Positions 1 through 39,837 of a stretch of DNA of 39,837 bases are shown in pieces (positions within the stretch are counted from its first letter, which is position 1; each line of letters begins with the position of its first letter). This stretch comes from Candidatus Rokuibacteriota bacterium (GTDB lineage: Bacteria; Methylomirabilota; Methylomirabilia; Rokubacteriales; CSP1-6), in assembly GCA_016179965.1 (NCBI GenBank), contig JACPCF010000018.1, positions 1 to 39,837 of the forward strand, written 5' to 3'. The notes under the pieces are model-generated. The model made no database searches. It had not been told where the DNA came from and saw only the letters and a list, made by a program, of their open reading frames with translations. Both the position numbers and the translations under genes were made by a program.

Positions 1-301
1 CCGCTACATCCTCCCCAACGTGGCGGCAACGATCATCATCCTCGCGACGATCGGCCTCGGCGGCGTCATCCTGGCGGAGTCGGCTCTCGCCTTTCTCGGC
101 TACGGTGTCCCCCCTCCGTACCCCTCCTGGGGCGCGATGCTCTCCGGGTCAGGCCGGACCTACATGTACACGGCACCCTGGATGGCGCTCTGGCCTGGGG
201 TCGCGATCTCGCTGTCGGTCTTCGGTTTCAACATGCTGGGCGACGCGCTCAGGGACGTGCTGGACCCCCGCCTGCGCGGCACGGGCGGCGCCGTCCGCTG
301 A
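1..301 (+). CDS. ABC transporter permease, DppC/OppC type (3' end only)
   Basis: This is the C-terminal ~99 residues of an inner-membrane permease of the dipeptide/oligopeptide/nickel ABC transporter family (BPD_transp_1). The reading frame is open to the left edge (…RYILPNVAATIIILATIGLGG), so the gene starts outside the window. The track's GTG at position 20 is internal. Two hydrophobic segments are visible. The phrase ESALAFLGYGVPPPYPSWG and the ending GDALRDVLDPRLRG are hallmarks of DppC-like permeases, whose C-terminus is nearly always DxLRDxLDPRL. By family knowledge it would pair with a DppB-like permease and two ATPases, presumably to the left. It stops at 299-301 and converges on the minus-strand selenoprotein candidate with only 6 bases between stop codons. 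The substrate cannot be deduced. Confidence 0.93.
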   Translation, partial: RYILPNVAATIIILATIGLGGVILAESALAFLGYGVPPPYPSWGAMLSGSGRTYMYTAPWMALWPGVAISLSVFGFNMLGDALRDVLDPRLRGTGGAVR

Positions 302-307
302 GGGTCT

Positions 308-787
308 CTATCGCCGGGGCTGGGGGGTTGGCGTCCCCGGGCCGAACTTCGAGTATTTGGCGTCGATGGCCCGCCGGATCTCCGTGAGGGACGTCCCACG
401 CCGCTTCAGATCCATCACGTCACGCGTGATGTCCAGGCAGAGGCTTCAGGTGGCGGCGTGGCTGGTGTACGTGAGCGTTCCGTCCCGGTTCTCGCTCTTG
501 ATGTAGCACTGCCGGTTGGAGCGATGGCCGATGTTGCCACACCCGCAGTAGCACGGGATGTGCTCGAGGTCCTTCCCCCGCTCCGCGGCGAAGCCGTACA
601 GCCCCGCAACGTCCGGGCCGGCGGATTTCGCGAACAGTGGGAGTTCTCCCCGGGGTAGCGTCTGGACCTGATCCCCGTACTGATCGGTCGTCAGGGGACC
701 CGCGGCGGAGTCGCGGGTCAACGAGGCGCCCCCGGCGAGGACTCCCAGGGCGCCTACGAGCATCTCGCGGCGAGTGATGGCTCTCAT
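308..787 (-). CDS. PCYCGC-motif exported protein, candidate selenoprotein with in-frame TGA as Sec114
   Basis: The ORF track stops this gene at TGA 446-448 (113 aa), but the same frame continues without a stop to TAG 308-310, giving 159 residues if TGA is read as selenocysteine. The protein opens with a twin-arginine-like signal (TRREMLVGALGVLAGG). PCYCGCG follows at residues 78-84 and a further Cys at 94. After the TGA comes SLCLDITRDVMDLKRRG, then LTEIRRAIDAKY and a PTPTPQPR tail. Relatives of the PCYCGC family, as I recall them, read HGTxCGVCLEI at this point. The TGA therefore replaces exactly the first Cys of the CxxC, giving U114-S-L-C117, and the post-TGA sequence matches the family end. 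A 7-bp hairpin starts 14 bases after the TGA (separate entry). The gene is last in an operon, with an ATGA overlap with the DUF1285 gene. Function is unknown; a thiol/selenol redox or metal-handling role outside the cytoplasm is inferred. Alternatives are a recent nonsense mutation or a sequencing error. Confidence 0.8.
413..431 (-). promoter_or_regulatory. Putative bacterial SECIS hairpin downstream of the TGA
   Basis: On the coding strand, CATCACG and CGTGATG form a perfect 7-bp stem closed by the 5-base loop CGTGA. Twenty-one bases separate the TGA from the loop. This matches my recollection of bacterial SECIS rules: a hairpin immediately 3' of UGA, an apical loop about 16-37 bases away, and a G among the first two loop bases. 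The hairpin lies inside the coding frame (encoding roughly DITRDVM), as bacterial SECIS elements do. A stem could arise by chance in GC-rich DNA, but its position and perfection support recoding. Confidence 0.6.
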
Positions 788-1257
788 CGATGGTCCTCCT
801 CCTCACGGCTCAGGCGGTGCGCCATTCCACCCACCCGGAGGATCGCGGCGCCGGTCCCTTCGTCGTACTCGATCAGGCTTCCGAGCTGGTAGGCCGCGGC
901 CCGGGAGAAGCGCGCCTCGAACTGGCCGCCTTTGATTCGGCAATAGGGGATCCCCGCCGCGGTGAGACGCAGAGTGGTCGGGTCCAGGGTCGCCTGGGTT
1001 CCGTCGTTCAGGGTCACGCGGGGCGTTCCGCCCACGGCCTCAACCCGCACCACCACGAAGGGGGCGTCGGCGACCTCGACGGGAATCCGAACGGGGCCGG
1101 CCTGGATGAAGTAGCCCGTCTCGTCCCGGCGCAGGTTCCGCATGAGATTGGCGAGAATCCCGGGGTGGGTGATCTCCTCTCCCTCGTGAAACCATTCCCC
1201 CTCTGGATTCACCGTGAGGCGGGGCAGCGTCCACTTCGACGGCTCGGCCGTGCTCAT
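784..1257 (-). CDS. DUF1285 family protein
   Basis: The 157-residue product matches the DUF1285 family. It has an N-terminal stretch WTLPRLTVNPEGEWFHEGEEITHPGI and a central block IPVEVADAPFVVVRV, which corresponds to the typical I.VEDAPFVA signature. The end of the protein holds a second small beta-rich part (GGQFEARFSRAAAYQLGSLIEYDE). It has no signal peptide or membrane segment, so it is probably cytoplasmic. The biochemical role of the family is unknown. Start and stop both overlap neighbours by four bases (ATGA with the MEMO1-family gene upstream and with the PCYCGC gene downstream), so the three are translationally coupled. Confidence 0.85.
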   Translation of the reverse strand: MSTAEPSKWTLPRLTVNPEGEWFHEGEEITHPGILANLMRNLRRDETGYFIQAGPVRIPVEVADAPFVVVRVEAVGGTPRVTLNDGTQATLDPTTLRLTAAGIPYCRIKGGQFEARFSRAAAYQLGSLIEYDEGTGAAILRVGGMAHRLSREEEDHR

Positions 1258-2528
1258 GGTCTCTGGCTCAGGTCACGTGTCGCGATCACTGGGCCCTCCG
1301 AGTAAAAGACCAGGCTGGCGAACGTGACGACCCCCTGGGGATCAGGCCACTGGGCGTATCGGAGCAGCCGACCTTCCCCCGCGGGGAGGCACCGCAGCAG
1401 CGTGTAGATGGGCGAGAGGCCGCAGATCCGCCGGCTGTCGCCGTCCTTCGCCACCGATTCGTAGAACGCGGGGGGATTCACCGCCGCGACGGCCTCGAGC
1501 ATGCTGCGATCTTCGCGTTCCAGGTGGGCCAGCGACGCCCGACCCACAGGCTCGGGGTCGCCGAAGCGGGGCCCGACATGGGCCAGGTCCACCCCCGCGA
1601 TCAGGCACACCTTGCGCGGTGACGCGGCGATGGTTTCCCCCAGAGCGTCGAAGAAGCGCGGGATGCGAGGGTCGGCCTCCGGCGCCGTGCCGGCGATCAG
1701 GTTCTCGTGGAGGAAGCTCGCCAGAATGGGGACCACGGCGAACTCGCGCCGGGCCCCGAACACGCCGCGGAGGAACACGGCCTGGAACTCGATGGAGTGC
1801 TCGCTCCGGTGGGCGACTTCGCTGGCCAGGAGGTCGTCTCCGTAGCGGCGCCGGAGGGCCGCAGCGAAATCGCGGTCCACCGCCGCCGGACCGAGGGGCG
1901 TCTCGTAATCTTTCAGGGTCAGCGCAAAGGGGTCGGGCATGCCCGCGTGGCAGGTGCCGAGGATCACGAACAGGTCGGCGTCGCTTCGCTCGGCCAGCTC
2001 GCGGTAGGCCCAGGCGTAGACGGGTCCCCCCCGGTGGAAATCAATGTGGGGAGCCATGATCGCGTTGACGGAGCCGGCGCGTGGGGTCTCGGGCGCCGGG
2101 CCCGGCCCCTCGGGATGGGCGAAGAAGCCTGCGACCTGAGCGCTGAGCGCCTCCGGCTCCGCCGCGTACGCGCTCCCCGCTTGGACTGCCGGCCGCGTGG
2201 GGCTCGCCCTGAACCGCGTCTCGATGGTCGCGCGCCGCCGGCTGAAGGTTTCGCTGTCGAGGAAGCCGTGCTCGTCCAGCGTCCTCGAGATCTCCTCGAG
2301 CCGCTCCTTGAAGAGGAGCCGGCCGTGACGGCGCATGAAGATCTCCTGGATCTCCAGGAGGGAGTGCTCGCCGTCGAAGAGCGAGACGATGTCCACCAGC
2401 GGCGGCGGAAGGACCAGGACCGCGTCGGTGAAGCCCGCCGGGTCCCGGAGGGCGATGCCCTTCTTGCCTCCCGCCTCTACGGGGAAGGCCTCCACCGGCC
2501 TCAGCTTCGGTCGGTCGGTCAGCTCCAC
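1254..2528 (-). CDS. AmmeMemoRadiSam system protein B / MEMO1-family protein with PqqD-like N-terminal domain
   Basis: The C-terminal ~280 residues are a MEMO1/LigB-like domain: MAPHIDFHRGGPVYAWAY, VILGTCHAGMPDPFAL, HSIEFQAVFL, GVDLAHVGPRFGD and RRICGLSPIYTLL. The HID, CH, LAH and CG positions correspond to the conserved His/Cys pocket of MEMO1. Residues ~1-110 (KLRPVEAF… DGEHSLLEIQEIF) look like a PqqD-like winged-helix domain. I chose the GTG at 2528 (424 aa). The track's ATG at 2609 would overlap the M20 peptidase by 74 bases, whereas the GTG lies 7 bases after that gene's stop with AAGGG upstream. No AMMECR1 or radical-SAM partner is present in the window. Enzymatic activity in bacteria is not established; copper or redox roles are reported for human MEMO1. 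Confidence 0.88.
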   Translation of the reverse strand: MELTDRPKLRPVEAFPVEAGGKKGIALRDPAGFTDAVLVLPPPLVDIVSLFDGEHSLLEIQEIFMRRHGRLLFKERLEEISRTLDEHGFLDSETFSRRRATIETRFRASPTRPAVQAGSAYAAEPEALSAQVAGFFAHPEGPGPAPETPRAGSVNAIMAPHIDFHRGGPVYAWAYRELAERSDADLFVILGTCHAGMPDPFALTLKDYETPLGPAAVDRDFAAALRRRYGDDLLASEVAHRSEHSIEFQAVFLRGVFGARREFAVVPILASFLHENLIAGTAPEADPRIPRFFDALGETIAASPRKVCLIAGVDLAHVGPRFGDPEPVGRASLAHLEREDRSMLEAVAAVNPPAFYESVAKDGDSRRICGLSPIYTLLRCLPAGEGRLLRYAQWPDPQGVVTFASLVFYSEGPVIATRDLSQRP

Positions 2529-2535
2529 GTCGCCG

Positions 2536-3750
2536 CTACCCTTCAAGAAACTTCCAGGCTGCCACAGCGTAAATCCTCGCCGCGTCAGCCAGTTCTCTGA
2601 TCTCCACATACTCGTCCACCTGGTGGGGGATGAGCCGGTTCCCCGGGCCGCAGGTGACGATGGGGATGCCGAGCTCTGTGAGGAGGATGGTGCCGTCCGT
2701 CGAGCCGGGGACGCCCCCGTAGCGCGGGGCTCTTCCCGTCACCTGTTTCACCGCGAAGGCGAGTGCCCGGACCAGCGGCTCCTCCCGGGCGACTTTGGTC
2801 GGCAGCCGGAGCGCCCCGAGCGGCTCCCACTCCACCTTGATTCCCGGGTGCGCCGCCTCCACCCGCCGGCAGAGCCGCTCGATCTCCTGGTGGACCCCGT
2901 CGCCGTCGATGCCCGGTGTGAGCCTGACGTCCAGGATCAGCTCGCTCCCCGCCGGGATCACGTTTGCCTGAGGGACGCCCCGGATCGGCGCCTGGAGCAC
3001 CGTGGGAGTCACCGTGGGGGGGTGGAGATACCGGCTCCGCTTGGCGCTCCGCCTGAGCCGCCGCTGAAGCGCGGGCACTTCTCTCAGGAGGGTGCCGATG
3101 GGCCAAATCGGATTCACGCCCGCCTCGGGCATGGCCCCGTGAGCCATCCTGCCGCGGATGCGCACCCGCGCCCAGACGACGCCCCGTTGTTCTAGACAGA
3201 GCTCGTTCTGCTCTGGCTCGCAGATGATCGCCGCGCCGACCTGTCGGCCGATCGGGGTCCCGCAGAACTGACGGACGCCCAGCATGGCGCCTTCCTCATC
3301 CGCGAGGGCTCCCACCATCAACCGCCCCGGAGGCGTCAGGCCGGCGCGCTTGAAGGCGGCGGCGGCGAGCATCGCCGCGGCGAGGCCGCCCTTCATGTCG
3401 GCGGCGCCGCGCCCGTAGATCCGGCCGTCGGCCAGGTCGGCGGCGAACGGGGGATGGCTCCACTCCGCGGGATCGCCCTCCGTGACGACGTCGGTGTGCC
3501 CTTCCAGCAGGAGCGTGGGGCCGGCCTCACCGAGCCACGCGATGACGTTGGGCCGGGCCGGCGCCGCGCGCTGGACCTCGACCCGGAACCCCTCCCGCCT
3601 GAACCAGGCTTCGATGAAGGACGCGACGCGGGACTCGTTGGCGGCGGGGTCGTCGGGGCGATAGACGCTGGGGATGCGGACGAGATCGCGCGTCAGGGCG
3701 ACGAGCTCCTCGTCTCGGATCTGCTCCAGGACCTTCTGGATCGCCTTCAC
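2536..3750 (-). CDS. M20 family metallopeptidase (ArgE/DapE/CPG2-like)
   Basis: This is a 404-residue zinc-dependent deacylase or peptidase. The metal-ligand motifs are in order: EGHTDVV (His85, Asp87), GRGAADMKGG (Asp118), ADEEG (catalytic Glu152, Glu153), ICEPE (~178) and a late LIPHQVDEYV (His). Between ~190 and 300 is the dimerisation domain with MAHGAMPEAGVNP. Length and motif spacing fit ArgE/DapE/ACY1/CPG2 enzymes, which remove acyl or terminal groups from amino acids or small peptides. The exact substrate cannot be read from sequence. It sits two genes from a sodium:solute symporter, so it could process an imported amide or peptide. A strong stem-loop lies just upstream of its start. 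Confidence 0.92.
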   Translation of the reverse strand: MKAIQKVLEQIRDEELVALTRDLVRIPSVYRPDDPAANESRVASFIEAWFRREGFRVEVQRAAPARPNVIAWLGEAGPTLLLEGHTDVVTEGDPAEWSHPPFAADLADGRIYGRGAADMKGGLAAAMLAAAAFKRAGLTPPGRLMVGALADEEGAMLGVRQFCGTPIGRQVGAAIICEPEQNELCLEQRGVVWARVRIRGRMAHGAMPEAGVNPIWPIGTLLREVPALQRRLRRSAKRSRYLHPPTVTPTVLQAPIRGVPQANVIPAGSELILDVRLTPGIDGDGVHQEIERLCRRVEAAHPGIKVEWEPLGALRLPTKVAREEPLVRALAFAVKQVTGRAPRYGGVPGSTDGTILLTELGIPIVTCGPGNRLIPHQVDEYVEIRELADAARIYAVAAWKFLEG

Positions 3751-3762
3751 CGGCGGGCGGGC

Positions 3763-3781
3763 CCCCAGCCGCAGGCTGGGG
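3763..3781 (-). terminator. GC-rich stem-loop between small ORF and M20 peptidase
   Basis: CCCCAGCC and GGCTGGGG form a perfect 8-bp stem with a 3-base loop in the 51-base gap between two co-directional genes. There is no run of T after it on either strand. It may be an RNA stability or attenuation structure rather than a true intrinsic terminator. Confidence 0.35.
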
Positions 3782-3801
3782 AGCGGACGCGGCGCGGGCG
3801 G

Positions 3802-4104
3802 CTACTCGTGAGGGAAGGACAGGATCACCGCGTCGAGGCGGATCACCCGGTGCTCCTCCCCGCTCAGGTAGAAGTAGTGCCCCTCCACGTCCTCGGCGCT
3901 CTCCTCGAAGGCGACCACGGCCTCCAGCGGCGGCATCTCGCGGAAGGCGTTGGCGCCTTCGTCGAACCCATCGCCGCGGCCCACAACTCGGCCGTAGCGG
4001 ATCGGCGAGCCCTTGGGGCAGTGCACCCGGATGTCGGCGGGGGGCTCGCCTAGGAGCTTCACCAGGAGATTGATGCCGTAGACCTGCACGGGAATCTCGC
4101 TCAT
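3802..4104 (-). CDS. Unrecognised 100-aa protein
   Basis: I do not recognise the family. The product is acidic and probably soluble: MSEIPVQVYGINLLVKLLGEP, then VHCPKGSPIRYGRVVGRGDGFDEG, and an end rich in beta-like hydrophobics (RVIRLDAVILSFPHE). It has one Cys and no membrane segment. It is credible as a gene because it fills the space between two operon members, has the strong ribosome-binding site GAGAGGAG before its ATG, and is preceded by an extended -10-like motif overlapping the end of the symporter gene. The position between a symporter and a peptidase suggests an accessory role, but that is a guess. Confidence 0.7.
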   Translation of the reverse strand: MSEIPVQVYGINLLVKLLGEPPADIRVHCPKGSPIRYGRVVGRGDGFDEGANAFREMPPLEAVVAFEESAEDVEGHYFYLSGEEHRVIRLDAVILSFPHE

Positions 4105-4130
4105 GGACTCCTCTCGTGGTCGGGCGGTGG

Positions 4131-4143
4131 CCTTATTCTAGCA
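4131..4143 (-). promoter_or_regulatory. Extended -10-like motif TGCTAGAATAAGG
   Basis: The minus strand reads TGCTAGAATAAGG, ending about 27 bases before the ATG of the 100-aa gene and overlapping the last codons of the symporter gene. TG-n-TAGAAT fits an extended -10 element. The same word recurs upstream of other first genes in the window (see findings). No clear -35 was found. Confidence 0.4.
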
Positions 4144-5863
4144 CGACCTTCCGCGACCCGCCCAGGATCCACGCCGTGAGGACGACGGCCGCCACCAGAA
4201 AGACGCTCCCCCGCCCCGGAGACCCCAGCACCAGCGAGCCGATTCCGAAGAGCCCGAGGTAGACCACGACGCAGCCCATGGCCCAGTGGAGCAGGTCCCT
4301 GATCCCCGGCCCCTCCGCCGCGGCCGCGGGGCCCGCGACACGTCGCCAGCCGGGGCCGCCCGGCCTCGCCTTGGCGTGGAAGCGCTGGAGATGGTCGAGC
4401 GGCTCCGCGGGCGTCAGGTACGTCACGGCCACCCACACCACCGTCGTCCCCGCCACGGTCAGTAGCATGACCCAGGCGAACTCGCGGGCGTCATCCACGT
4501 TCAGGCCCGCGCCGAACTGGAGTCCGAGGGAGAGCACGAACGCCCCCGCCATCGCCGCGACCTCGGACCACGCGTTGATCCGCCACCAGTACCACCGGAG
4601 CAGATACACGAGCCCGGTCCCGGCGCCGATCGCCAGCAGGAACTTCCACGCGCCTTCCACCGATGTGAGGTAGTACGTGATGACGCCGGCGACGACCATC
4701 ATGAGGACGGTGGCGAGGCGGCCCGCCCGGGCATAGTGCGCGGGGCCGGCGTCCGGGCGCCAGAAGCGGCGGTAGACGTCGTTGACGAGGTAGGACGCGC
4801 CCCAGTTGAGGTGGGTGGAGACCGTGGACATGTAGGCGGCGAAGAAGGCCGCCAGGAGGAAGCCCCGCCAGTACGGGGGCAGGAGGTCCACCATCACGCG
4901 GACGTACCCCTCCTCGGGGTTGGCGAGCCCCGGATAGAGGAGCATGGAGACCAGCGCCACCAGAATCCAGGGCCACGGGCGGAGGGCGTAGTGGGCGAGG
5001 TTGAACCAGAGGGCGGCCAGCACGGCGTGGCGCTCGTCCCGGGTCGAGAGGATGCGCTGGGCGACATACCCGCCGCCGCCCGGCTCGGCCCCCGGGTACC
5101 AGGAGGCCCACCAGTTGACGGCGAGATAGACGAAGAAGGTGAGGGCCGGCATCCAGGCCGAGTGGAGATCGGGCAGCAGCGCCAGCGGGGCGCCGTCGGG
5201 GAACTTGGCGTTGAGGGCGGCCAGCAGGCCCGAGAGGCCGCCCACGTGGTTCACGGCGAAGACGGCCAGGGCAATCGAACCGGCCATGGCCAGGACGAAC
5301 TGGAAGAGATCGGTGACCAGGACTCCCCACAGCCCCGAGAGGGTGGAGTAGAGCGCGGTGATGACGAACAGGGCGACCGTGGCCTCCCACTTGCGGATCC
5401 CGAGGGTGAGCCCCAGGATCGTGGCCATCGCGTGGGTGACCCAGCCGATGATGATGCAGTTGATCGGGATGGCCAGGTAGGCGGCGCGGAAGGCGCGCAG
5501 GAAGGCGGCCGGCCGGCCCGCGTAGCGGAGCTCGGTGAACTCCGCGTCGGTCATCACCTCGGCCCGCCGCCAGAGCCGGGCGTAGAAGAAGACCGTGAGC
5601 ATGCCGCTCATGACCATGGACCACCAGAGCCAGTTGCCGGCGATCCCGTGCTTGACCGTCAGCCCGGTGACGGCCAGCGGCGTGTCGGCGGCGAACGTGG
5701 TCGCCACCATGGAGGTTCCGGCCAGCCACCACGGGACCCGCCGGCCCGACAGGAAGTACTCCTCCGCGCTCGTCCCCGCCCGCCGGGTGAAGGCCAGCCC
5801 GACGGCGAGCGAGAGAGCGAAGTAGAGGACGATGATGAGCCAGTCGACCCCGGTCAGGATCAC
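4133..5863 (-). CDS. Sodium:solute symporter (SSS family)
   Basis: This 576-residue integral membrane protein has about 13-15 hydrophobic segments. It opens with WLIIVLYFALSLAVGLAFTRRAG and then EEYFLSGRRVPWWLAGTSMVATTFAADTP, the classic SSS N-terminus (family pattern FxxGRxxPWWxxGxSMxAT), whose Ser/Thr-rich turn helps bind sodium. By family knowledge it imports a solute (sugar, amino acid, carboxylate or similar) with Na+. The substrate cannot be named. The start is GTG at 5861-5863, overlapping the rmuC stop by four bases (GTGA). It is followed after 28 bases by the unknown 100-aa gene and then an M20 peptidase, suggesting uptake followed by hydrolysis. Confidence 0.92.
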   Translation of the reverse strand: MILTGVDWLIIVLYFALSLAVGLAFTRRAGTSAEEYFLSGRRVPWWLAGTSMVATTFAADTPLAVTGLTVKHGIAGNWLWWSMVMSGMLTVFFYARLWRRAEVMTDAEFTELRYAGRPAAFLRAFRAAYLAIPINCIIIGWVTHAMATILGLTLGIRKWEATVALFVITALYSTLSGLWGVLVTDLFQFVLAMAGSIALAVFAVNHVGGLSGLLAALNAKFPDGAPLALLPDLHSAWMPALTFFVYLAVNWWASWYPGAEPGGGGYVAQRILSTRDERHAVLAALWFNLAHYALRPWPWILVALVSMLLYPGLANPEEGYVRVMVDLLPPYWRGFLLAAFFAAYMSTVSTHLNWGASYLVNDVYRRFWRPDAGPAHYARAGRLATVLMMVVAGVITYYLTSVEGAWKFLLAIGAGTGLVYLLRWYWWRINAWSEVAAMAGAFVLSLGLQFGAGLNVDDAREFAWVMLLTVAGTTVVWVAVTYLTPAEPLDHLQRFHAKARPGGPGWRRVAGPAAAAEGPGIRDLLHWAMGCVVVYLGLFGIGSLVLGSPGRGSVFLVAAVVLTAWILGGSRKVVLE

Positions 5864-6936
5864 GCGTCGGGCCCCGGCAGCGCCGCCTGGTCGCCTTTGC
5901 GCTCGATGGCCTCCAGCTTGGCCTCGAAGCGCGACAGATCGCGCTCGGCGTCCGTGAACTGCTTCTGGGCGTTGCCGAGGTGACCGCCGAGCTTGCTGAA
6001 ATGCTCCTTGATCCTGTCGAGGTCGCCGCCGAGCCTGATCAGGTCGTTCTGGATCTCCCGGGCGTTGGCTTCGATCCGGAGCCCGCGCAGGCCGAGGATG
6101 ATGACCTGGAGGTAGGCGTAGAGGGTGTTGGGAGAGACCGGCACCACCCGGCGCGAGAGGGCGTAGGAGGCGATCGACTCATCCTCCCCCTCGTCGTCCT
6201 TGACGATCATCTCGTAGTAGACGTTCTCCGCCGGCACGTACATGAGCGCGAAGTCGAACGTCCCCTCATCCGGCAGGATGTACTTCGTCGCGATCTCCTC
6301 CACGCGGTTCTTCACGTCGCGCCCAAAGGCCTTCCGATAGGCCCGCCGCCGATCCTCCTCCGACTCCGCCAGCATGCGGCGGAAGTTCTCCAGCGGGAAC
6401 TTGGCGTCCACCGGGACGATCCGGCCGCCGATCCGGATCGCGGCGTCCACCTTCTCGCCGCTCTTGAACCCGTACTGCAGGTCGTAATCCTCGCGGGGAA
6501 GCATCTGCGCCAGCATGTTCTCCAGCAGGGTCTCCCCCAGCCCGCCGCGCACCTTGGGGGACTTGAGGATCTGCTCGAATCCCTGGATTTCTTTGCCCAC
6601 CTCGGCGACGCGCTGGGTGGCCTCGCCGAGTTTGCCGAGACTTCCCTGGACGTTGCCCACCACGCGGTTCACGTCCTGGAGCTGTTGCACGACGCCGGTG
6701 CGGACCTCTCCCATCTGACCGGTCATCTCGGTCCTCAACTGGTGAAGCTCCTGCCTGACCGCCGTGAGGGTCTCGACCTGGCCCTGGCGGCCCTCGGCGC
6801 GGGCCGCTTCGATCTCGCTCTTGAGCAGGAGGAGGGTCTGATCCGACTGGCCCTTGCCCGTCCTCAAGAGCGCCCATCCCGCGAGGGCCACGATGGCGGC
6901 CAGAATGATCAGAAGCAGCATCGTCCAGTCGGGCAT
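5860..6936 (-). CDS. rmuC: DNA recombination protein RmuC
   Basis: The 358-residue product has a single N-terminal membrane anchor (MLLLIILAAIVALAGWALL). A coiled coil follows over ~35-115 (LLLKSEIEAARAEGRQGQ, QELHQLRTEMTGQMGE), then the RmuC domain with LKSPKVRGGLGETLLENML, DAAIRIGGRIVPVDAKFPLENF, ILPDEGTFDFALMYVPAENVYYE and a final coiled region. RmuC is a predicted nuclease-fold protein that limits inversion between short inverted repeats. The track ORF begins at 7443, but that extension overlaps the TIGR02757 gene. The ATG at 6936 overlaps that gene's stop by one base (TGATG) and starts just before the membrane anchor. Confidence 0.95.
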   Translation of the reverse strand: MPDWTMLLLIILAAIVALAGWALLRTGKGQSDQTLLLLKSEIEAARAEGRQGQVETLTAVRQELHQLRTEMTGQMGEVRTGVVQQLQDVNRVVGNVQGSLGKLGEATQRVAEVGKEIQGFEQILKSPKVRGGLGETLLENMLAQMLPREDYDLQYGFKSGEKVDAAIRIGGRIVPVDAKFPLENFRRMLAESEEDRRRAYRKAFGRDVKNRVEEIATKYILPDEGTFDFALMYVPAENVYYEMIVKDDEGEDESIASYALSRRVVPVSPNTLYAYLQVIILGLRGLRIEANAREIQNDLIRLGGDLDRIKEHFSKLGGHLGNAQKQFTDAERDLSRFEAKLEAIERKGDQAALPGPDA

Positions 6937-7808
6937 CACGCGCGCTTTATCCAGTGGCGGCAGACCGCGCGGAGGCCGCACGGCGCGCACACGACGGGGT
7001 GGCGGCGGTCCCGGCAGTCGCCCGACATCCGCTTGTGGCAGAGCGCGAAGTCGTACTTCACCGGATCGTCGGCGTCCAGGCGGCGGAGGCGCTCCGTGAT
7101 CTCGGCGGCCATTCGCCAGGTGCGGCTCTTCCGCCGCGTGAGCCCCACGGCGCGGGACATGTTTTCCACGTGGGTGTCCACGGGGATGAGCAGCTTCGAT
7201 GGCGGGATCTCCCGCCAGAGGCCGAAGTCGGGCGGCTCGCGCCGGACCATCCAGCGAAGGAAGAGGTGGAGGCGCTTGCAGGGGCCGCCCGTCGAAGGGA
7301 GCGGGAAGAGGTGGCGGTAGCCGCGCGAGAGCCGGCCCCGGGGAAAGATCGGCCTCAGATCCTGGGAGAGGAAGCCCCGGGCGAAGCGCTCCAGCGCGGG
7401 CCCGACGTCGGGATCGGTCGGCGAGTAGCCGGACACGAAACATGCGCGCAAGGAACCATGATTGAGCAGGAGGCGCTGGGTTGCCAAGCAGAACGCGGCG
7501 AGATCCCGGGGGCGGTTGAACCGGTAGTGGAAGCCGTCGAAGCGGTCCGCATCCTTTTTGGGATCAAAGCCGAGGACAAAACGATGGGGGGACTCCCCCA
7601 TGCGGCCGAGGGACCAGTCGATCCACGGGGCGAAGAGGTCCACCCGGCCGTAGGCGAGGCAGGCCGCGAGGAGGGCGACGACCTCCCGGTCGGCGGGGTC
7701 CGGGTAGCGGAGGGGGAAGCGGATGGCGTCTTTCTCGACGCGGGCGGCCCAGTCGAACTCGCGGTAGAGCCGCTCGAGCGGGGCCCGGAGTGGCGCGACG
7801 GGCGTCAT
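6936..7808 (-). CDS. TIGR02757 / DUF2400 family protein
   Basis: The 290-residue product has the features of the TIGR02757 family: PLRYPDPADREVVALLAACLAYGRVDLF near the N-terminus, a central HYRFNRPRDLAAFC, and a C-terminal block with IPVDTHVENMSRAVGLTRRKS and WRMAAEITERLRRLDADDPVKYDFALCHKRMSGDC. The last part resembles a helix-hairpin-helix DNA glycosylase fold. Cys residues at ALCHKRMSGDC and VVCAPCGLRAVC could hold an Fe-S cluster, as in endonuclease III-type enzymes. The family's function is not established; DNA repair is an inference that fits the coupled rmuC gene. It is the first gene of the minus-strand operon, and an extended -10 lies just upstream. Confidence 0.9.
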   Translation of the reverse strand: MTPVAPLRAPLERLYREFDWAARVEKDAIRFPLRYPDPADREVVALLAACLAYGRVDLFAPWIDWSLGRMGESPHRFVLGFDPKKDADRFDGFHYRFNRPRDLAAFCLATQRLLLNHGSLRACFVSGYSPTDPDVGPALERFARGFLSQDLRPIFPRGRLSRGYRHLFPLPSTGGPCKRLHLFLRWMVRREPPDFGLWREIPPSKLLIPVDTHVENMSRAVGLTRRKSRTWRMAAEITERLRRLDADDPVKYDFALCHKRMSGDCRDRRHPVVCAPCGLRAVCRHWIKRA

Positions 7809-7824
7809 CGGCTCGCCTCTGGGT

Positions 7825-7837
7825 CCTCATCATAGCA
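7825..7837 (-). promoter_or_regulatory. Extended -10 promoter for the minus-strand operon (TGCTATGATGAGG)
   Basis: TG-C-TATGAT on the minus strand matches an extended -10 with five of six bases of TATAAT. It lies 17 bases before the TIGR02757 ATG, so the leader would be only about 14 bases. No -35 match stands out. It is divergent from and adjacent to the TAXI promoter. Confidence 0.5.
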
Positions 7838-7844
7838 CGGGCCC

Positions 7845-7872
7845 TTGATTCCCCCGGCGGGCGTGCTAGCAT
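7845..7872 (+). promoter_or_regulatory. Candidate sigma-70 promoter for the TAXI-TRAP genes
   Basis: TTGATT (7845-7850), a 16-base spacer, and TAGCAT (7867-7872) with the upstream TG-C of an extended -10. Each hexamer matches consensus at four positions. The predicted start of transcription is near 7879. This is followed by two AGGAGG sites, each placed well before an in-frame ATG (7915 and 8047). Confidence 0.45.
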
Positions 7873-8046
7873 AGGGTGCCTTTTACGCAGAGACGACCAC
7901 TGAGGAGGATCTCCATGAAGCGACTGCTTTCAGGGATATACTTCTGGCGACGTACGTCATCAGCGGCTTCTGCCCTGCCTCACGCCGCGCCGGTCTGGGG
8001 TGGAGCCGGCCAGGCTTTGGGTAATGGAACAAAGGAGGGCTCGGGG

Positions 8047-9072
8047 ATGAAAAAGATACTGCCGCTCTTACTCGTGGCCGGCTTCCTCCTCTCAATACCC
8101 GCCGATGCCTGGTCTCAGGCTCGAGACATCAAGTGGGGGACCGCCGCCGTCGGGTCAGCCGGGCACAGGGCCCTGACCGTCCTGGCCGCGGTCCTGAACC
8201 GCGAGATGCCGAACTACCGGATCGCGGCCCTGCCGCTGCCGGGGGCGATCCTCACCATGAAGCAGTACGCGACGGGCGAGATAGACGCGTACTACGCGGC
8301 CGACGTCGGGTTCTACGAGCTGGCGAACGACATCAACCGGTTCAAAGGCTTCAAGGCCCAGATGAAGCGCCAGCTCGTCCAGTCCTTCTGGCTCTACACC
8401 GTGGAGGTCGGGGTCGGGATCCACTCCCGGGACCGCGACAAGTACAGGCAGTGGCGGGATCTCTCCGGGCAACCGGTCTTCACCGGCCCCCTCCCCTGGG
8501 ACGTCCGGGCGCACCTGGAGCGGGCCTTTGCCACGCTGGGCGTCAAGCACCGGTACGTGAACACGGACCTTACGACCGCCGGATCGTTGCTCGAGCAGGG
8601 CGGCATCAAGGCGTTCATCACCTACACCAACGCCGAGGCGACGCCGCCGCCGTGGATCATCGAGGCGTCCCTGGCCACGGACTGGGCGATCCTCAACCCG
8701 AGTCCGGAGGAGCTCGACCAGCTCCGGAAGGCGGGGTTCCGGACCGTCGAGATCCGGCCGGAGGTCTTCAAGCGGAACATCCACGCGGAAAGGGTCGTCT
8801 ACTTCCCCTTCTACTACGGCTTCCACGTGGGGCTGGAGGTGCCCGACGAGGACGCCTACAAGATGCTGAAGGCCATCGAGAAGAACGCCGACGAGCTGGC
8901 CAAGGCCTCCGGCGACTTTGCGCAGATCCAGAAGGACATGGTGGGGATGCAGCGCAAGGGGGTCGAGTCGTCGATCGACCTTGCGCCCGTCCACCCGGGC
9001 CTGGCGCGGTACATGCGCGAGAAGGGCGTCTGGGATTCCAAGTGGGACGGCCGGATCGCCAAGCGCCAGTAG
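8047..9072 (+). CDS. TAXI family TRAP transporter solute-binding protein
   Basis: This is a secreted or periplasmic binding protein of 341 residues with a standard signal peptide (MKKILPLLLVAGFLLSIPADAWSQA). The mature part starts DIKWGTAAVGSAGHRALTVLAAVLNREM and continues with GAILTMKQYATGEIDAYYAADVGFYELAN, typical of TAXI proteins (TRAP-associated extracytoplasmic immunogenic). I chose the ATG at 8047 because it begins the signal peptide and has AGGAGG eight bases upstream. An in-frame ATG at 7915 with its own AGGAGG would add 44 residues and bury the signal. It would capture a small acid, probably a dicarboxylate or amino acid, for the adjacent permease. The downstream aspartate dehydrogenase hints at aspartate or a related compound, but this is inference. 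Confidence 0.92.
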   Translation: MKKILPLLLVAGFLLSIPADAWSQARDIKWGTAAVGSAGHRALTVLAAVLNREMPNYRIAALPLPGAILTMKQYATGEIDAYYAADVGFYELANDINRFKGFKAQMKRQLVQSFWLYTVEVGVGIHSRDRDKYRQWRDLSGQPVFTGPLPWDVRAHLERAFATLGVKHRYVNTDLTTAGSLLEQGGIKAFITYTNAEATPPPWIIEASLATDWAILNPSPEELDQLRKAGFRTVEIRPEVFKRNIHAERVVYFPFYYGFHVGLEVPDEDAYKMLKAIEKNADELAKASGDFAQIQKDMVGMQRKGVESSIDLAPVHPGLARYMREKGVWDSKWDGRIAKRQ

Positions 9073-9159
9073 CCTCCTGGAGCGCACCCCTGCGGCCGGC
9101 CGGCTCGTCCCGGCGGGTCCCGGCCGTAGGCCCCCCCGCGCAAGCCCGGTAACGACCGC

Positions 9160-11106
9160 ATGAGCGCCCCCGCGAAGCCGGCCCGGGCCGCCGAGATGCT
9201 TTACTTCCTCGTCGCCGCTTTCTTCCTCGTTTACCTCCTCAGGTACTATCTGACCGGCCTGGGTGGCCCCACGCTGCTCGCGATGACGCTGGTGCCGGTC
9301 GCCTTCATCCTGTTCACGCTCGACTCCTTGCGCACCAACGCCCTTTACCCGAAGCTCGGGCCCCTTGCCAACCAGGTCATCGCGACCGTCTACGTGGCCG
9401 TGTGCCTCGTCGTCGCGGTCTACATGACCGTGGAGTACGAGGCCATCGGAACGGTCCGGGCGGGGATCTTCAGCAGGACCGACCTCGTCATCGGCACCCT
9501 GATGGTGGCACTCGTCATGGAGTACGCCCGGAAGAAATACTTCGCGCTGTTCGTGCTCAACGTGCTCCTGATCCTCTACACGGCGTACGGCTGGCTCGTG
9601 CCCGGCCTGTTCGGGCACCCGGGCCTCGGCTGGACACGCGTGCTGAGCGCCATGAGCGTCGAGATGGCGACCGGGGTGTTCTCGCGGCTGCCGCAGCTCG
9701 CCCTGACGCTGATCGGCTCGTTCATGCTCGTCCTCAGCGCCCTGCGCGCCTTCGGGTGCGTGGACTCCATCCTGAAGGCCGCCTCCCGGGTCGCCGCGCG
9801 GTCGCCTCACGCCCTGCCGCAGGCGGCGGTGCTCGGGTCTTTCGGGGTCGGGATGGTGAGCGGCAGCGGCGCGGCAAACGCCGCCACCACCGGGTCGGCG
9901 ACGATCCCCGCCATGATCGCCAGCGGGCTTCCCCGGGTGAACGCCGCCGCCATCGAGACGGCTTCCTCATTGGGGGGCCAGCTCATGCCGCCGGTCATGG
10001 GGATCTCCGCCTTTCTGATGGCCGACTTCCTGGGCCGGAGCTATTTCGACGTGGTCGCCAGGGGGTACGCGCCCGCGCTGATCTACTACGCCGGGGTCAC
10101 TGTCGGCGTCTACCTGCTCGCGGCGCGGTACCGGGCCCGCACGGGGGCGGTCTCGCTCGCCGAGAGGATAAGCTTTTCCGACGGGATCAACCTCCTCGCC
10201 TACCTGGCCGTCGTCGCGGGGCTGGTGGTCCTCATGGCGGTCACCGGACTACCGGCGATGCTCGCCGCCCTCAGAGTGTTCGGCTGGGTAACCGTCCCGC
10301 TGTCCGTGATCTTCGTCGTCACGACGTACCGGACCTACCGGTCCTGGGACCTCCGCCGGCTGGCGGCTCCGTTCCGTGAGCTGGTCGACGGCTTTGCGGC
10401 CATGACCACCGAGCTGACCCTGCTGCTGGCCACCCTGTCGGTCATGACGGGCGCGTTCGTCATCACGGGGATCCCGACGAAGGTCGGGTTCATCATGATG
10501 GAGGCGGCCGGCGTCAACCTCGTGGCGATGATCCTCGTCGCCTTCGTCTTCGGCGCCATCGTCGGGACCGGGCTGCCTCCGGCGCCGACGTACGTCATCA
10601 CGGTGCTCGTGATCGCCCCACCCATGATCAAAGCCGGGGTGGACCCGTGGGTCGTCCACTTCTTCGCCTTCTTCCTCGGCGTGTGGGGCGAGCTCACGCC
10701 GCCGACGTCCGTCACGGCCGCGGTGGCCGCCAGGATCGCCGACGCCTCCTTCATGGGAACGCTCTTGCGGGCGCTCCGGCTCTGTGTCGGCCTGTTCGTG
10801 CTGATGGGCGCGATCTTCGCACGGCCCCAGCTGGTCGTCGAGCCGGGGGTGGCCCAGCTCGGCGCGTTCGGTCTGATCCTGGTGGCAACGGTGGGCATCG
10901 TGTTCAGCCTCCAGGCGAGCTTCAGCGAAAGACGGGTGCGAGACCTGGCCGCGCGGAGCGCTCTCGCCGGCTTCTCGCTCGTGGTCTTGTTCCACCCGAG
11001 CACGGAGCTGGCCGTGCTCGCCATGGTGCCGATCGGGGCGCTCGTAGGGTACTGGCTTGTCAAGGGCCGAACGGGGGTGGCGGTGGAAGAGGCTGGGGCA
11101 GTCTGA
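9160..11106 (+). CDS. TRAP transporter fused permease (TAXI type, DctQM-like)
   Basis: This 648-residue membrane protein fuses the small (4-TM) and large (12-TM) TRAP permease subunits, as is usual in TAXI systems. The N-terminal third has helices such as MLYFLVAAFFLVYLLRYYL. The DctM-like part contains FGVGMVSGSGAANAATTGSATIPAMI, ASSLGGQLMPPVMGISAFLMADF and, in the second half, VGTGLPPAPTYVITVLVIAPPM with HFFAFFLGVWGELTPPTSV. These Gly/Thr/Pro-rich motifs are the conserved hairpins of the large subunit. It works with the TAXI binding protein encoded 87 bases upstream, driving uptake by an ion gradient. It is followed by a stable stem-loop. Confidence 0.94.
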   Translation: MSAPAKPARAAEMLYFLVAAFFLVYLLRYYLTGLGGPTLLAMTLVPVAFILFTLDSLRTNALYPKLGPLANQVIATVYVAVCLVVAVYMTVEYEAIGTVRAGIFSRTDLVIGTLMVALVMEYARKKYFALFVLNVLLILYTAYGWLVPGLFGHPGLGWTRVLSAMSVEMATGVFSRLPQLALTLIGSFMLVLSALRAFGCVDSILKAASRVAARSPHALPQAAVLGSFGVGMVSGSGAANAATTGSATIPAMIASGLPRVNAAAIETASSLGGQLMPPVMGISAFLMADFLGRSYFDVVARGYAPALIYYAGVTVGVYLLAARYRARTGAVSLAERISFSDGINLLAYLAVVAGLVVLMAVTGLPAMLAALRVFGWVTVPLSVIFVVTTYRTYRSWDLRRLAAPFRELVDGFAAMTTELTLLLATLSVMTGAFVITGIPTKVGFIMMEAAGVNLVAMILVAFVFGAIVGTGLPPAPTYVITVLVIAPPMIKAGVDPWVVHFFAFFLGVWGELTPPTSVTAAVAARIADASFMGTLLRALRLCVGLFVLMGAIFARPQLVVEPGVAQLGAFGLILVATVGIVFSLQASFSERRVRDLAARSALAGFSLVVLFHPSTELAVLAMVPIGALVGYWLVKGRTGVAVEEAGAV

Positions 11107-11127
11107 GGCCGGGAAGACCTATCGGAT

Positions 11128-11170
11128 CCGGCGGGTCGTCCTTGAGGTTCCGCCTCTCAGGGCCCGCCGG
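11128..11170 (+). terminator. Stem-loop after the TRAP permease
   Basis: CCGGCGGG (11128-11135) pairs perfectly with CCCGCCGG (11163-11170), and a second imperfect stem (CCTTGAGG with CCTCTCAGG) lies inside. It is 22 bases past the permease stop. There is no T run, so termination is possible but unproven. It may instead protect the upstream mRNA from decay. Confidence 0.4.
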
Positions 11171-11310
11171 GGGGGACATTCCCTCTGTGGTCGAGCCCTT
11201 CCGGCTCCGGTTCAATGAGCGGCACGGGCTCGCGGTCGTGGACCGTCTTCCTCTTCGGGATCATCGGGTCCCGGGGGAAGCCGAGGCGGAGATATGAGGG
11301 GAAGTCGGCG

Positions 11311-12111
11311 ATGATCCGGGTGGGAATCTTCGGGCTAGGAACCATCGGTCGTCGGGTCTGCTGGGCCGTGGAGGCAGGGATTCCTGGAATCGCGCTGGCA
11401 GGCGGAACGGGGCGCGATGGGGCCAAGGCCGAAGCCTTCCTCGCTTCCCTGCCATCGAAGCCACCCTTTCTGCCGCCTGAAGAGCTGATCCAGGCCTCCG
11501 ATCTCGTGCTCGAGGCCGCCACTCAGGCGGCGCTTCAAGATCTGGCTCCCAAAGTGCTCGGGGCCGGAAAGGACCTGATGGTGCTCTCCTGCGGCGGCCT
11601 CCTCGGCCGGAGCGACTGGGTTGAACTGGCCCGGCGCAATCGCTGCCGGATCCTGGTCCCCTCGGGGGCCATCGCCGGGCTCGACGGGGTCAAGGGCGCG
11701 CGCGTGGGAGCGATCACCGCCGTGACGATGGAGAGCCGGAAGCCACCCTGCGGCTGGACGGGCGCCCGCTACATCGAGGAGACCCGGATCGACCTGGAGG
11801 CGATCCGGGAGGAGACACTGATCTTCGAGGGGACGGCCACAGAGGCGTGCCGGGCCTTCCCCGCCAACGTGAACGTCGTCGCGGCGCTCTCCCTGGCGGG
11901 GGTCGGCCCCGAGCGCACCCGGATCAAGGTCTTCGCGGTCCCCGGCCTGGCCCGGAACACCCACCGGATCACGCTGGAGGGGGAGTTCGGGCGACTCCAG
12001 ATCCAGGTGGAGAACGTCCCCTCGGAGAACCCGCGAACGGGGAAGCTCTCCTACCTCTCGGCGATCGCCCTTCTGAGAGACCTCGGAGCCACGGTCAAGG
12101 TGGGGACGTAA
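11311..12111 (+). CDS. nadX: L-aspartate dehydrogenase (NadX family)
   Basis: The 266-residue enzyme opens with a Rossmann dinucleotide-binding motif (MIRVGIFGLGTIGRRV) and continues with SDLVLEAATQAALQDLAPKVLGAGKDLMVLSCGGL. It also has LVPSGAIAGLDGVKGA, FPANVNVVAALSLAGVG and GEFGRLQIQVENVPSENPRTGKLS, the conserved blocks of the family. The enzyme oxidises L-aspartate with NAD(P)+ to iminoaspartate, which can feed NAD synthesis or hydrolyse to oxaloacetate. The true start is the ATG at 11311, nine bases after GAGGGGAA; the track start at 11215 adds an unrelated leader. Its place behind a TAXI-TRAP transporter with no other NAD-synthesis gene nearby favours a catabolic role, which is an inference. 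Confidence 0.93.
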   Translation: MIRVGIFGLGTIGRRVCWAVEAGIPGIALAGGTGRDGAKAEAFLASLPSKPPFLPPEELIQASDLVLEAATQAALQDLAPKVLGAGKDLMVLSCGGLLGRSDWVELARRNRCRILVPSGAIAGLDGVKGARVGAITAVTMESRKPPCGWTGARYIEETRIDLEAIREETLIFEGTATEACRAFPANVNVVAALSLAGVGPERTRIKVFAVPGLARNTHRITLEGEFGRLQIQVENVPSENPRTGKLSYLSAIALLRDLGATVKVGT

Positions 12112-12137
12112 TGCGCGAGCGAAGGCGAGCCACTGCG

Positions 12138-12178
12138 CTCTCGGGATGGAGCCACCGGACCTGCCCGGTCCGCGAGAG
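12138..12178. other. Nested inverted repeats between convergent genes
   Basis: CTCTCG (12138-12143) pairs with CGAGAG (12173-12178), and ACCGG (12154-12158) pairs with CCGGT (12165-12169). The structure lies in the 176-base gap between convergent nadX and the STAS gene. It could act as a bidirectional terminator despite lacking a T run. Nothing else recognisable is in this gap. Confidence 0.35.
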
Positions 12179-12287
12179 GGCGGACCTGAAGTAGGGTATG
12201 TCACGGGCCCGCATGACCATCACCTCCGTCTTCAGTATGGCGGAGGCGCGGCCCGGCGCAATGCCCAATAAATGATACGGAGCGCGA

Positions 12288-12623
12288 CTACTCCCAGCCC
12301 GCCAGAGCCTCCCGGCATGTCGGATAGACGCCCATCCCCTCGTTCAGCCGGGTCAGCTCGAAGATCCTGAGGACGTTCCCGCGCAGGGCGCAGACCCTGA
12401 GATCCCCCGCGCCTTTCCGGGCGCGCTTCATGGCCCGCACCAGTTCCCCCAGCCCCGCGCTGTCGATGTAGCCGACACCGAAGAGGTCCACCACGATCCT
12501 GGTCTTCCCCTGGTCGAGGAGATCGTTGAGCGTCTGCTTCATCTGCCGCGCCGACGCCGTGTCCAGATCCCCCGTGACGGCGACGACCGTGGCCCCACGC
12601 GACGGCGTGATCTGGATGTCCAC
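12288..12623 (-). CDS. STAS-domain anti-sigma factor antagonist (SpoIIAA/RsbV-like)
   Basis: This 111-residue single-domain protein begins VDIQITPSRGATVVAVTGDLDTASARQMKQTL. It contains RIVVDLFGVGYIDSAGLGELVRAMKRA, where DSAG holds the serine (Ser55) phosphorylated in SpoIIAA/RsbV-type antagonists. By family knowledge, phosphorylation by an anti-sigma kinase controls partner switching. No cognate kinase or phosphatase gene was seen in the window. The start is taken as the GTG at 12623, 14 bases after the trxB stop; no good ribosome-binding site is visible. The 390-aa ORF in the track merely runs through trxB in another frame. Confidence 0.88.
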   Translation of the reverse strand: MDIQITPSRGATVVAVTGDLDTASARQMKQTLNDLLDQGKTRIVVDLFGVGYIDSAGLGELVRAMKRARKGAGDLRVCALRGNVLRIFELTRLNEGMGVYPTCREALAGWE

Positions 12624-12637
12624 GGGGGGCGGCAGGG

Positions 12638-13570
12638 CTAGGGGTGGGCCTCGAGGAAGCGCTCGGCTTCGAGCGCGGCCATGCACCCGGTCCCGGCGGC
12701 GGTGACGGCCTGGCGGTAGGTGTGGTCCTGCACGTCCCCTGCGGCGAAAACGCCCGGCACCGAGGTCTGGGTGGTCCCGGGGACGACCCTGATGTAGTCG
12801 TTGGGGAGAAGCTCGAGCTGCCCCCTGAAGAGCTGGGTGTTGGGCTGGTGGCCGATGGCGATGAAGAGCCCGTCCACCGGACGCTCGGTGAGCTCCCCCG
12901 TCTTGAGGTTCTTCAGGCGGACGGCCGTGACGACGCCCTTGGACACGTCCAGGATGTCCTCCACCGCCGAGTTCCAGGCGAACTCGATCTTGGGATTCTT
13001 GAACGCGCGCTCCTGCATGATCTTGGACGCCCGGAGGGTGTCCCGGCGGTGGACGACCTCCACCTTCCGCCCGAGCCGCGCCAGGTAAAGCGCCTCCTCC
13101 ATGGCCGAGTCGCCCCCCCCCACCACCATGATGTTCTTGTCTTTGAAGAAGAAGCCGTCGCAGGTGGCGCAGGTGGAGATGCCGCGGCCCATCAGCTTCT
13201 GCTCGGCCGGAACGCCCAGGAGCTTCGCCGACGCGCCGGTCGCGAGGATCACCGACAGGGCCTCGTAGGTCTGGTCCCCCGCCGTCACGCGGAACGGCCG
13301 CCGGGAGAAGTCCACGGCCGTCACGTCCTCGGCGATGATCTCGGTGTCGAAGCGCTCCGCCTGCTTGCGGAAGATCTCCATCAGCTCGGGGCCCATGATC
13401 CCGTCCACGAACCCGGGGTAGTTCTCCACCATGGTGGTGAGCATGAGCTGGCCGCCCCACTGGACGCCGATGAACATGAGCGGCGACAGGTTGGCGCGCG
13501 CGGCGTAGATGGCGGCCGTGTAGCCGGCCGGCCCCGATCCCATGATGATGACCTTTCGCGGAATTGACAT
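12638..13570 (-). CDS. trxB: Thioredoxin-disulfide reductase
   Basis: The 310-residue flavoprotein has FAD-binding GSGPAG (11-16), the redox pair in STCATCDGFFF (Cys134 and Cys137), NADPH-binding GGGDSAMEEA (151-160) with HRRDTLRASK, and a final FAD motif GVFAAGDVQDHTYRQAVTAAGTGCMAALEAERF. It transfers electrons from NADPH to thioredoxin in the cytoplasm. Its end is 14 bases from the STAS gene, and its start is 37 bases from the HAD gene stop. A TAATAGAATAGGG motif immediately upstream would put transcription at or very near the ATG, so trxB may have its own leaderless promoter. Confidence 0.96.
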   Translation of the reverse strand: MSIPRKVIIMGSGPAGYTAAIYAARANLSPLMFIGVQWGGQLMLTTMVENYPGFVDGIMGPELMEIFRKQAERFDTEIIAEDVTAVDFSRRPFRVTAGDQTYEALSVILATGASAKLLGVPAEQKLMGRGISTCATCDGFFFKDKNIMVVGGGDSAMEEALYLARLGRKVEVVHRRDTLRASKIMQERAFKNPKIEFAWNSAVEDILDVSKGVVTAVRLKNLKTGELTERPVDGLFIAIGHQPNTQLFRGQLELLPNDYIRVVPGTTQTSVPGVFAAGDVQDHTYRQAVTAAGTGCMAALEAERFLEAHP

Positions 13571-13572
13571 GG

Positions 13573-13585
13573 CCCTATTCTATTA
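13573..13585 (-). promoter_or_regulatory. Possible -10 element before trxB (TAATAGAATAGGG)
   Basis: TAGAAT matches TATAAT at five of six positions and ends seven bases before the trxB ATG, so the predicted transcript would start at the initiation codon. The trailing AGGG is shared with other candidate promoters in the window. Alternatively AGGG is simply the trxB ribosome-binding site. Confidence 0.3.
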
Positions 13586-13607
13586 GATGCACGGGGGATT
13601 CGGAAGG

Positions 13608-14360
13608 TTACCCGTGCGAACCCAGGATCCGGCTGAGCTCGGCGAGGGACCGGATCTCGTATTCCGGCGCGGGAAGCCCTGGCGGCGCCGACTCCCCGCT
13701 CGGGTTGAGCCAGGCGACGGCCATGCCTACCGCGTTCGCCCCCAGGACGTCAATGTCGGCTCGGTCCCCGACGAAAAGGGCGTCGCCGGGGCCGATTCCC
13801 AGGCGGTGGAAGGCGGCCTCGAAGATCGTGGCTTTGGGTTTCCGCCAGCCGACGTCGGCCGACACCACCACGGCCTGGAAGAGGCCGGACACCCGCTCCC
13901 GCTCCAGGATCCCATGGGCCGTGGGCGCGTAATCGAAGTTCGACACGATGCCCAGCTTGTACCGGCGCGCGAGCCGGGCGACGAGGGCCCGGTGCTCGGG
14001 CGGGAACCGAGCCGCCTGGGACAGGTACCGCTTGTGCGTGCTCAAGAGGGCTTCCAGCACCTCCGAGGGGATGCCCGCCGGCTCGAGGCCGAGGCGGCGG
14101 AAGAGGAGCCCGAAGCGCTCGGGGGCCCCGACCTCTCGGTAATCCGCCGCGCGGAGGCGCTCGGCCTCCCGCCAGCTCCAGATGAGCGCCTCGTAGAAGC
14201 GCGGGAGATCCACGCCGGGGGCGTAGGGGGCCAGGATCGGGAAGAGGTGCCCGGCCGTCGACCGCACGCTGGCGCCGTTGATCTGGACCTCCGGCAGGCG
14301 GTTCCGGTCGAAGCGGACGAGGGTGTCGAAGAGATCGAAGAGGACCGCGGAGAAGGTCAT
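13608..14360 (-). CDS. HAD superfamily hydrolase
   Basis: The 250-residue product has HAD motif I in AVLFDLFDTLVRFD, where Asp9 is the nucleophile. The usual second Asp at +2 is Phe, with Asp at +3, as in some haloacid dehalogenase-like and other HAD variants. Motif II/III elements include LGIVSNFDY and the Lys of GWRKPKATIFEAA. Motif IV is ALFVGDRADIDVLGANAVGM, followed by VAWLNPSG. A helical cap lies between ~20 and 100. It could be a phosphatase or dehalogenase; the substrate is unknown. The start overlaps the end of the downstream GGDEF-ATPase gene by four bases (ATGA), so it is translated as part of that operon. Confidence 0.88.
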   Translation of the reverse strand: MTFSAVLFDLFDTLVRFDRNRLPEVQINGASVRSTAGHLFPILAPYAPGVDLPRFYEALIWSWREAERLRAADYREVGAPERFGLLFRRLGLEPAGIPSEVLEALLSTHKRYLSQAARFPPEHRALVARLARRYKLGIVSNFDYAPTAHGILERERVSGLFQAVVVSADVGWRKPKATIFEAAFHRLGIGPGDALFVGDRADIDVLGANAVGMAVAWLNPSGESAPPGLPAPEYEIRSLAELSRILGSHG

Positions 14361-17300
14361 CGGCGCTCGCGCCCCTGCTTGAGGCGCAATAGCGCCAGGC
14401 GCGCCGTGGAGCGCACGGCCATGCTCGTGTCCTTGAGGACCGTTTGAAGCGCCTCCTGAGCCTCGGGGGAGCCCAGCTCTCCCAGGGCCCGCGCGGCAGC
14501 GGCCCGGACCGTCTCATGGAAGCCCTTGACGAGCCCCAGGAAGCGCGCGCGGCGCTGGAGGACCTCGACGAGGGGGTCCACCGCCCGTTCATCTTTGAGC
14601 TGTCCGAGGCCGAGGCACGCGGTCTTCAGCACCTCCACGGGCGTCTCCCGCCGCATCAGCCGGAGGATGGAGTCCACGAGCTCCCGAGCCTGAAGTCCCC
14701 TGACGCACTCGAGGGCGCCGGTGAGGACGTTGGGATCCCGTTCGCCGAGCGCCCGCTCGAGGAACTTCAGCGCCGCGGGCCGGGGGAGACGAGACACGAT
14801 GCCCGCGAACTCCGCCCGGACGAGAACGTCGGGGTGAGCCAGGAGGAAGAAGAAATCCGGGCCCAGCTCGGGCGCAACCAGGTCCAGCACGCTGACGATC
14901 CGGCGCGCGACGGGCGCTGAGGTCGGCGGATGGAGCTGCGGCACCAGGAGCCGCAGCCCGGCCCCCGGAAGCGACCGGAGGAGCGACGCGGCGACCTTCC
15001 GCACCTCCGCGTTCTCTTCCTGGGTCACGACGTTCACGATGAATTGAAGCGCGCCTTCTCCCAGTCCCGCCAGGATGGCCCGGCTCTGCTCGCGGCGGGT
15101 CGGATCATCCCCCTTCAGGGCGGTGAGGAGGGGCTCGAACACGCCGGTTGCGGCCATCTTTTCAACGGCGGCGGTGGCCAGCGGGAGGAGCTTCTTTTGG
15201 TCCGGCTTCCCGGCCTGCCCCCGCCCCAGCGCTTCGGCCAGGCTGACCGCCCGCGCGAGGTTGCCGTCCCTGAGCATCAGCTTGAGCGCTTCGACCGCGG
15301 CGCGGACCTCCCACTGGAACACCCGCGGGCTCGTTTCATTCACCAGGGCTTTCTCCAGCGCTTCGAGGGACATCTCACGGAGCCAGGCGAGGGTTCCGAC
15401 GTTCGCGACCGTGAGGAGGAGGGTGAGGCCGGAGGCGGCCCGCTGGCGCGTGCCTTCCATGGGATCGGCCAGCCCCCCCATGAGGCGCTCCCAGAGGAGC
15501 TTGGCCAGGTCCTTCCGCTCGGAGCCGAGCCAGGAATCGACGGCGGCCGGGATCGCTTCCTCGCGAAGGTCCGGCGCCGCCGCGGGCGTATCCAACCACT
15601 GCGCCACCTGCTCGAAGAGTTTCTCCTCCTCGCTGCGCGTCCGCCCGGGGGCGACGGCCGCGCCTCCCGATCCGGCGCCGCCCCCTTGGCCGCCCCCAGG
15701 CCCGCCCGGCCGCCCGCCCCCTGTGAGGGAGGCCCGGGCCGCCGTGTAGAAGCGGCTCCCCACCTGGATGGTCGTGATGCCCTTCTCCTCCAGGGCCCTG
15801 GCCAGGGCCACGGGGCTCATTGGATCATCCGTGCCCGGCAGAGCCAGTTGGGTGAGGAACACCTCGAGGTCCCCGCGCGTCACCCCGCGCGCGAGGGTCA
15901 CGCTCGTCAGGCCGCTCTCCTGGAGAAGCTTGTGGAGGAGCGGGCTGGTGATGCCGAACACCTTCGGGTTCGCGCGGACCCCGTTGATCACGATGCTGTC
16001 CTCGGCGAGCGCCAGCGTCACCGCCGGAATCCGGTCGAGGAGGACCTGTGCCTGGCGTTCCAGGCGCTCCTGGATCGAGACGTTCAGCTCGTTCTCCGGA
16101 GGGTAGAGGCGCAGGTTGTCCACGGCGCCCGCGAGGGACCGGAACACTTCGGCCGACAGGCGCATGCCTTCGTCGTCCAGGACGGTCTCGCCCGCGGGGA
16201 GCCCCCCGACCTGCTTCGTGGTGGCGAGGTAGATGGCGGGGAACACGCCCACATACAGGATCCCGCGGGATATCAGCTCCGCCTCCCACTCGGCGATCTC
16301 CGGGGGGATCCCCAGCGACGGACCGCTGAGAATCCTCACGAGTTCCTGGACCTCGCTTTCGATCACCCCGCGCACGAAGGTGAGGCTCCGAATCCCGTGC
16401 TGCCTGAAGAAGCGGAGGAGGTCCTGAGCATGCGCGACCAGGGCCTTCCCTTCCACCGCCTTGCCGTTCGCCAGCAGGGCCCCGCGCTGCTCCGCGAGGG
16501 TGATCGCCTCGTGCTGCTCCAGCAGCCGCAGGAGCGCCGCGCTGGCGCTGGCCAGCTCCTCGCGGACGAGCTGGCTTCCCTCAGGGAAGACCCGCATGTT
16601 CTTCGCAGCCAGCGTGAGCGTCTTGATGAACTGGACTGCCACCGGGAGGGCCGCCTCGTCGAGCGGCTGCGTCGCCTCCGCGATTCGCACTTTGACCGTC
16701 CCGGCCTCGCCGCCCCCGCCGACGCCCGTGACGCCGCCGCCGGGGCCCGCTCCCACGCCGGTGCCGGCGCCCACCCCGGCGGCTTTTCCGCCTCCCCCCT
16801 CGCCGCTCCCGGGCTCGCCCACATCGGCGGGGGAGAAGAGCCAGTCCCTGAGCGCCTGGAGTTTTTCCCGGTAGAAGCTGGCCCTGCCGGTGTCGTCGGA
16901 GCGCTCGAAGTGGTACGCGATCGGCCCGAGCGCCTCCCCCGGCTCCGGGCCGGCGAACCGCTCGTAGACCTGGGCCACTTTGCGGTGGGTCTCCCGGCGG
17001 TGCGTCGCATCCACGCCGTCGTGGACGATCTCGCGGAGGCGCGCGTTGGAAAACCGGATCTCTCCCGCGTCGGCGACGGGGTCGGTGGCCTCGAACACCC
17101 CCGAGCGGCGCCCGCGCTCCACGAAGTCGAGGGTTTCGCCGGGGTCCTGGCCCAGGACTTCGGCCAGCACCGCGAGGTCCACGTCCGGGCCGATGACGGA
17201 GGCTTCGGAGACCACCTCCAGCGTTTCAGGGTCCAGGTTCTCCAGCCGCCGCGCGATCGCTTCGTCGCCGGACGTGGGGAAGTCTTCCGGGGTCACCTGC

Positions 17301-18709
17301 TCGAAATTCCACGCGCCTTCCTCCCGCCGGAGGGCCCCCCGCGTGATCAGCCCTTTCAGCGTCTCCTCCACCAAGAGCGGAACGCCCGCGCTGACGTGGA
17401 ACAGTTGCTGGTGAAAGCGGGCCGGGAGAGGATGCCGCAGGAGGTCGGCGGCCATCTCCCCCACCTGGATCGGCGTGAGCCGGGAGAGGCTCACCCGCTC
17501 GAACTGGGGTGAGGCCTGGAAGTACGGCAGGAAGGCGGTGAGGGAGCGGAGCTTCGGCCCCCCCTCGGGCTCGTCGGGGAGGCCGGCCCCAGCCGTCGCG
17601 AACACGAGGATCCGTCCGTCCTCCCGGCTCAGGAGGTGGAGGAACGCTTCGAGGCTCGCCTCATCCGCCCAATCGAGATTCTCAAGGAGCACCAGCAGCG
17701 GGGTCCCTTCGGAGATGAAGCAGAGGAGATCCAGGATTGCGTGGAAGAGCTGGCGCCGGCGCTCCGGCGGGGAGATCGCCTCCGCCGCGCCCTTGCTCGG
17801 CGTGAGGAACGGGAGCACCGAGCTCAGGGCCGCCAGTTTGGGTCCCGCCAGCCGCGCCGTGATCGGAGGGATCAGCTCCGGAGCGCGGTCGAAGTACTCC
17901 TGGATGAGGGGGGCCAGGGCGCTGTACGGGACGGCCCGGTTCTGAGCCAGGCAGCCTCCATGGAGGAAGCGGAGGCCGGCGCTTCTGGCCAGCCCCGGCA
18001 CCTCGGCGAGCAGGCGGCTCTTGCCCAGGCCGTGTTCGCCCTCGATCACGACGAAGCGATTCCGCCCGGAGGGCGCCGCCGCGAGGAGCCGCGTGAACAG
18101 TTCCAGCTCTCGCTCCCGAGCCAGGAGGCGGGGGCGGTGAAGCTGCCGGAGGGCTTCCTTCTCCGTCGGGAGCCGCTCGCCCAGGTCGCGGCTGGCGAGG
18201 TTCTTCCCGCCGCGCTTCGCGTGAGCCAGCGCGCGGCGGACTTTCTCGATCAGGCCGGACGCGGTCTGCGCCTCCTCGGGGAACGTCGCCACGCCCAGGC
18301 TCGCCGTGATCGGAATGCCGCTCGCGGCGTGGGGAACGACAATGGGCTCGGCGGCGACCCGCGCTCGGATCTCGTCGGCGATGGGGCCGGCCGCCTCGCT
18401 GCCGATCCCCTCCAGGAAGACGAAGAACTCGTCGCCCGCGTAGCGGACGGCGTACCCGCCGCGGCGGCGCCCCTCCTGCAGCAGCAGGGCCACCTGGCGG
18501 AGCACCACGTCGCCGGCGAGCCGGCCGTGGGTCTCGTTGACCCGCTTGAAGTCATCGAGGTCAAGCAGGATCACCGACAGCGGGATCTTCTCGGAGGCCA
18601 GCCAGCCGAAGCGCTCCTTCAGGTACTGCGCCATGAACCACCAGTTGTAGAGCTGGGTGAGGCGGTCCAGGAAGATCAGCCGGGCGGGATCGCGCAGGGG
18701 GCTCGTCAT
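14357..18709 (-). CDS. Giant GGDEF, STAND-like ATPase and HEAT-repeat protein (downstream paralogue)
   Basis: The product has 1,450 residues. Residues ~10-170 are a GGDEF domain: DRLTQLYN, LDLDDFKRVNETHG and active-type AGDEF at 91-95, with no RxxD inhibitory site. Residues ~195-620 are a STAND-like AAA ATPase: Walker A GEHGLGKS (224-231), a damaged Walker B (LLENLDWAD, 341-349, with E-N where D-D is usual), PLLVEETLKGLITRG, and the typical HRRETHRKVAQVYE and IAYHFERSDD tail. Residues ~695-800 and ~855-960 are two copies of one module (NMRVFPEGSQL; NLRLYPPENEL). HEAT-like repeats fill ~1050-1450. Gly-rich linkers lie at ~631-670 and ~996-1022. The start is ATG 18709, overlapping the upstream paralogue's stop by four bases; the 1,869-aa track ORF over-extends. 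Function is unknown; nucleotide-linked signalling is inferred. Confidence 0.87.
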   Translation of the reverse strand: MTSPLRDPARLIFLDRLTQLYNWWFMAQYLKERFGWLASEKIPLSVILLDLDDFKRVNETHGRLAGDVVLRQVALLLQEGRRRGGYAVRYAGDEFFVFLEGIGSEAAGPIADEIRARVAAEPIVVPHAASGIPITASLGVATFPEEAQTASGLIEKVRRALAHAKRGGKNLASRDLGERLPTEKEALRQLHRPRLLARERELELFTRLLAAAPSGRNRFVVIEGEHGLGKSRLLAEVPGLARSAGLRFLHGGCLAQNRAVPYSALAPLIQEYFDRAPELIPPITARLAGPKLAALSSVLPFLTPSKGAAEAISPPERRRQLFHAILDLLCFISEGTPLLVLLENLDWADEASLEAFLHLLSREDGRILVFATAGAGLPDEPEGGPKLRSLTAFLPYFQASPQFERVSLSRLTPIQVGEMAADLLRHPLPARFHQQLFHVSAGVPLLVEETLKGLITRGALRREEGAWNFEQVTPEDFPTSGDEAIARRLENLDPETLEVVSEASVIGPDVDLAVLAEVLGQDPGETLDFVERGRRSGVFEATDPVADAGEIRFSNARLREIVHDGVDATHRRETHRKVAQVYERFAGPEPGEALGPIAYHFERSDDTGRASFYREKLQALRDWLFSPADVGEPGSGEGGGGKAAGVGAGTGVGAGPGGGVTGVGGGGEAGTVKVRIAEATQPLDEAALPVAVQFIKTLTLAAKNMRVFPEGSQLVREELASASAALLRLLEQHEAITLAEQRGALLANGKAVEGKALVAHAQDLLRFFRQHGIRSLTFVRGVIESEVQELVRILSGPSLGIPPEIAEWEAELISRGILYVGVFPAIYLATTKQVGGLPAGETVLDDEGMRLSAEVFRSLAGAVDNLRLYPPENELNVSIQERLERQAQVLLDRIPAVTLALAEDSIVINGVRANPKVFGITSPLLHKLLQESGLTSVTLARGVTRGDLEVFLTQLALPGTDDPMSPVALARALEEKGITTIQVGSRFYTAARASLTGGGRPGGPGGGQGGGAGSGGAAVAPGRTRSEEEKLFEQVAQWLDTPAAAPDLREEAIPAAVDSWLGSERKDLAKLLWERLMGGLADPMEGTRQRAASGLTLLLTVANVGTLAWLREMSLEALEKALVNETSPRVFQWEVRAAVEALKLMLRDGNLARAVSLAEALGRGQAGKPDQKKLLPLATAAVEKMAATGVFEPLLTALKGDDPTRREQSRAILAGLGEGALQFIVNVVTQEENAEVRKVAASLLRSLPGAGLRLLVPQLHPPTSAPVARRIVSVLDLVAPELGPDFFFLLAHPDVLVRAEFAGIVSRLPRPAALKFLERALGERDPNVLTGALECVRGLQARELVDSILRLMRRETPVEVLKTACLGLGQLKDERAVDPLVEVLQRRARFLGLVKGFHETVRAAAARALGELGSPEAQEALQTVLKDTSMAVRSTARLALLRLKQGRERR

Positions 18710-21700
18710 TTCTTCGCCTTGGCGTCGGCTTCCTGCTGCAGCCTGAGGAGGGCCAGGCGGGAGGCCGAGCGGACCGTCTTGCTCCGATCCCTGAGCGCCG
18801 CCTGCAGCGCCTCCTTGGCCTCCGGGAACGCCAGCTCGCCGAGGGAGCGGGCCGCGGTCGCGCGGATGCCCTCGGGGAGGCCCTTCACCAGACCGAAGAA
18901 GCGCGGCCGCTGCTCGAGAATCTCGAGGAGCGGGCTGACCGCGCGCTCGTCCTTCAGCCCTCCCAGACAGAGGCAGGCCATTCGCTGAACGTGCTGGCTC
19001 CGGGGATTTTCGAGGAGGCGGACCACGGCGTCCACGAGCTCGCCCCCTCGAAGCCCCCGCACGCATTCCAGGGCGCCCAGCACCACCTCGGACTTTCGCT
19101 GGCCGAGCGCCTGGCCGAGGAACCGCACGGCCTGCTCCCGGGAGAGCCGCGTCAGCGTCCTGGCCATCTCCGCCCGGACTTCCACCTCCGGGTGGCCGAG
19201 GAGGGGCAGGAACTCGGCTCCCAGCGCCGGGACGACGACGTCGAGTACCGCCACGATGCGGGTCAGCCGCTCCGTGGAGGTAGAGCGCTCCAGTTCCCGG
19301 ATCAACGGCCGCACGCTGGCCTCCCCCTGGGCGCGCAGGAGTCCGGCGGCGGCGCGGTAGATCTCCTCGTCCTTGCCTTCGAGGATCACCTGCAGCAGGA
19401 GCGGCACCGCGCCGGGACCCAGCCCGCCGAGGATGGCGCTCCCCTGCTGGCGCCGGGTCGGGTCGGGGTCCTTCAAGGCCTTCAGGACGGGCTCGATCGC
19501 GCCGGCGGCCGCCAGGGAATCCACGAGGCCCCGGACGGCGCTCTGAAACCGCTCGGCCTCGGGCCCCCGGCTCTGCGCCGTCCCGGCCACGGCCTCCGCG
19601 AGATGGGCCGCGCGGGCAAAATCGGCGGCGCTGAGGAGGCGCTTCAGGATCTCGGCCGCGAGCGTCACTTCGCCCTGGAAGGCCTCGAGCTGGGTTTCCT
19701 TCCTCGCGGCGTGGGACAGCGGCTCCAGGATCTGGGCCAGGAGCCACTCGCGGGATTCGTCTTCCGCCCGTCCGAGGGAGCGCGACAGGCCCTGAGCCGC
19801 CTTCCAGCGGAGTTTCCCGTCGGGCTCTGCCAGCGCGCCCGTCATCCGGCCGACCAGCCGCGTTGCCAGATCTTCCCGCCCGAGTCGCCGGAGCGCGCCC
19901 AGGGCCGTGGGGATCTCGTCCTGGATCTGAGGCTCCAGGAAGACCGCCAGGGGCTCCTGGAGCCACAGCGTCGCCTGGCGGATCGTCTGCTCCGCCTGGG
20001 AGACTTCGGGGGCCGGCGCCTCGGGCGGAATCTCTGCGCGCGGGGGCTCGGGTTCAGGGAATTCCGACGTGTCCAGCCGCTCGGCCGCCGCGTACATGCG
20101 GGTGCCGACCTCGATCGTCGTGATCCCGCGCCCTTCGAGCAGGCTCCGCCAGGAGGCCGGGGTCGGCTGCGGTTCCTCCAGCGGCTGGGCCAGCTGCGTC
20201 AGGAACGCGCGAAGCTCCTCCCGGGTGACGCCCCGCCGGATGGTCAGGCTCGTGAGGTCGTTGTCCTGCATGAGGCGCTCCAGGATCTCGATCGTAATCC
20301 CGAACAGCCGGGGGTTCGGCCGGGTGGCGTTGACGACGATGGTGCCCTCCGCCATCCCGACCGTCAGGCTCGGGATGCGCGTGAAGAGCGCCTGGGTTTG
20401 GCGCTGCAGCTGGTCGAGGGTGAGCGTGATCAGCTCGCTCTCGGGCGGGTAGAGCCGGATGTTGTCCACCGAGGCCGCCAGGGCGCGGAGGACGTCGCGC
20501 ACCAGCGCCAGGGTCGGATCGTCGAGGCGGACCTCCTTCTGCTCGCGGCGCCAGACGGCCCTCCCCTCTCCGGCCGCGAGATAGATGACGGGGAAGATGC
20601 GCACGTGGCTGATCTTCTCGGCCTTGAGGCGCTGCTCCCAGAATTCCAGGTCGTGCTGGACGCCGGCGGAGGGCCCGCTCAGGATCTTGAGCATGCCCAT
20701 CACGTCGGTCCGCGTCGTGCCGCGCTCGAAGGTGCAGCGGCGGATCCCGTGCTCCGCGTACACCCGCAGGAGGTCCTGGGCGACCGGGAGGATCCCCTTG
20801 GCCTCGACGGCCTGGCCGTTGATCTGAAGGGCCTGGCTTTCCTCCGCGAAAGTCACGGCCTCGACCCGCTTGAGGAGTTCCAGCAGCGCCCCCGTGGCCG
20901 CGACCACGCCGTCCAGCACGAGCTGGCTCCCCTCGGGGTACACCCGCATGTTCTTCACGGCGACGGTCAGGGCGCGGAGGAACCGCTCCGCCAGCGGCCA
21001 GGACTGCTCGTCCAGCGGCGGCGCCGTCTCGGCGGCCCCGACCTTCAGACTCAGCTCCCGGGCGATCTCCTCCACCGAGAAGAGCTGGCCCGAGAGCTCC
21101 TGGACCCGCTGGCGGTAGAACTTCCCCTTTGCCGCGTCGTCCGAGCGCTCGAAGTGGTACGCCAGCGGCCCCAGCACCTTGTCCACCCGATCCCCCGCCA
21201 GCCGCTCGGCCACCTCGCCCACGGTGCGGTGCGTCTTCCGGCGATTGTCCTGGTCGAGGTTGGAGTACACGATCTGCTGGAAGCACTGGCTCAGGAAGCG
21301 CACCTCGTCCTCGTCCACCAGCGGTCCGGGCTCCTCGAACACCCGGCGCTTCTTCCCCTGATCCACCAATTGCTGCGTCTCCCCGGGATTCTTCCCCAGC
21401 ACGCCCGCCAGCACCGCCACGTCCACGTGGGGGCCCACGACCGCCGCCTTGCCGATCATGGTGTGGATCTCCTGGTCGAGCGCCTCGAGCCCTCCGAGCA
21501 CCGCCGCTTCCAGGGAGGCGGGCACCGTGGCAGGCTCGACGGCGTCGAGGTTCCACATCCCGTCCGTGGTCTTCAGCAGGCCCTTGGTGATGAGTCCCTT
21601 GAGCGTTTCCTCCACGAAGAGTGGGATCCCCTCGCTGGCGTCGTAGAGGCGCTGGAAGAACGCGGGGGACGCGGTGTGACGCTGGAGGATCTCGGTCACC

Positions 21701-22953
21701 ATCTCGGTGACATGGGCGAGGGGAAGCGACCCGAGCCCCACCCTCAGGAAGTTCTGTGACTGGCGGAGGAGCGCGAAGAGACGGGCCAGGGGGAGCGGAC
21801 CCCCCTCCTGCCGGGCCAGGGTCTCGGACTGGGCGGCGGCGTAGACGATCACCTTCCCTTCCTCCCGATCCAGCAGGCGGTAGAAGACCTCGAGGCTCGC
21901 CTCGTCCACGAAGTGGAGATCGTCGAGGAAGAGCAGGAGGGGCGCCTGCTCGGAGAGCTGGCACAGGAGATCTCCCATTCCGTGGAAGAGGAGGCTCCGT
22001 CGGTCCTCCGGAGCCAGGCCCTCCCCCGCCCCATCGGACGGGCCCAGGGCGGGGATGAGCGTCCCGAGCTCCTTCACCGTCTGAGCCGACAGCCGGGTTC
22101 GGACCGTATCCCGCAGCTGCGGCTCCCGGGTCAGGCAATCAGCCAGGATCCGGGTGAGGCTGCTGTAGGGAATGGCGCGGTGGGAGTCCAGGCAACGGCC
22201 GAAGAAGCACCGAAGCCGGCGTCCGGCGGCGCGGCGCATCACTTCGAGCAGGAGGCGGGTCTTTCCCAGCCCCCGGTTCGCCTCCACGAGGAGGAAGCGG
22301 TTCTTCCGCTCGGCCCCCTCGGCGAGCGGTCGCTCCAGCTCCGCCAGGGCGTCGTCCCGGCCGACCAGGCGGGGACACGGAAACCGCTTGAGGATCTCCA
22401 CCTCCGGCGGCAGCGCCCAGCCGCCCGCCCGGCTCACGCAGTTCTTTCCGGCGCGCTTGGAGCGGTAGAGGGCCTGGTCGGCGGCCTCGATGAGCTCGGA
22501 GGGCGACGGGGCGTCCTCGGGATAGGCGGCGACGCCGAGGCTGATCCGGACCGGGATTCCGTCCGGCGCCTTCTCCGTGGTGAACCGCTCGGTGTTAACC
22601 CGTTCGCGGATTCCCTCCGCCACCTTCACGCCTTCGGCGGCGTCGGCCCCCTCGAGGAAGGCGAAGAACTCGTCTCCGGCGAAGCGGATGGCGTACGCGT
22701 TGGCGGGCAGCGAGGCGCGGATCAGGTCGGCGAGGCGCTTGAGGATGAGGTCGCCGTCGAGATGCCCGTAGGTGTCGTTGACCTGCTTGAAGCCGTCCAG
22801 GTCCAGCATGATGACGGACAGCGGGGTGCGGTCGCGCGCGAGCTGGTCCAGGCGCTCCCGCAGATACTGCCGCATGAACCGCCGGTTGTAGAGCCCGGTC
22901 AGCTCATCGACGAATATGAGCCGTGAGGCCTCGCGAATCGCCGAGAGATCCAT
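18706..22953 (-). CDS. Giant GGDEF, STAND-like ATPase and HEAT-repeat protein (upstream paralogue)
   Basis: This 1,415-residue paralogue is collinear with the next gene. The GGDEF domain (~10-172) has DELTGLYNRRFM, LDLDGFKQVNDTYGHLDGD and AGDEF at 92-96, without an RxxD I-site. In the ATPase, Walker A is EANRGLGKT (first Gly replaced by Ala225), while Walker B is intact (LLLFLDDLHFVDEASLEVF, Asp344-Asp345). The ATPase tail HRTVGEVAERL and LAYHFERSDDA follows. Two sensor-like modules begin NMRVYPEGSQL (~669) and NIRLYPPESEL (~831), and HEAT-like repeats run from ~1000 to the end. I start at ATG 22953, where similarity to the paralogue begins; the track's 41 extra residues overlap a candidate sigma-54 promoter. 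Which nucleotide it binds or makes is not known. Confidence 0.87.
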   Translation of the reverse strand: MDLSAIREASRLIFVDELTGLYNRRFMRQYLRERLDQLARDRTPLSVIMLDLDGFKQVNDTYGHLDGDLILKRLADLIRASLPANAYAIRFAGDEFFAFLEGADAAEGVKVAEGIRERVNTERFTTEKAPDGIPVRISLGVAAYPEDAPSPSELIEAADQALYRSKRAGKNCVSRAGGWALPPEVEILKRFPCPRLVGRDDALAELERPLAEGAERKNRFLLVEANRGLGKTRLLLEVMRRAAGRRLRCFFGRCLDSHRAIPYSSLTRILADCLTREPQLRDTVRTRLSAQTVKELGTLIPALGPSDGAGEGLAPEDRRSLLFHGMGDLLCQLSEQAPLLLFLDDLHFVDEASLEVFYRLLDREEGKVIVYAAAQSETLARQEGGPLPLARLFALLRQSQNFLRVGLGSLPLAHVTEMVTEILQRHTASPAFFQRLYDASEGIPLFVEETLKGLITKGLLKTTDGMWNLDAVEPATVPASLEAAVLGGLEALDQEIHTMIGKAAVVGPHVDVAVLAGVLGKNPGETQQLVDQGKKRRVFEEPGPLVDEDEVRFLSQCFQQIVYSNLDQDNRRKTHRTVGEVAERLAGDRVDKVLGPLAYHFERSDDAAKGKFYRQRVQELSGQLFSVEEIARELSLKVGAAETAPPLDEQSWPLAERFLRALTVAVKNMRVYPEGSQLVLDGVVAATGALLELLKRVEAVTFAEESQALQINGQAVEAKGILPVAQDLLRVYAEHGIRRCTFERGTTRTDVMGMLKILSGPSAGVQHDLEFWEQRLKAEKISHVRIFPVIYLAAGEGRAVWRREQKEVRLDDPTLALVRDVLRALAASVDNIRLYPPESELITLTLDQLQRQTQALFTRIPSLTVGMAEGTIVVNATRPNPRLFGITIEILERLMQDNDLTSLTIRRGVTREELRAFLTQLAQPLEEPQPTPASWRSLLEGRGITTIEVGTRMYAAAERLDTSEFPEPEPPRAEIPPEAPAPEVSQAEQTIRQATLWLQEPLAVFLEPQIQDEIPTALGALRRLGREDLATRLVGRMTGALAEPDGKLRWKAAQGLSRSLGRAEDESREWLLAQILEPLSHAARKETQLEAFQGEVTLAAEILKRLLSAADFARAAHLAEAVAGTAQSRGPEAERFQSAVRGLVDSLAAAGAIEPVLKALKDPDPTRRQQGSAILGGLGPGAVPLLLQVILEGKDEEIYRAAAGLLRAQGEASVRPLIRELERSTSTERLTRIVAVLDVVVPALGAEFLPLLGHPEVEVRAEMARTLTRLSREQAVRFLGQALGQRKSEVVLGALECVRGLRGGELVDAVVRLLENPRSQHVQRMACLCLGGLKDERAVSPLLEILEQRPRFFGLVKGLPEGIRATAARSLGELAFPEAKEALQAALRDRSKTVRSASRLALLRLQQEADAKAKK

Positions 22954-22969
22954 CGTGTGTTGAAAATCC

Positions 22970-23020
22970 CTCGATGCACCAACCGTGCCAGAATGGCCGG
23001 GCTGCCGGCCGTGCATCAAG
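22970..23020. repeat. Interrupted inverted repeat overlapping the sigma-54-like site
   Basis: CTCGATGCAC (22970-22979) and GTGCATCAAG (23011-23020) are inverted copies with one mismatch, and a GGCCG/CGGCC stem lies between them. The left arm covers the -12 region of the candidate promoter. It could be an operator or an RNA hairpin. The remaining part of this 163-base gap holds AGGAGG/CCTCCT (about 23038-23057), a possible weak terminator for the preceding MetE-like gene. Confidence 0.4.
22974..22991 (-). promoter_or_regulatory. Sigma-54-like promoter before the GGDEF-ATPase pair
   Basis: The minus strand reads CTGGCACGGTTGGTGCAT. This matches the -24/-12 pattern TGGCACG-N4-TTGCW with one mismatch, and GG and GC are separated by exactly 10 bases as required. 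The predicted start is about 12 bases before the ATG at 22953. No enhancer-binding activator gene is present in the window. Confidence 0.45.
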
Positions 23021-23116
23021 GGGCTCTGAGAACCCCAGGAGGGGTATCTAACCTCCTGCCGCCCCTTGGGCGTCACACCTATTGTGCATTTTTGGCAGCT
23101 GATGGCCCAAGATGTC

Positions 23117-24118
23117 CTACGCGAGTTCGGTTCGGAGCTCGCGGACCGCTGTCAGCATGGTCTCGAGCTTTCTACGGCTCTCCTCCACGGTTCGGGTCTT
23201 CAGCCCGCAGTCCGGGTCCACCCACACGCGCTCCGGCGTGAGGACGCGGACGCCGCGCATGACCCGTGCCTTGATCTCGGTCGGCGTTTCGATCCGGTGA
23301 TTGTGGACATCCAGGACGCCGAGGGAGAGATCCTTCGTGAAGGGATCCTTCTCGAAGATCTTAAGCAGGTCGAGCGCGCTGTTCGAGATGGCCAGGTCGA
23401 GGTTGTCCACGGGGAGCTCCAGCATGTCCGGGTAGATCGTCTCGAAGGCGCCGTAGCAGGCGTGGGTGATGAAGTAGGCGGGCAGCCCGTCCACGGTGAG
23501 GTGCATAGCCTCGATGGCGAAGGATAGCTCCTCCTGTCGGACCGAGATGGCCGGCTCGTCGATCTGGATGATCCGAGCACCTGCCTCGATCAGGGCCTCG
23601 GCTTCCTTGCGGAGCTCCCCGGCCAGGGCCAGGCACGCCGACTTCCGGTCCCGGTAGTGGTCGTTGAACGACCAGTCCATGACCGTGTAGGGGCCGGTGA
23701 GCATTCCTTTCACGGGCTTCTTGGTGAGGCTCTGAGTCCACCGCCACCACTGGACGGTCATGGGGCCGGGCCACTTCACCTCCCCCACGATCGCCGGCTT
23801 GTGGTAGTAGCGGTTGCCGTACGACCGGACCAGGCCACCCGTCTGGAACCCCCCCATGAGCTCGGCAAAATAAGCCACCATGTCGCCCCGGTACTGCTCG
23901 CCGTCCACGAGGACGTCGAGCCCGATCTCCTCCTGGGTGCGGATCCAGAACTCCGTCGCTCGCTTCTCCAGCGTCTCCAGCTCGGCCCGCGTGATCTGGT
24001 TCCGCGTGTACTTCGTCCGGGCCTCGGCGAGCTCCGGGGTCTTCGGGAAGCTCCCCACCGTGCTGGTTGGGAGCAGCGGCAGCTCCACGCCGAGGCGCTT
24101 CAGCTTCTCGCGGCTCAT
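23117..24118 (-). CDS. MetE-like methyltransferase 1 (core methionine synthase fold)
   Basis: The 333-residue product matches the catalytic C-terminal half of cobalamin-independent methionine synthase: LPTSTVGSFPKTPEL, LDVLVDGEQYRGDM, KGMLTGPYTVMDWSF, IQIDEPAI, FITHACYGAF and WVDPDCGLKTRTVEE. The zinc ligands His219, Cys221 and Cys304 are visible. The residue aligned by eye with E. coli Glu665 is Ala243 (DNLDLAISNSALDLL). The MetE N-terminal half is absent, so any methyl donor may be a corrinoid protein or another folate-independent source, as reported for other short MetE proteins. The start is ATG 24118 after GAGGA; the track's extra 22 residues come from an intergenic repeat. It is paired with a second MetE-like gene upstream. 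Confidence 0.85.
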   Translation of the reverse strand: MSREKLKRLGVELPLLPTSTVGSFPKTPELAEARTKYTRNQITRAELETLEKRATEFWIRTQEEIGLDVLVDGEQYRGDMVAYFAELMGGFQTGGLVRSYGNRYYHKPAIVGEVKWPGPMTVQWWRWTQSLTKKPVKGMLTGPYTVMDWSFNDHYRDRKSACLALAGELRKEAEALIEAGARIIQIDEPAISVRQEELSFAIEAMHLTVDGLPAYFITHACYGAFETIYPDMLELPVDNLDLAISNSALDLLKIFEKDPFTKDLSLGVLDVHNHRIETPTEIKARVMRGVRVLTPERVWVDPDCGLKTRTVEESRRKLETMLTAVRELRTELA

Positions 24119-24125
24119 GCTAATC

Positions 24126-24201
24126 CTCGGAGGGGGGGCTCCGCCCCCCTTCCGATGCCTCCCCCCGTGGGTTGCGCGGGCCAAGCCCGCGCTCGAACAG
24201 G
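24126..24201 (-). repeat. Two-hairpin intergenic repeat, copy A
   Basis: On the minus strand this carries TGTTCGAGCGCGGGC, a first hairpin (GCGCGGGC with GCCCGCGC, 24174-24192), the spacer GGGGGGAGGCATCGGAA, and a second hairpin GGGGGGCGGAGCCCCCC. It ends beside the ribosome-binding site of MetE-like gene 1. It is closely similar to copy B and partly to copy C. Confidence 0.75.
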
Positions 24202-24236
24202 CGCGAGGTATGGCCGTTGCGTTGACATGGGGTGGC

Positions 24237-25223
24237 TCATGATCGTCCTCCGAGGTAAGCGTCCCTCAAGCGTTTCAGGGTCTCCAGCTTGAGACGGGCG
24301 CGCTCGCGCGGGAGGAACTCGAGCCCGCAGGACGGCATGAGATACGTCGGCCCCGTCTTGAGCGCGGGGAGGATCGCGTCGAGGACGGGGAACACGCTCT
24401 CCCGCGTTTCCAGCTTCGTGTTCCGGGCGTCGATCAGGCCGAGAGCCAGCGGCTTGGCCGAGCCGAGATCGGCGATCAGGGCCGGGAGCTTCGGGCTGTA
24501 GGTGAAGTCGAGGCCGAGCGCGTCCACGGGGAGGGCCTGGAGGTCCCGGTAGAGCGGCGCGACGTCTCCGAAGGGGGTGTGGAGGAGGAGCCGCGCCGCC
24601 CCGCGCTCACGCCCCACCACCGCCAGGGCCGCCTCGAGCACGTTCAGGTTCTCGGGGTGACGGACGATCGCCGGCTCATCGAGCTGGATCAGCTGCGCCC
24701 CGGCGCGGCTCAACTCCCCGACCTCGGCCGCGAGCACCTCGGCGTAGGCCAGCGCCAGCTCATGAACGGAGCGGTAGCCGGCTTCCACGATCGAGCCCCG
24801 AGCGAGCGTGTAGGGCCCGGTGAGCACGGGTTTGACGGGCCGTGACGAGACCGAGCGGGCGAACTCGTACTCCGGGAGAAGAATGGGCCCCCGGCGTCGG
24901 AGGCGACCCTTCACCACCGGCTGGCGAAAGTAGAAGTTGGTGTCGAAGAGGCGAAGGAGGCCGTTGATCTCCACTCCCTCCACCCCCCGCGCGAAATGCG
25001 AGTAGGGATCGTACCAGCGGATCAGCCCGTCGGTGACCACCTCGATGCCCGCCTCGATCTGCTCCCGGATCACCCCGGCGACCACCTCGTCCTCGACCTT
25101 CCTGAGCTCCTCAGCGCTGATGTCTCCCCGTTCGCGCTGGGCGTAGGCGCGCCGGTGTCGTTGGAGGTCGGGCACGTCGCCGATCCGGGGGTAACTCCCC
25201 GCGGTGCTCAGAATCAGCTGCAT
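24237..25223 (-). CDS. MetE-like methyltransferase 2
   Basis: The 328-residue product has the same fold signature as the next gene: LSTAGSYPRIGDVPDL, EVVTDGLIRWYDPYSHFA, VKPVLTGPYTLARGS, IQLDEPAIVRHPENL and MPSCGLEFLPRERARLK. Relative to MetE zinc ligands, His215 and Cys299 are present, Asp239 stands where Glu is usual, and the second ligand is lost (HTPFGD has Pro217 where Cys is expected). It therefore lacks a different ligand from its partner. It may be a methionine synthase-like subunit, a methyl-transfer partner or an enzyme with another substrate. It starts at ATG 25223 after GGAGAG, 10 bases past the DUF2203 stop. Confidence 0.82.
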   Translation of the reverse strand: MQLILSTAGSYPRIGDVPDLQRHRRAYAQRERGDISAEELRKVEDEVVAGVIREQIEAGIEVVTDGLIRWYDPYSHFARGVEGVEINGLLRLFDTNFYFRQPVVKGRLRRRGPILLPEYEFARSVSSRPVKPVLTGPYTLARGSIVEAGYRSVHELALAYAEVLAAEVGELSRAGAQLIQLDEPAIVRHPENLNVLEAALAVVGRERGAARLLLHTPFGDVAPLYRDLQALPVDALGLDFTYSPKLPALIADLGSAKPLALGLIDARNTKLETRESVFPVLDAILPALKTGPTYLMPSCGLEFLPRERARLKLETLKRLRDAYLGGRS

Positions 25224-25233
25224 TCGGCTCTCC

Positions 25234-25632
25234 TCAGAGCGGTTTACGGTTACTATACCCTTCGTCGAGGCCGTGCCAGAAGCCGATGCGGGTCTCGCCG
25301 AGCCGCCAGCAGAGGTTGACCTCCCGATCGTCCATCAGGTGGGGAAAGTCCACCAGTCCCAGCGCCAAGTCCTTGACCGCCCCGCCCAGGTTCATGATGG
25401 CCGCGATCGCGTCCTGGATGTCCGGCGTCAGTTCCTCCACCCGCTGCGTGCGGCCGCGCCAGGCGTCGCGGTCGAGGATCCCTCCCCCCGACACCATGAT
25501 CCGCCGCTGCTCCTCGCGCAGCTCCCCGCGGAGACGGAGGACCTCAGCGTGCCGATCCAGCAAGGGCCCCAGGATCTCCGTGAGCCGGGGGATCAGGGGG
25601 TTCACCTCGCCCGGGGTGAAATACTTGGTCAC
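25234..25632 (-). CDS. DUF2203 family protein
   Basis: The 132-residue protein begins TKYFTPGEVNPLIPRLTEIL, the N-terminal signature of DUF2203. A long amphipathic helical region follows (LLDRHAEVLRLRGELREEQRR), and it ends with GLVDFPHLMDDREVNLCWRLGETRIGFWHGLDEGY, also typical. It is probably soluble and helical. The function of the family is unknown. It overlaps lutC by four bases at its start and lies 10 bases before a MetE-like gene, so it links the Lut block to the MetE-like pair in one transcript. Confidence 0.87.
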   Translation of the reverse strand: MTKYFTPGEVNPLIPRLTEILGPLLDRHAEVLRLRGELREEQRRIMVSGGGILDRDAWRGRTQRVEELTPDIQDAIAAIMNLGGAVKDLALGLVDFPHLMDDREVNLCWRLGETRIGFWHGLDEGYSNRKPL

Positions 25633-26357
25633 CGCGCCTCCACGAAGATGGCGTGGACCTCCTTGGGCCCGTGGACGCCGCGGGTCAACGTCAGCTCGAT
25701 GTCGGCCGTGCGGCTCGGGCCCGTGATGAAGCTGACGACGCTCCCGCTCATGGACCGCGCCGCGTCCAGGTGAAGGGCTTCGAGCATGATCCCCACCTGC
25801 TCCAGCGTCTCCAGTAATCGGTCCTTACCGAAGATGGCGACGTGGGTGTCAGGCAGCAGCGAGGTTGAGTGGGGCCGCCCCGGGCCGGAAAGGAGGATCA
25901 ACGTGCCCGTCTCGGCCAGCGCGAAGTCCGCGCCCGTGACGCCGATGGGAGCCCGGGCGGCTGCCTCGCGGTACCGACCCCGCGCGTCGTCCCGGCCGTC
26001 GGCCGGCGCCGCGACGATGGAGAGCCCCTGGGACTCCAGGCTCCCGCGAAGATCCAGGCCCAGCTCGGCGGACGCCCAGGTGATCAGCTCGTGGGCGTCC
26101 TTTTCCCGGGCGAGGTCCCGGATCACGCCGGCCACCTCCTCGAGGCCGGCGGCGCGGTGGAAGAGGCCGTTGACCCGCTCGAACTCCTGCCTGAAGCGCT
26201 CGAGCGCCTCCGGCCAGCGCTCGGCCATCTGCCGCCTCACGGCCGCCCGAGCCTCCGCGGGCCGCGGGGGGCGCTCCGCGGCGGAGGCCGGGAACAGGCC
26301 CGGCGTCCGGCGAACCTCCCGCCGGATGCGTTCCAGGAACTCGGCGCGCGTCGCCAT
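25629..26357 (-). CDS. lutC: L-lactate utilisation protein LutC family
   Basis: The 242-residue product (LUD domain) has MATRAEFLERIRREVRR, a central IGVTGADFALAETGTLILLSGPGRPHSTSLLPDTHVAIFGKDRLLETL and an end SFITGPSRTADIELTLTRGVHGPKEVHAIFV. These are the conserved LutC blocks. LutC works with LutA and LutB in the membrane-linked oxidation of L-lactate to pyruvate. The start is ATG 26357, two bases after the lutB stop. The 398-aa track ORF extends through lutB in a different frame and is not used. Confidence 0.93.
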   Translation of the reverse strand: MATRAEFLERIRREVRRTPGLFPASAAERPPRPAEARAAVRRQMAERWPEALERFRQEFERVNGLFHRAAGLEEVAGVIRDLAREKDAHELITWASAELGLDLRGSLESQGLSIVAAPADGRDDARGRYREAAARAPIGVTGADFALAETGTLILLSGPGRPHSTSLLPDTHVAIFGKDRLLETLEQVGIMLEALHLDAARSMSGSVVSFITGPSRTADIELTLTRGVHGPKEVHAIFVEAR

Positions 26358-26359
26358 GG

Positions 26360-27766
26360 CTAGCGGAGGCCCTTCCAGCGCTGGGTGAAGGTTTGCGTGG
26401 CTACGGGAGGGAGGTCGCGCGTCCTCGTCCACTTGGCGAAGACGAGCGGGAGGCTCCGGAGCCGCCCGTTCCTGACAAACGGCCGCTGGGCCACTCGACC
26501 GAGGGCGACGGAGAGCCTGAAGAGCGCCGGCGAGGTCAGCAGGCGCCTGAAGGTCTTGAAGACCAGCCGCTCCGCCAGCGGAGCGATCCGCTCCCGGTCG
26601 AGGCGGTGGCGCAGCTCGATCAGCATCCGCGGGATGTCGATGCGGACCGGGCAGACCTCGTGGCAGGCTCCGCAGAGGGAGGAGGCGTGGGCCAGCTCCT
26701 TCACCGCCCGATCGCCTTTCAGCATGGCCGTCAGGAGGATGCCGATCGGCCCGGGATAGGTGTGGCCGTAGGCGTGGCCGCCGATCTGCCGGTAGACGGG
26801 GCAGACGTTCAGGCAGGCGCCGCACCTCAAGCAGTAGAGGGCTTCCCGGAGTTCTCCGGCGATCTGACGGGAGCGCCCGTTGTCCATGAGGATCAGGTGG
26901 AACTCCTCCGGGCCTTCCACCTCGCGGGCCTGGCGGGGGCCCCGCACGAGCGTCGTGTACACTGAAAGCTTCTGCCCCGTCGCGCTCCGCGCCAGGATGG
27001 CCAGGAAGACCATCAGATCCGTCATGGACGGGATGACCTTCTCGATCCCCATGACGGCCACGTGGATCCTCGGCAGCGAGGTCACCATGCGGCCGTTCCC
27101 CTCGTTGGTCACGAGCACGATCGTCCCGGTGTCCGCCACGGCGAAATTGGCGCCGGTGATCCCCATGTCGGCCTGGAGGAACTTCTGGCGCAGCTCCTTC
27201 CGGGCGACCGCCGTGAGCACCTCAGGATCGGCCGGGAGGCGCTGGCCCACCTCTCTGGAGAAGAGGTCCGCCACCTGCCCCTTGGTCTTGTGGATGGCCG
27301 GGGCGATGATGTGGGACGGCTTCTCATGGGCGAGCTGGATGATGTACTCGCCCAGGTCCGTCTCCACCGGGACCACGCCTGCCTGCTCCAGCGCGTCGTT
27401 CAGCTCGATCTCCTCGGTCGCCATGGACTTGGACTTGACCGCCATCTTCACGCGCCGGTCCCGGCAGAGCCTCAGGATGGTCTCCCGCGCTTCATCGCCG
27501 GTGGTCGCCCAGTGAACATGCCCGCCCAGCCGCTCGACGTTATCCGCCAGCCTCTCGAGGTAGTCGTCCAGGCGCTGGAGCGTCGCTTCCTTGATGGCGC
27601 GCGCCCGGTCGCGCAGTGCCTCGCCCTGGGGGAAGCCGGCGAAGGAGTCCTTCCGGAGGCCGATGAACTTGGTCGTGGCGATGGTCAGCGCTTCCTGCAG
27701 GAACGTGTCCCGGAGCGCCACGGCGGCGCGCTCGGCGAAGGGCTTGGTCGAGGCCTGGTTGCTCAC
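26360..27766 (-). CDS. lutB: L-lactate utilisation iron-sulfur protein LutB family
   Basis: The 468-residue product has an LUD-type N-terminal part with KMAVKSKSMATEEIELNDAL, THAT-like block GITGANFAVADTGTIVLVTNEGNGRM, and two 4Fe-4S motifs: CLRCGACLNVCPVY (Cys312, 315, 318, 322) and SSLCGACHEVCPV (Cys365, 368, 372). It ends in a helical tail. By family knowledge it accepts electrons from lactate oxidation alongside LutA and LutC. The start is GTG 27766, four bases after the lutA stop. Length is normal for LutB/LldF. Confidence 0.95.
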   Translation of the reverse strand: MSNQASTKPFAERAAVALRDTFLQEALTIATTKFIGLRKDSFAGFPQGEALRDRARAIKEATLQRLDDYLERLADNVERLGGHVHWATTGDEARETILRLCRDRRVKMAVKSKSMATEEIELNDALEQAGVVPVETDLGEYIIQLAHEKPSHIIAPAIHKTKGQVADLFSREVGQRLPADPEVLTAVARKELRQKFLQADMGITGANFAVADTGTIVLVTNEGNGRMVTSLPRIHVAVMGIEKVIPSMTDLMVFLAILARSATGQKLSVYTTLVRGPRQAREVEGPEEFHLILMDNGRSRQIAGELREALYCLRCGACLNVCPVYRQIGGHAYGHTYPGPIGILLTAMLKGDRAVKELAHASSLCGACHEVCPVRIDIPRMLIELRHRLDRERIAPLAERLVFKTFRRLLTSPALFRLSVALGRVAQRPFVRNGRLRSLPLVFAKWTRTRDLPPVATQTFTQRWKGLR

Positions 27767-27770
27767 GAGT

Positions 27771-28577
27771 CTAGGCCGCGCGAGTTCGACCGCCGGCTTT
27801 GCCGGCGGAAGCCTCGGGGGGAGGTGTCGGAAGGGGGGCGGAGCCCCCCTCCGAGTAGAGGAGCTGGGCGAGGTGGAGCGCCCTCACGGGCGACCCCTTG
27901 CGGGAGAGGCCCCCGCTCATCTGCATCAGGCACCCCGCGTCGCACGCCACCACGCACCCGGCGCCCGTCTTCTCGATGTTGGCGATCTTCTTCCCGAGGA
28001 TGGACGTGGAGACCTCCGGGAGCCGCACGGAGAACGAGCCGCCGAAGCCGCAGCACTCATCGGCGCCCGGCAGCTCCACCAGTTCGACGCCCTCCAGGTT
28101 GCTCAGAAGGGTCCGCGACGACTGAGACTCTCCCAGCCCCCGGAGGAGGTGGCAGGAATCGTGGTAGGTCACCCGGCCCCTGAAAGCAGTCTTCACGTGG
28201 GTGACGCCGAGCACCTTGACCAGAAACTGCGAGAGCTCGTGGGTCCGATCGGCCAGGGCCTCGGCGTCCTTGCCGAGCGCGGGGTCGTCACGGAGGAGGC
28301 CGGGGTACTCCTTCTTGATCATCCACGCGCACGACCCGGAGGGCACCACGACGTGTTCGGAAGCGGAGAAGATCGGGACCACGTGGCGGGCCACCCGCGC
28401 CGCCTCGTCCTGATAGCCGGAATTGAACAGCGGGAGCCCGCAGCACGTTTGGCTCGGGGGAAAGTCCACCGTCACGCCGAGCCCGCGGAGCAGCGTCACC
28501 ATGGCCACCCCGACCTCGGGATAGAAAAGGTCCACCAGGCAGGTGACCAAAAGGGAGGCGCGGATCGGATGGGTCAT
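27771..28577 (-). CDS. lutA: L-lactate utilisation protein LutA family, with repeat-encoded C-terminal tail
   Basis: The 268-residue product has two CCG (cysteine-rich) domains: LVTCLVDLFYPEVG with SQTCCGLPLFNSGY, and TYHDSCHLLRGLGESQ with DECCGFGGSFSVRLPEVS, followed by CDAGCLMQMSGGL. These bind Fe-S clusters as in LutA, GlcF and HdrB. The last ~26 residues (SEGGSAPLPTPPPEASAGKA…) are translated from an intergenic two-hairpin repeat on the other strand (copy B). They are probably a recent, non-functional extension after HLAQLLY. It acts with LutB and LutC in lactate oxidation. It could alternatively serve another hydroxyacid, given the neighbouring Glc genes. Confidence 0.93.
   Translation of the reverse strand: MTHPIRASLLVTCLVDLFYPEVGVAMVTLLRGLGVTVDFPPSQTCCGLPLFNSGYQDEAARVARHVVPIFSASEHVVVPSGSCAWMIKKEYPGLLRDDPALGKDAEALADRTHELSQFLVKVLGVTHVKTAFRGRVTYHDSCHLLRGLGESQSSRTLLSNLEGVELVELPGADECCGFGGSFSVRLPEVSTSILGKKIANIEKTGAGCVVACDAGCLMQMSGGLSRKGSPVRALHLAQLLYSEGGSAPLPTPPPEASAGKAGGRTRAA
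27780..27855 (+). repeat. Two-hairpin intergenic repeat, copy B (inside lutA 3' end)
   Basis: The plus strand holds GAGTTCGACCGCCGGC, hairpin 1 (CGCCGGC, TTT, GCCGGCG), GGGGGGAGGTGTCGGAA, then hairpin 2 GGGGGGCGGAGCCCCCC and TCCGAG. From GGGGGGAGG onward it is nearly identical to copy A. Hairpin 1 differs by paired changes that keep the stem. It lies antisense within the final codons of lutA. Confidence 0.75.
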
Positions 28578-28589
28578 CGTCCTCGGCGT

Positions 28590-28910
28590 CTAATGTTTTG
28601 GCGGCGGGGCCACCAGCACCAGGATCAGCAGCGGATCGGGGCCCACGTTCTCCAGCCCGTGCTCCACCCCGGCCGGCGCGACGAGCGCCTCCCCTTCCTT
28701 CAGAGTTTCCTCCCTTCCCGCGAGTGAGAACCGGCCCGCGCCCTTCAGCACGTAGTATACCTTGTCCTGCGCGTCGTGGATGTGTGGTTTCTGGGCCTGG
28801 CCCGGGGCGACGCAGTAGAGGTCGAGCTGGAAGCGCTCGGTTCCCGTCAGCGCGATCTTCGCCAGCTTGTCGGGCTGCAACTTCACCTGGTCGAAGACCT
28901 TGATCTTCAC
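28590..28910 (-). CDS. Small cupin-domain protein
   Basis: The 106-residue single cupin has the metal-binding pattern QKPHIHDAQDKVYYVLKGAGRFSLAG, then GEALVAPAGVEHGLENVG. The two His of PHIH, a distal acidic residue and the His of EHG are likely ligands. Start is GTG 28910, overlapping the glcF stop (GTGA); the track ATG at 29018 gives a Pro/Arg-rich extension that lies within glcF. Small cupins can be isomerases, dioxygenases or sensors. Here its place between glcF and lutA suggests a role in hydroxyacid metabolism or its sensing, which is an inference. Confidence 0.88.
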   Translation of the reverse strand: MKIKVFDQVKLQPDKLAKIALTGTERFQLDLYCVAPGQAQKPHIHDAQDKVYYVLKGAGRFSLAGREETLKEGEALVAPAGVEHGLENVGPDPLLILVLVAPPPKH

Positions 28911-30181
28911 CCGTCGCGCGCCCTCTCGGGGAGCGCCCGTCCCAGGAGCTCCACGGGGTGGAGCACCTCGACCGCGAGGCCCCGCTCGCGGCAGCCCCGG
29001 GCGATCTGGAGGAGACAACCGGGGTTTCCGGTGGCCAGGACGCCGGCGCCCGTGGCGGCGATGCGCTCCAGCTTGAGCGCGAGGAGCCGGTCGGCCATCT
29101 CCGGCTCGAGGAGGTTATACACGCCGGCGCTCCCGCAGCAGACGTCGCTGTCGGCCAGCTCGACGAGCTTCACCCCCGGGATCGCCGCGAGGAGCCGTCG
29201 CGGCTCCCGCCGCACCTTTTGGCCGTGAGCGAGGTGGCAGGGGTCGTGGTACGTCACGGTGAGGTCGAGGCGCTGGAGGGGGAGGTCGGCGTCCGCGAGC
29301 AATTCCGACACGTCCCTGACCTTTGAGGAGAAGACTTCCGCATCTCGGTTGTCCCCCAGCCAGTGGCCGTACTCGCGCATGGCCGAGCCGCATCCGGCCG
29401 CGTTGGTCACGACCCAATCGACGGCGCGTCCGAAATGGGTAAGGAGGCGTACGGCGAGAGTCCGCGCCTCGTCGATTTGGCCGGCGTGGAGGTGGAGGGC
29501 GCCACAGCACCCCTGGTCGCGCGGGATCAGCACGTCGTATCCGGCCCGCGTCAAAAGGCGAGCCGTCTCGGCGTTCACCCGGGGAAAGAGGAGGCGCTGG
29601 ACGCACCCGAGCAGGAGGCCCACGGTGCCCCGCTTGCGCCCCCGGGCCGGCACGATCTCAGGCAGGGGGGCGGCGGCGCCCGGCGGAGACGGGGGGAGCA
29701 GCGCCTCCATGGCTCTGAGGCGGGCGAACGGGGCGAGGAGTCGACCGGCGCTCACCAGCCGCTGGAGTCCGGAGCGCTGGTAGAGGCGCGCCGCCCCCAC
29801 GGCGAGGGCCAGGCGCCTCGGGTGGGGGAGGAGGCTCAGCAGCAGGGCCGACGTCAGCCGCTCGGAGAGCGGGCGCGCTCCTCGCCGCTCGATCTGGCCG
29901 CGCGTGGCCTCCAGGAGCCGGCCGAACGGCACGCCCGAGGGGCAGGCGGTCTCGCACGCCCGGCAGCCCAGGCAGAGGTCCAGGTGATGGATGAAGGTCG
30001 GAGTCAGAGCGAGGCGCCCTTCCGCGGCCGCGCGCATGAGGTAGACGCGGCCCCGTGGCGAGTCCATCTCCTCTCCCAGCAGCCGGTAGGTCGGGCACTG
30101 AGGCAGACAGATGCCGCAGTGGACGCAGGCGCGAAGCCCGTCCGTGTCGGGAGGGTCCATGAGGTCGAAGGCGCCGGGCAT
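28907..30181 (-). CDS. glcF: Glycolate oxidase iron-sulfur subunit GlcF
   Basis: The 424-residue product has two N-terminal 4Fe-4S motifs, CVHCGICLPQCPTY (Cys19, 22, 25, 29) and CLGCRACETACPSGV (Cys70, 73, 76, 80). Two CCG domains follow, DQGCCGALHLHAG and DSDVCCGSAGVYNLLEPEMA. This is the full GlcF layout and length. It passes electrons from the GlcD/GlcE flavin subunits towards the respiratory chain during oxidation of glycolate to glyoxylate. It begins one base after the glcE stop and overlaps the cupin gene by four bases, so the four genes form one unit. Confidence 0.95.
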   Translation of the reverse strand: MPGAFDLMDPPDTDGLRACVHCGICLPQCPTYRLLGEEMDSPRGRVYLMRAAAEGRLALTPTFIHHLDLCLGCRACETACPSGVPFGRLLEATRGQIERRGARPLSERLTSALLLSLLPHPRRLALAVGAARLYQRSGLQRLVSAGRLLAPFARLRAMEALLPPSPPGAAAPLPEIVPARGRKRGTVGLLLGCVQRLLFPRVNAETARLLTRAGYDVLIPRDQGCCGALHLHAGQIDEARTLAVRLLTHFGRAVDWVVTNAAGCGSAMREYGHWLGDNRDAEVFSSKVRDVSELLADADLPLQRLDLTVTYHDPCHLAHGQKVRREPRRLLAAIPGVKLVELADSDVCCGSAGVYNLLEPEMADRLLALKLERIAATGAGVLATGNPGCLLQIARGCRERGLAVEVLHPVELLGRALPERARDG

Positions 30182-30182
30182 G

Positions 30183-31469
30183 CTAGATCCGCTCCACGAA
30201 GCGTCCGGGGTTCAAGACCCCCAGCGGGTCGAACTCGGCCTTCAGCCGTTTCATGATCCGAAGCGCCCCCGGCTCCACGGGCCCCCAGACGTCCAGCCGC
30301 TCCTTGACCGGGAGCGGCGCGCGCTCCACCACGACGCTCCCGCCGATGGGGGCGACGCGCTCCCTCAGGGGCGCGATGACCTTGGCTTCCCACTCGGCCC
30401 CGCGGAGGGCTCCCTTCAAGGCGACGTGGAGCGCGCCGTTCCCGGCCTCGCCGACGATTTCAGCGGGGAGCCCGAGGCTGGCCCCGAGCCGCTGGATCTC
30501 CCCGCACAGGGCCGCGACGTCCGACGGCAGCGCGCTGATCTTCAGCAGGACGGGGGCATCCGCCGGGAGCGCCGGCGGCCTGGACCAGAAGTCCGGCGCG
30601 GCCGTTGCCGCCTCGACGCCCTCGCGTCGCGCGAGGGCCGCCAGGCTTTCCCCTTGAGCCCTCACCGCATCGGGAACGCTCCCGAAGGAGACGACCACCG
30701 CTGCCTTCCCCCCGCCGCTCAGGATCTCGAGGCGGTTCGGCTGGAGGCAGGAATCGAGAATCGCCGCCAGGAGGCCGGCCGCGCTCTCGGCGGCGGGGAA
30801 GCTGACGACCCATGTGGCCTCCCCCTCCGGGAGAGGATGGAGCCGGAGCGTCGCCTCCACGAGGACGGCGAGCGTTCCCAGGGAGCCGACCATGAGCTTC
30901 GGGACGTCGTAGCCGGTGACCGACTTGACAACTCGCGCTCCGCCCCACGTCACCGTCCCATCGGCCTGGACGAAGCGGACGCCCAGGAGGAGGTCCCGGG
31001 GAGTCCCGTAGCGGAACCTGAGCGGACCGCTCCCGTTCGTCGCCAGCACGCCTCCCAGAGTCCGGGACGGCCCTCCGAGCGGGTCGAGGGGGAGGAACTG
31101 GCCATGCGCGCCGAGCCGCGCCTGGACTTGTCCCAGCGAGATCCCGCACTGCACCGTCGCGGTCAGATCGGCGGGCTCGTAATCCACGACCGCCGCCAGG
31201 CCCGAGAGGTCCAGGACGCCGTCCAGGCGCTGGGGCGGATTGCCGAGCCCGAGGGCGCTGCCGCTCCCGCGCGGCGCGACGGCGAGGCGCTCTTCGGTCG
31301 CGAGCCTGAGCAGGGGGCTCACGTCCTCCACGCGCGCGGGACGCGCGATCCAGGCCGGAACGCGCCCGTCCACAGCGCAGGCGGCCAGCCGGGCCGGATC
31401 GGTTACCAGGCGATCCGCGCCGGCGATGGCGGCCAGGGCTTCGGTCAGCGCCCGCGCCGAGACCGCCAC
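30183..31469 (-). CDS. glcE: Glycolate oxidase FAD-binding subunit GlcE
   Basis: The 428-residue product has the FAD-binding type 4 pattern VAPRGSGSALGLGNPPQ, GGVLATNGSGPLRFRYGTPRDLLLG and VVKSVTGYDVPKLMVGSLGTLAVL. It ends LKAEFDPLGVLNPGRFVERI, the usual end of GlcE. It is shorter and less conserved than GlcD, as expected. I place the start at GTG 31469, one base after the glcD stop, because the track's 22 extra residues are out-of-frame glcD sequence. It acts with GlcD and GlcF. Confidence 0.92.
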   Translation of the reverse strand: MAVSARALTEALAAIAGADRLVTDPARLAACAVDGRVPAWIARPARVEDVSPLLRLATEERLAVAPRGSGSALGLGNPPQRLDGVLDLSGLAAVVDYEPADLTATVQCGISLGQVQARLGAHGQFLPLDPLGGPSRTLGGVLATNGSGPLRFRYGTPRDLLLGVRFVQADGTVTWGGARVVKSVTGYDVPKLMVGSLGTLAVLVEATLRLHPLPEGEATWVVSFPAAESAAGLLAAILDSCLQPNRLEILSGGGKAAVVVSFGSVPDAVRAQGESLAALARREGVEAATAAPDFWSRPPALPADAPVLLKISALPSDVAALCGEIQRLGASLGLPAEIVGEAGNGALHVALKGALRGAEWEAKVIAPLRERVAPIGGSVVVERAPLPVKERLDVWGPVEPGALRIMKRLKAEFDPLGVLNPGRFVERI

Positions 31470-31470
31470 G

Positions 31471-32916
31471 CTACACCCATGCGCCTTCGGGAAGCGCCAT
31501 TTTCCCTCCGGGCCGGACCGCTTCCCCACAGGCATGGGACGGCAGCAACTTTCCCGGGTTCATGATGCCTTTGGGGTCGAACACGCGGCGGAGCCGAGCC
31601 ATGAACTCCAGGTCCGACGCCGCATACTGGAGGGACAGGCTCTTCGGTTTGTCCAGCCCGACCCCGTGCTCGCCCGTCACGCTCCCTCCCAGCGCGAGAC
31701 AGGCGCGTAGCACCTGTTCGTTGGCCTCGATGGCGCGCGCCACCTGGTCGGGCTGGCGGTCATCGAAGCAAATGAGCGGGTGCAGGTTGCCATCGCCGGC
31801 GTGGAAGACGTTGGCGATCAGGACCTGATGTTGCGCGGCTATGGCCTGGACCTCGCGCATGATCTGGGGAAGCTTCGAGCGGGGCACGACCGCGTCCTGG
31901 AGCACCCAGTTCGGCGCGAGCCGGCCGATGGCGCCGGCCGCCTCCTTCCGCCCCTTCCAGAGGAGCGCCCGCTCCGCCTCGTCGCGGGCGACCCGGATGT
32001 CGAGAGGGCGGTGCGCCCGGCAGAGCTCGGTCACGCGGAGGGCCTGGGCCTCGATCTCGGCGCGGGGCCCGTCCAGCTCGATCAGGAGCACCGCGCCGGC
32101 TCCCTTGGGATAGCCGGCGCCGATGCCGGCCTCGATGGCCCGGATGATCGTTTCGTCCAGGAGCTCCAGGGCGGCCGGAATGATGCCGGCGGCGATGATG
32201 CCCGAGACCGTTTCGGACGCGTCGTCGAGCGATGCGAAGGCCGCGAGGGCGGTCTTGACGGCTTCCGGCGCGTGCAGGAGGCGCACGGTCACCCCCGTCA
32301 CGATCCCGAGGGTCCCCTCCGAGCCCACCGCGATCCCCGTCAGGTCGTACCCCGGCCGGTCCTGGACCTTCCCGCCGAGGCGGACGACCTCCCCGGCCCC
32401 GGTTACGACCTCGAGGCCCAGGACGTGGTTGACCGTAATCCCGTACTTGAGGCAGTGGGGGCCGCCGGCGTTGGTGGAGGCGTTGCCCCCGATGGAGGAC
32501 ACCATCTGGCTGGAGGGATCAGGCGCGAAGAAGAAGCCCTGGTCCTTCACGGCATTGGTGAGCCAGAGGTTGATGAGGCCCGGCTCGACGGTCGCGCAGC
32601 GGTTCGGAAGATCAACCTCCAGGATGCGATTCATCCGGGTCGTGGAGATCATGACGCCGCCGTGGGGCGCCATGGCCCCGCCGATGACCCCGGTGCCGGA
32701 TCCCCTGGGAACCACGGGGACGCCCTCCCGGAGGCACAGGCGGACCAGCGCGGCCACCTGCTCGGTCGAGGTCGGGAGGCAGACGGCGTCGGGTGCGCCC
32801 TTGTAAAAGGTGTGCATGTCGCACTCGTAGGTGAGCCGCCCCTCGGGGGTCGCGACGACTCCCTCGGGCCCGACGATCTGCTCCAGTTCTCGCAGAAACT
32901 GCCGCGTCAGTGGCAT
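31471..32916 (-). CDS. glcD: Glycolate oxidase subunit GlcD (FAD-linked oxidase)
   Basis: The 481-residue flavoprotein has VPRGSGTGVIGGAMAPHGG, PSSQMVSSIGGNASTNAGG, a typical substrate-site FHAGDGNLHPLI, and SVTGEHGVGLDKPKSLS followed by FDPKGIMNPGKLLP. It oxidises glycolate or a similar 2-hydroxyacid with FAD and hands electrons to GlcE and GlcF. Related FAD-linked oxidases use D-lactate, so substrate is uncertain. Start is ATG 32916, beginning MPLTRQFLRELEQIVG; no strong ribosome-binding site is seen, and the track's 25 extra residues come from the intergenic repeat region. Confidence 0.93.
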   Translation of the reverse strand: MPLTRQFLRELEQIVGPEGVVATPEGRLTYECDMHTFYKGAPDAVCLPTSTEQVAALVRLCLREGVPVVPRGSGTGVIGGAMAPHGGVMISTTRMNRILEVDLPNRCATVEPGLINLWLTNAVKDQGFFFAPDPSSQMVSSIGGNASTNAGGPHCLKYGITVNHVLGLEVVTGAGEVVRLGGKVQDRPGYDLTGIAVGSEGTLGIVTGVTVRLLHAPEAVKTALAAFASLDDASETVSGIIAAGIIPAALELLDETIIRAIEAGIGAGYPKGAGAVLLIELDGPRAEIEAQALRVTELCRAHRPLDIRVARDEAERALLWKGRKEAAGAIGRLAPNWVLQDAVVPRSKLPQIMREVQAIAAQHQVLIANVFHAGDGNLHPLICFDDRQPDQVARAIEANEQVLRACLALGGSVTGEHGVGLDKPKSLSLQYAASDLEFMARLRRVFDPKGIMNPGKLLPSHACGEAVRPGGKMALPEGAWV

Positions 32917-32960
32917 CGGAAGCTCAAAAGAAAGTCGCCGACCCTTGGCGGGGCCGGCGC

Positions 32961-33003
32961 GCATGTTCGAGCGCGGGCTGTGCCCGCTCAACTCGTGGGG
33001 GAG
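32961..33003 (+). repeat. Two-hairpin intergenic repeat, copy C (partial)
   Basis: ATGTTCGAGCGCGGGCTGTGCCCGCTCAA with the stem GCGGGC/GCCCGC, then GTGGGGGAG. This matches the first hairpin and the following G-run of copies A and B, but the second hairpin is missing. It lies in the gap between glcD and korB. Confidence 0.55.
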
Positions 33004-33034
33004 TTACGTCAGCAGGGCAGGCTCACCGGGTTGA

Positions 33035-34063
33035 CTAGCCGATTTTCCAGGTGTCGCCGGAGACCAGGAGCTTGGCGACGTCCCCCGGCCCCCGCTCGGA
33101 GATCGCCCTCCGCTCCTGCTCCATGAGGACCTCCTCGTACACGGGCGCCTCCACGTCCATCAGGACGCCGACGGGGATCGGGAAGTCGGGGTTCGAGAGC
33201 TGGGCCAGGACGTGGGCCTTCCACTGGTCGGCCTCGTCGTGGACCCAGAGCGCACTCTCCGGAACCTCCTTCGCCCTGACGACCCGGGGTGTGGCGCCCT
33301 CCAGCACGAGCCCCCGGCGGTCGTCAACCGGGCCGAACAGGAGCGGCTTGCCCTGTTCGAGCCGCAGCTCGTGCATGCTCTTGGACTCCCGATCGTAGAG
33401 GACGTTCCAGGCGAGGTCGTTGTAGACGTTGCAGTTCTGGAGGATCTCGACGAAGCCGGCGCCGTGATGCTGCGCCGCCCGGCGGACGGTCTCCTCCATG
33501 TGCGCCACGTTGCGGTCCACCGTCCGGGCCACGAAGGTCGCCCCCGCCCCCAGAGCGAACGCGCAGGGGCTGACCGGGCGGTCGGCGGACCCCGTCGGGC
33601 TGGACTTGGTCACCTTCCCCAGCTCGCTCGTCGGCGAGTACTGCCCCTTGGTGAGGCCGTAGATCCGGTTGTTGAAGAGCAGGATTGTGACCTTCACGTT
33701 CCGCCGCAGCACGTGGAGAAGATGGTTGCCGCCGATCGAGAGGCCGTCGCCGTCGCCGGTGACCACGAACACTGTGAGGTCCGGCCGGGCCAGGCGTAGG
33801 CCAGTGGCGATGGCCGGCGCCCGCCCGTGGATCGTGTGGAACCCGTAAGTGTTCATGTAGTAGGGAAAGCGGCTGGAGCAGCCGATCCCCGAGATGAACA
33901 CGATGTTCTCCCGCGGGATGCCGAGGTCCGGCATCATCTTCTGGACCGCGCTCAGGATCGCGTAGTCCCCGCAGCCGGGGCACCAGCGGACGTCCTGGTC
34001 GGATTCGAAATCCTTCTTGGTGTATTTCCTCGGGGCCTCGGTGATGCCCGTGGGCTCGCTCAT
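33035..34063 (-). CDS. korB: 2-oxoacid:ferredoxin oxidoreductase beta subunit (KorB-like)
   Basis: The 342-residue product carries the Fe-S ligands Cys28 and Cys31 (VRWCPGCGDY), Cys62 (GIGCSSRF) and Cys211 (ILQNCNVYND). Its thiamine diphosphate and Mg motif is GDGDGLSIGGNHLLHVLRRN… NN (103-132). It continues to YGLTKGQYSPTSELG. With KorA it converts a 2-oxoacid and CoA to acyl-CoA, CO2 and reduced ferredoxin. 2-oxoglutarate is likely by similarity to KorAB, but pyruvate or branched 2-oxoacids cannot be excluded. It overlaps korA by four bases (ATGA). Confidence 0.95.
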   Translation of the reverse strand: MSEPTGITEAPRKYTKKDFESDQDVRWCPGCGDYAILSAVQKMMPDLGIPRENIVFISGIGCSSRFPYYMNTYGFHTIHGRAPAIATGLRLARPDLTVFVVTGDGDGLSIGGNHLLHVLRRNVKVTILLFNNRIYGLTKGQYSPTSELGKVTKSSPTGSADRPVSPCAFALGAGATFVARTVDRNVAHMEETVRRAAQHHGAGFVEILQNCNVYNDLAWNVLYDRESKSMHELRLEQGKPLLFGPVDDRRGLVLEGATPRVVRAKEVPESALWVHDEADQWKAHVLAQLSNPDFPIPVGVLMDVEAPVYEEVLMEQERRAISERGPGDVAKLLVSGDTWKIG

Positions 34064-35931
34064 CGCTTCTCCTTCAGGAGGTGCTCGATCGTCTCCCGGA
34101 CTTCCTGGGTCGAAAGCGGGAGGCCGCGCACCCGGTTGAACCCCACGGCGTCCACCAGGTATTCCGCGCGCAGGATGCGAACGAGCTGACCGCTGTTAAT
34201 TTCCGGGACGAGAATCCGTTCGTATTGCCTCAGGATCTGACCGAGGTCGGGAGGGAGCGGGTTCAGATGGCGGAGGTGGACGCTCGCGACGGCCTTCCCC
34301 TCCTGCTGCACTTCCTCGACGGCCGCCGTGATCGTGCCGTAGGTGCTCCCCCACCCCACCACGAGCAGGTCGCCCGCCGCCGGGCCGTTAACGGTCGTTG
34401 GAGGGATTTCCTGCGCGACGCGGCGCACCTTCTCAGCGCGCAGCCGGACCATCAAGTCGTGGTTGTCCGGGTCGTAGGAGACGGTGCCGGTGATGTTCTC
34501 CTTCTCCAGACCGCCGATCCGGTGCTCGAGGTCCGGCGTGCCCGGCCGCACCCAGGGACGGGCCAGCGTGGCCTCGTCCCTCACGTAGGGGGCGAACCCC
34601 TCCGGATTCGTGCGGAACTTCACTTCGATGTCAGGCAGCGTCTTGGGGTCGGGGATCAGCCAGGGCTCGGCGCCGCTGGCGAGATAGCCGTCGCTCAGGA
34701 CGATCACGGGGATCATGTACTTCAACGCGATCCGGATCGCCTCGTAGGCGATGAAGAAGCAGTCGCCGGGTGTCATCGGCGCGAGGACCACGACGGGCGA
34801 TTCGCTGTTGCGCCCGTAGAGCGCCATCAGGAGGTCGGCCTGCTCCGTCTTCGTCGGCAGCCCCGTGCTGGGACCGGCCCGCTGGATGTCGAAGACGACG
34901 ATGGGCAGCTCGGCCATGACGGCGAGGTTGATCCCCTCCGCCTTCAGCGCGATCCCCGGGCCGCTGGAGGCGCACACGCCGATGGCCCCGCCGAAGGCGG
35001 CGCCGATGATTGTCCCCACCGCCGCGATCTCGTCCTCCGCCTGGATCGTCCGCACGCCGAACCGCTTGTGGAGCGCGATCTCGTGGAGGATGTCGCTGGC
35101 CGGCGTGATGGGATAGGCGCCGTAGACCAAGGTGAGGTCGGTCCGCTCGGCGGCGGCCAGGAGGCCCCACGCGAGGGCGCGGTTCCCCGTGATGCTCCGG
35201 TAGAGCCCCGGCGGCATCTCGGCGGGCTCGATGCCGTAGCACTCGGAGAAGATCTCCGCCGTCTCGCCGTAGTGGTAGCCGGCCTTGAGGGCCCGCGTGT
35301 TCGCCTCCACGAACGCCGGGTTCTTGGCGAACCGCCTGGCGATCCAGGCCACGGTAGGCTCAATGGGGCGCGTGTAGATCCACGACACCAGCCCGAGGGC
35401 GAAGAAGTTCTTGCACCGCTCCTTTTCCTTCACGTTGAGCGCCAGGCCCTGGAGGGCATCCATGGTGAGGCGCGTGATCTCCACCTTGTGGAGTCGGTAG
35501 CGGTCTTCCAGCGTCGAATCCTCGAGGGGGTTGGTGGTGTAGCCAGCGCGGTCGAGGTTCTTCTTCTCGAAGGTGGCGGTGTTCACGATCAGCAGGCCGC
35601 CGTCCTTGAGGTCGCGGAGGTGCACCTTGAGCGCCGCCGGGTTCATCGCCACCAGGCAGTCCAGCCGGTCGCCCGGCGTGTACACCCGCCGGCTGCCGAA
35701 CTGCAACTGATAGCTCGAAACTCCGAAGAGCGTCCCGGCGGGAGCGCGGATCTCCGCCGGGAAGTTGGGCAGCGTGACCAGGTCGGCCCCCGCCCAGGCG
35801 GCCTCGGTGGCGAACTGCTCGCCGGTCACCTGCATGCCGTCGCCGGAGTCCCCGGCGAACCGCACGACGGCACGATCGAGCTGGCGGCGCGGTTTTCCGA
35901 CTGTCGCTGGCGACGCGACGGCGTCACTCAT
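34060..35931 (-). CDS. korA: 2-oxoacid:acceptor oxidoreductase alpha subunit with fused gamma domain (KorA-like)
   Basis: The 623-residue product starts with a gamma domain (VVRFAGDSGDGMQVTGEQFA, LPNFPAEIRAPAGTLFGVSSYQLQFGS). The pyrimidine-binding alpha domain follows from ~230: VYGAYPITPASDILHEIA, QAEDEIAAVGTIIGAAFGGA and QRAGPSTGLPTKTEQADLL. The C-terminal domain has DLLVVGWGSTYGTI and LVPEINSGQLVRILR. This fused layout is typical of KorA. I prefer ATG 35931, nine bases after GAGGGAG, over ATG 35940, whose spacing is too short. It follows the CBS gene by 21 bases. Confidence 0.95.
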   Translation of the reverse strand: MSDAVASPATVGKPRRQLDRAVVRFAGDSGDGMQVTGEQFATEAAWAGADLVTLPNFPAEIRAPAGTLFGVSSYQLQFGSRRVYTPGDRLDCLVAMNPAALKVHLRDLKDGGLLIVNTATFEKKNLDRAGYTTNPLEDSTLEDRYRLHKVEITRLTMDALQGLALNVKEKERCKNFFALGLVSWIYTRPIEPTVAWIARRFAKNPAFVEANTRALKAGYHYGETAEIFSECYGIEPAEMPPGLYRSITGNRALAWGLLAAAERTDLTLVYGAYPITPASDILHEIALHKRFGVRTIQAEDEIAAVGTIIGAAFGGAIGVCASSGPGIALKAEGINLAVMAELPIVVFDIQRAGPSTGLPTKTEQADLLMALYGRNSESPVVVLAPMTPGDCFFIAYEAIRIALKYMIPVIVLSDGYLASGAEPWLIPDPKTLPDIEVKFRTNPEGFAPYVRDEATLARPWVRPGTPDLEHRIGGLEKENITGTVSYDPDNHDLMVRLRAEKVRRVAQEIPPTTVNGPAAGDLLVVGWGSTYGTITAAVEEVQQEGKAVASVHLRHLNPLPPDLGQILRQYERILVPEINSGQLVRILRAEYLVDAVGFNRVRGLPLSTQEVRETIEHLLKEKR

Positions 35932-35952
35932 CGGCTCCATCTCCCTCGCGAT

Positions 35953-36477
35953 CTACCCGGCATCCACCTGGAGCGGGCGCTTGATCTCGTCTCTCGGGCG
36001 CAGGTTGAGCACGGCCTCCGGAAAGATTTCCGCCAACCACTTGACCACGTCGGTGACCGTCACGATGCCGATCGGGCGCCGCTCGGCGTCCACGAGGGGG
36101 ACGGTCCGGTATCCGGCGTTATTCATCCGGTTCAGCGCGTAGCAGATCCTATCTTGGGGATGGAGCGCCTCGGGGTCGCGGGTCATGACCTCGGCGAGCG
36201 TCGTCCCCTGGACGTTACGCCCCTGGCCGACGACGCGCGTCAACACGTCCCGCTCGGTGAAGATGCCGATGAGACGCCCCTCAGCGTCCACGATCACGAC
36301 TGCCGCGCGGCGGTTGGCCAACATCTTCGTGATGGCCTCGTGGACGGTGGCCGTCGCGAGCAGTCGGATGGGCTCGCTGGGGGTCAGGAGATTGACGGCG
36401 TCGTTTAGGAGCGCTCCCTGAAGCTTTTGAAACTCGTTCTCGATAGATTCCGAGTACTCGTCCTCGAACTCGCTCAT
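35953..36477 (-). CDS. CBS-domain pair protein
   Basis: The 174-residue protein has an acidic N-terminal helix (SEFEDEYSESIENEFQK) and two CBS motifs: ATVHEAITKMLANRRAAVVIVDAEGRLIGIFTERDVL with TTLAEVMTRDPEALHP, and ICYALNRMNNAGYRTVPLVDAERRPIGIVTVTDVVKWL. CBS pairs bind adenosine nucleotides or similar ligands and regulate partner proteins. Directly ahead of korAB, it may sense energy state for 2-oxoacid oxidation (inference). An in-frame GTG at 36486 is an alternative start. It is the first gene of the block downstream of a candidate promoter. Confidence 0.92.
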   Translation of the reverse strand: MSEFEDEYSESIENEFQKLQGALLNDAVNLLTPSEPIRLLATATVHEAITKMLANRRAAVVIVDAEGRLIGIFTERDVLTRVVGQGRNVQGTTLAEVMTRDPEALHPQDRICYALNRMNNAGYRTVPLVDAERRPIGIVTVTDVVKWLAEIFPEAVLNLRPRDEIKRPLQVDAG

Positions 36478-36588
36478 GTCCTTCACCGCCCCTCAACGCC
36501 AGCGCGCGCAGACCGCCCCGTGCTGGCAGCACCGCGGATTGATTGGATCAGCCCTCTACCTGGCTTGCCCTGAAAGCCGGCGGACCAA

Positions 36589-36621
36589 CCCTATGTTAGC
36601 GAAGTGACAGGACAATAGCAA
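36589..36621 (-). promoter_or_regulatory. Candidate promoter of the CBS-kor operon
   Basis: The minus strand has TTGCTA (36616-36621), a 17-base spacer and TAACAT (36593-36598), followed by AGGG. Each hexamer matches consensus at four positions, and the region is clearly more AT-rich than its surroundings. The leader to the CBS gene would be about 100 bases. The rest of this gap shows no riboswitch or other element that I recognise. Confidence 0.5.
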
Positions 36622-36631
36622 GGTAAACCGC

Positions 36632-36645
36632 GCCGCTTGTGCGGC
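36632..36645 (-). terminator. Short hairpin after the M24 peptidase
   Basis: GCCGC and GCGGC flank a 4-base loop, 32-45 bases past the M24 stop, followed on the minus strand by GCGGTTTACC. It is a weak terminator candidate because the T run is only three bases. Confidence 0.3.
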
Positions 36646-36676
36646 TGGGGTACAACCACCCGCCGGAGTGCTGGCG

Positions 36677-37807
36677 CTACAGCTCGAGGAGCTCCAGCTT
36701 GGAAGCCCGCGTGAGATTGCGGCAGCCGCCGGCCTCGACGACCACGAGGTCCTCGATCCTGACGGCTCCCCACCGGGAGTAGTAAAGCCCGGGCTCCACG
36801 GTGACGACCTGACCGGCCTTGAGGACGGGTCCCACCCTGCTGATGCGCGGCGGCTCGTGAATGTCCAGGCCCACGCCGTGGCCGGTGCCGTGGAAGAAGC
36901 CCTGCATCCGGCCGTCTACGGGCCCCGTCTCGAACCCGCGGGCCTTGAGGACGCGGGCCACCTCCTCGTGGATCGCTTGGCCGGACCCGCCGTCCCGGAC
37001 GAGCTCGATGCCCCGGAGCTGGGCCGCCAGGACGGCGTCGTACATGCGCCGGAGCCGGTCGGAGGCCTTTCCCTTCACGACGGTTCGCGTCATGTCAGCG
37101 AAGTAGCACGTGCGGCTCGAGCGCGGGAAGATGTCGAAGACGATGGACTCGTGCGGGCGGATGGGGCCGGCGCCCTGATTGTGAGGGTCCACCCCGTCCA
37201 GCCCGCAGGCCACGATGGTGTGCTGGGCGACGCAGTCGTTCTCCATCAGCGACACGTTGATGACTTTTTTCAAATCTTCCACCGAGAGCGGCTTGCCCCG
37301 CCAGAGGACCTGATCCCCCTTGATCCGGCTCTCCCGCAGGAGGGCGAGGGCGGCGTCCAGGGCCGCTTCGGTGTGGCGCTGGGTTTCCTCGATGGCCGCG
37401 ATCTCCTCCTCGGACTTGATGAGGCGCTCGGGGAAGAAGGGATCGGGCCGCGTCGCCACGCGAATGCCCTTCTCCCGCAGGCGATCCCCGTACTCCAGCG
37501 GGAAAGTGGACGGGACCGTGACTGCCTGGACCCCGTTGGCCTCCAGGAGCAGGCCCACCGTGTCGATCAGGTGGGGGGACGGCCAGCGTTGGCGGGCCTT
37601 CCCCTCGTACTCCGACAGCGACAGCACCTCGTCCACCCGGGCCTGGGCCCGCGCCCGGTCGATCTCGAGGTCGCTCATGAGCAGGATCGTGCGCGCTCCC
37701 ACCTGGAGGAAGACGAAGGGGTCGGGCGCGAGGAAGCGCGTCGCGTAGTAAAGGTTCGAGTCCAGCTCGCTGGTCGCGATCAGGAGGAGCGCCGCGTCTT
37801 CGGTCAT
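36677..37807 (-). CDS. M24 family aminopeptidase (Xaa-Pro peptidase-like)
   Basis: The 376-residue product has the creatinase-type N-terminal domain and a pita-bread catalytic domain. Metal-ligand motifs are IVFDIFPRSS with CYFADMTRTVV (two Asp), HGTGHGVGLDIHEPP (His), TVEPGLYY (Glu) and AVRIEDLVVVE (Glu). By family knowledge it would cleave X-Pro peptides with two metal ions, though creatinase-like activities exist. Start is ATG 37807, which overlaps the MBL gene stop by four bases; the track's seven extra residues are rejected for this reason. Confidence 0.92.
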   Translation of the reverse strand: MTEDAALLLIATSELDSNLYYATRFLAPDPFVFLQVGARTILLMSDLEIDRARAQARVDEVLSLSEYEGKARQRWPSPHLIDTVGLLLEANGVQAVTVPSTFPLEYGDRLREKGIRVATRPDPFFPERLIKSEEEIAAIEETQRHTEAALDAALALLRESRIKGDQVLWRGKPLSVEDLKKVINVSLMENDCVAQHTIVACGLDGVDPHNQGAGPIRPHESIVFDIFPRSSRTCYFADMTRTVVKGKASDRLRRMYDAVLAAQLRGIELVRDGGSGQAIHEEVARVLKARGFETGPVDGRMQGFFHGTGHGVGLDIHEPPRISRVGPVLKAGQVVTVEPGLYYSRWGAVRIEDLVVVEAGGCRNLTRASKLELLEL

Positions 37808-38832
37808 AGTTTGGCGCCCCGGCGGCACTCGTAGAGGATCACCGGGTTGGATTCCTGGCTGAGCTCCTCGAGGTTCGCGATGCGCAGCTCCCCCCGCTGG
37901 AAGAGATACTCGACGTGGGCCCCCGCTTCCTCCAGCGCCAGGATGCGCGTGTAGCCGCTCTTGGGGCCGAAGAGTCGCTTGGAGATCTCCACCAGGTGGG
38001 CGGGCTCCCGGCAGATGTCCAGCACCTGGTTCAGGCGGCGCGTATGGTGGGCGACGATGGCGTCGATGCGGGCGCCGAGGTCGGGGATCGCCTCCTCGTG
38101 CCCCGGGAGGGCCAGCGCCACCCCCTCCACGCGACGGATCTTCTCGAGGGACTGGAGGTAGTGCTCGAGCCCGCAGAAAGGGGTGATGGAAGCCGGGGAC
38201 TGGTGCGGGGTGATCCGGGAGAGGACGTGGTCGGCCGTGAAGAGCACCTCGTCCACCTGCAGGCAGATCTGCCCGGGGCAGTGGCCCGGGACGTGGTGGA
38301 CGACGTAGCCGTTGATGATCCGGTCGCCGTCGCGCAGGACGCGGTCGAGCTCCACGGACTTGAAGAAGTGCTTCGAGAACCGGTACATCTCCTCCAGCTC
38401 CCGCCGGGCCTCGGGCTTGAGCCCCGAGCGCTCCATGAAGACCCGGAGGTCCTTGGAGGCCAGGACGATGCGCTCCTCGAAGTTATTGAGCACGCCGGCG
38501 TCCAGCTCGTGGATGAACACCTCCGCATCCGTCTCGCGGGTGAAGTAGGCCACGAACCCGAAGTGATCGATGTGTGAGTGGCTGATCACGACGTGCTGCA
38601 CTGACGCGAGCTCGACGCTCTCACCGAAGCGCTCCCGCACTTCCGCGAACCCCCGTGCGAGGTCCTCGGCCGACTGCGGCAGACCGGAGCCCACGTCGAA
38701 GAGCGTGGAGCGATCGCCGTCGAGAATCAGGTAGATGTTGTTGACGTGCTGGGGGAACGTTTCGACGGGAAGCTGGTAGATCCGGATCCCGGAACGGCTC
38801 AGGTAGCGACGGACGCCCGCCTCGATGGTCAC
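37804..38832 (-). CDS. Metallo-beta-lactamase-fold hydrolase
   Basis: The 342-residue product has the MBL metal motif HSHIDH (85-90), a second His in VPGHCPGQI, Asp in LFTADHVLSR and His in ALPGHEEAI, enough for a dinuclear site. A C-terminal helical domain (~240-342, RRLNQVLDICREPAHLVEIS) resembles the extra domain of glyoxalase II-like or LACTB2-like members. The substrate is unknown; thioesters or lactones are possible. The GTG start at 38832 lacks a ribosome-binding site. A TGCTATCCT motif directly upstream suggests a leaderless transcript. Confidence 0.9.
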   Translation of the reverse strand: MTIEAGVRRYLSRSGIRIYQLPVETFPQHVNNIYLILDGDRSTLFDVGSGLPQSAEDLARGFAEVRERFGESVELASVQHVVISHSHIDHFGFVAYFTRETDAEVFIHELDAGVLNNFEERIVLASKDLRVFMERSGLKPEARRELEEMYRFSKHFFKSVELDRVLRDGDRIINGYVVHHVPGHCPGQICLQVDEVLFTADHVLSRITPHQSPASITPFCGLEHYLQSLEKIRRVEGVALALPGHEEAIPDLGARIDAIVAHHTRRLNQVLDICREPAHLVEISKRLFGPKSGYTRILALEEAGAHVEYLFQRGELRIANLEELSQESNPVILYECRRGAKL

Positions 38833-38834
38833 GC

Positions 38835-38847
38835 GGGTAGGATAGCA
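38835..38847 (-). promoter_or_regulatory. Possible extended -10 (TGCTATCCTACCC) before the MBL gene
   Basis: TG-C-TATCCT matches the extended -10 with four of six bases. It ends seven bases before the GTG of the MBL gene, so the transcript would be leaderless. The gap to the LysR stop is only 21 bases, and a transcript from the LysR gene could also cover this gene. Confidence 0.3.
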
Positions 38848-38853
38848 CGCTCT

Positions 38854-39837
38854 TCACCTGGGCTGGGCACCGGGCCTGTCGGCACGCCCAGCCCCGCCGG
38901 CTTCTCGCCCTTCCCCGGTTCCGGTACTCGATCTCAGCCCACGTCCTCGCGAGGGATAATCGCCCTCGCCCGCTCTCCGGAGGGACTCGATGAAGCGCGT
39001 GACGGTGGGCGAGAGGTGCTTCTGCTTGCGGTAGATGATCCCGACGGGCCGCACCAGGTCCGGGATGCCCAGCGGGACGGCGGCGAGGCTGCCGATCTCC
39101 GTTTCCTTCAGCACGGTGGGCCGGGGCAGGATGCTGACCCCGGCGTCGATGGCGATGGCCTGCTTGATCGTCTCAATGTTGTCGAACTCCATCACCACGT
39201 TCACCTTAACGTTCCGCTGCTTCAGGCTCCGGTCGATGGCCTTGCGGATGCCCAGGTCGGGGTCGAAGGCCACGAACTTCTCCCCGTTCAGGTCCTGGGG
39301 GAGCACCAGGCGGCGCTTGGCGAAGCGATGGGCCGGGTGGCAGACCAGCATCATCTTCTCTGACCGCCAGGGGATGACGGCCAGGCCGCGCAGCGCTGGC
39401 GGGTAGGACATGATCCCGATGTCCGCCTCGTCGTTGATGACCGCCTCGACGACCTTGTGGGGGTGGAGGCATTCCAGCTGGACCTTGGCGTGGGGGTGGG
39501 CGGACATGAAGGGCTGCATGTGGCGGCTGACGTCGTGGAGCCCCACAGAGTAGATGGCCGCCACGCGGACCGTCCCGTCCAATCGGGTCCCGGACGAGGC
39601 GATCCGGGCCCGGGCCTGCGCGTACCGGTGGAGGAGCTCCCGGCAGGCGTCGTAGAAGTGCCGCCCCTGAGGCGTCACCGTGAAGGGCCGCTTGCTTCGG
39701 TCCAGCAGGCGAACGTCTAGGTCGGCCTCGAGCTGCTGAATCGCCTGGCTGGCTGCCGACTGGGAGACCTCGTGGGCCGCGGCTCCGCGCGAGAAGCTCC
39801 TGAGCCGCACGACGTCGCAATAGAGCTGGAGGGTTTC
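38854..39837 (-). CDS. LysR family transcriptional regulator (5' end cut by window edge)
   Basis: The frame is open to the right edge (ETLQLYCDVVRLRSFSRGAA…), so the annotated Met at 39810 is internal and only a few N-terminal residues are missing. The helix-turn-helix is visible in SFSRGAAAHEVSQSAASQAIQQLEADLDVRLLDRS, followed by FTVTPQGRHFYDACRELL. The effector-binding domain spans GTVRVAAIYSVGLHDV through DAGVSILPRPTVL, with a low-complexity Gly/Arg tail. It probably regulates the adjacent MBL and M24 genes or a divergent gene outside the window. The effector is unknown. Confidence 0.93.
   Translation of the reverse strand, partial: ETLQLYCDVVRLRSFSRGAAAHEVSQSAASQAIQQLEADLDVRLLDRSKRPFTVTPQGRHFYDACRELLHRYAQARARIASSGTRLDGTVRVAAIYSVGLHDVSRHMQPFMSAHPHAKVQLECLHPHKVVEAVINDEADIGIMSYPPALRGLAVIPWRSEKMMLVCHPAHRFAKRRLVLPQDLNGEKFVAFDPDLGIRKAIDRSLKQRNVKVNVVMEFDNIETIKQAIAIDAGVSILPRPTVLKETEIGSLAAVPLGIPDLVRPVGIIYRKQKHLSPTVTRFIESLRRAGEGDYPSRGRGLRSSTGTGEGREAGGAGRADRPGAQPR

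Follow-up and report, generated by a model that had tools for sequence, protein, structure and literature searches.

An in-frame UGA codon, probably read as selenocysteine, in a PCYCGC-family protein from a Rokubacteriales bacterium

The window analyzed here is the whole stretch of 39,837 nucleotides of contig JACPCF010000018.1 from a Candidatus Rokuibacteriota bacterium (assembly GCA_016179965.1). The features of interest all lie on its reverse strand and are provided in Table 1. Read in the direction of transcription, a sodium:solute symporter gene is followed by those for a small protein, an M20 peptidase, a Memo-like protein, and a PF11161/DUF1285-like protein, and lastly by the gene that is the subject of this report. 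The ATG of this last gene overlaps the TGA stop of the preceding one in an ATGA junction. The small protein, M20 peptidase, Memo, and PF11161/DUF1285-like genes are likewise positioned upstream of the selenoprotein gene in 13 other long loci, as are the Memo and PF11161/DUF1285-like genes in four shorter ones. We know of no pathway for an operon of this composition (window positions 784-5863).

Table 1. Coordinates of the features discussed in the text (window numbering).
Feature	Position	Strand	Remarks
PCYCGC-family (PF13798) gene, probable selenoprotein	308..787	-	159 aa with U114; ATG 785-787, TAG 308-310
SECIS hairpin CATCACG-CGTGA-CGTGATG	413..431	-	arms 425-431 and 413-419, loop 420-424
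C117, resolving Cys in U-x-x-C	437..439	-	invariant
TGA codon 114, probably read as selenocysteine	446..448	-	position 1 of U-x-x-C
C94, between the PCYCGC and U-x-x-C motifs	506..508	-	invariant
PCYCGC motif, P78-C83	539..556	-	candidate metal-binding CxCxC cluster; full conservation of C79 and C81, near-full of C83
Upstream gene, PF11161 / weak DUF1285_N match	784..1257	-	
Memo-family protein (AmmeMemoRadiSam system protein B)	1254..2609	-	N-terminal extension, start unsure; 109 bits (cut-off 26), synteny
M20 peptidase, same operon	2536..3750	-	
Small conserved operon protein	3802..4104	-	73-85% identity in relatives
Sodium:solute symporter	4133..5863	-	heads the syntenic block in some relatives, an RmuC-like gene in others

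The reading frame of the PCYCGC gene encounters a TGA after 113 codons and then continues for 45 further codons of family sequence before the TAG is reached. The PF13798 profile matches the read-through product with 107 bits over residues 40-157, against a curated cut-off of 25 bits, and thus the family profile spans the TGA. This in-frame continuation had been claimed in a first-pass annotation of the DNA, and both the reading of the frame and the profile match confirm it. Among the read-through candidates in the window, the PCYCGC gene is the only one in which both sides of the stop are coding and family-homologous; four others that emerged from a composition filter resemble antisense frames.

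An alignment of the family reveals that C79, C81, C83, H88, C94, H110, U/C114, and C117 are invariant or nearly so. By inspection, the N-terminus, TRREMLVGALG, resembles a signal for twin-arginine export. In the predicted structure (pLDDT 62), a helix begins at the UxxC motif, an arrangement also seen in thioredoxin-like active sites. A sequence search of solved structures returned nothing, and a Foldseek search with the predicted fold returned no significant match. Judged from the residues themselves, the conserved set of cysteines, histidines, and selenocysteine might coordinate Cu(I) and form a selenenylsulfide.

Matches to PF13798 were found in 70 of the 95 genomes of the host phylum, and all of the matches listed hold an in-frame TGA. 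In the 32 Sec copies that belong to the same branch of the family as the window protein (the window branch), read base by base, the TGA occupies the identical column and is always part of a U-x-x-C motif, which in the translated host-phylum copies is followed by x-[DN]-[IV]-T-R-[DE]-V. When the 159-residue product was compared with PF13798 proteins, cysteine was observed at this column in relatives, as the first-pass annotation had stated, namely on plasmids of Exiguobacterium, Priestia, Paenibacillus, and Geobacillus and in the Chloroflexota. One diverged second copy on a Priestia plasmid has a serine.

The machinery for selenocysteine insertion was searched for in the host genome, which is 92% complete, and was found: SelA (517 bits), SelB directly after it (read in part only), a tRNA-Sec with a TCA anticodon upstream of selA, and selD (contig C96, 42073-43011). 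The selD gene itself holds an in-frame TGA, and the host SelD is probably a selenoprotein in its own right; such forms of SelD are known from other bacteria. Positioned between the tRNA-Sec and selA (contig C34; locus L002, 1-480) is a gene whose product appears to be exported and contains the motif Y-S-C-E-C-P. Throughout the host phylum, 84 of the 95 genomes have a SelA match. No such match was obtained for eight of the 70 genomes that carry PF13798 proteins; seven of these are incomplete, and the remaining one, G087, is given as 100% complete. This genome contains two Sec-form PCYCGC genes and yet no SelA match, which probably reflects an assembly gap. The contigs are of draft quality. In the Chloroflexota, the presence of SelA was rejected as a discriminator between Sec and Cys forms because nearly all of the 37 carrier genomes have it. 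The only carriers there without a clear SelA are G095 (a weak partial match) and G124 (none), both of which carry Cys forms.

Downstream of the TGA lies a hairpin that spans positions +18 to +36, where +1 is the T of the codon. It consists of a stem of 7 bp and a loop of 5 nt with a G at the second place, is separated from the codon by 21 nt as measured to the loop, and has an energy of -9.3 kcal/mol. These values fall within all four constraints of the published bSECIS model, which are a loop of 3-9 nt with a G within its first two places, a stem of 4-16 bp, a UGA-to-loop distance of 16-37 nt, and an MFE of at most -7.5 (PMC13188914). Across the 32 Sec copies, DNA-level variation is almost absent from codons +5 to +11. 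Indeed, Arg +8 is encoded by CGT in 27 of the 32, whereas CGT accounts for 11-14% of the Arg codons in neighboring ORFs, and Val +10 is GTG in every copy. For the comparison of Sec with Cys forms, these 32 copies (which include that of Thermomicrobium roseum) were combined with 14 from a Chloroflexota sample. All six inner pairs and the loop G are retained in 44 of the resulting 46 Sec copies as compared to 0 of 21 Cys copies, and compensatory two-sided changes preserve the pairing at 19:35, 22:32, and 24:30. The corresponding Fisher value of 2e-15 is not a true probability because the sequences share kinship, but the contrast clearly stands despite this. Relative to synonymous recoding, the hairpin energy is only moderately low (median z of -1.8), and the case therefore rests on the conservation of the pairs, the freezing of the codons, and the Sec/Cys contrast.

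The protein sequence appears to bear the imprint of this hairpin. All 46 Sec copies have an arginine as residue +8, as compared to one of 21 Cys copies, 11 of which have a glutamine instead. From this distribution, it seems to be the SECIS, and not the protein, that imposes the arginine of the ITRDVM helix. Note that one Cys form, from an Anaerolineae MAG (locus L011, 4911-5342), displays six of the seven hairpin pairs plus a G-U and has lost the loop G; SelA in its genome is a weak partial match only. This copy might represent a Sec gene that has turned to Cys.

On the basis of conservation, covariation, and the insertion machinery, UGA-114 is in all likelihood translated as selenocysteine to yield an exported selenoprotein of the PCYCGC family. 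The assignment made in the first-pass annotation, U114-S-L-C117, is thus very well supported by the machinery, the shared TGA column, the Cys-containing relatives, and the SECIS. It had been considered vulnerable to a lack of Sec machinery and to decay of the downstream part; the machinery is present, no frameshifts occur, and C117 is invariant. Mechanical gene calling does end at the TGA, a codon that commonly ends genes in the window, but an ordinary stop, with a genuine 113-residue product followed by decaying sequence or with the TGA as an assembly error, is ruled out for practical purposes by the conservation: the codon falls in one column across dozens of genomes from two phyla, the part beyond it is conserved, and the hairpin is found only where the TGA is found. 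Decoding of the UGA as some other residue, by a reassigned code or leaky read-through and without selenium, is likewise scarcely tenable. Selenium in the product is deduced from sequence; against such decoding, however, stand the tRNA-Sec, SelA, SelB, and SelD of the genome, the bacterial SECIS after the TGA, and the identity of the column in relatives, which is Cys and not Trp or Gly. Reassignment in particular was rejected since TGA is a normal stop for the other genes of the window.

The first-pass annotation erred in one respect, namely in regarding selenocysteine as undescribed in the PCYCGC family. The NCBIfam entry NF041379 is entitled "CYCXC family (seleno)protein" and corresponds to OS_HP4, which was reportedly first described by Zhang and Gladyshev in 2007. 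A 2026 catalogue of prokaryotic selenoproteins, which credits OS_HP4 to that work, lists it as "CYCXC family protein (hypothetical protein OS_HP4)" with PF13798 and a UxxC motif (PMC13188914). No published report was found of the particular Sec branch to which the window protein belongs.

Is the window gene, then, simply that of the known OS_HP4/CYCXC selenoprotein? The two share the Pfam family to which the catalogue assigns OS_HP4, the CxCxC cluster, the Sec column, the U-x-x-C motif (present at the aligned column of NF041379), and a hairpin at equal distance from the TGA. The window protein differs, however, in that more residues separate C94 from U114 and in its Pro/Thr tail, and its hairpin is distinct in sequence and register. 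It scores 58.1 bits against NF041379, below the cut-off of 90. Indeed, the host phylum contains two Sec groups, one OS_HP4-like (CYCxC ... HAxxUxxC) with scores of 119-134 and the other the window branch with scores of 56-67, and these separate on trees. Simple identity with OS_HP4 is accordingly improbable. Two Cys forms have scores close to those of the window branch (65 for an Exiguobacterium lipoprotein and 71 for an Anaerolineae protein). The Bacillota PCYCGC (lipo)proteins, which are Cys forms, share with the window protein its length, motif order, PTPTP tail, and similar NF041379 scores, with identities of 39-43% in the best plasmid matches. They differ in having Cys for Sec, no SECIS, a lipoprotein signal, and Gln, Ala, Leu, or other residues at +8 in place of the arginine. 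Given the sub-threshold score, the window protein apparently represents a second, unannotated Sec branch of PF13798 that lies nearer to the PCYCGC lipoproteins. Sec and Cys labels placed on the tree require no fewer than seven changes overall, of which well-supported branches force two; the figure of seven is soft because the branches are long and the columns few.

The copy from Thermomicrobium roseum belongs to the window branch and contains the TGA (TRD_RS14940, megaplasmid NC_011961.1). It is annotated as a 318-bp PCYCGC gene that ends at the Sec codon, beyond which the sequence of the family continues and the identical hairpin recurs as a SECIS (locus L083, 5923-6375; NC_011961.1 from 573004). 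TRD_RS14940 is very probably a missed selenoprotein.

With respect to function, the neighbors of the relatives are informative. Host-phylum Sec copies of the window branch are located near genes for SCO1/SenC (8 loci), TlpA-like proteins (10), and multicopper oxidases (6), with DsbD and CtaG also near some host-phylum Sec copies. The Chloroflexota copies, mostly Cys forms with two Sec forms, lie near a COX2-cytochrome c protein at 11 loci and often near a membrane 4Fe-4S protein. In Bacillota and Burkholderia, the Cys copies are found in copper islands, amid P-type ATPases, multicopper oxidases, four-helix copper proteins, or CueR. Binding of Cu(I) is documented for human Memo1 (PMC9477392), and for the bacterial Memo protein this is only an analogy. 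From the gene context, the exported selenol/thiol protein quite possibly serves copper sites.

The C-terminal half of the protein bears a weak likeness to CcmH (PF03918), a thiol reductant of cytochrome c maturation. Both display a C-x-x-C motif before a helix, followed by G-x-S-x-x-E-I and a helix that ends in R/K-Y-G/S. The window protein, by contrast, lacks the LRC..C context and has an additional CxCxC half, and kinship is tentative. An hhalign comparison gave a probability of 62% and an E value of 8e-5, above 150 column shuffles, and a Pfam search of the window protein yielded no match to PF03918. The likeness is a lead only because CcmH was picked after a non-significant Foldseek match.

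In a competing view, the protein acts outside of the cytoplasm as a selenol-disulfide oxidoreductase of a general kind or in defense against peroxide, independently of copper. U-x-x-C is the usual thiol-oxidoreductase motif, TlpA-like and DsbD neighbors as well as the resemblance to CcmH point in the same direction, and none of the window copy's own neighbors is a classical copper gene. Copper genes nevertheless recur beside relatives in several phyla, and a plain oxidoreductase has no need of the extra CxCxC cluster and histidine. Such a role is possible, albeit somewhat doubtful.

In the reading favored here, SelB carrying Sec-tRNA(Sec) very probably decodes UGA-114 as selenocysteine, directed by the SECIS hairpin beginning 18 nt from the U of the codon, and thereby generates a U-x-x-C redox motif where a helix begins. 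The copper-related part of the mechanism is more tentative. After export, the selenol/thiol pair would act at copper sites in concert with the CxCxC cluster and with the invariant His and Cys, and would either reduce the thiol ligands of these sites or carry Cu(I) to them. In the host, the selenoprotein may work with the Memo-family protein of the same operon. A broader proposal, speculative and rather unlikely to hold in full, is that the PCYCGC family functions in the maturation of copper sites, with each protein combining a Cu(I) cluster of the CxCxC type with a redox half akin to CcmH. This half would run on selenium in the host phylum and part of the Chloroflexota, Sec and Cys would have been exchanged repeatedly, and the SECIS would dictate Arg +8.

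As the example of TRD_RS14940 demonstrates, automatic annotation can cut genes of the window branch at the TGA, and the existing selenoprotein model, NF041379, is too strict for them. The paired Sec and Cys copies provide a clean natural experiment on the demands that a SECIS makes of a protein. Since the neighbors across phyla point to copper sites and thiol reduction, the function is testable in cultured relatives. If the broader proposal is correct, PF13798 would contain a second selenoprotein subfamily, and a selenoprotein would serve copper enzymes or Memo.

Follow-up and report, generated by a model that had tools for sequence, protein, structure and literature searches.

A predicted split MetE of Rokubacteria with alanine at the position of the glutamate zinc ligand

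Why would a bacterium carry two adjoining MetE-like genes, each of which seems to have lost a different ligand of the catalytic zinc? The question is raised by a 39,837-nucleotide stretch of DNA (hereafter, the window) from a Candidatus Rokuibacteriota bacterium of the phylum Methylomirabilota (contig JACPCF010000018.1), in which a first-pass annotation, made from the letters of the DNA, noted such a pair and placed it outside the known MetE families. Both open reading frames are confirmed at the positions first read, on the minus strand, with the gene for copy 2 (24237-25223; 328 aa, ATG start) upstream of that for copy 1 (23117-24118; 333 aa, ATG start). The longest frame of copy 1 (23117-24184) opens with a TTG at 24184 that finds no support in relatives. 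These begin with an MSR or MGR codon, so the ATG at 24118 is the most likely start of copy 1. Numbered in this way, His219, Cys221, Ala243 and Cys304 of copy 1, as well as His215, Pro217, Asp239 and Cys299 of copy 2, are all exactly as first read and fall on the columns of the Escherichia coli MetE ligands H641, C643, E665 and C726, which we verified in the sequence of that protein.

The key to the pair is the identity of copy 2. This protein matches the Pfam profile Meth_synt_1 (PF08267) with 102.9 bits and Meth_synt_2 (PF01717) with 99.4 bits and thus has both the order of scores and the length (up to 400 aa) by which the N component of split MetE has been defined (Price 2021). The margin is small, and the order is reversed in some relatives; therefore, we built a tree of the N- and C-type proteins of 20 diverse genomes, the window pair, 3 paralogues from the genome of the window, and the N and C halves of 7 one-chain MetE proteins. 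The N-type proteins and the MetE N-halves lie on one side of a branch with support of 100/99.6, and all C-type proteins, the MetE C-halves and the paralogues lie on the opposite side, so that each of the two components falls with one half of MetE. Two motifs of copy 2, WYD and FDTN, show little or no variation across the N-type family and correspond to WYD and FNTN in the N-half of E. coli MetE. At the four ligand positions, the E. coli N-half has Thr, Tyr, Asp and Cys, and the equivalents in the N-half of Thermotoga maritima MetE are Phe230, Tyr232, Asp253 and the retained Cys309 (PMC539065). Given that both N-halves carry Asp and Cys at these places, there is nothing unusual about Asp239 (codon 24507-24509, minus strand) and Cys299 (24327-24329, minus strand) in copy 2: both are typical of an N-barrel. 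The segment His215-Thr-Pro217 (24573-24581, minus strand) occupies the place of (Y/A)-T-Y in most relatives and of TTY in the E. coli N-half; Tyr (27), Ala (22) and His (11) are the most frequent residues at the His215 position across 77 N-type sequences, and His215 of copy 2 is a local variant. The AlphaFold2 model of the protein has a pLDDT of 95. As judged from these comparisons, copy 2 is the N-terminal half of MetE encoded by its own gene, not a damaged catalytic copy, and the first-pass statement that neither protein has such a half does not hold. Its description of a pair in which each copy lacks a different ligand is correct for copy 1, where Ala replaces Glu665, but misleading for copy 2, and we rejected the candidate reading of the latter as a further catalytic barrel that lost a ligand on the strength of the tree grouping, the ligand positions and the motifs.

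Copy 1 is the catalytic half. It matches PF01717 (Meth_synt_2) with 280.5 bits, groups with the MetE C-halves, and yields an AlphaFold2 model (pLDDT 92) with a TM score of 0.93 to T. maritima MetE (1xpg), to which it is 40% identical in the structural alignment. By alignment to E. coli MetE, His219 (codon 23462-23464, minus strand), Cys221 (23456-23458, minus strand) and Cys304 (23207-23209, minus strand) occupy the zinc ligand positions His641, Cys643 and Cys726, and Ala243 (23390-23392, minus strand) stands in the place of the zinc ligand Glu665. Hence, instead of the MetE-type set of His, Cys, Glu (or Asp) and Cys, copy 1 has His, Cys, Ala and Cys. The homocysteine-binding residues of the MetE-type barrel, Ser433, Glu484 and Asp599, are all present (S, E, D), as are DMV, SYGxR and the pterin-stacking Trp. 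In T. maritima MetE, the pterin is gripped by Glu583 (PMC539065); the family members that we inspected do not keep this Glu at the aligned position, and because of this gap the methyl donor can only be inferred.

Since copy 2 corresponds to the N-half and copy 1 to the catalytic half, the pair is a two-subunit MetE. On the evidence of the tree, it is a split MetE and so belongs to a known kind of enzyme, contrary to its first placement outside the MetE and short-MetE families, and the catalytic subunit lacking the Glu appears to be what is new. Split MetE has been reported primarily from archaea, and the two Pyrococcus furiosus subunits assemble into a complex (Price 2021, PMC7857596). The window shares with the P. 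furiosus proteins PF1268/PF1269 (PMC7857596) a short N-type and a C-type protein encoded side by side, and differs from the archaeal systems in the Ala that replaces the Glu ligand, in its bacterial host from the Methylomirabilota, and in relatives that span Acidobacteriota, Omnitrophota, Zixibacteria and others. With the one-chain MetE of E. coli and T. maritima it has in common both halves, the homocysteine residues, DMV, the Trp and the fold; unlike these enzymes, it consists of two genes, with no long linker, a shorter loop after IDEPA and Ala for Glu665. Copy 1 scores 322.6 bits against the one-chain MetE family (TIGR01371; cut-off 929.95), matching only its C half. The folate-independent synthases MesA, MesB, MesC and MesD have a catalytic barrel of the same superfamily but no N-type partner and a different set of zinc ligands, so that the earlier observation that the ligands of copy 1 depart from those of both MetE and MesA-D stands. 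In contrast to MesC, with His for Cys643 and an archaeal host, copy 1 has Cys at this position and a bacterial host, and unlike MesD, which combines a PRK09121-like protein with MesX, it scores 142.4 bits against PRK09121 (cut-off 392) and is accompanied by no PF08908 match, although for this profile the control was silent too. Against NF003317 (PRK04326), it scores 380.5 bits, with a cut-off of 406 that some family members exceed, and against NF002119 (PRK00957), 172.1 bits, with a cut-off of 258. Betaine-homocysteine methyltransferase (BHMT) resembles copy 1 in having three protein zinc ligands and a hydrophobic residue at the Glu place (PMC539065); its ligands, however, are three Cys, and it belongs to another family with another methyl donor.

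A single scan of 84,980 genomes recovered 385 related stretches, of which we examined the best 80; these come from Methylomirabilota/Rokubacteria, Acidobacteriota, Hadarchaeota, Omnitrophota, Zixibacteria, Nitrospinota, Planctomycetota and other phyla. Of these best 80, 72 have an N-type gene at this locus as well, nearly always directly upstream, and the two genes adjoin, as in split MetE, with their order conserved, in about 22 Methylomirabilota genomes, so that the pairing noted in the first pass exceeds chance. Around the best 80 relatives, no conserved methionine genes stood out, and the shared neighbours appeared unrelated to methionine; a search of viral contigs yielded no relatives. 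In Calescibacterium and its relatives, a single clade (L162, L164, L165, L173), the catalytic subunit has no adjoining N subunit, and at one further locus (L110, G036:C56), the N-subunit gene is split into two overlapping frames, possibly through an assembly error.

The Ala itself has a narrow distribution. Among 84 readable catalytic subunits, that of the window included, the ligands are HCEC in 70, HCAC in 13 and HCDC in one. In a tree computed with the Ala column omitted, the 13 Ala-bearing proteins form one clade within Methylomirabilota/Rokubacteria (support 97/81), and the sister group, from the same phylum, retains Glu; a single change thus accounts for all 13. The homocysteine-binding Ser, Glu and Asp and the His, Cys and Cys ligands are conserved in every one of the 13. 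The only changes linked to the clade are at residues 261, 264 and 265 of the long frame (240, 243 and 244 from the ATG), at the same strand end, and a search for an acidic residue that might compensate for the loss in this clade alone found none. With dN/dS of 0.06-0.15 for the C subunit and 0.13-0.23 for the N subunit, the pair is under purifying selection, and copy 1 is not a decaying gene. A Meth_synt_2 paralogue from a MetH-bearing genome (L195, G055:C135:12299-13324) likewise has Ala at the Glu665 position.

Does the pair take the place of another methionine synthase? Among the 95 genomes of the phylum, 24 contain the pair (in 2 of these, just a fragment at the end of a contig), and none encodes a full-length MetE. 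Full-length MetH is missing from 23 of the 24: 1 genome has both, 23 only the pair, 58 only MetH and 13 neither (Fisher p 7e-12, kinship ignored), so that the pair and MetH nearly exclude each other. MetH is absent from pair genomes of both the Glu and the Ala type, and a switch between MetH and the pair occurs in at least the families f1 and f5. Neither MetH nor the pair was found in G049, G059 and family f7. The genome of the window (G000) contains MTHFR, fused to an S-methyltransferase (L072, G000:C79); in another Ala-type genome (G025), such a fusion directly follows the pair. In two genomes, the Ala-type pair is directly preceded by an S-methyltransferase gene (L080 in G058; L081 in G057, with two in-frame stops in the match); in a third (L079, G054), such a gene is found about 1.3 kb upstream.

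We consider it probable that the pair is a working split MetE of two chains, with a three-ligand His-Cys-Cys zinc site from which the Glu was lost once, to Ala. We infer that the two proteins form a complex, bind zinc and are active. In this scheme, the upstream gene would encode the N-type barrel, and the catalytic barrel, which holds zinc and homocysteine, would come from the downstream gene, the two barrels most likely facing each other as in one-chain MetE, where the active site lies between the barrels (PMC539065), and the methyl group would most likely pass from 5-methyltetrahydrofolate to homocysteine. The zinc would be held by His219, Cys221 and Cys304, without the Glu that serves as the fourth ligand at rest. 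In crystals of MetE, this Glu is bound at rest and leaves the zinc when homocysteine arrives from the other side (PMC539065), and for this reason the Ala site should still activate homocysteine. The zinc may be set from the start on the substrate side, as in BHMT, in which a leucine at the Glu place makes zinc inversion impossible (PMC539065). Several points count against this reading, namely, the other candidate homocysteine methyltransferases in the genome (three intact Meth_synt_2 paralogues, one of them MesD-like, and S-methyltransferases with a corrinoid protein), the absence of Glu583 from the aligned place, the neglect of kinship in the Fisher p for the pair and MetH, and the view of Price et al. 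(PMC7857596), who judged the loss of Glu665, replaced by Gly in MesC of MSBL-1, to be incompatible with zinc binding. The distribution of the Ala type argues against such incompatibility, although it is no proof of activity.

As an alternative, the Ala-type pair might descend from split MetE but no longer make methionine, having turned to another thiol or lost catalysis, with an S-methyltransferase/corrinoid system or the MesD-like protein acting instead. Such a loss of function seems to us unlikely, if far from negligible: the genome of the window does encode three Meth_synt_2 paralogues with intact HCEC ligands, one of which (L003, G000:C26:18036-19010) belongs to the MesD family (PRK09121, 580 bits; 3RPD, 487 bits), together with the S-methyltransferase/MTHFR fusion and an S-methyltransferase adjoining an MtgC-like corrinoid protein (L088, G000:C12), and multi-part MetH-like systems are known in other bacteria (PMC12478193, PMC12366255). 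However, Ala-type pairs replace MetH in two separate families, and their homocysteine-binding residues are all conserved. The corrinoid set of G000 is without a methylfolate partner, because the sole pterin-binding protein found in this genome resembles dihydropteroate synthase by its motifs, and G058 shows no trace of a corrinoid part of MetH. MesX (PF08908) gave zero matches in the phylum and beside L003, a weak absence given that the positive control was also silent.

Much less probable still is a folate-independent core synthase, in which the catalytic subunit would draw the methyl group from a corrinoid protein, with the N subunit as a docking partner. The missing pterin-gripping Glu583 speaks for it, but DMV, SYGxR and the pterin-stacking Trp persist, the tree places the N subunit with the N-halves of MetE, and those pair genomes of f5 and f8 that lack MetH have no corrinoid part of MetH and, in most cases, do have MTHFR. 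The heteromer anticipated in the first-pass annotation is itself the likely form, in view of the P. furiosus complex and the two-barrel active site of MetE, whereas a zinc site common to both copies, to which each contributes the ligand missing in the other, finds no support, and we give it hardly any credence. Copy 1 indeed lacks Glu665, and an Asp stands at this position in copy 2; yet the N-halves of MetE and the partners of Glu-type subunits have the Asp equally, and Cys299 as well, His215 is missing in 5 of the 13 Ala-type partners, and the corresponding N-barrel site in MetE structures is remodelled and without zinc (PMC539065). A site shared in trans was rejected on these grounds.

Returning to the split MetE with a three-ligand site, we see roughly even chances that a whole bacterial clade runs MetE chemistry on a carboxylate-free His-Cys-Cys site as its only 5-methylfolate-dependent methionine synthase. 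If so, the fourth zinc ligand of MetE, the role of which is an old mechanistic question, and the accompanying inversion of the zinc would be dispensable, and the Ala lineage and its close Glu-keeping sister lineage would make a natural matched pair for testing that ligand. Because the scan finds split MetE across many bacterial phyla, annotations that take the N subunit for a second core synthase, or the genomes for MetE-less, would be wrong.

The surroundings of the pair in the window can be described briefly. A purine-rich segment directly 5' of the N-subunit ATG (25231-25238, minus strand) reads as a possible ribosome-binding site. The DUF2203 gene (25234-25632, minus strand) ends 10 bases before the N subunit, and the two are probably on one transcript. 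A search of the window for Rfam riboswitches, such as SAM and cobalamin, found none. Directly upstream of the pair, on the same strand, 25234-31535 encodes DUF2203, LUD domain, LutB-like, LutA-like, cupin, GlcF-like and FAD-oxidase proteins, and at 14357-18700 and 18706-23076 lie tandem proteins of about 1450 aa each, both with GGDEF, AAA_16 and HEAT repeats.
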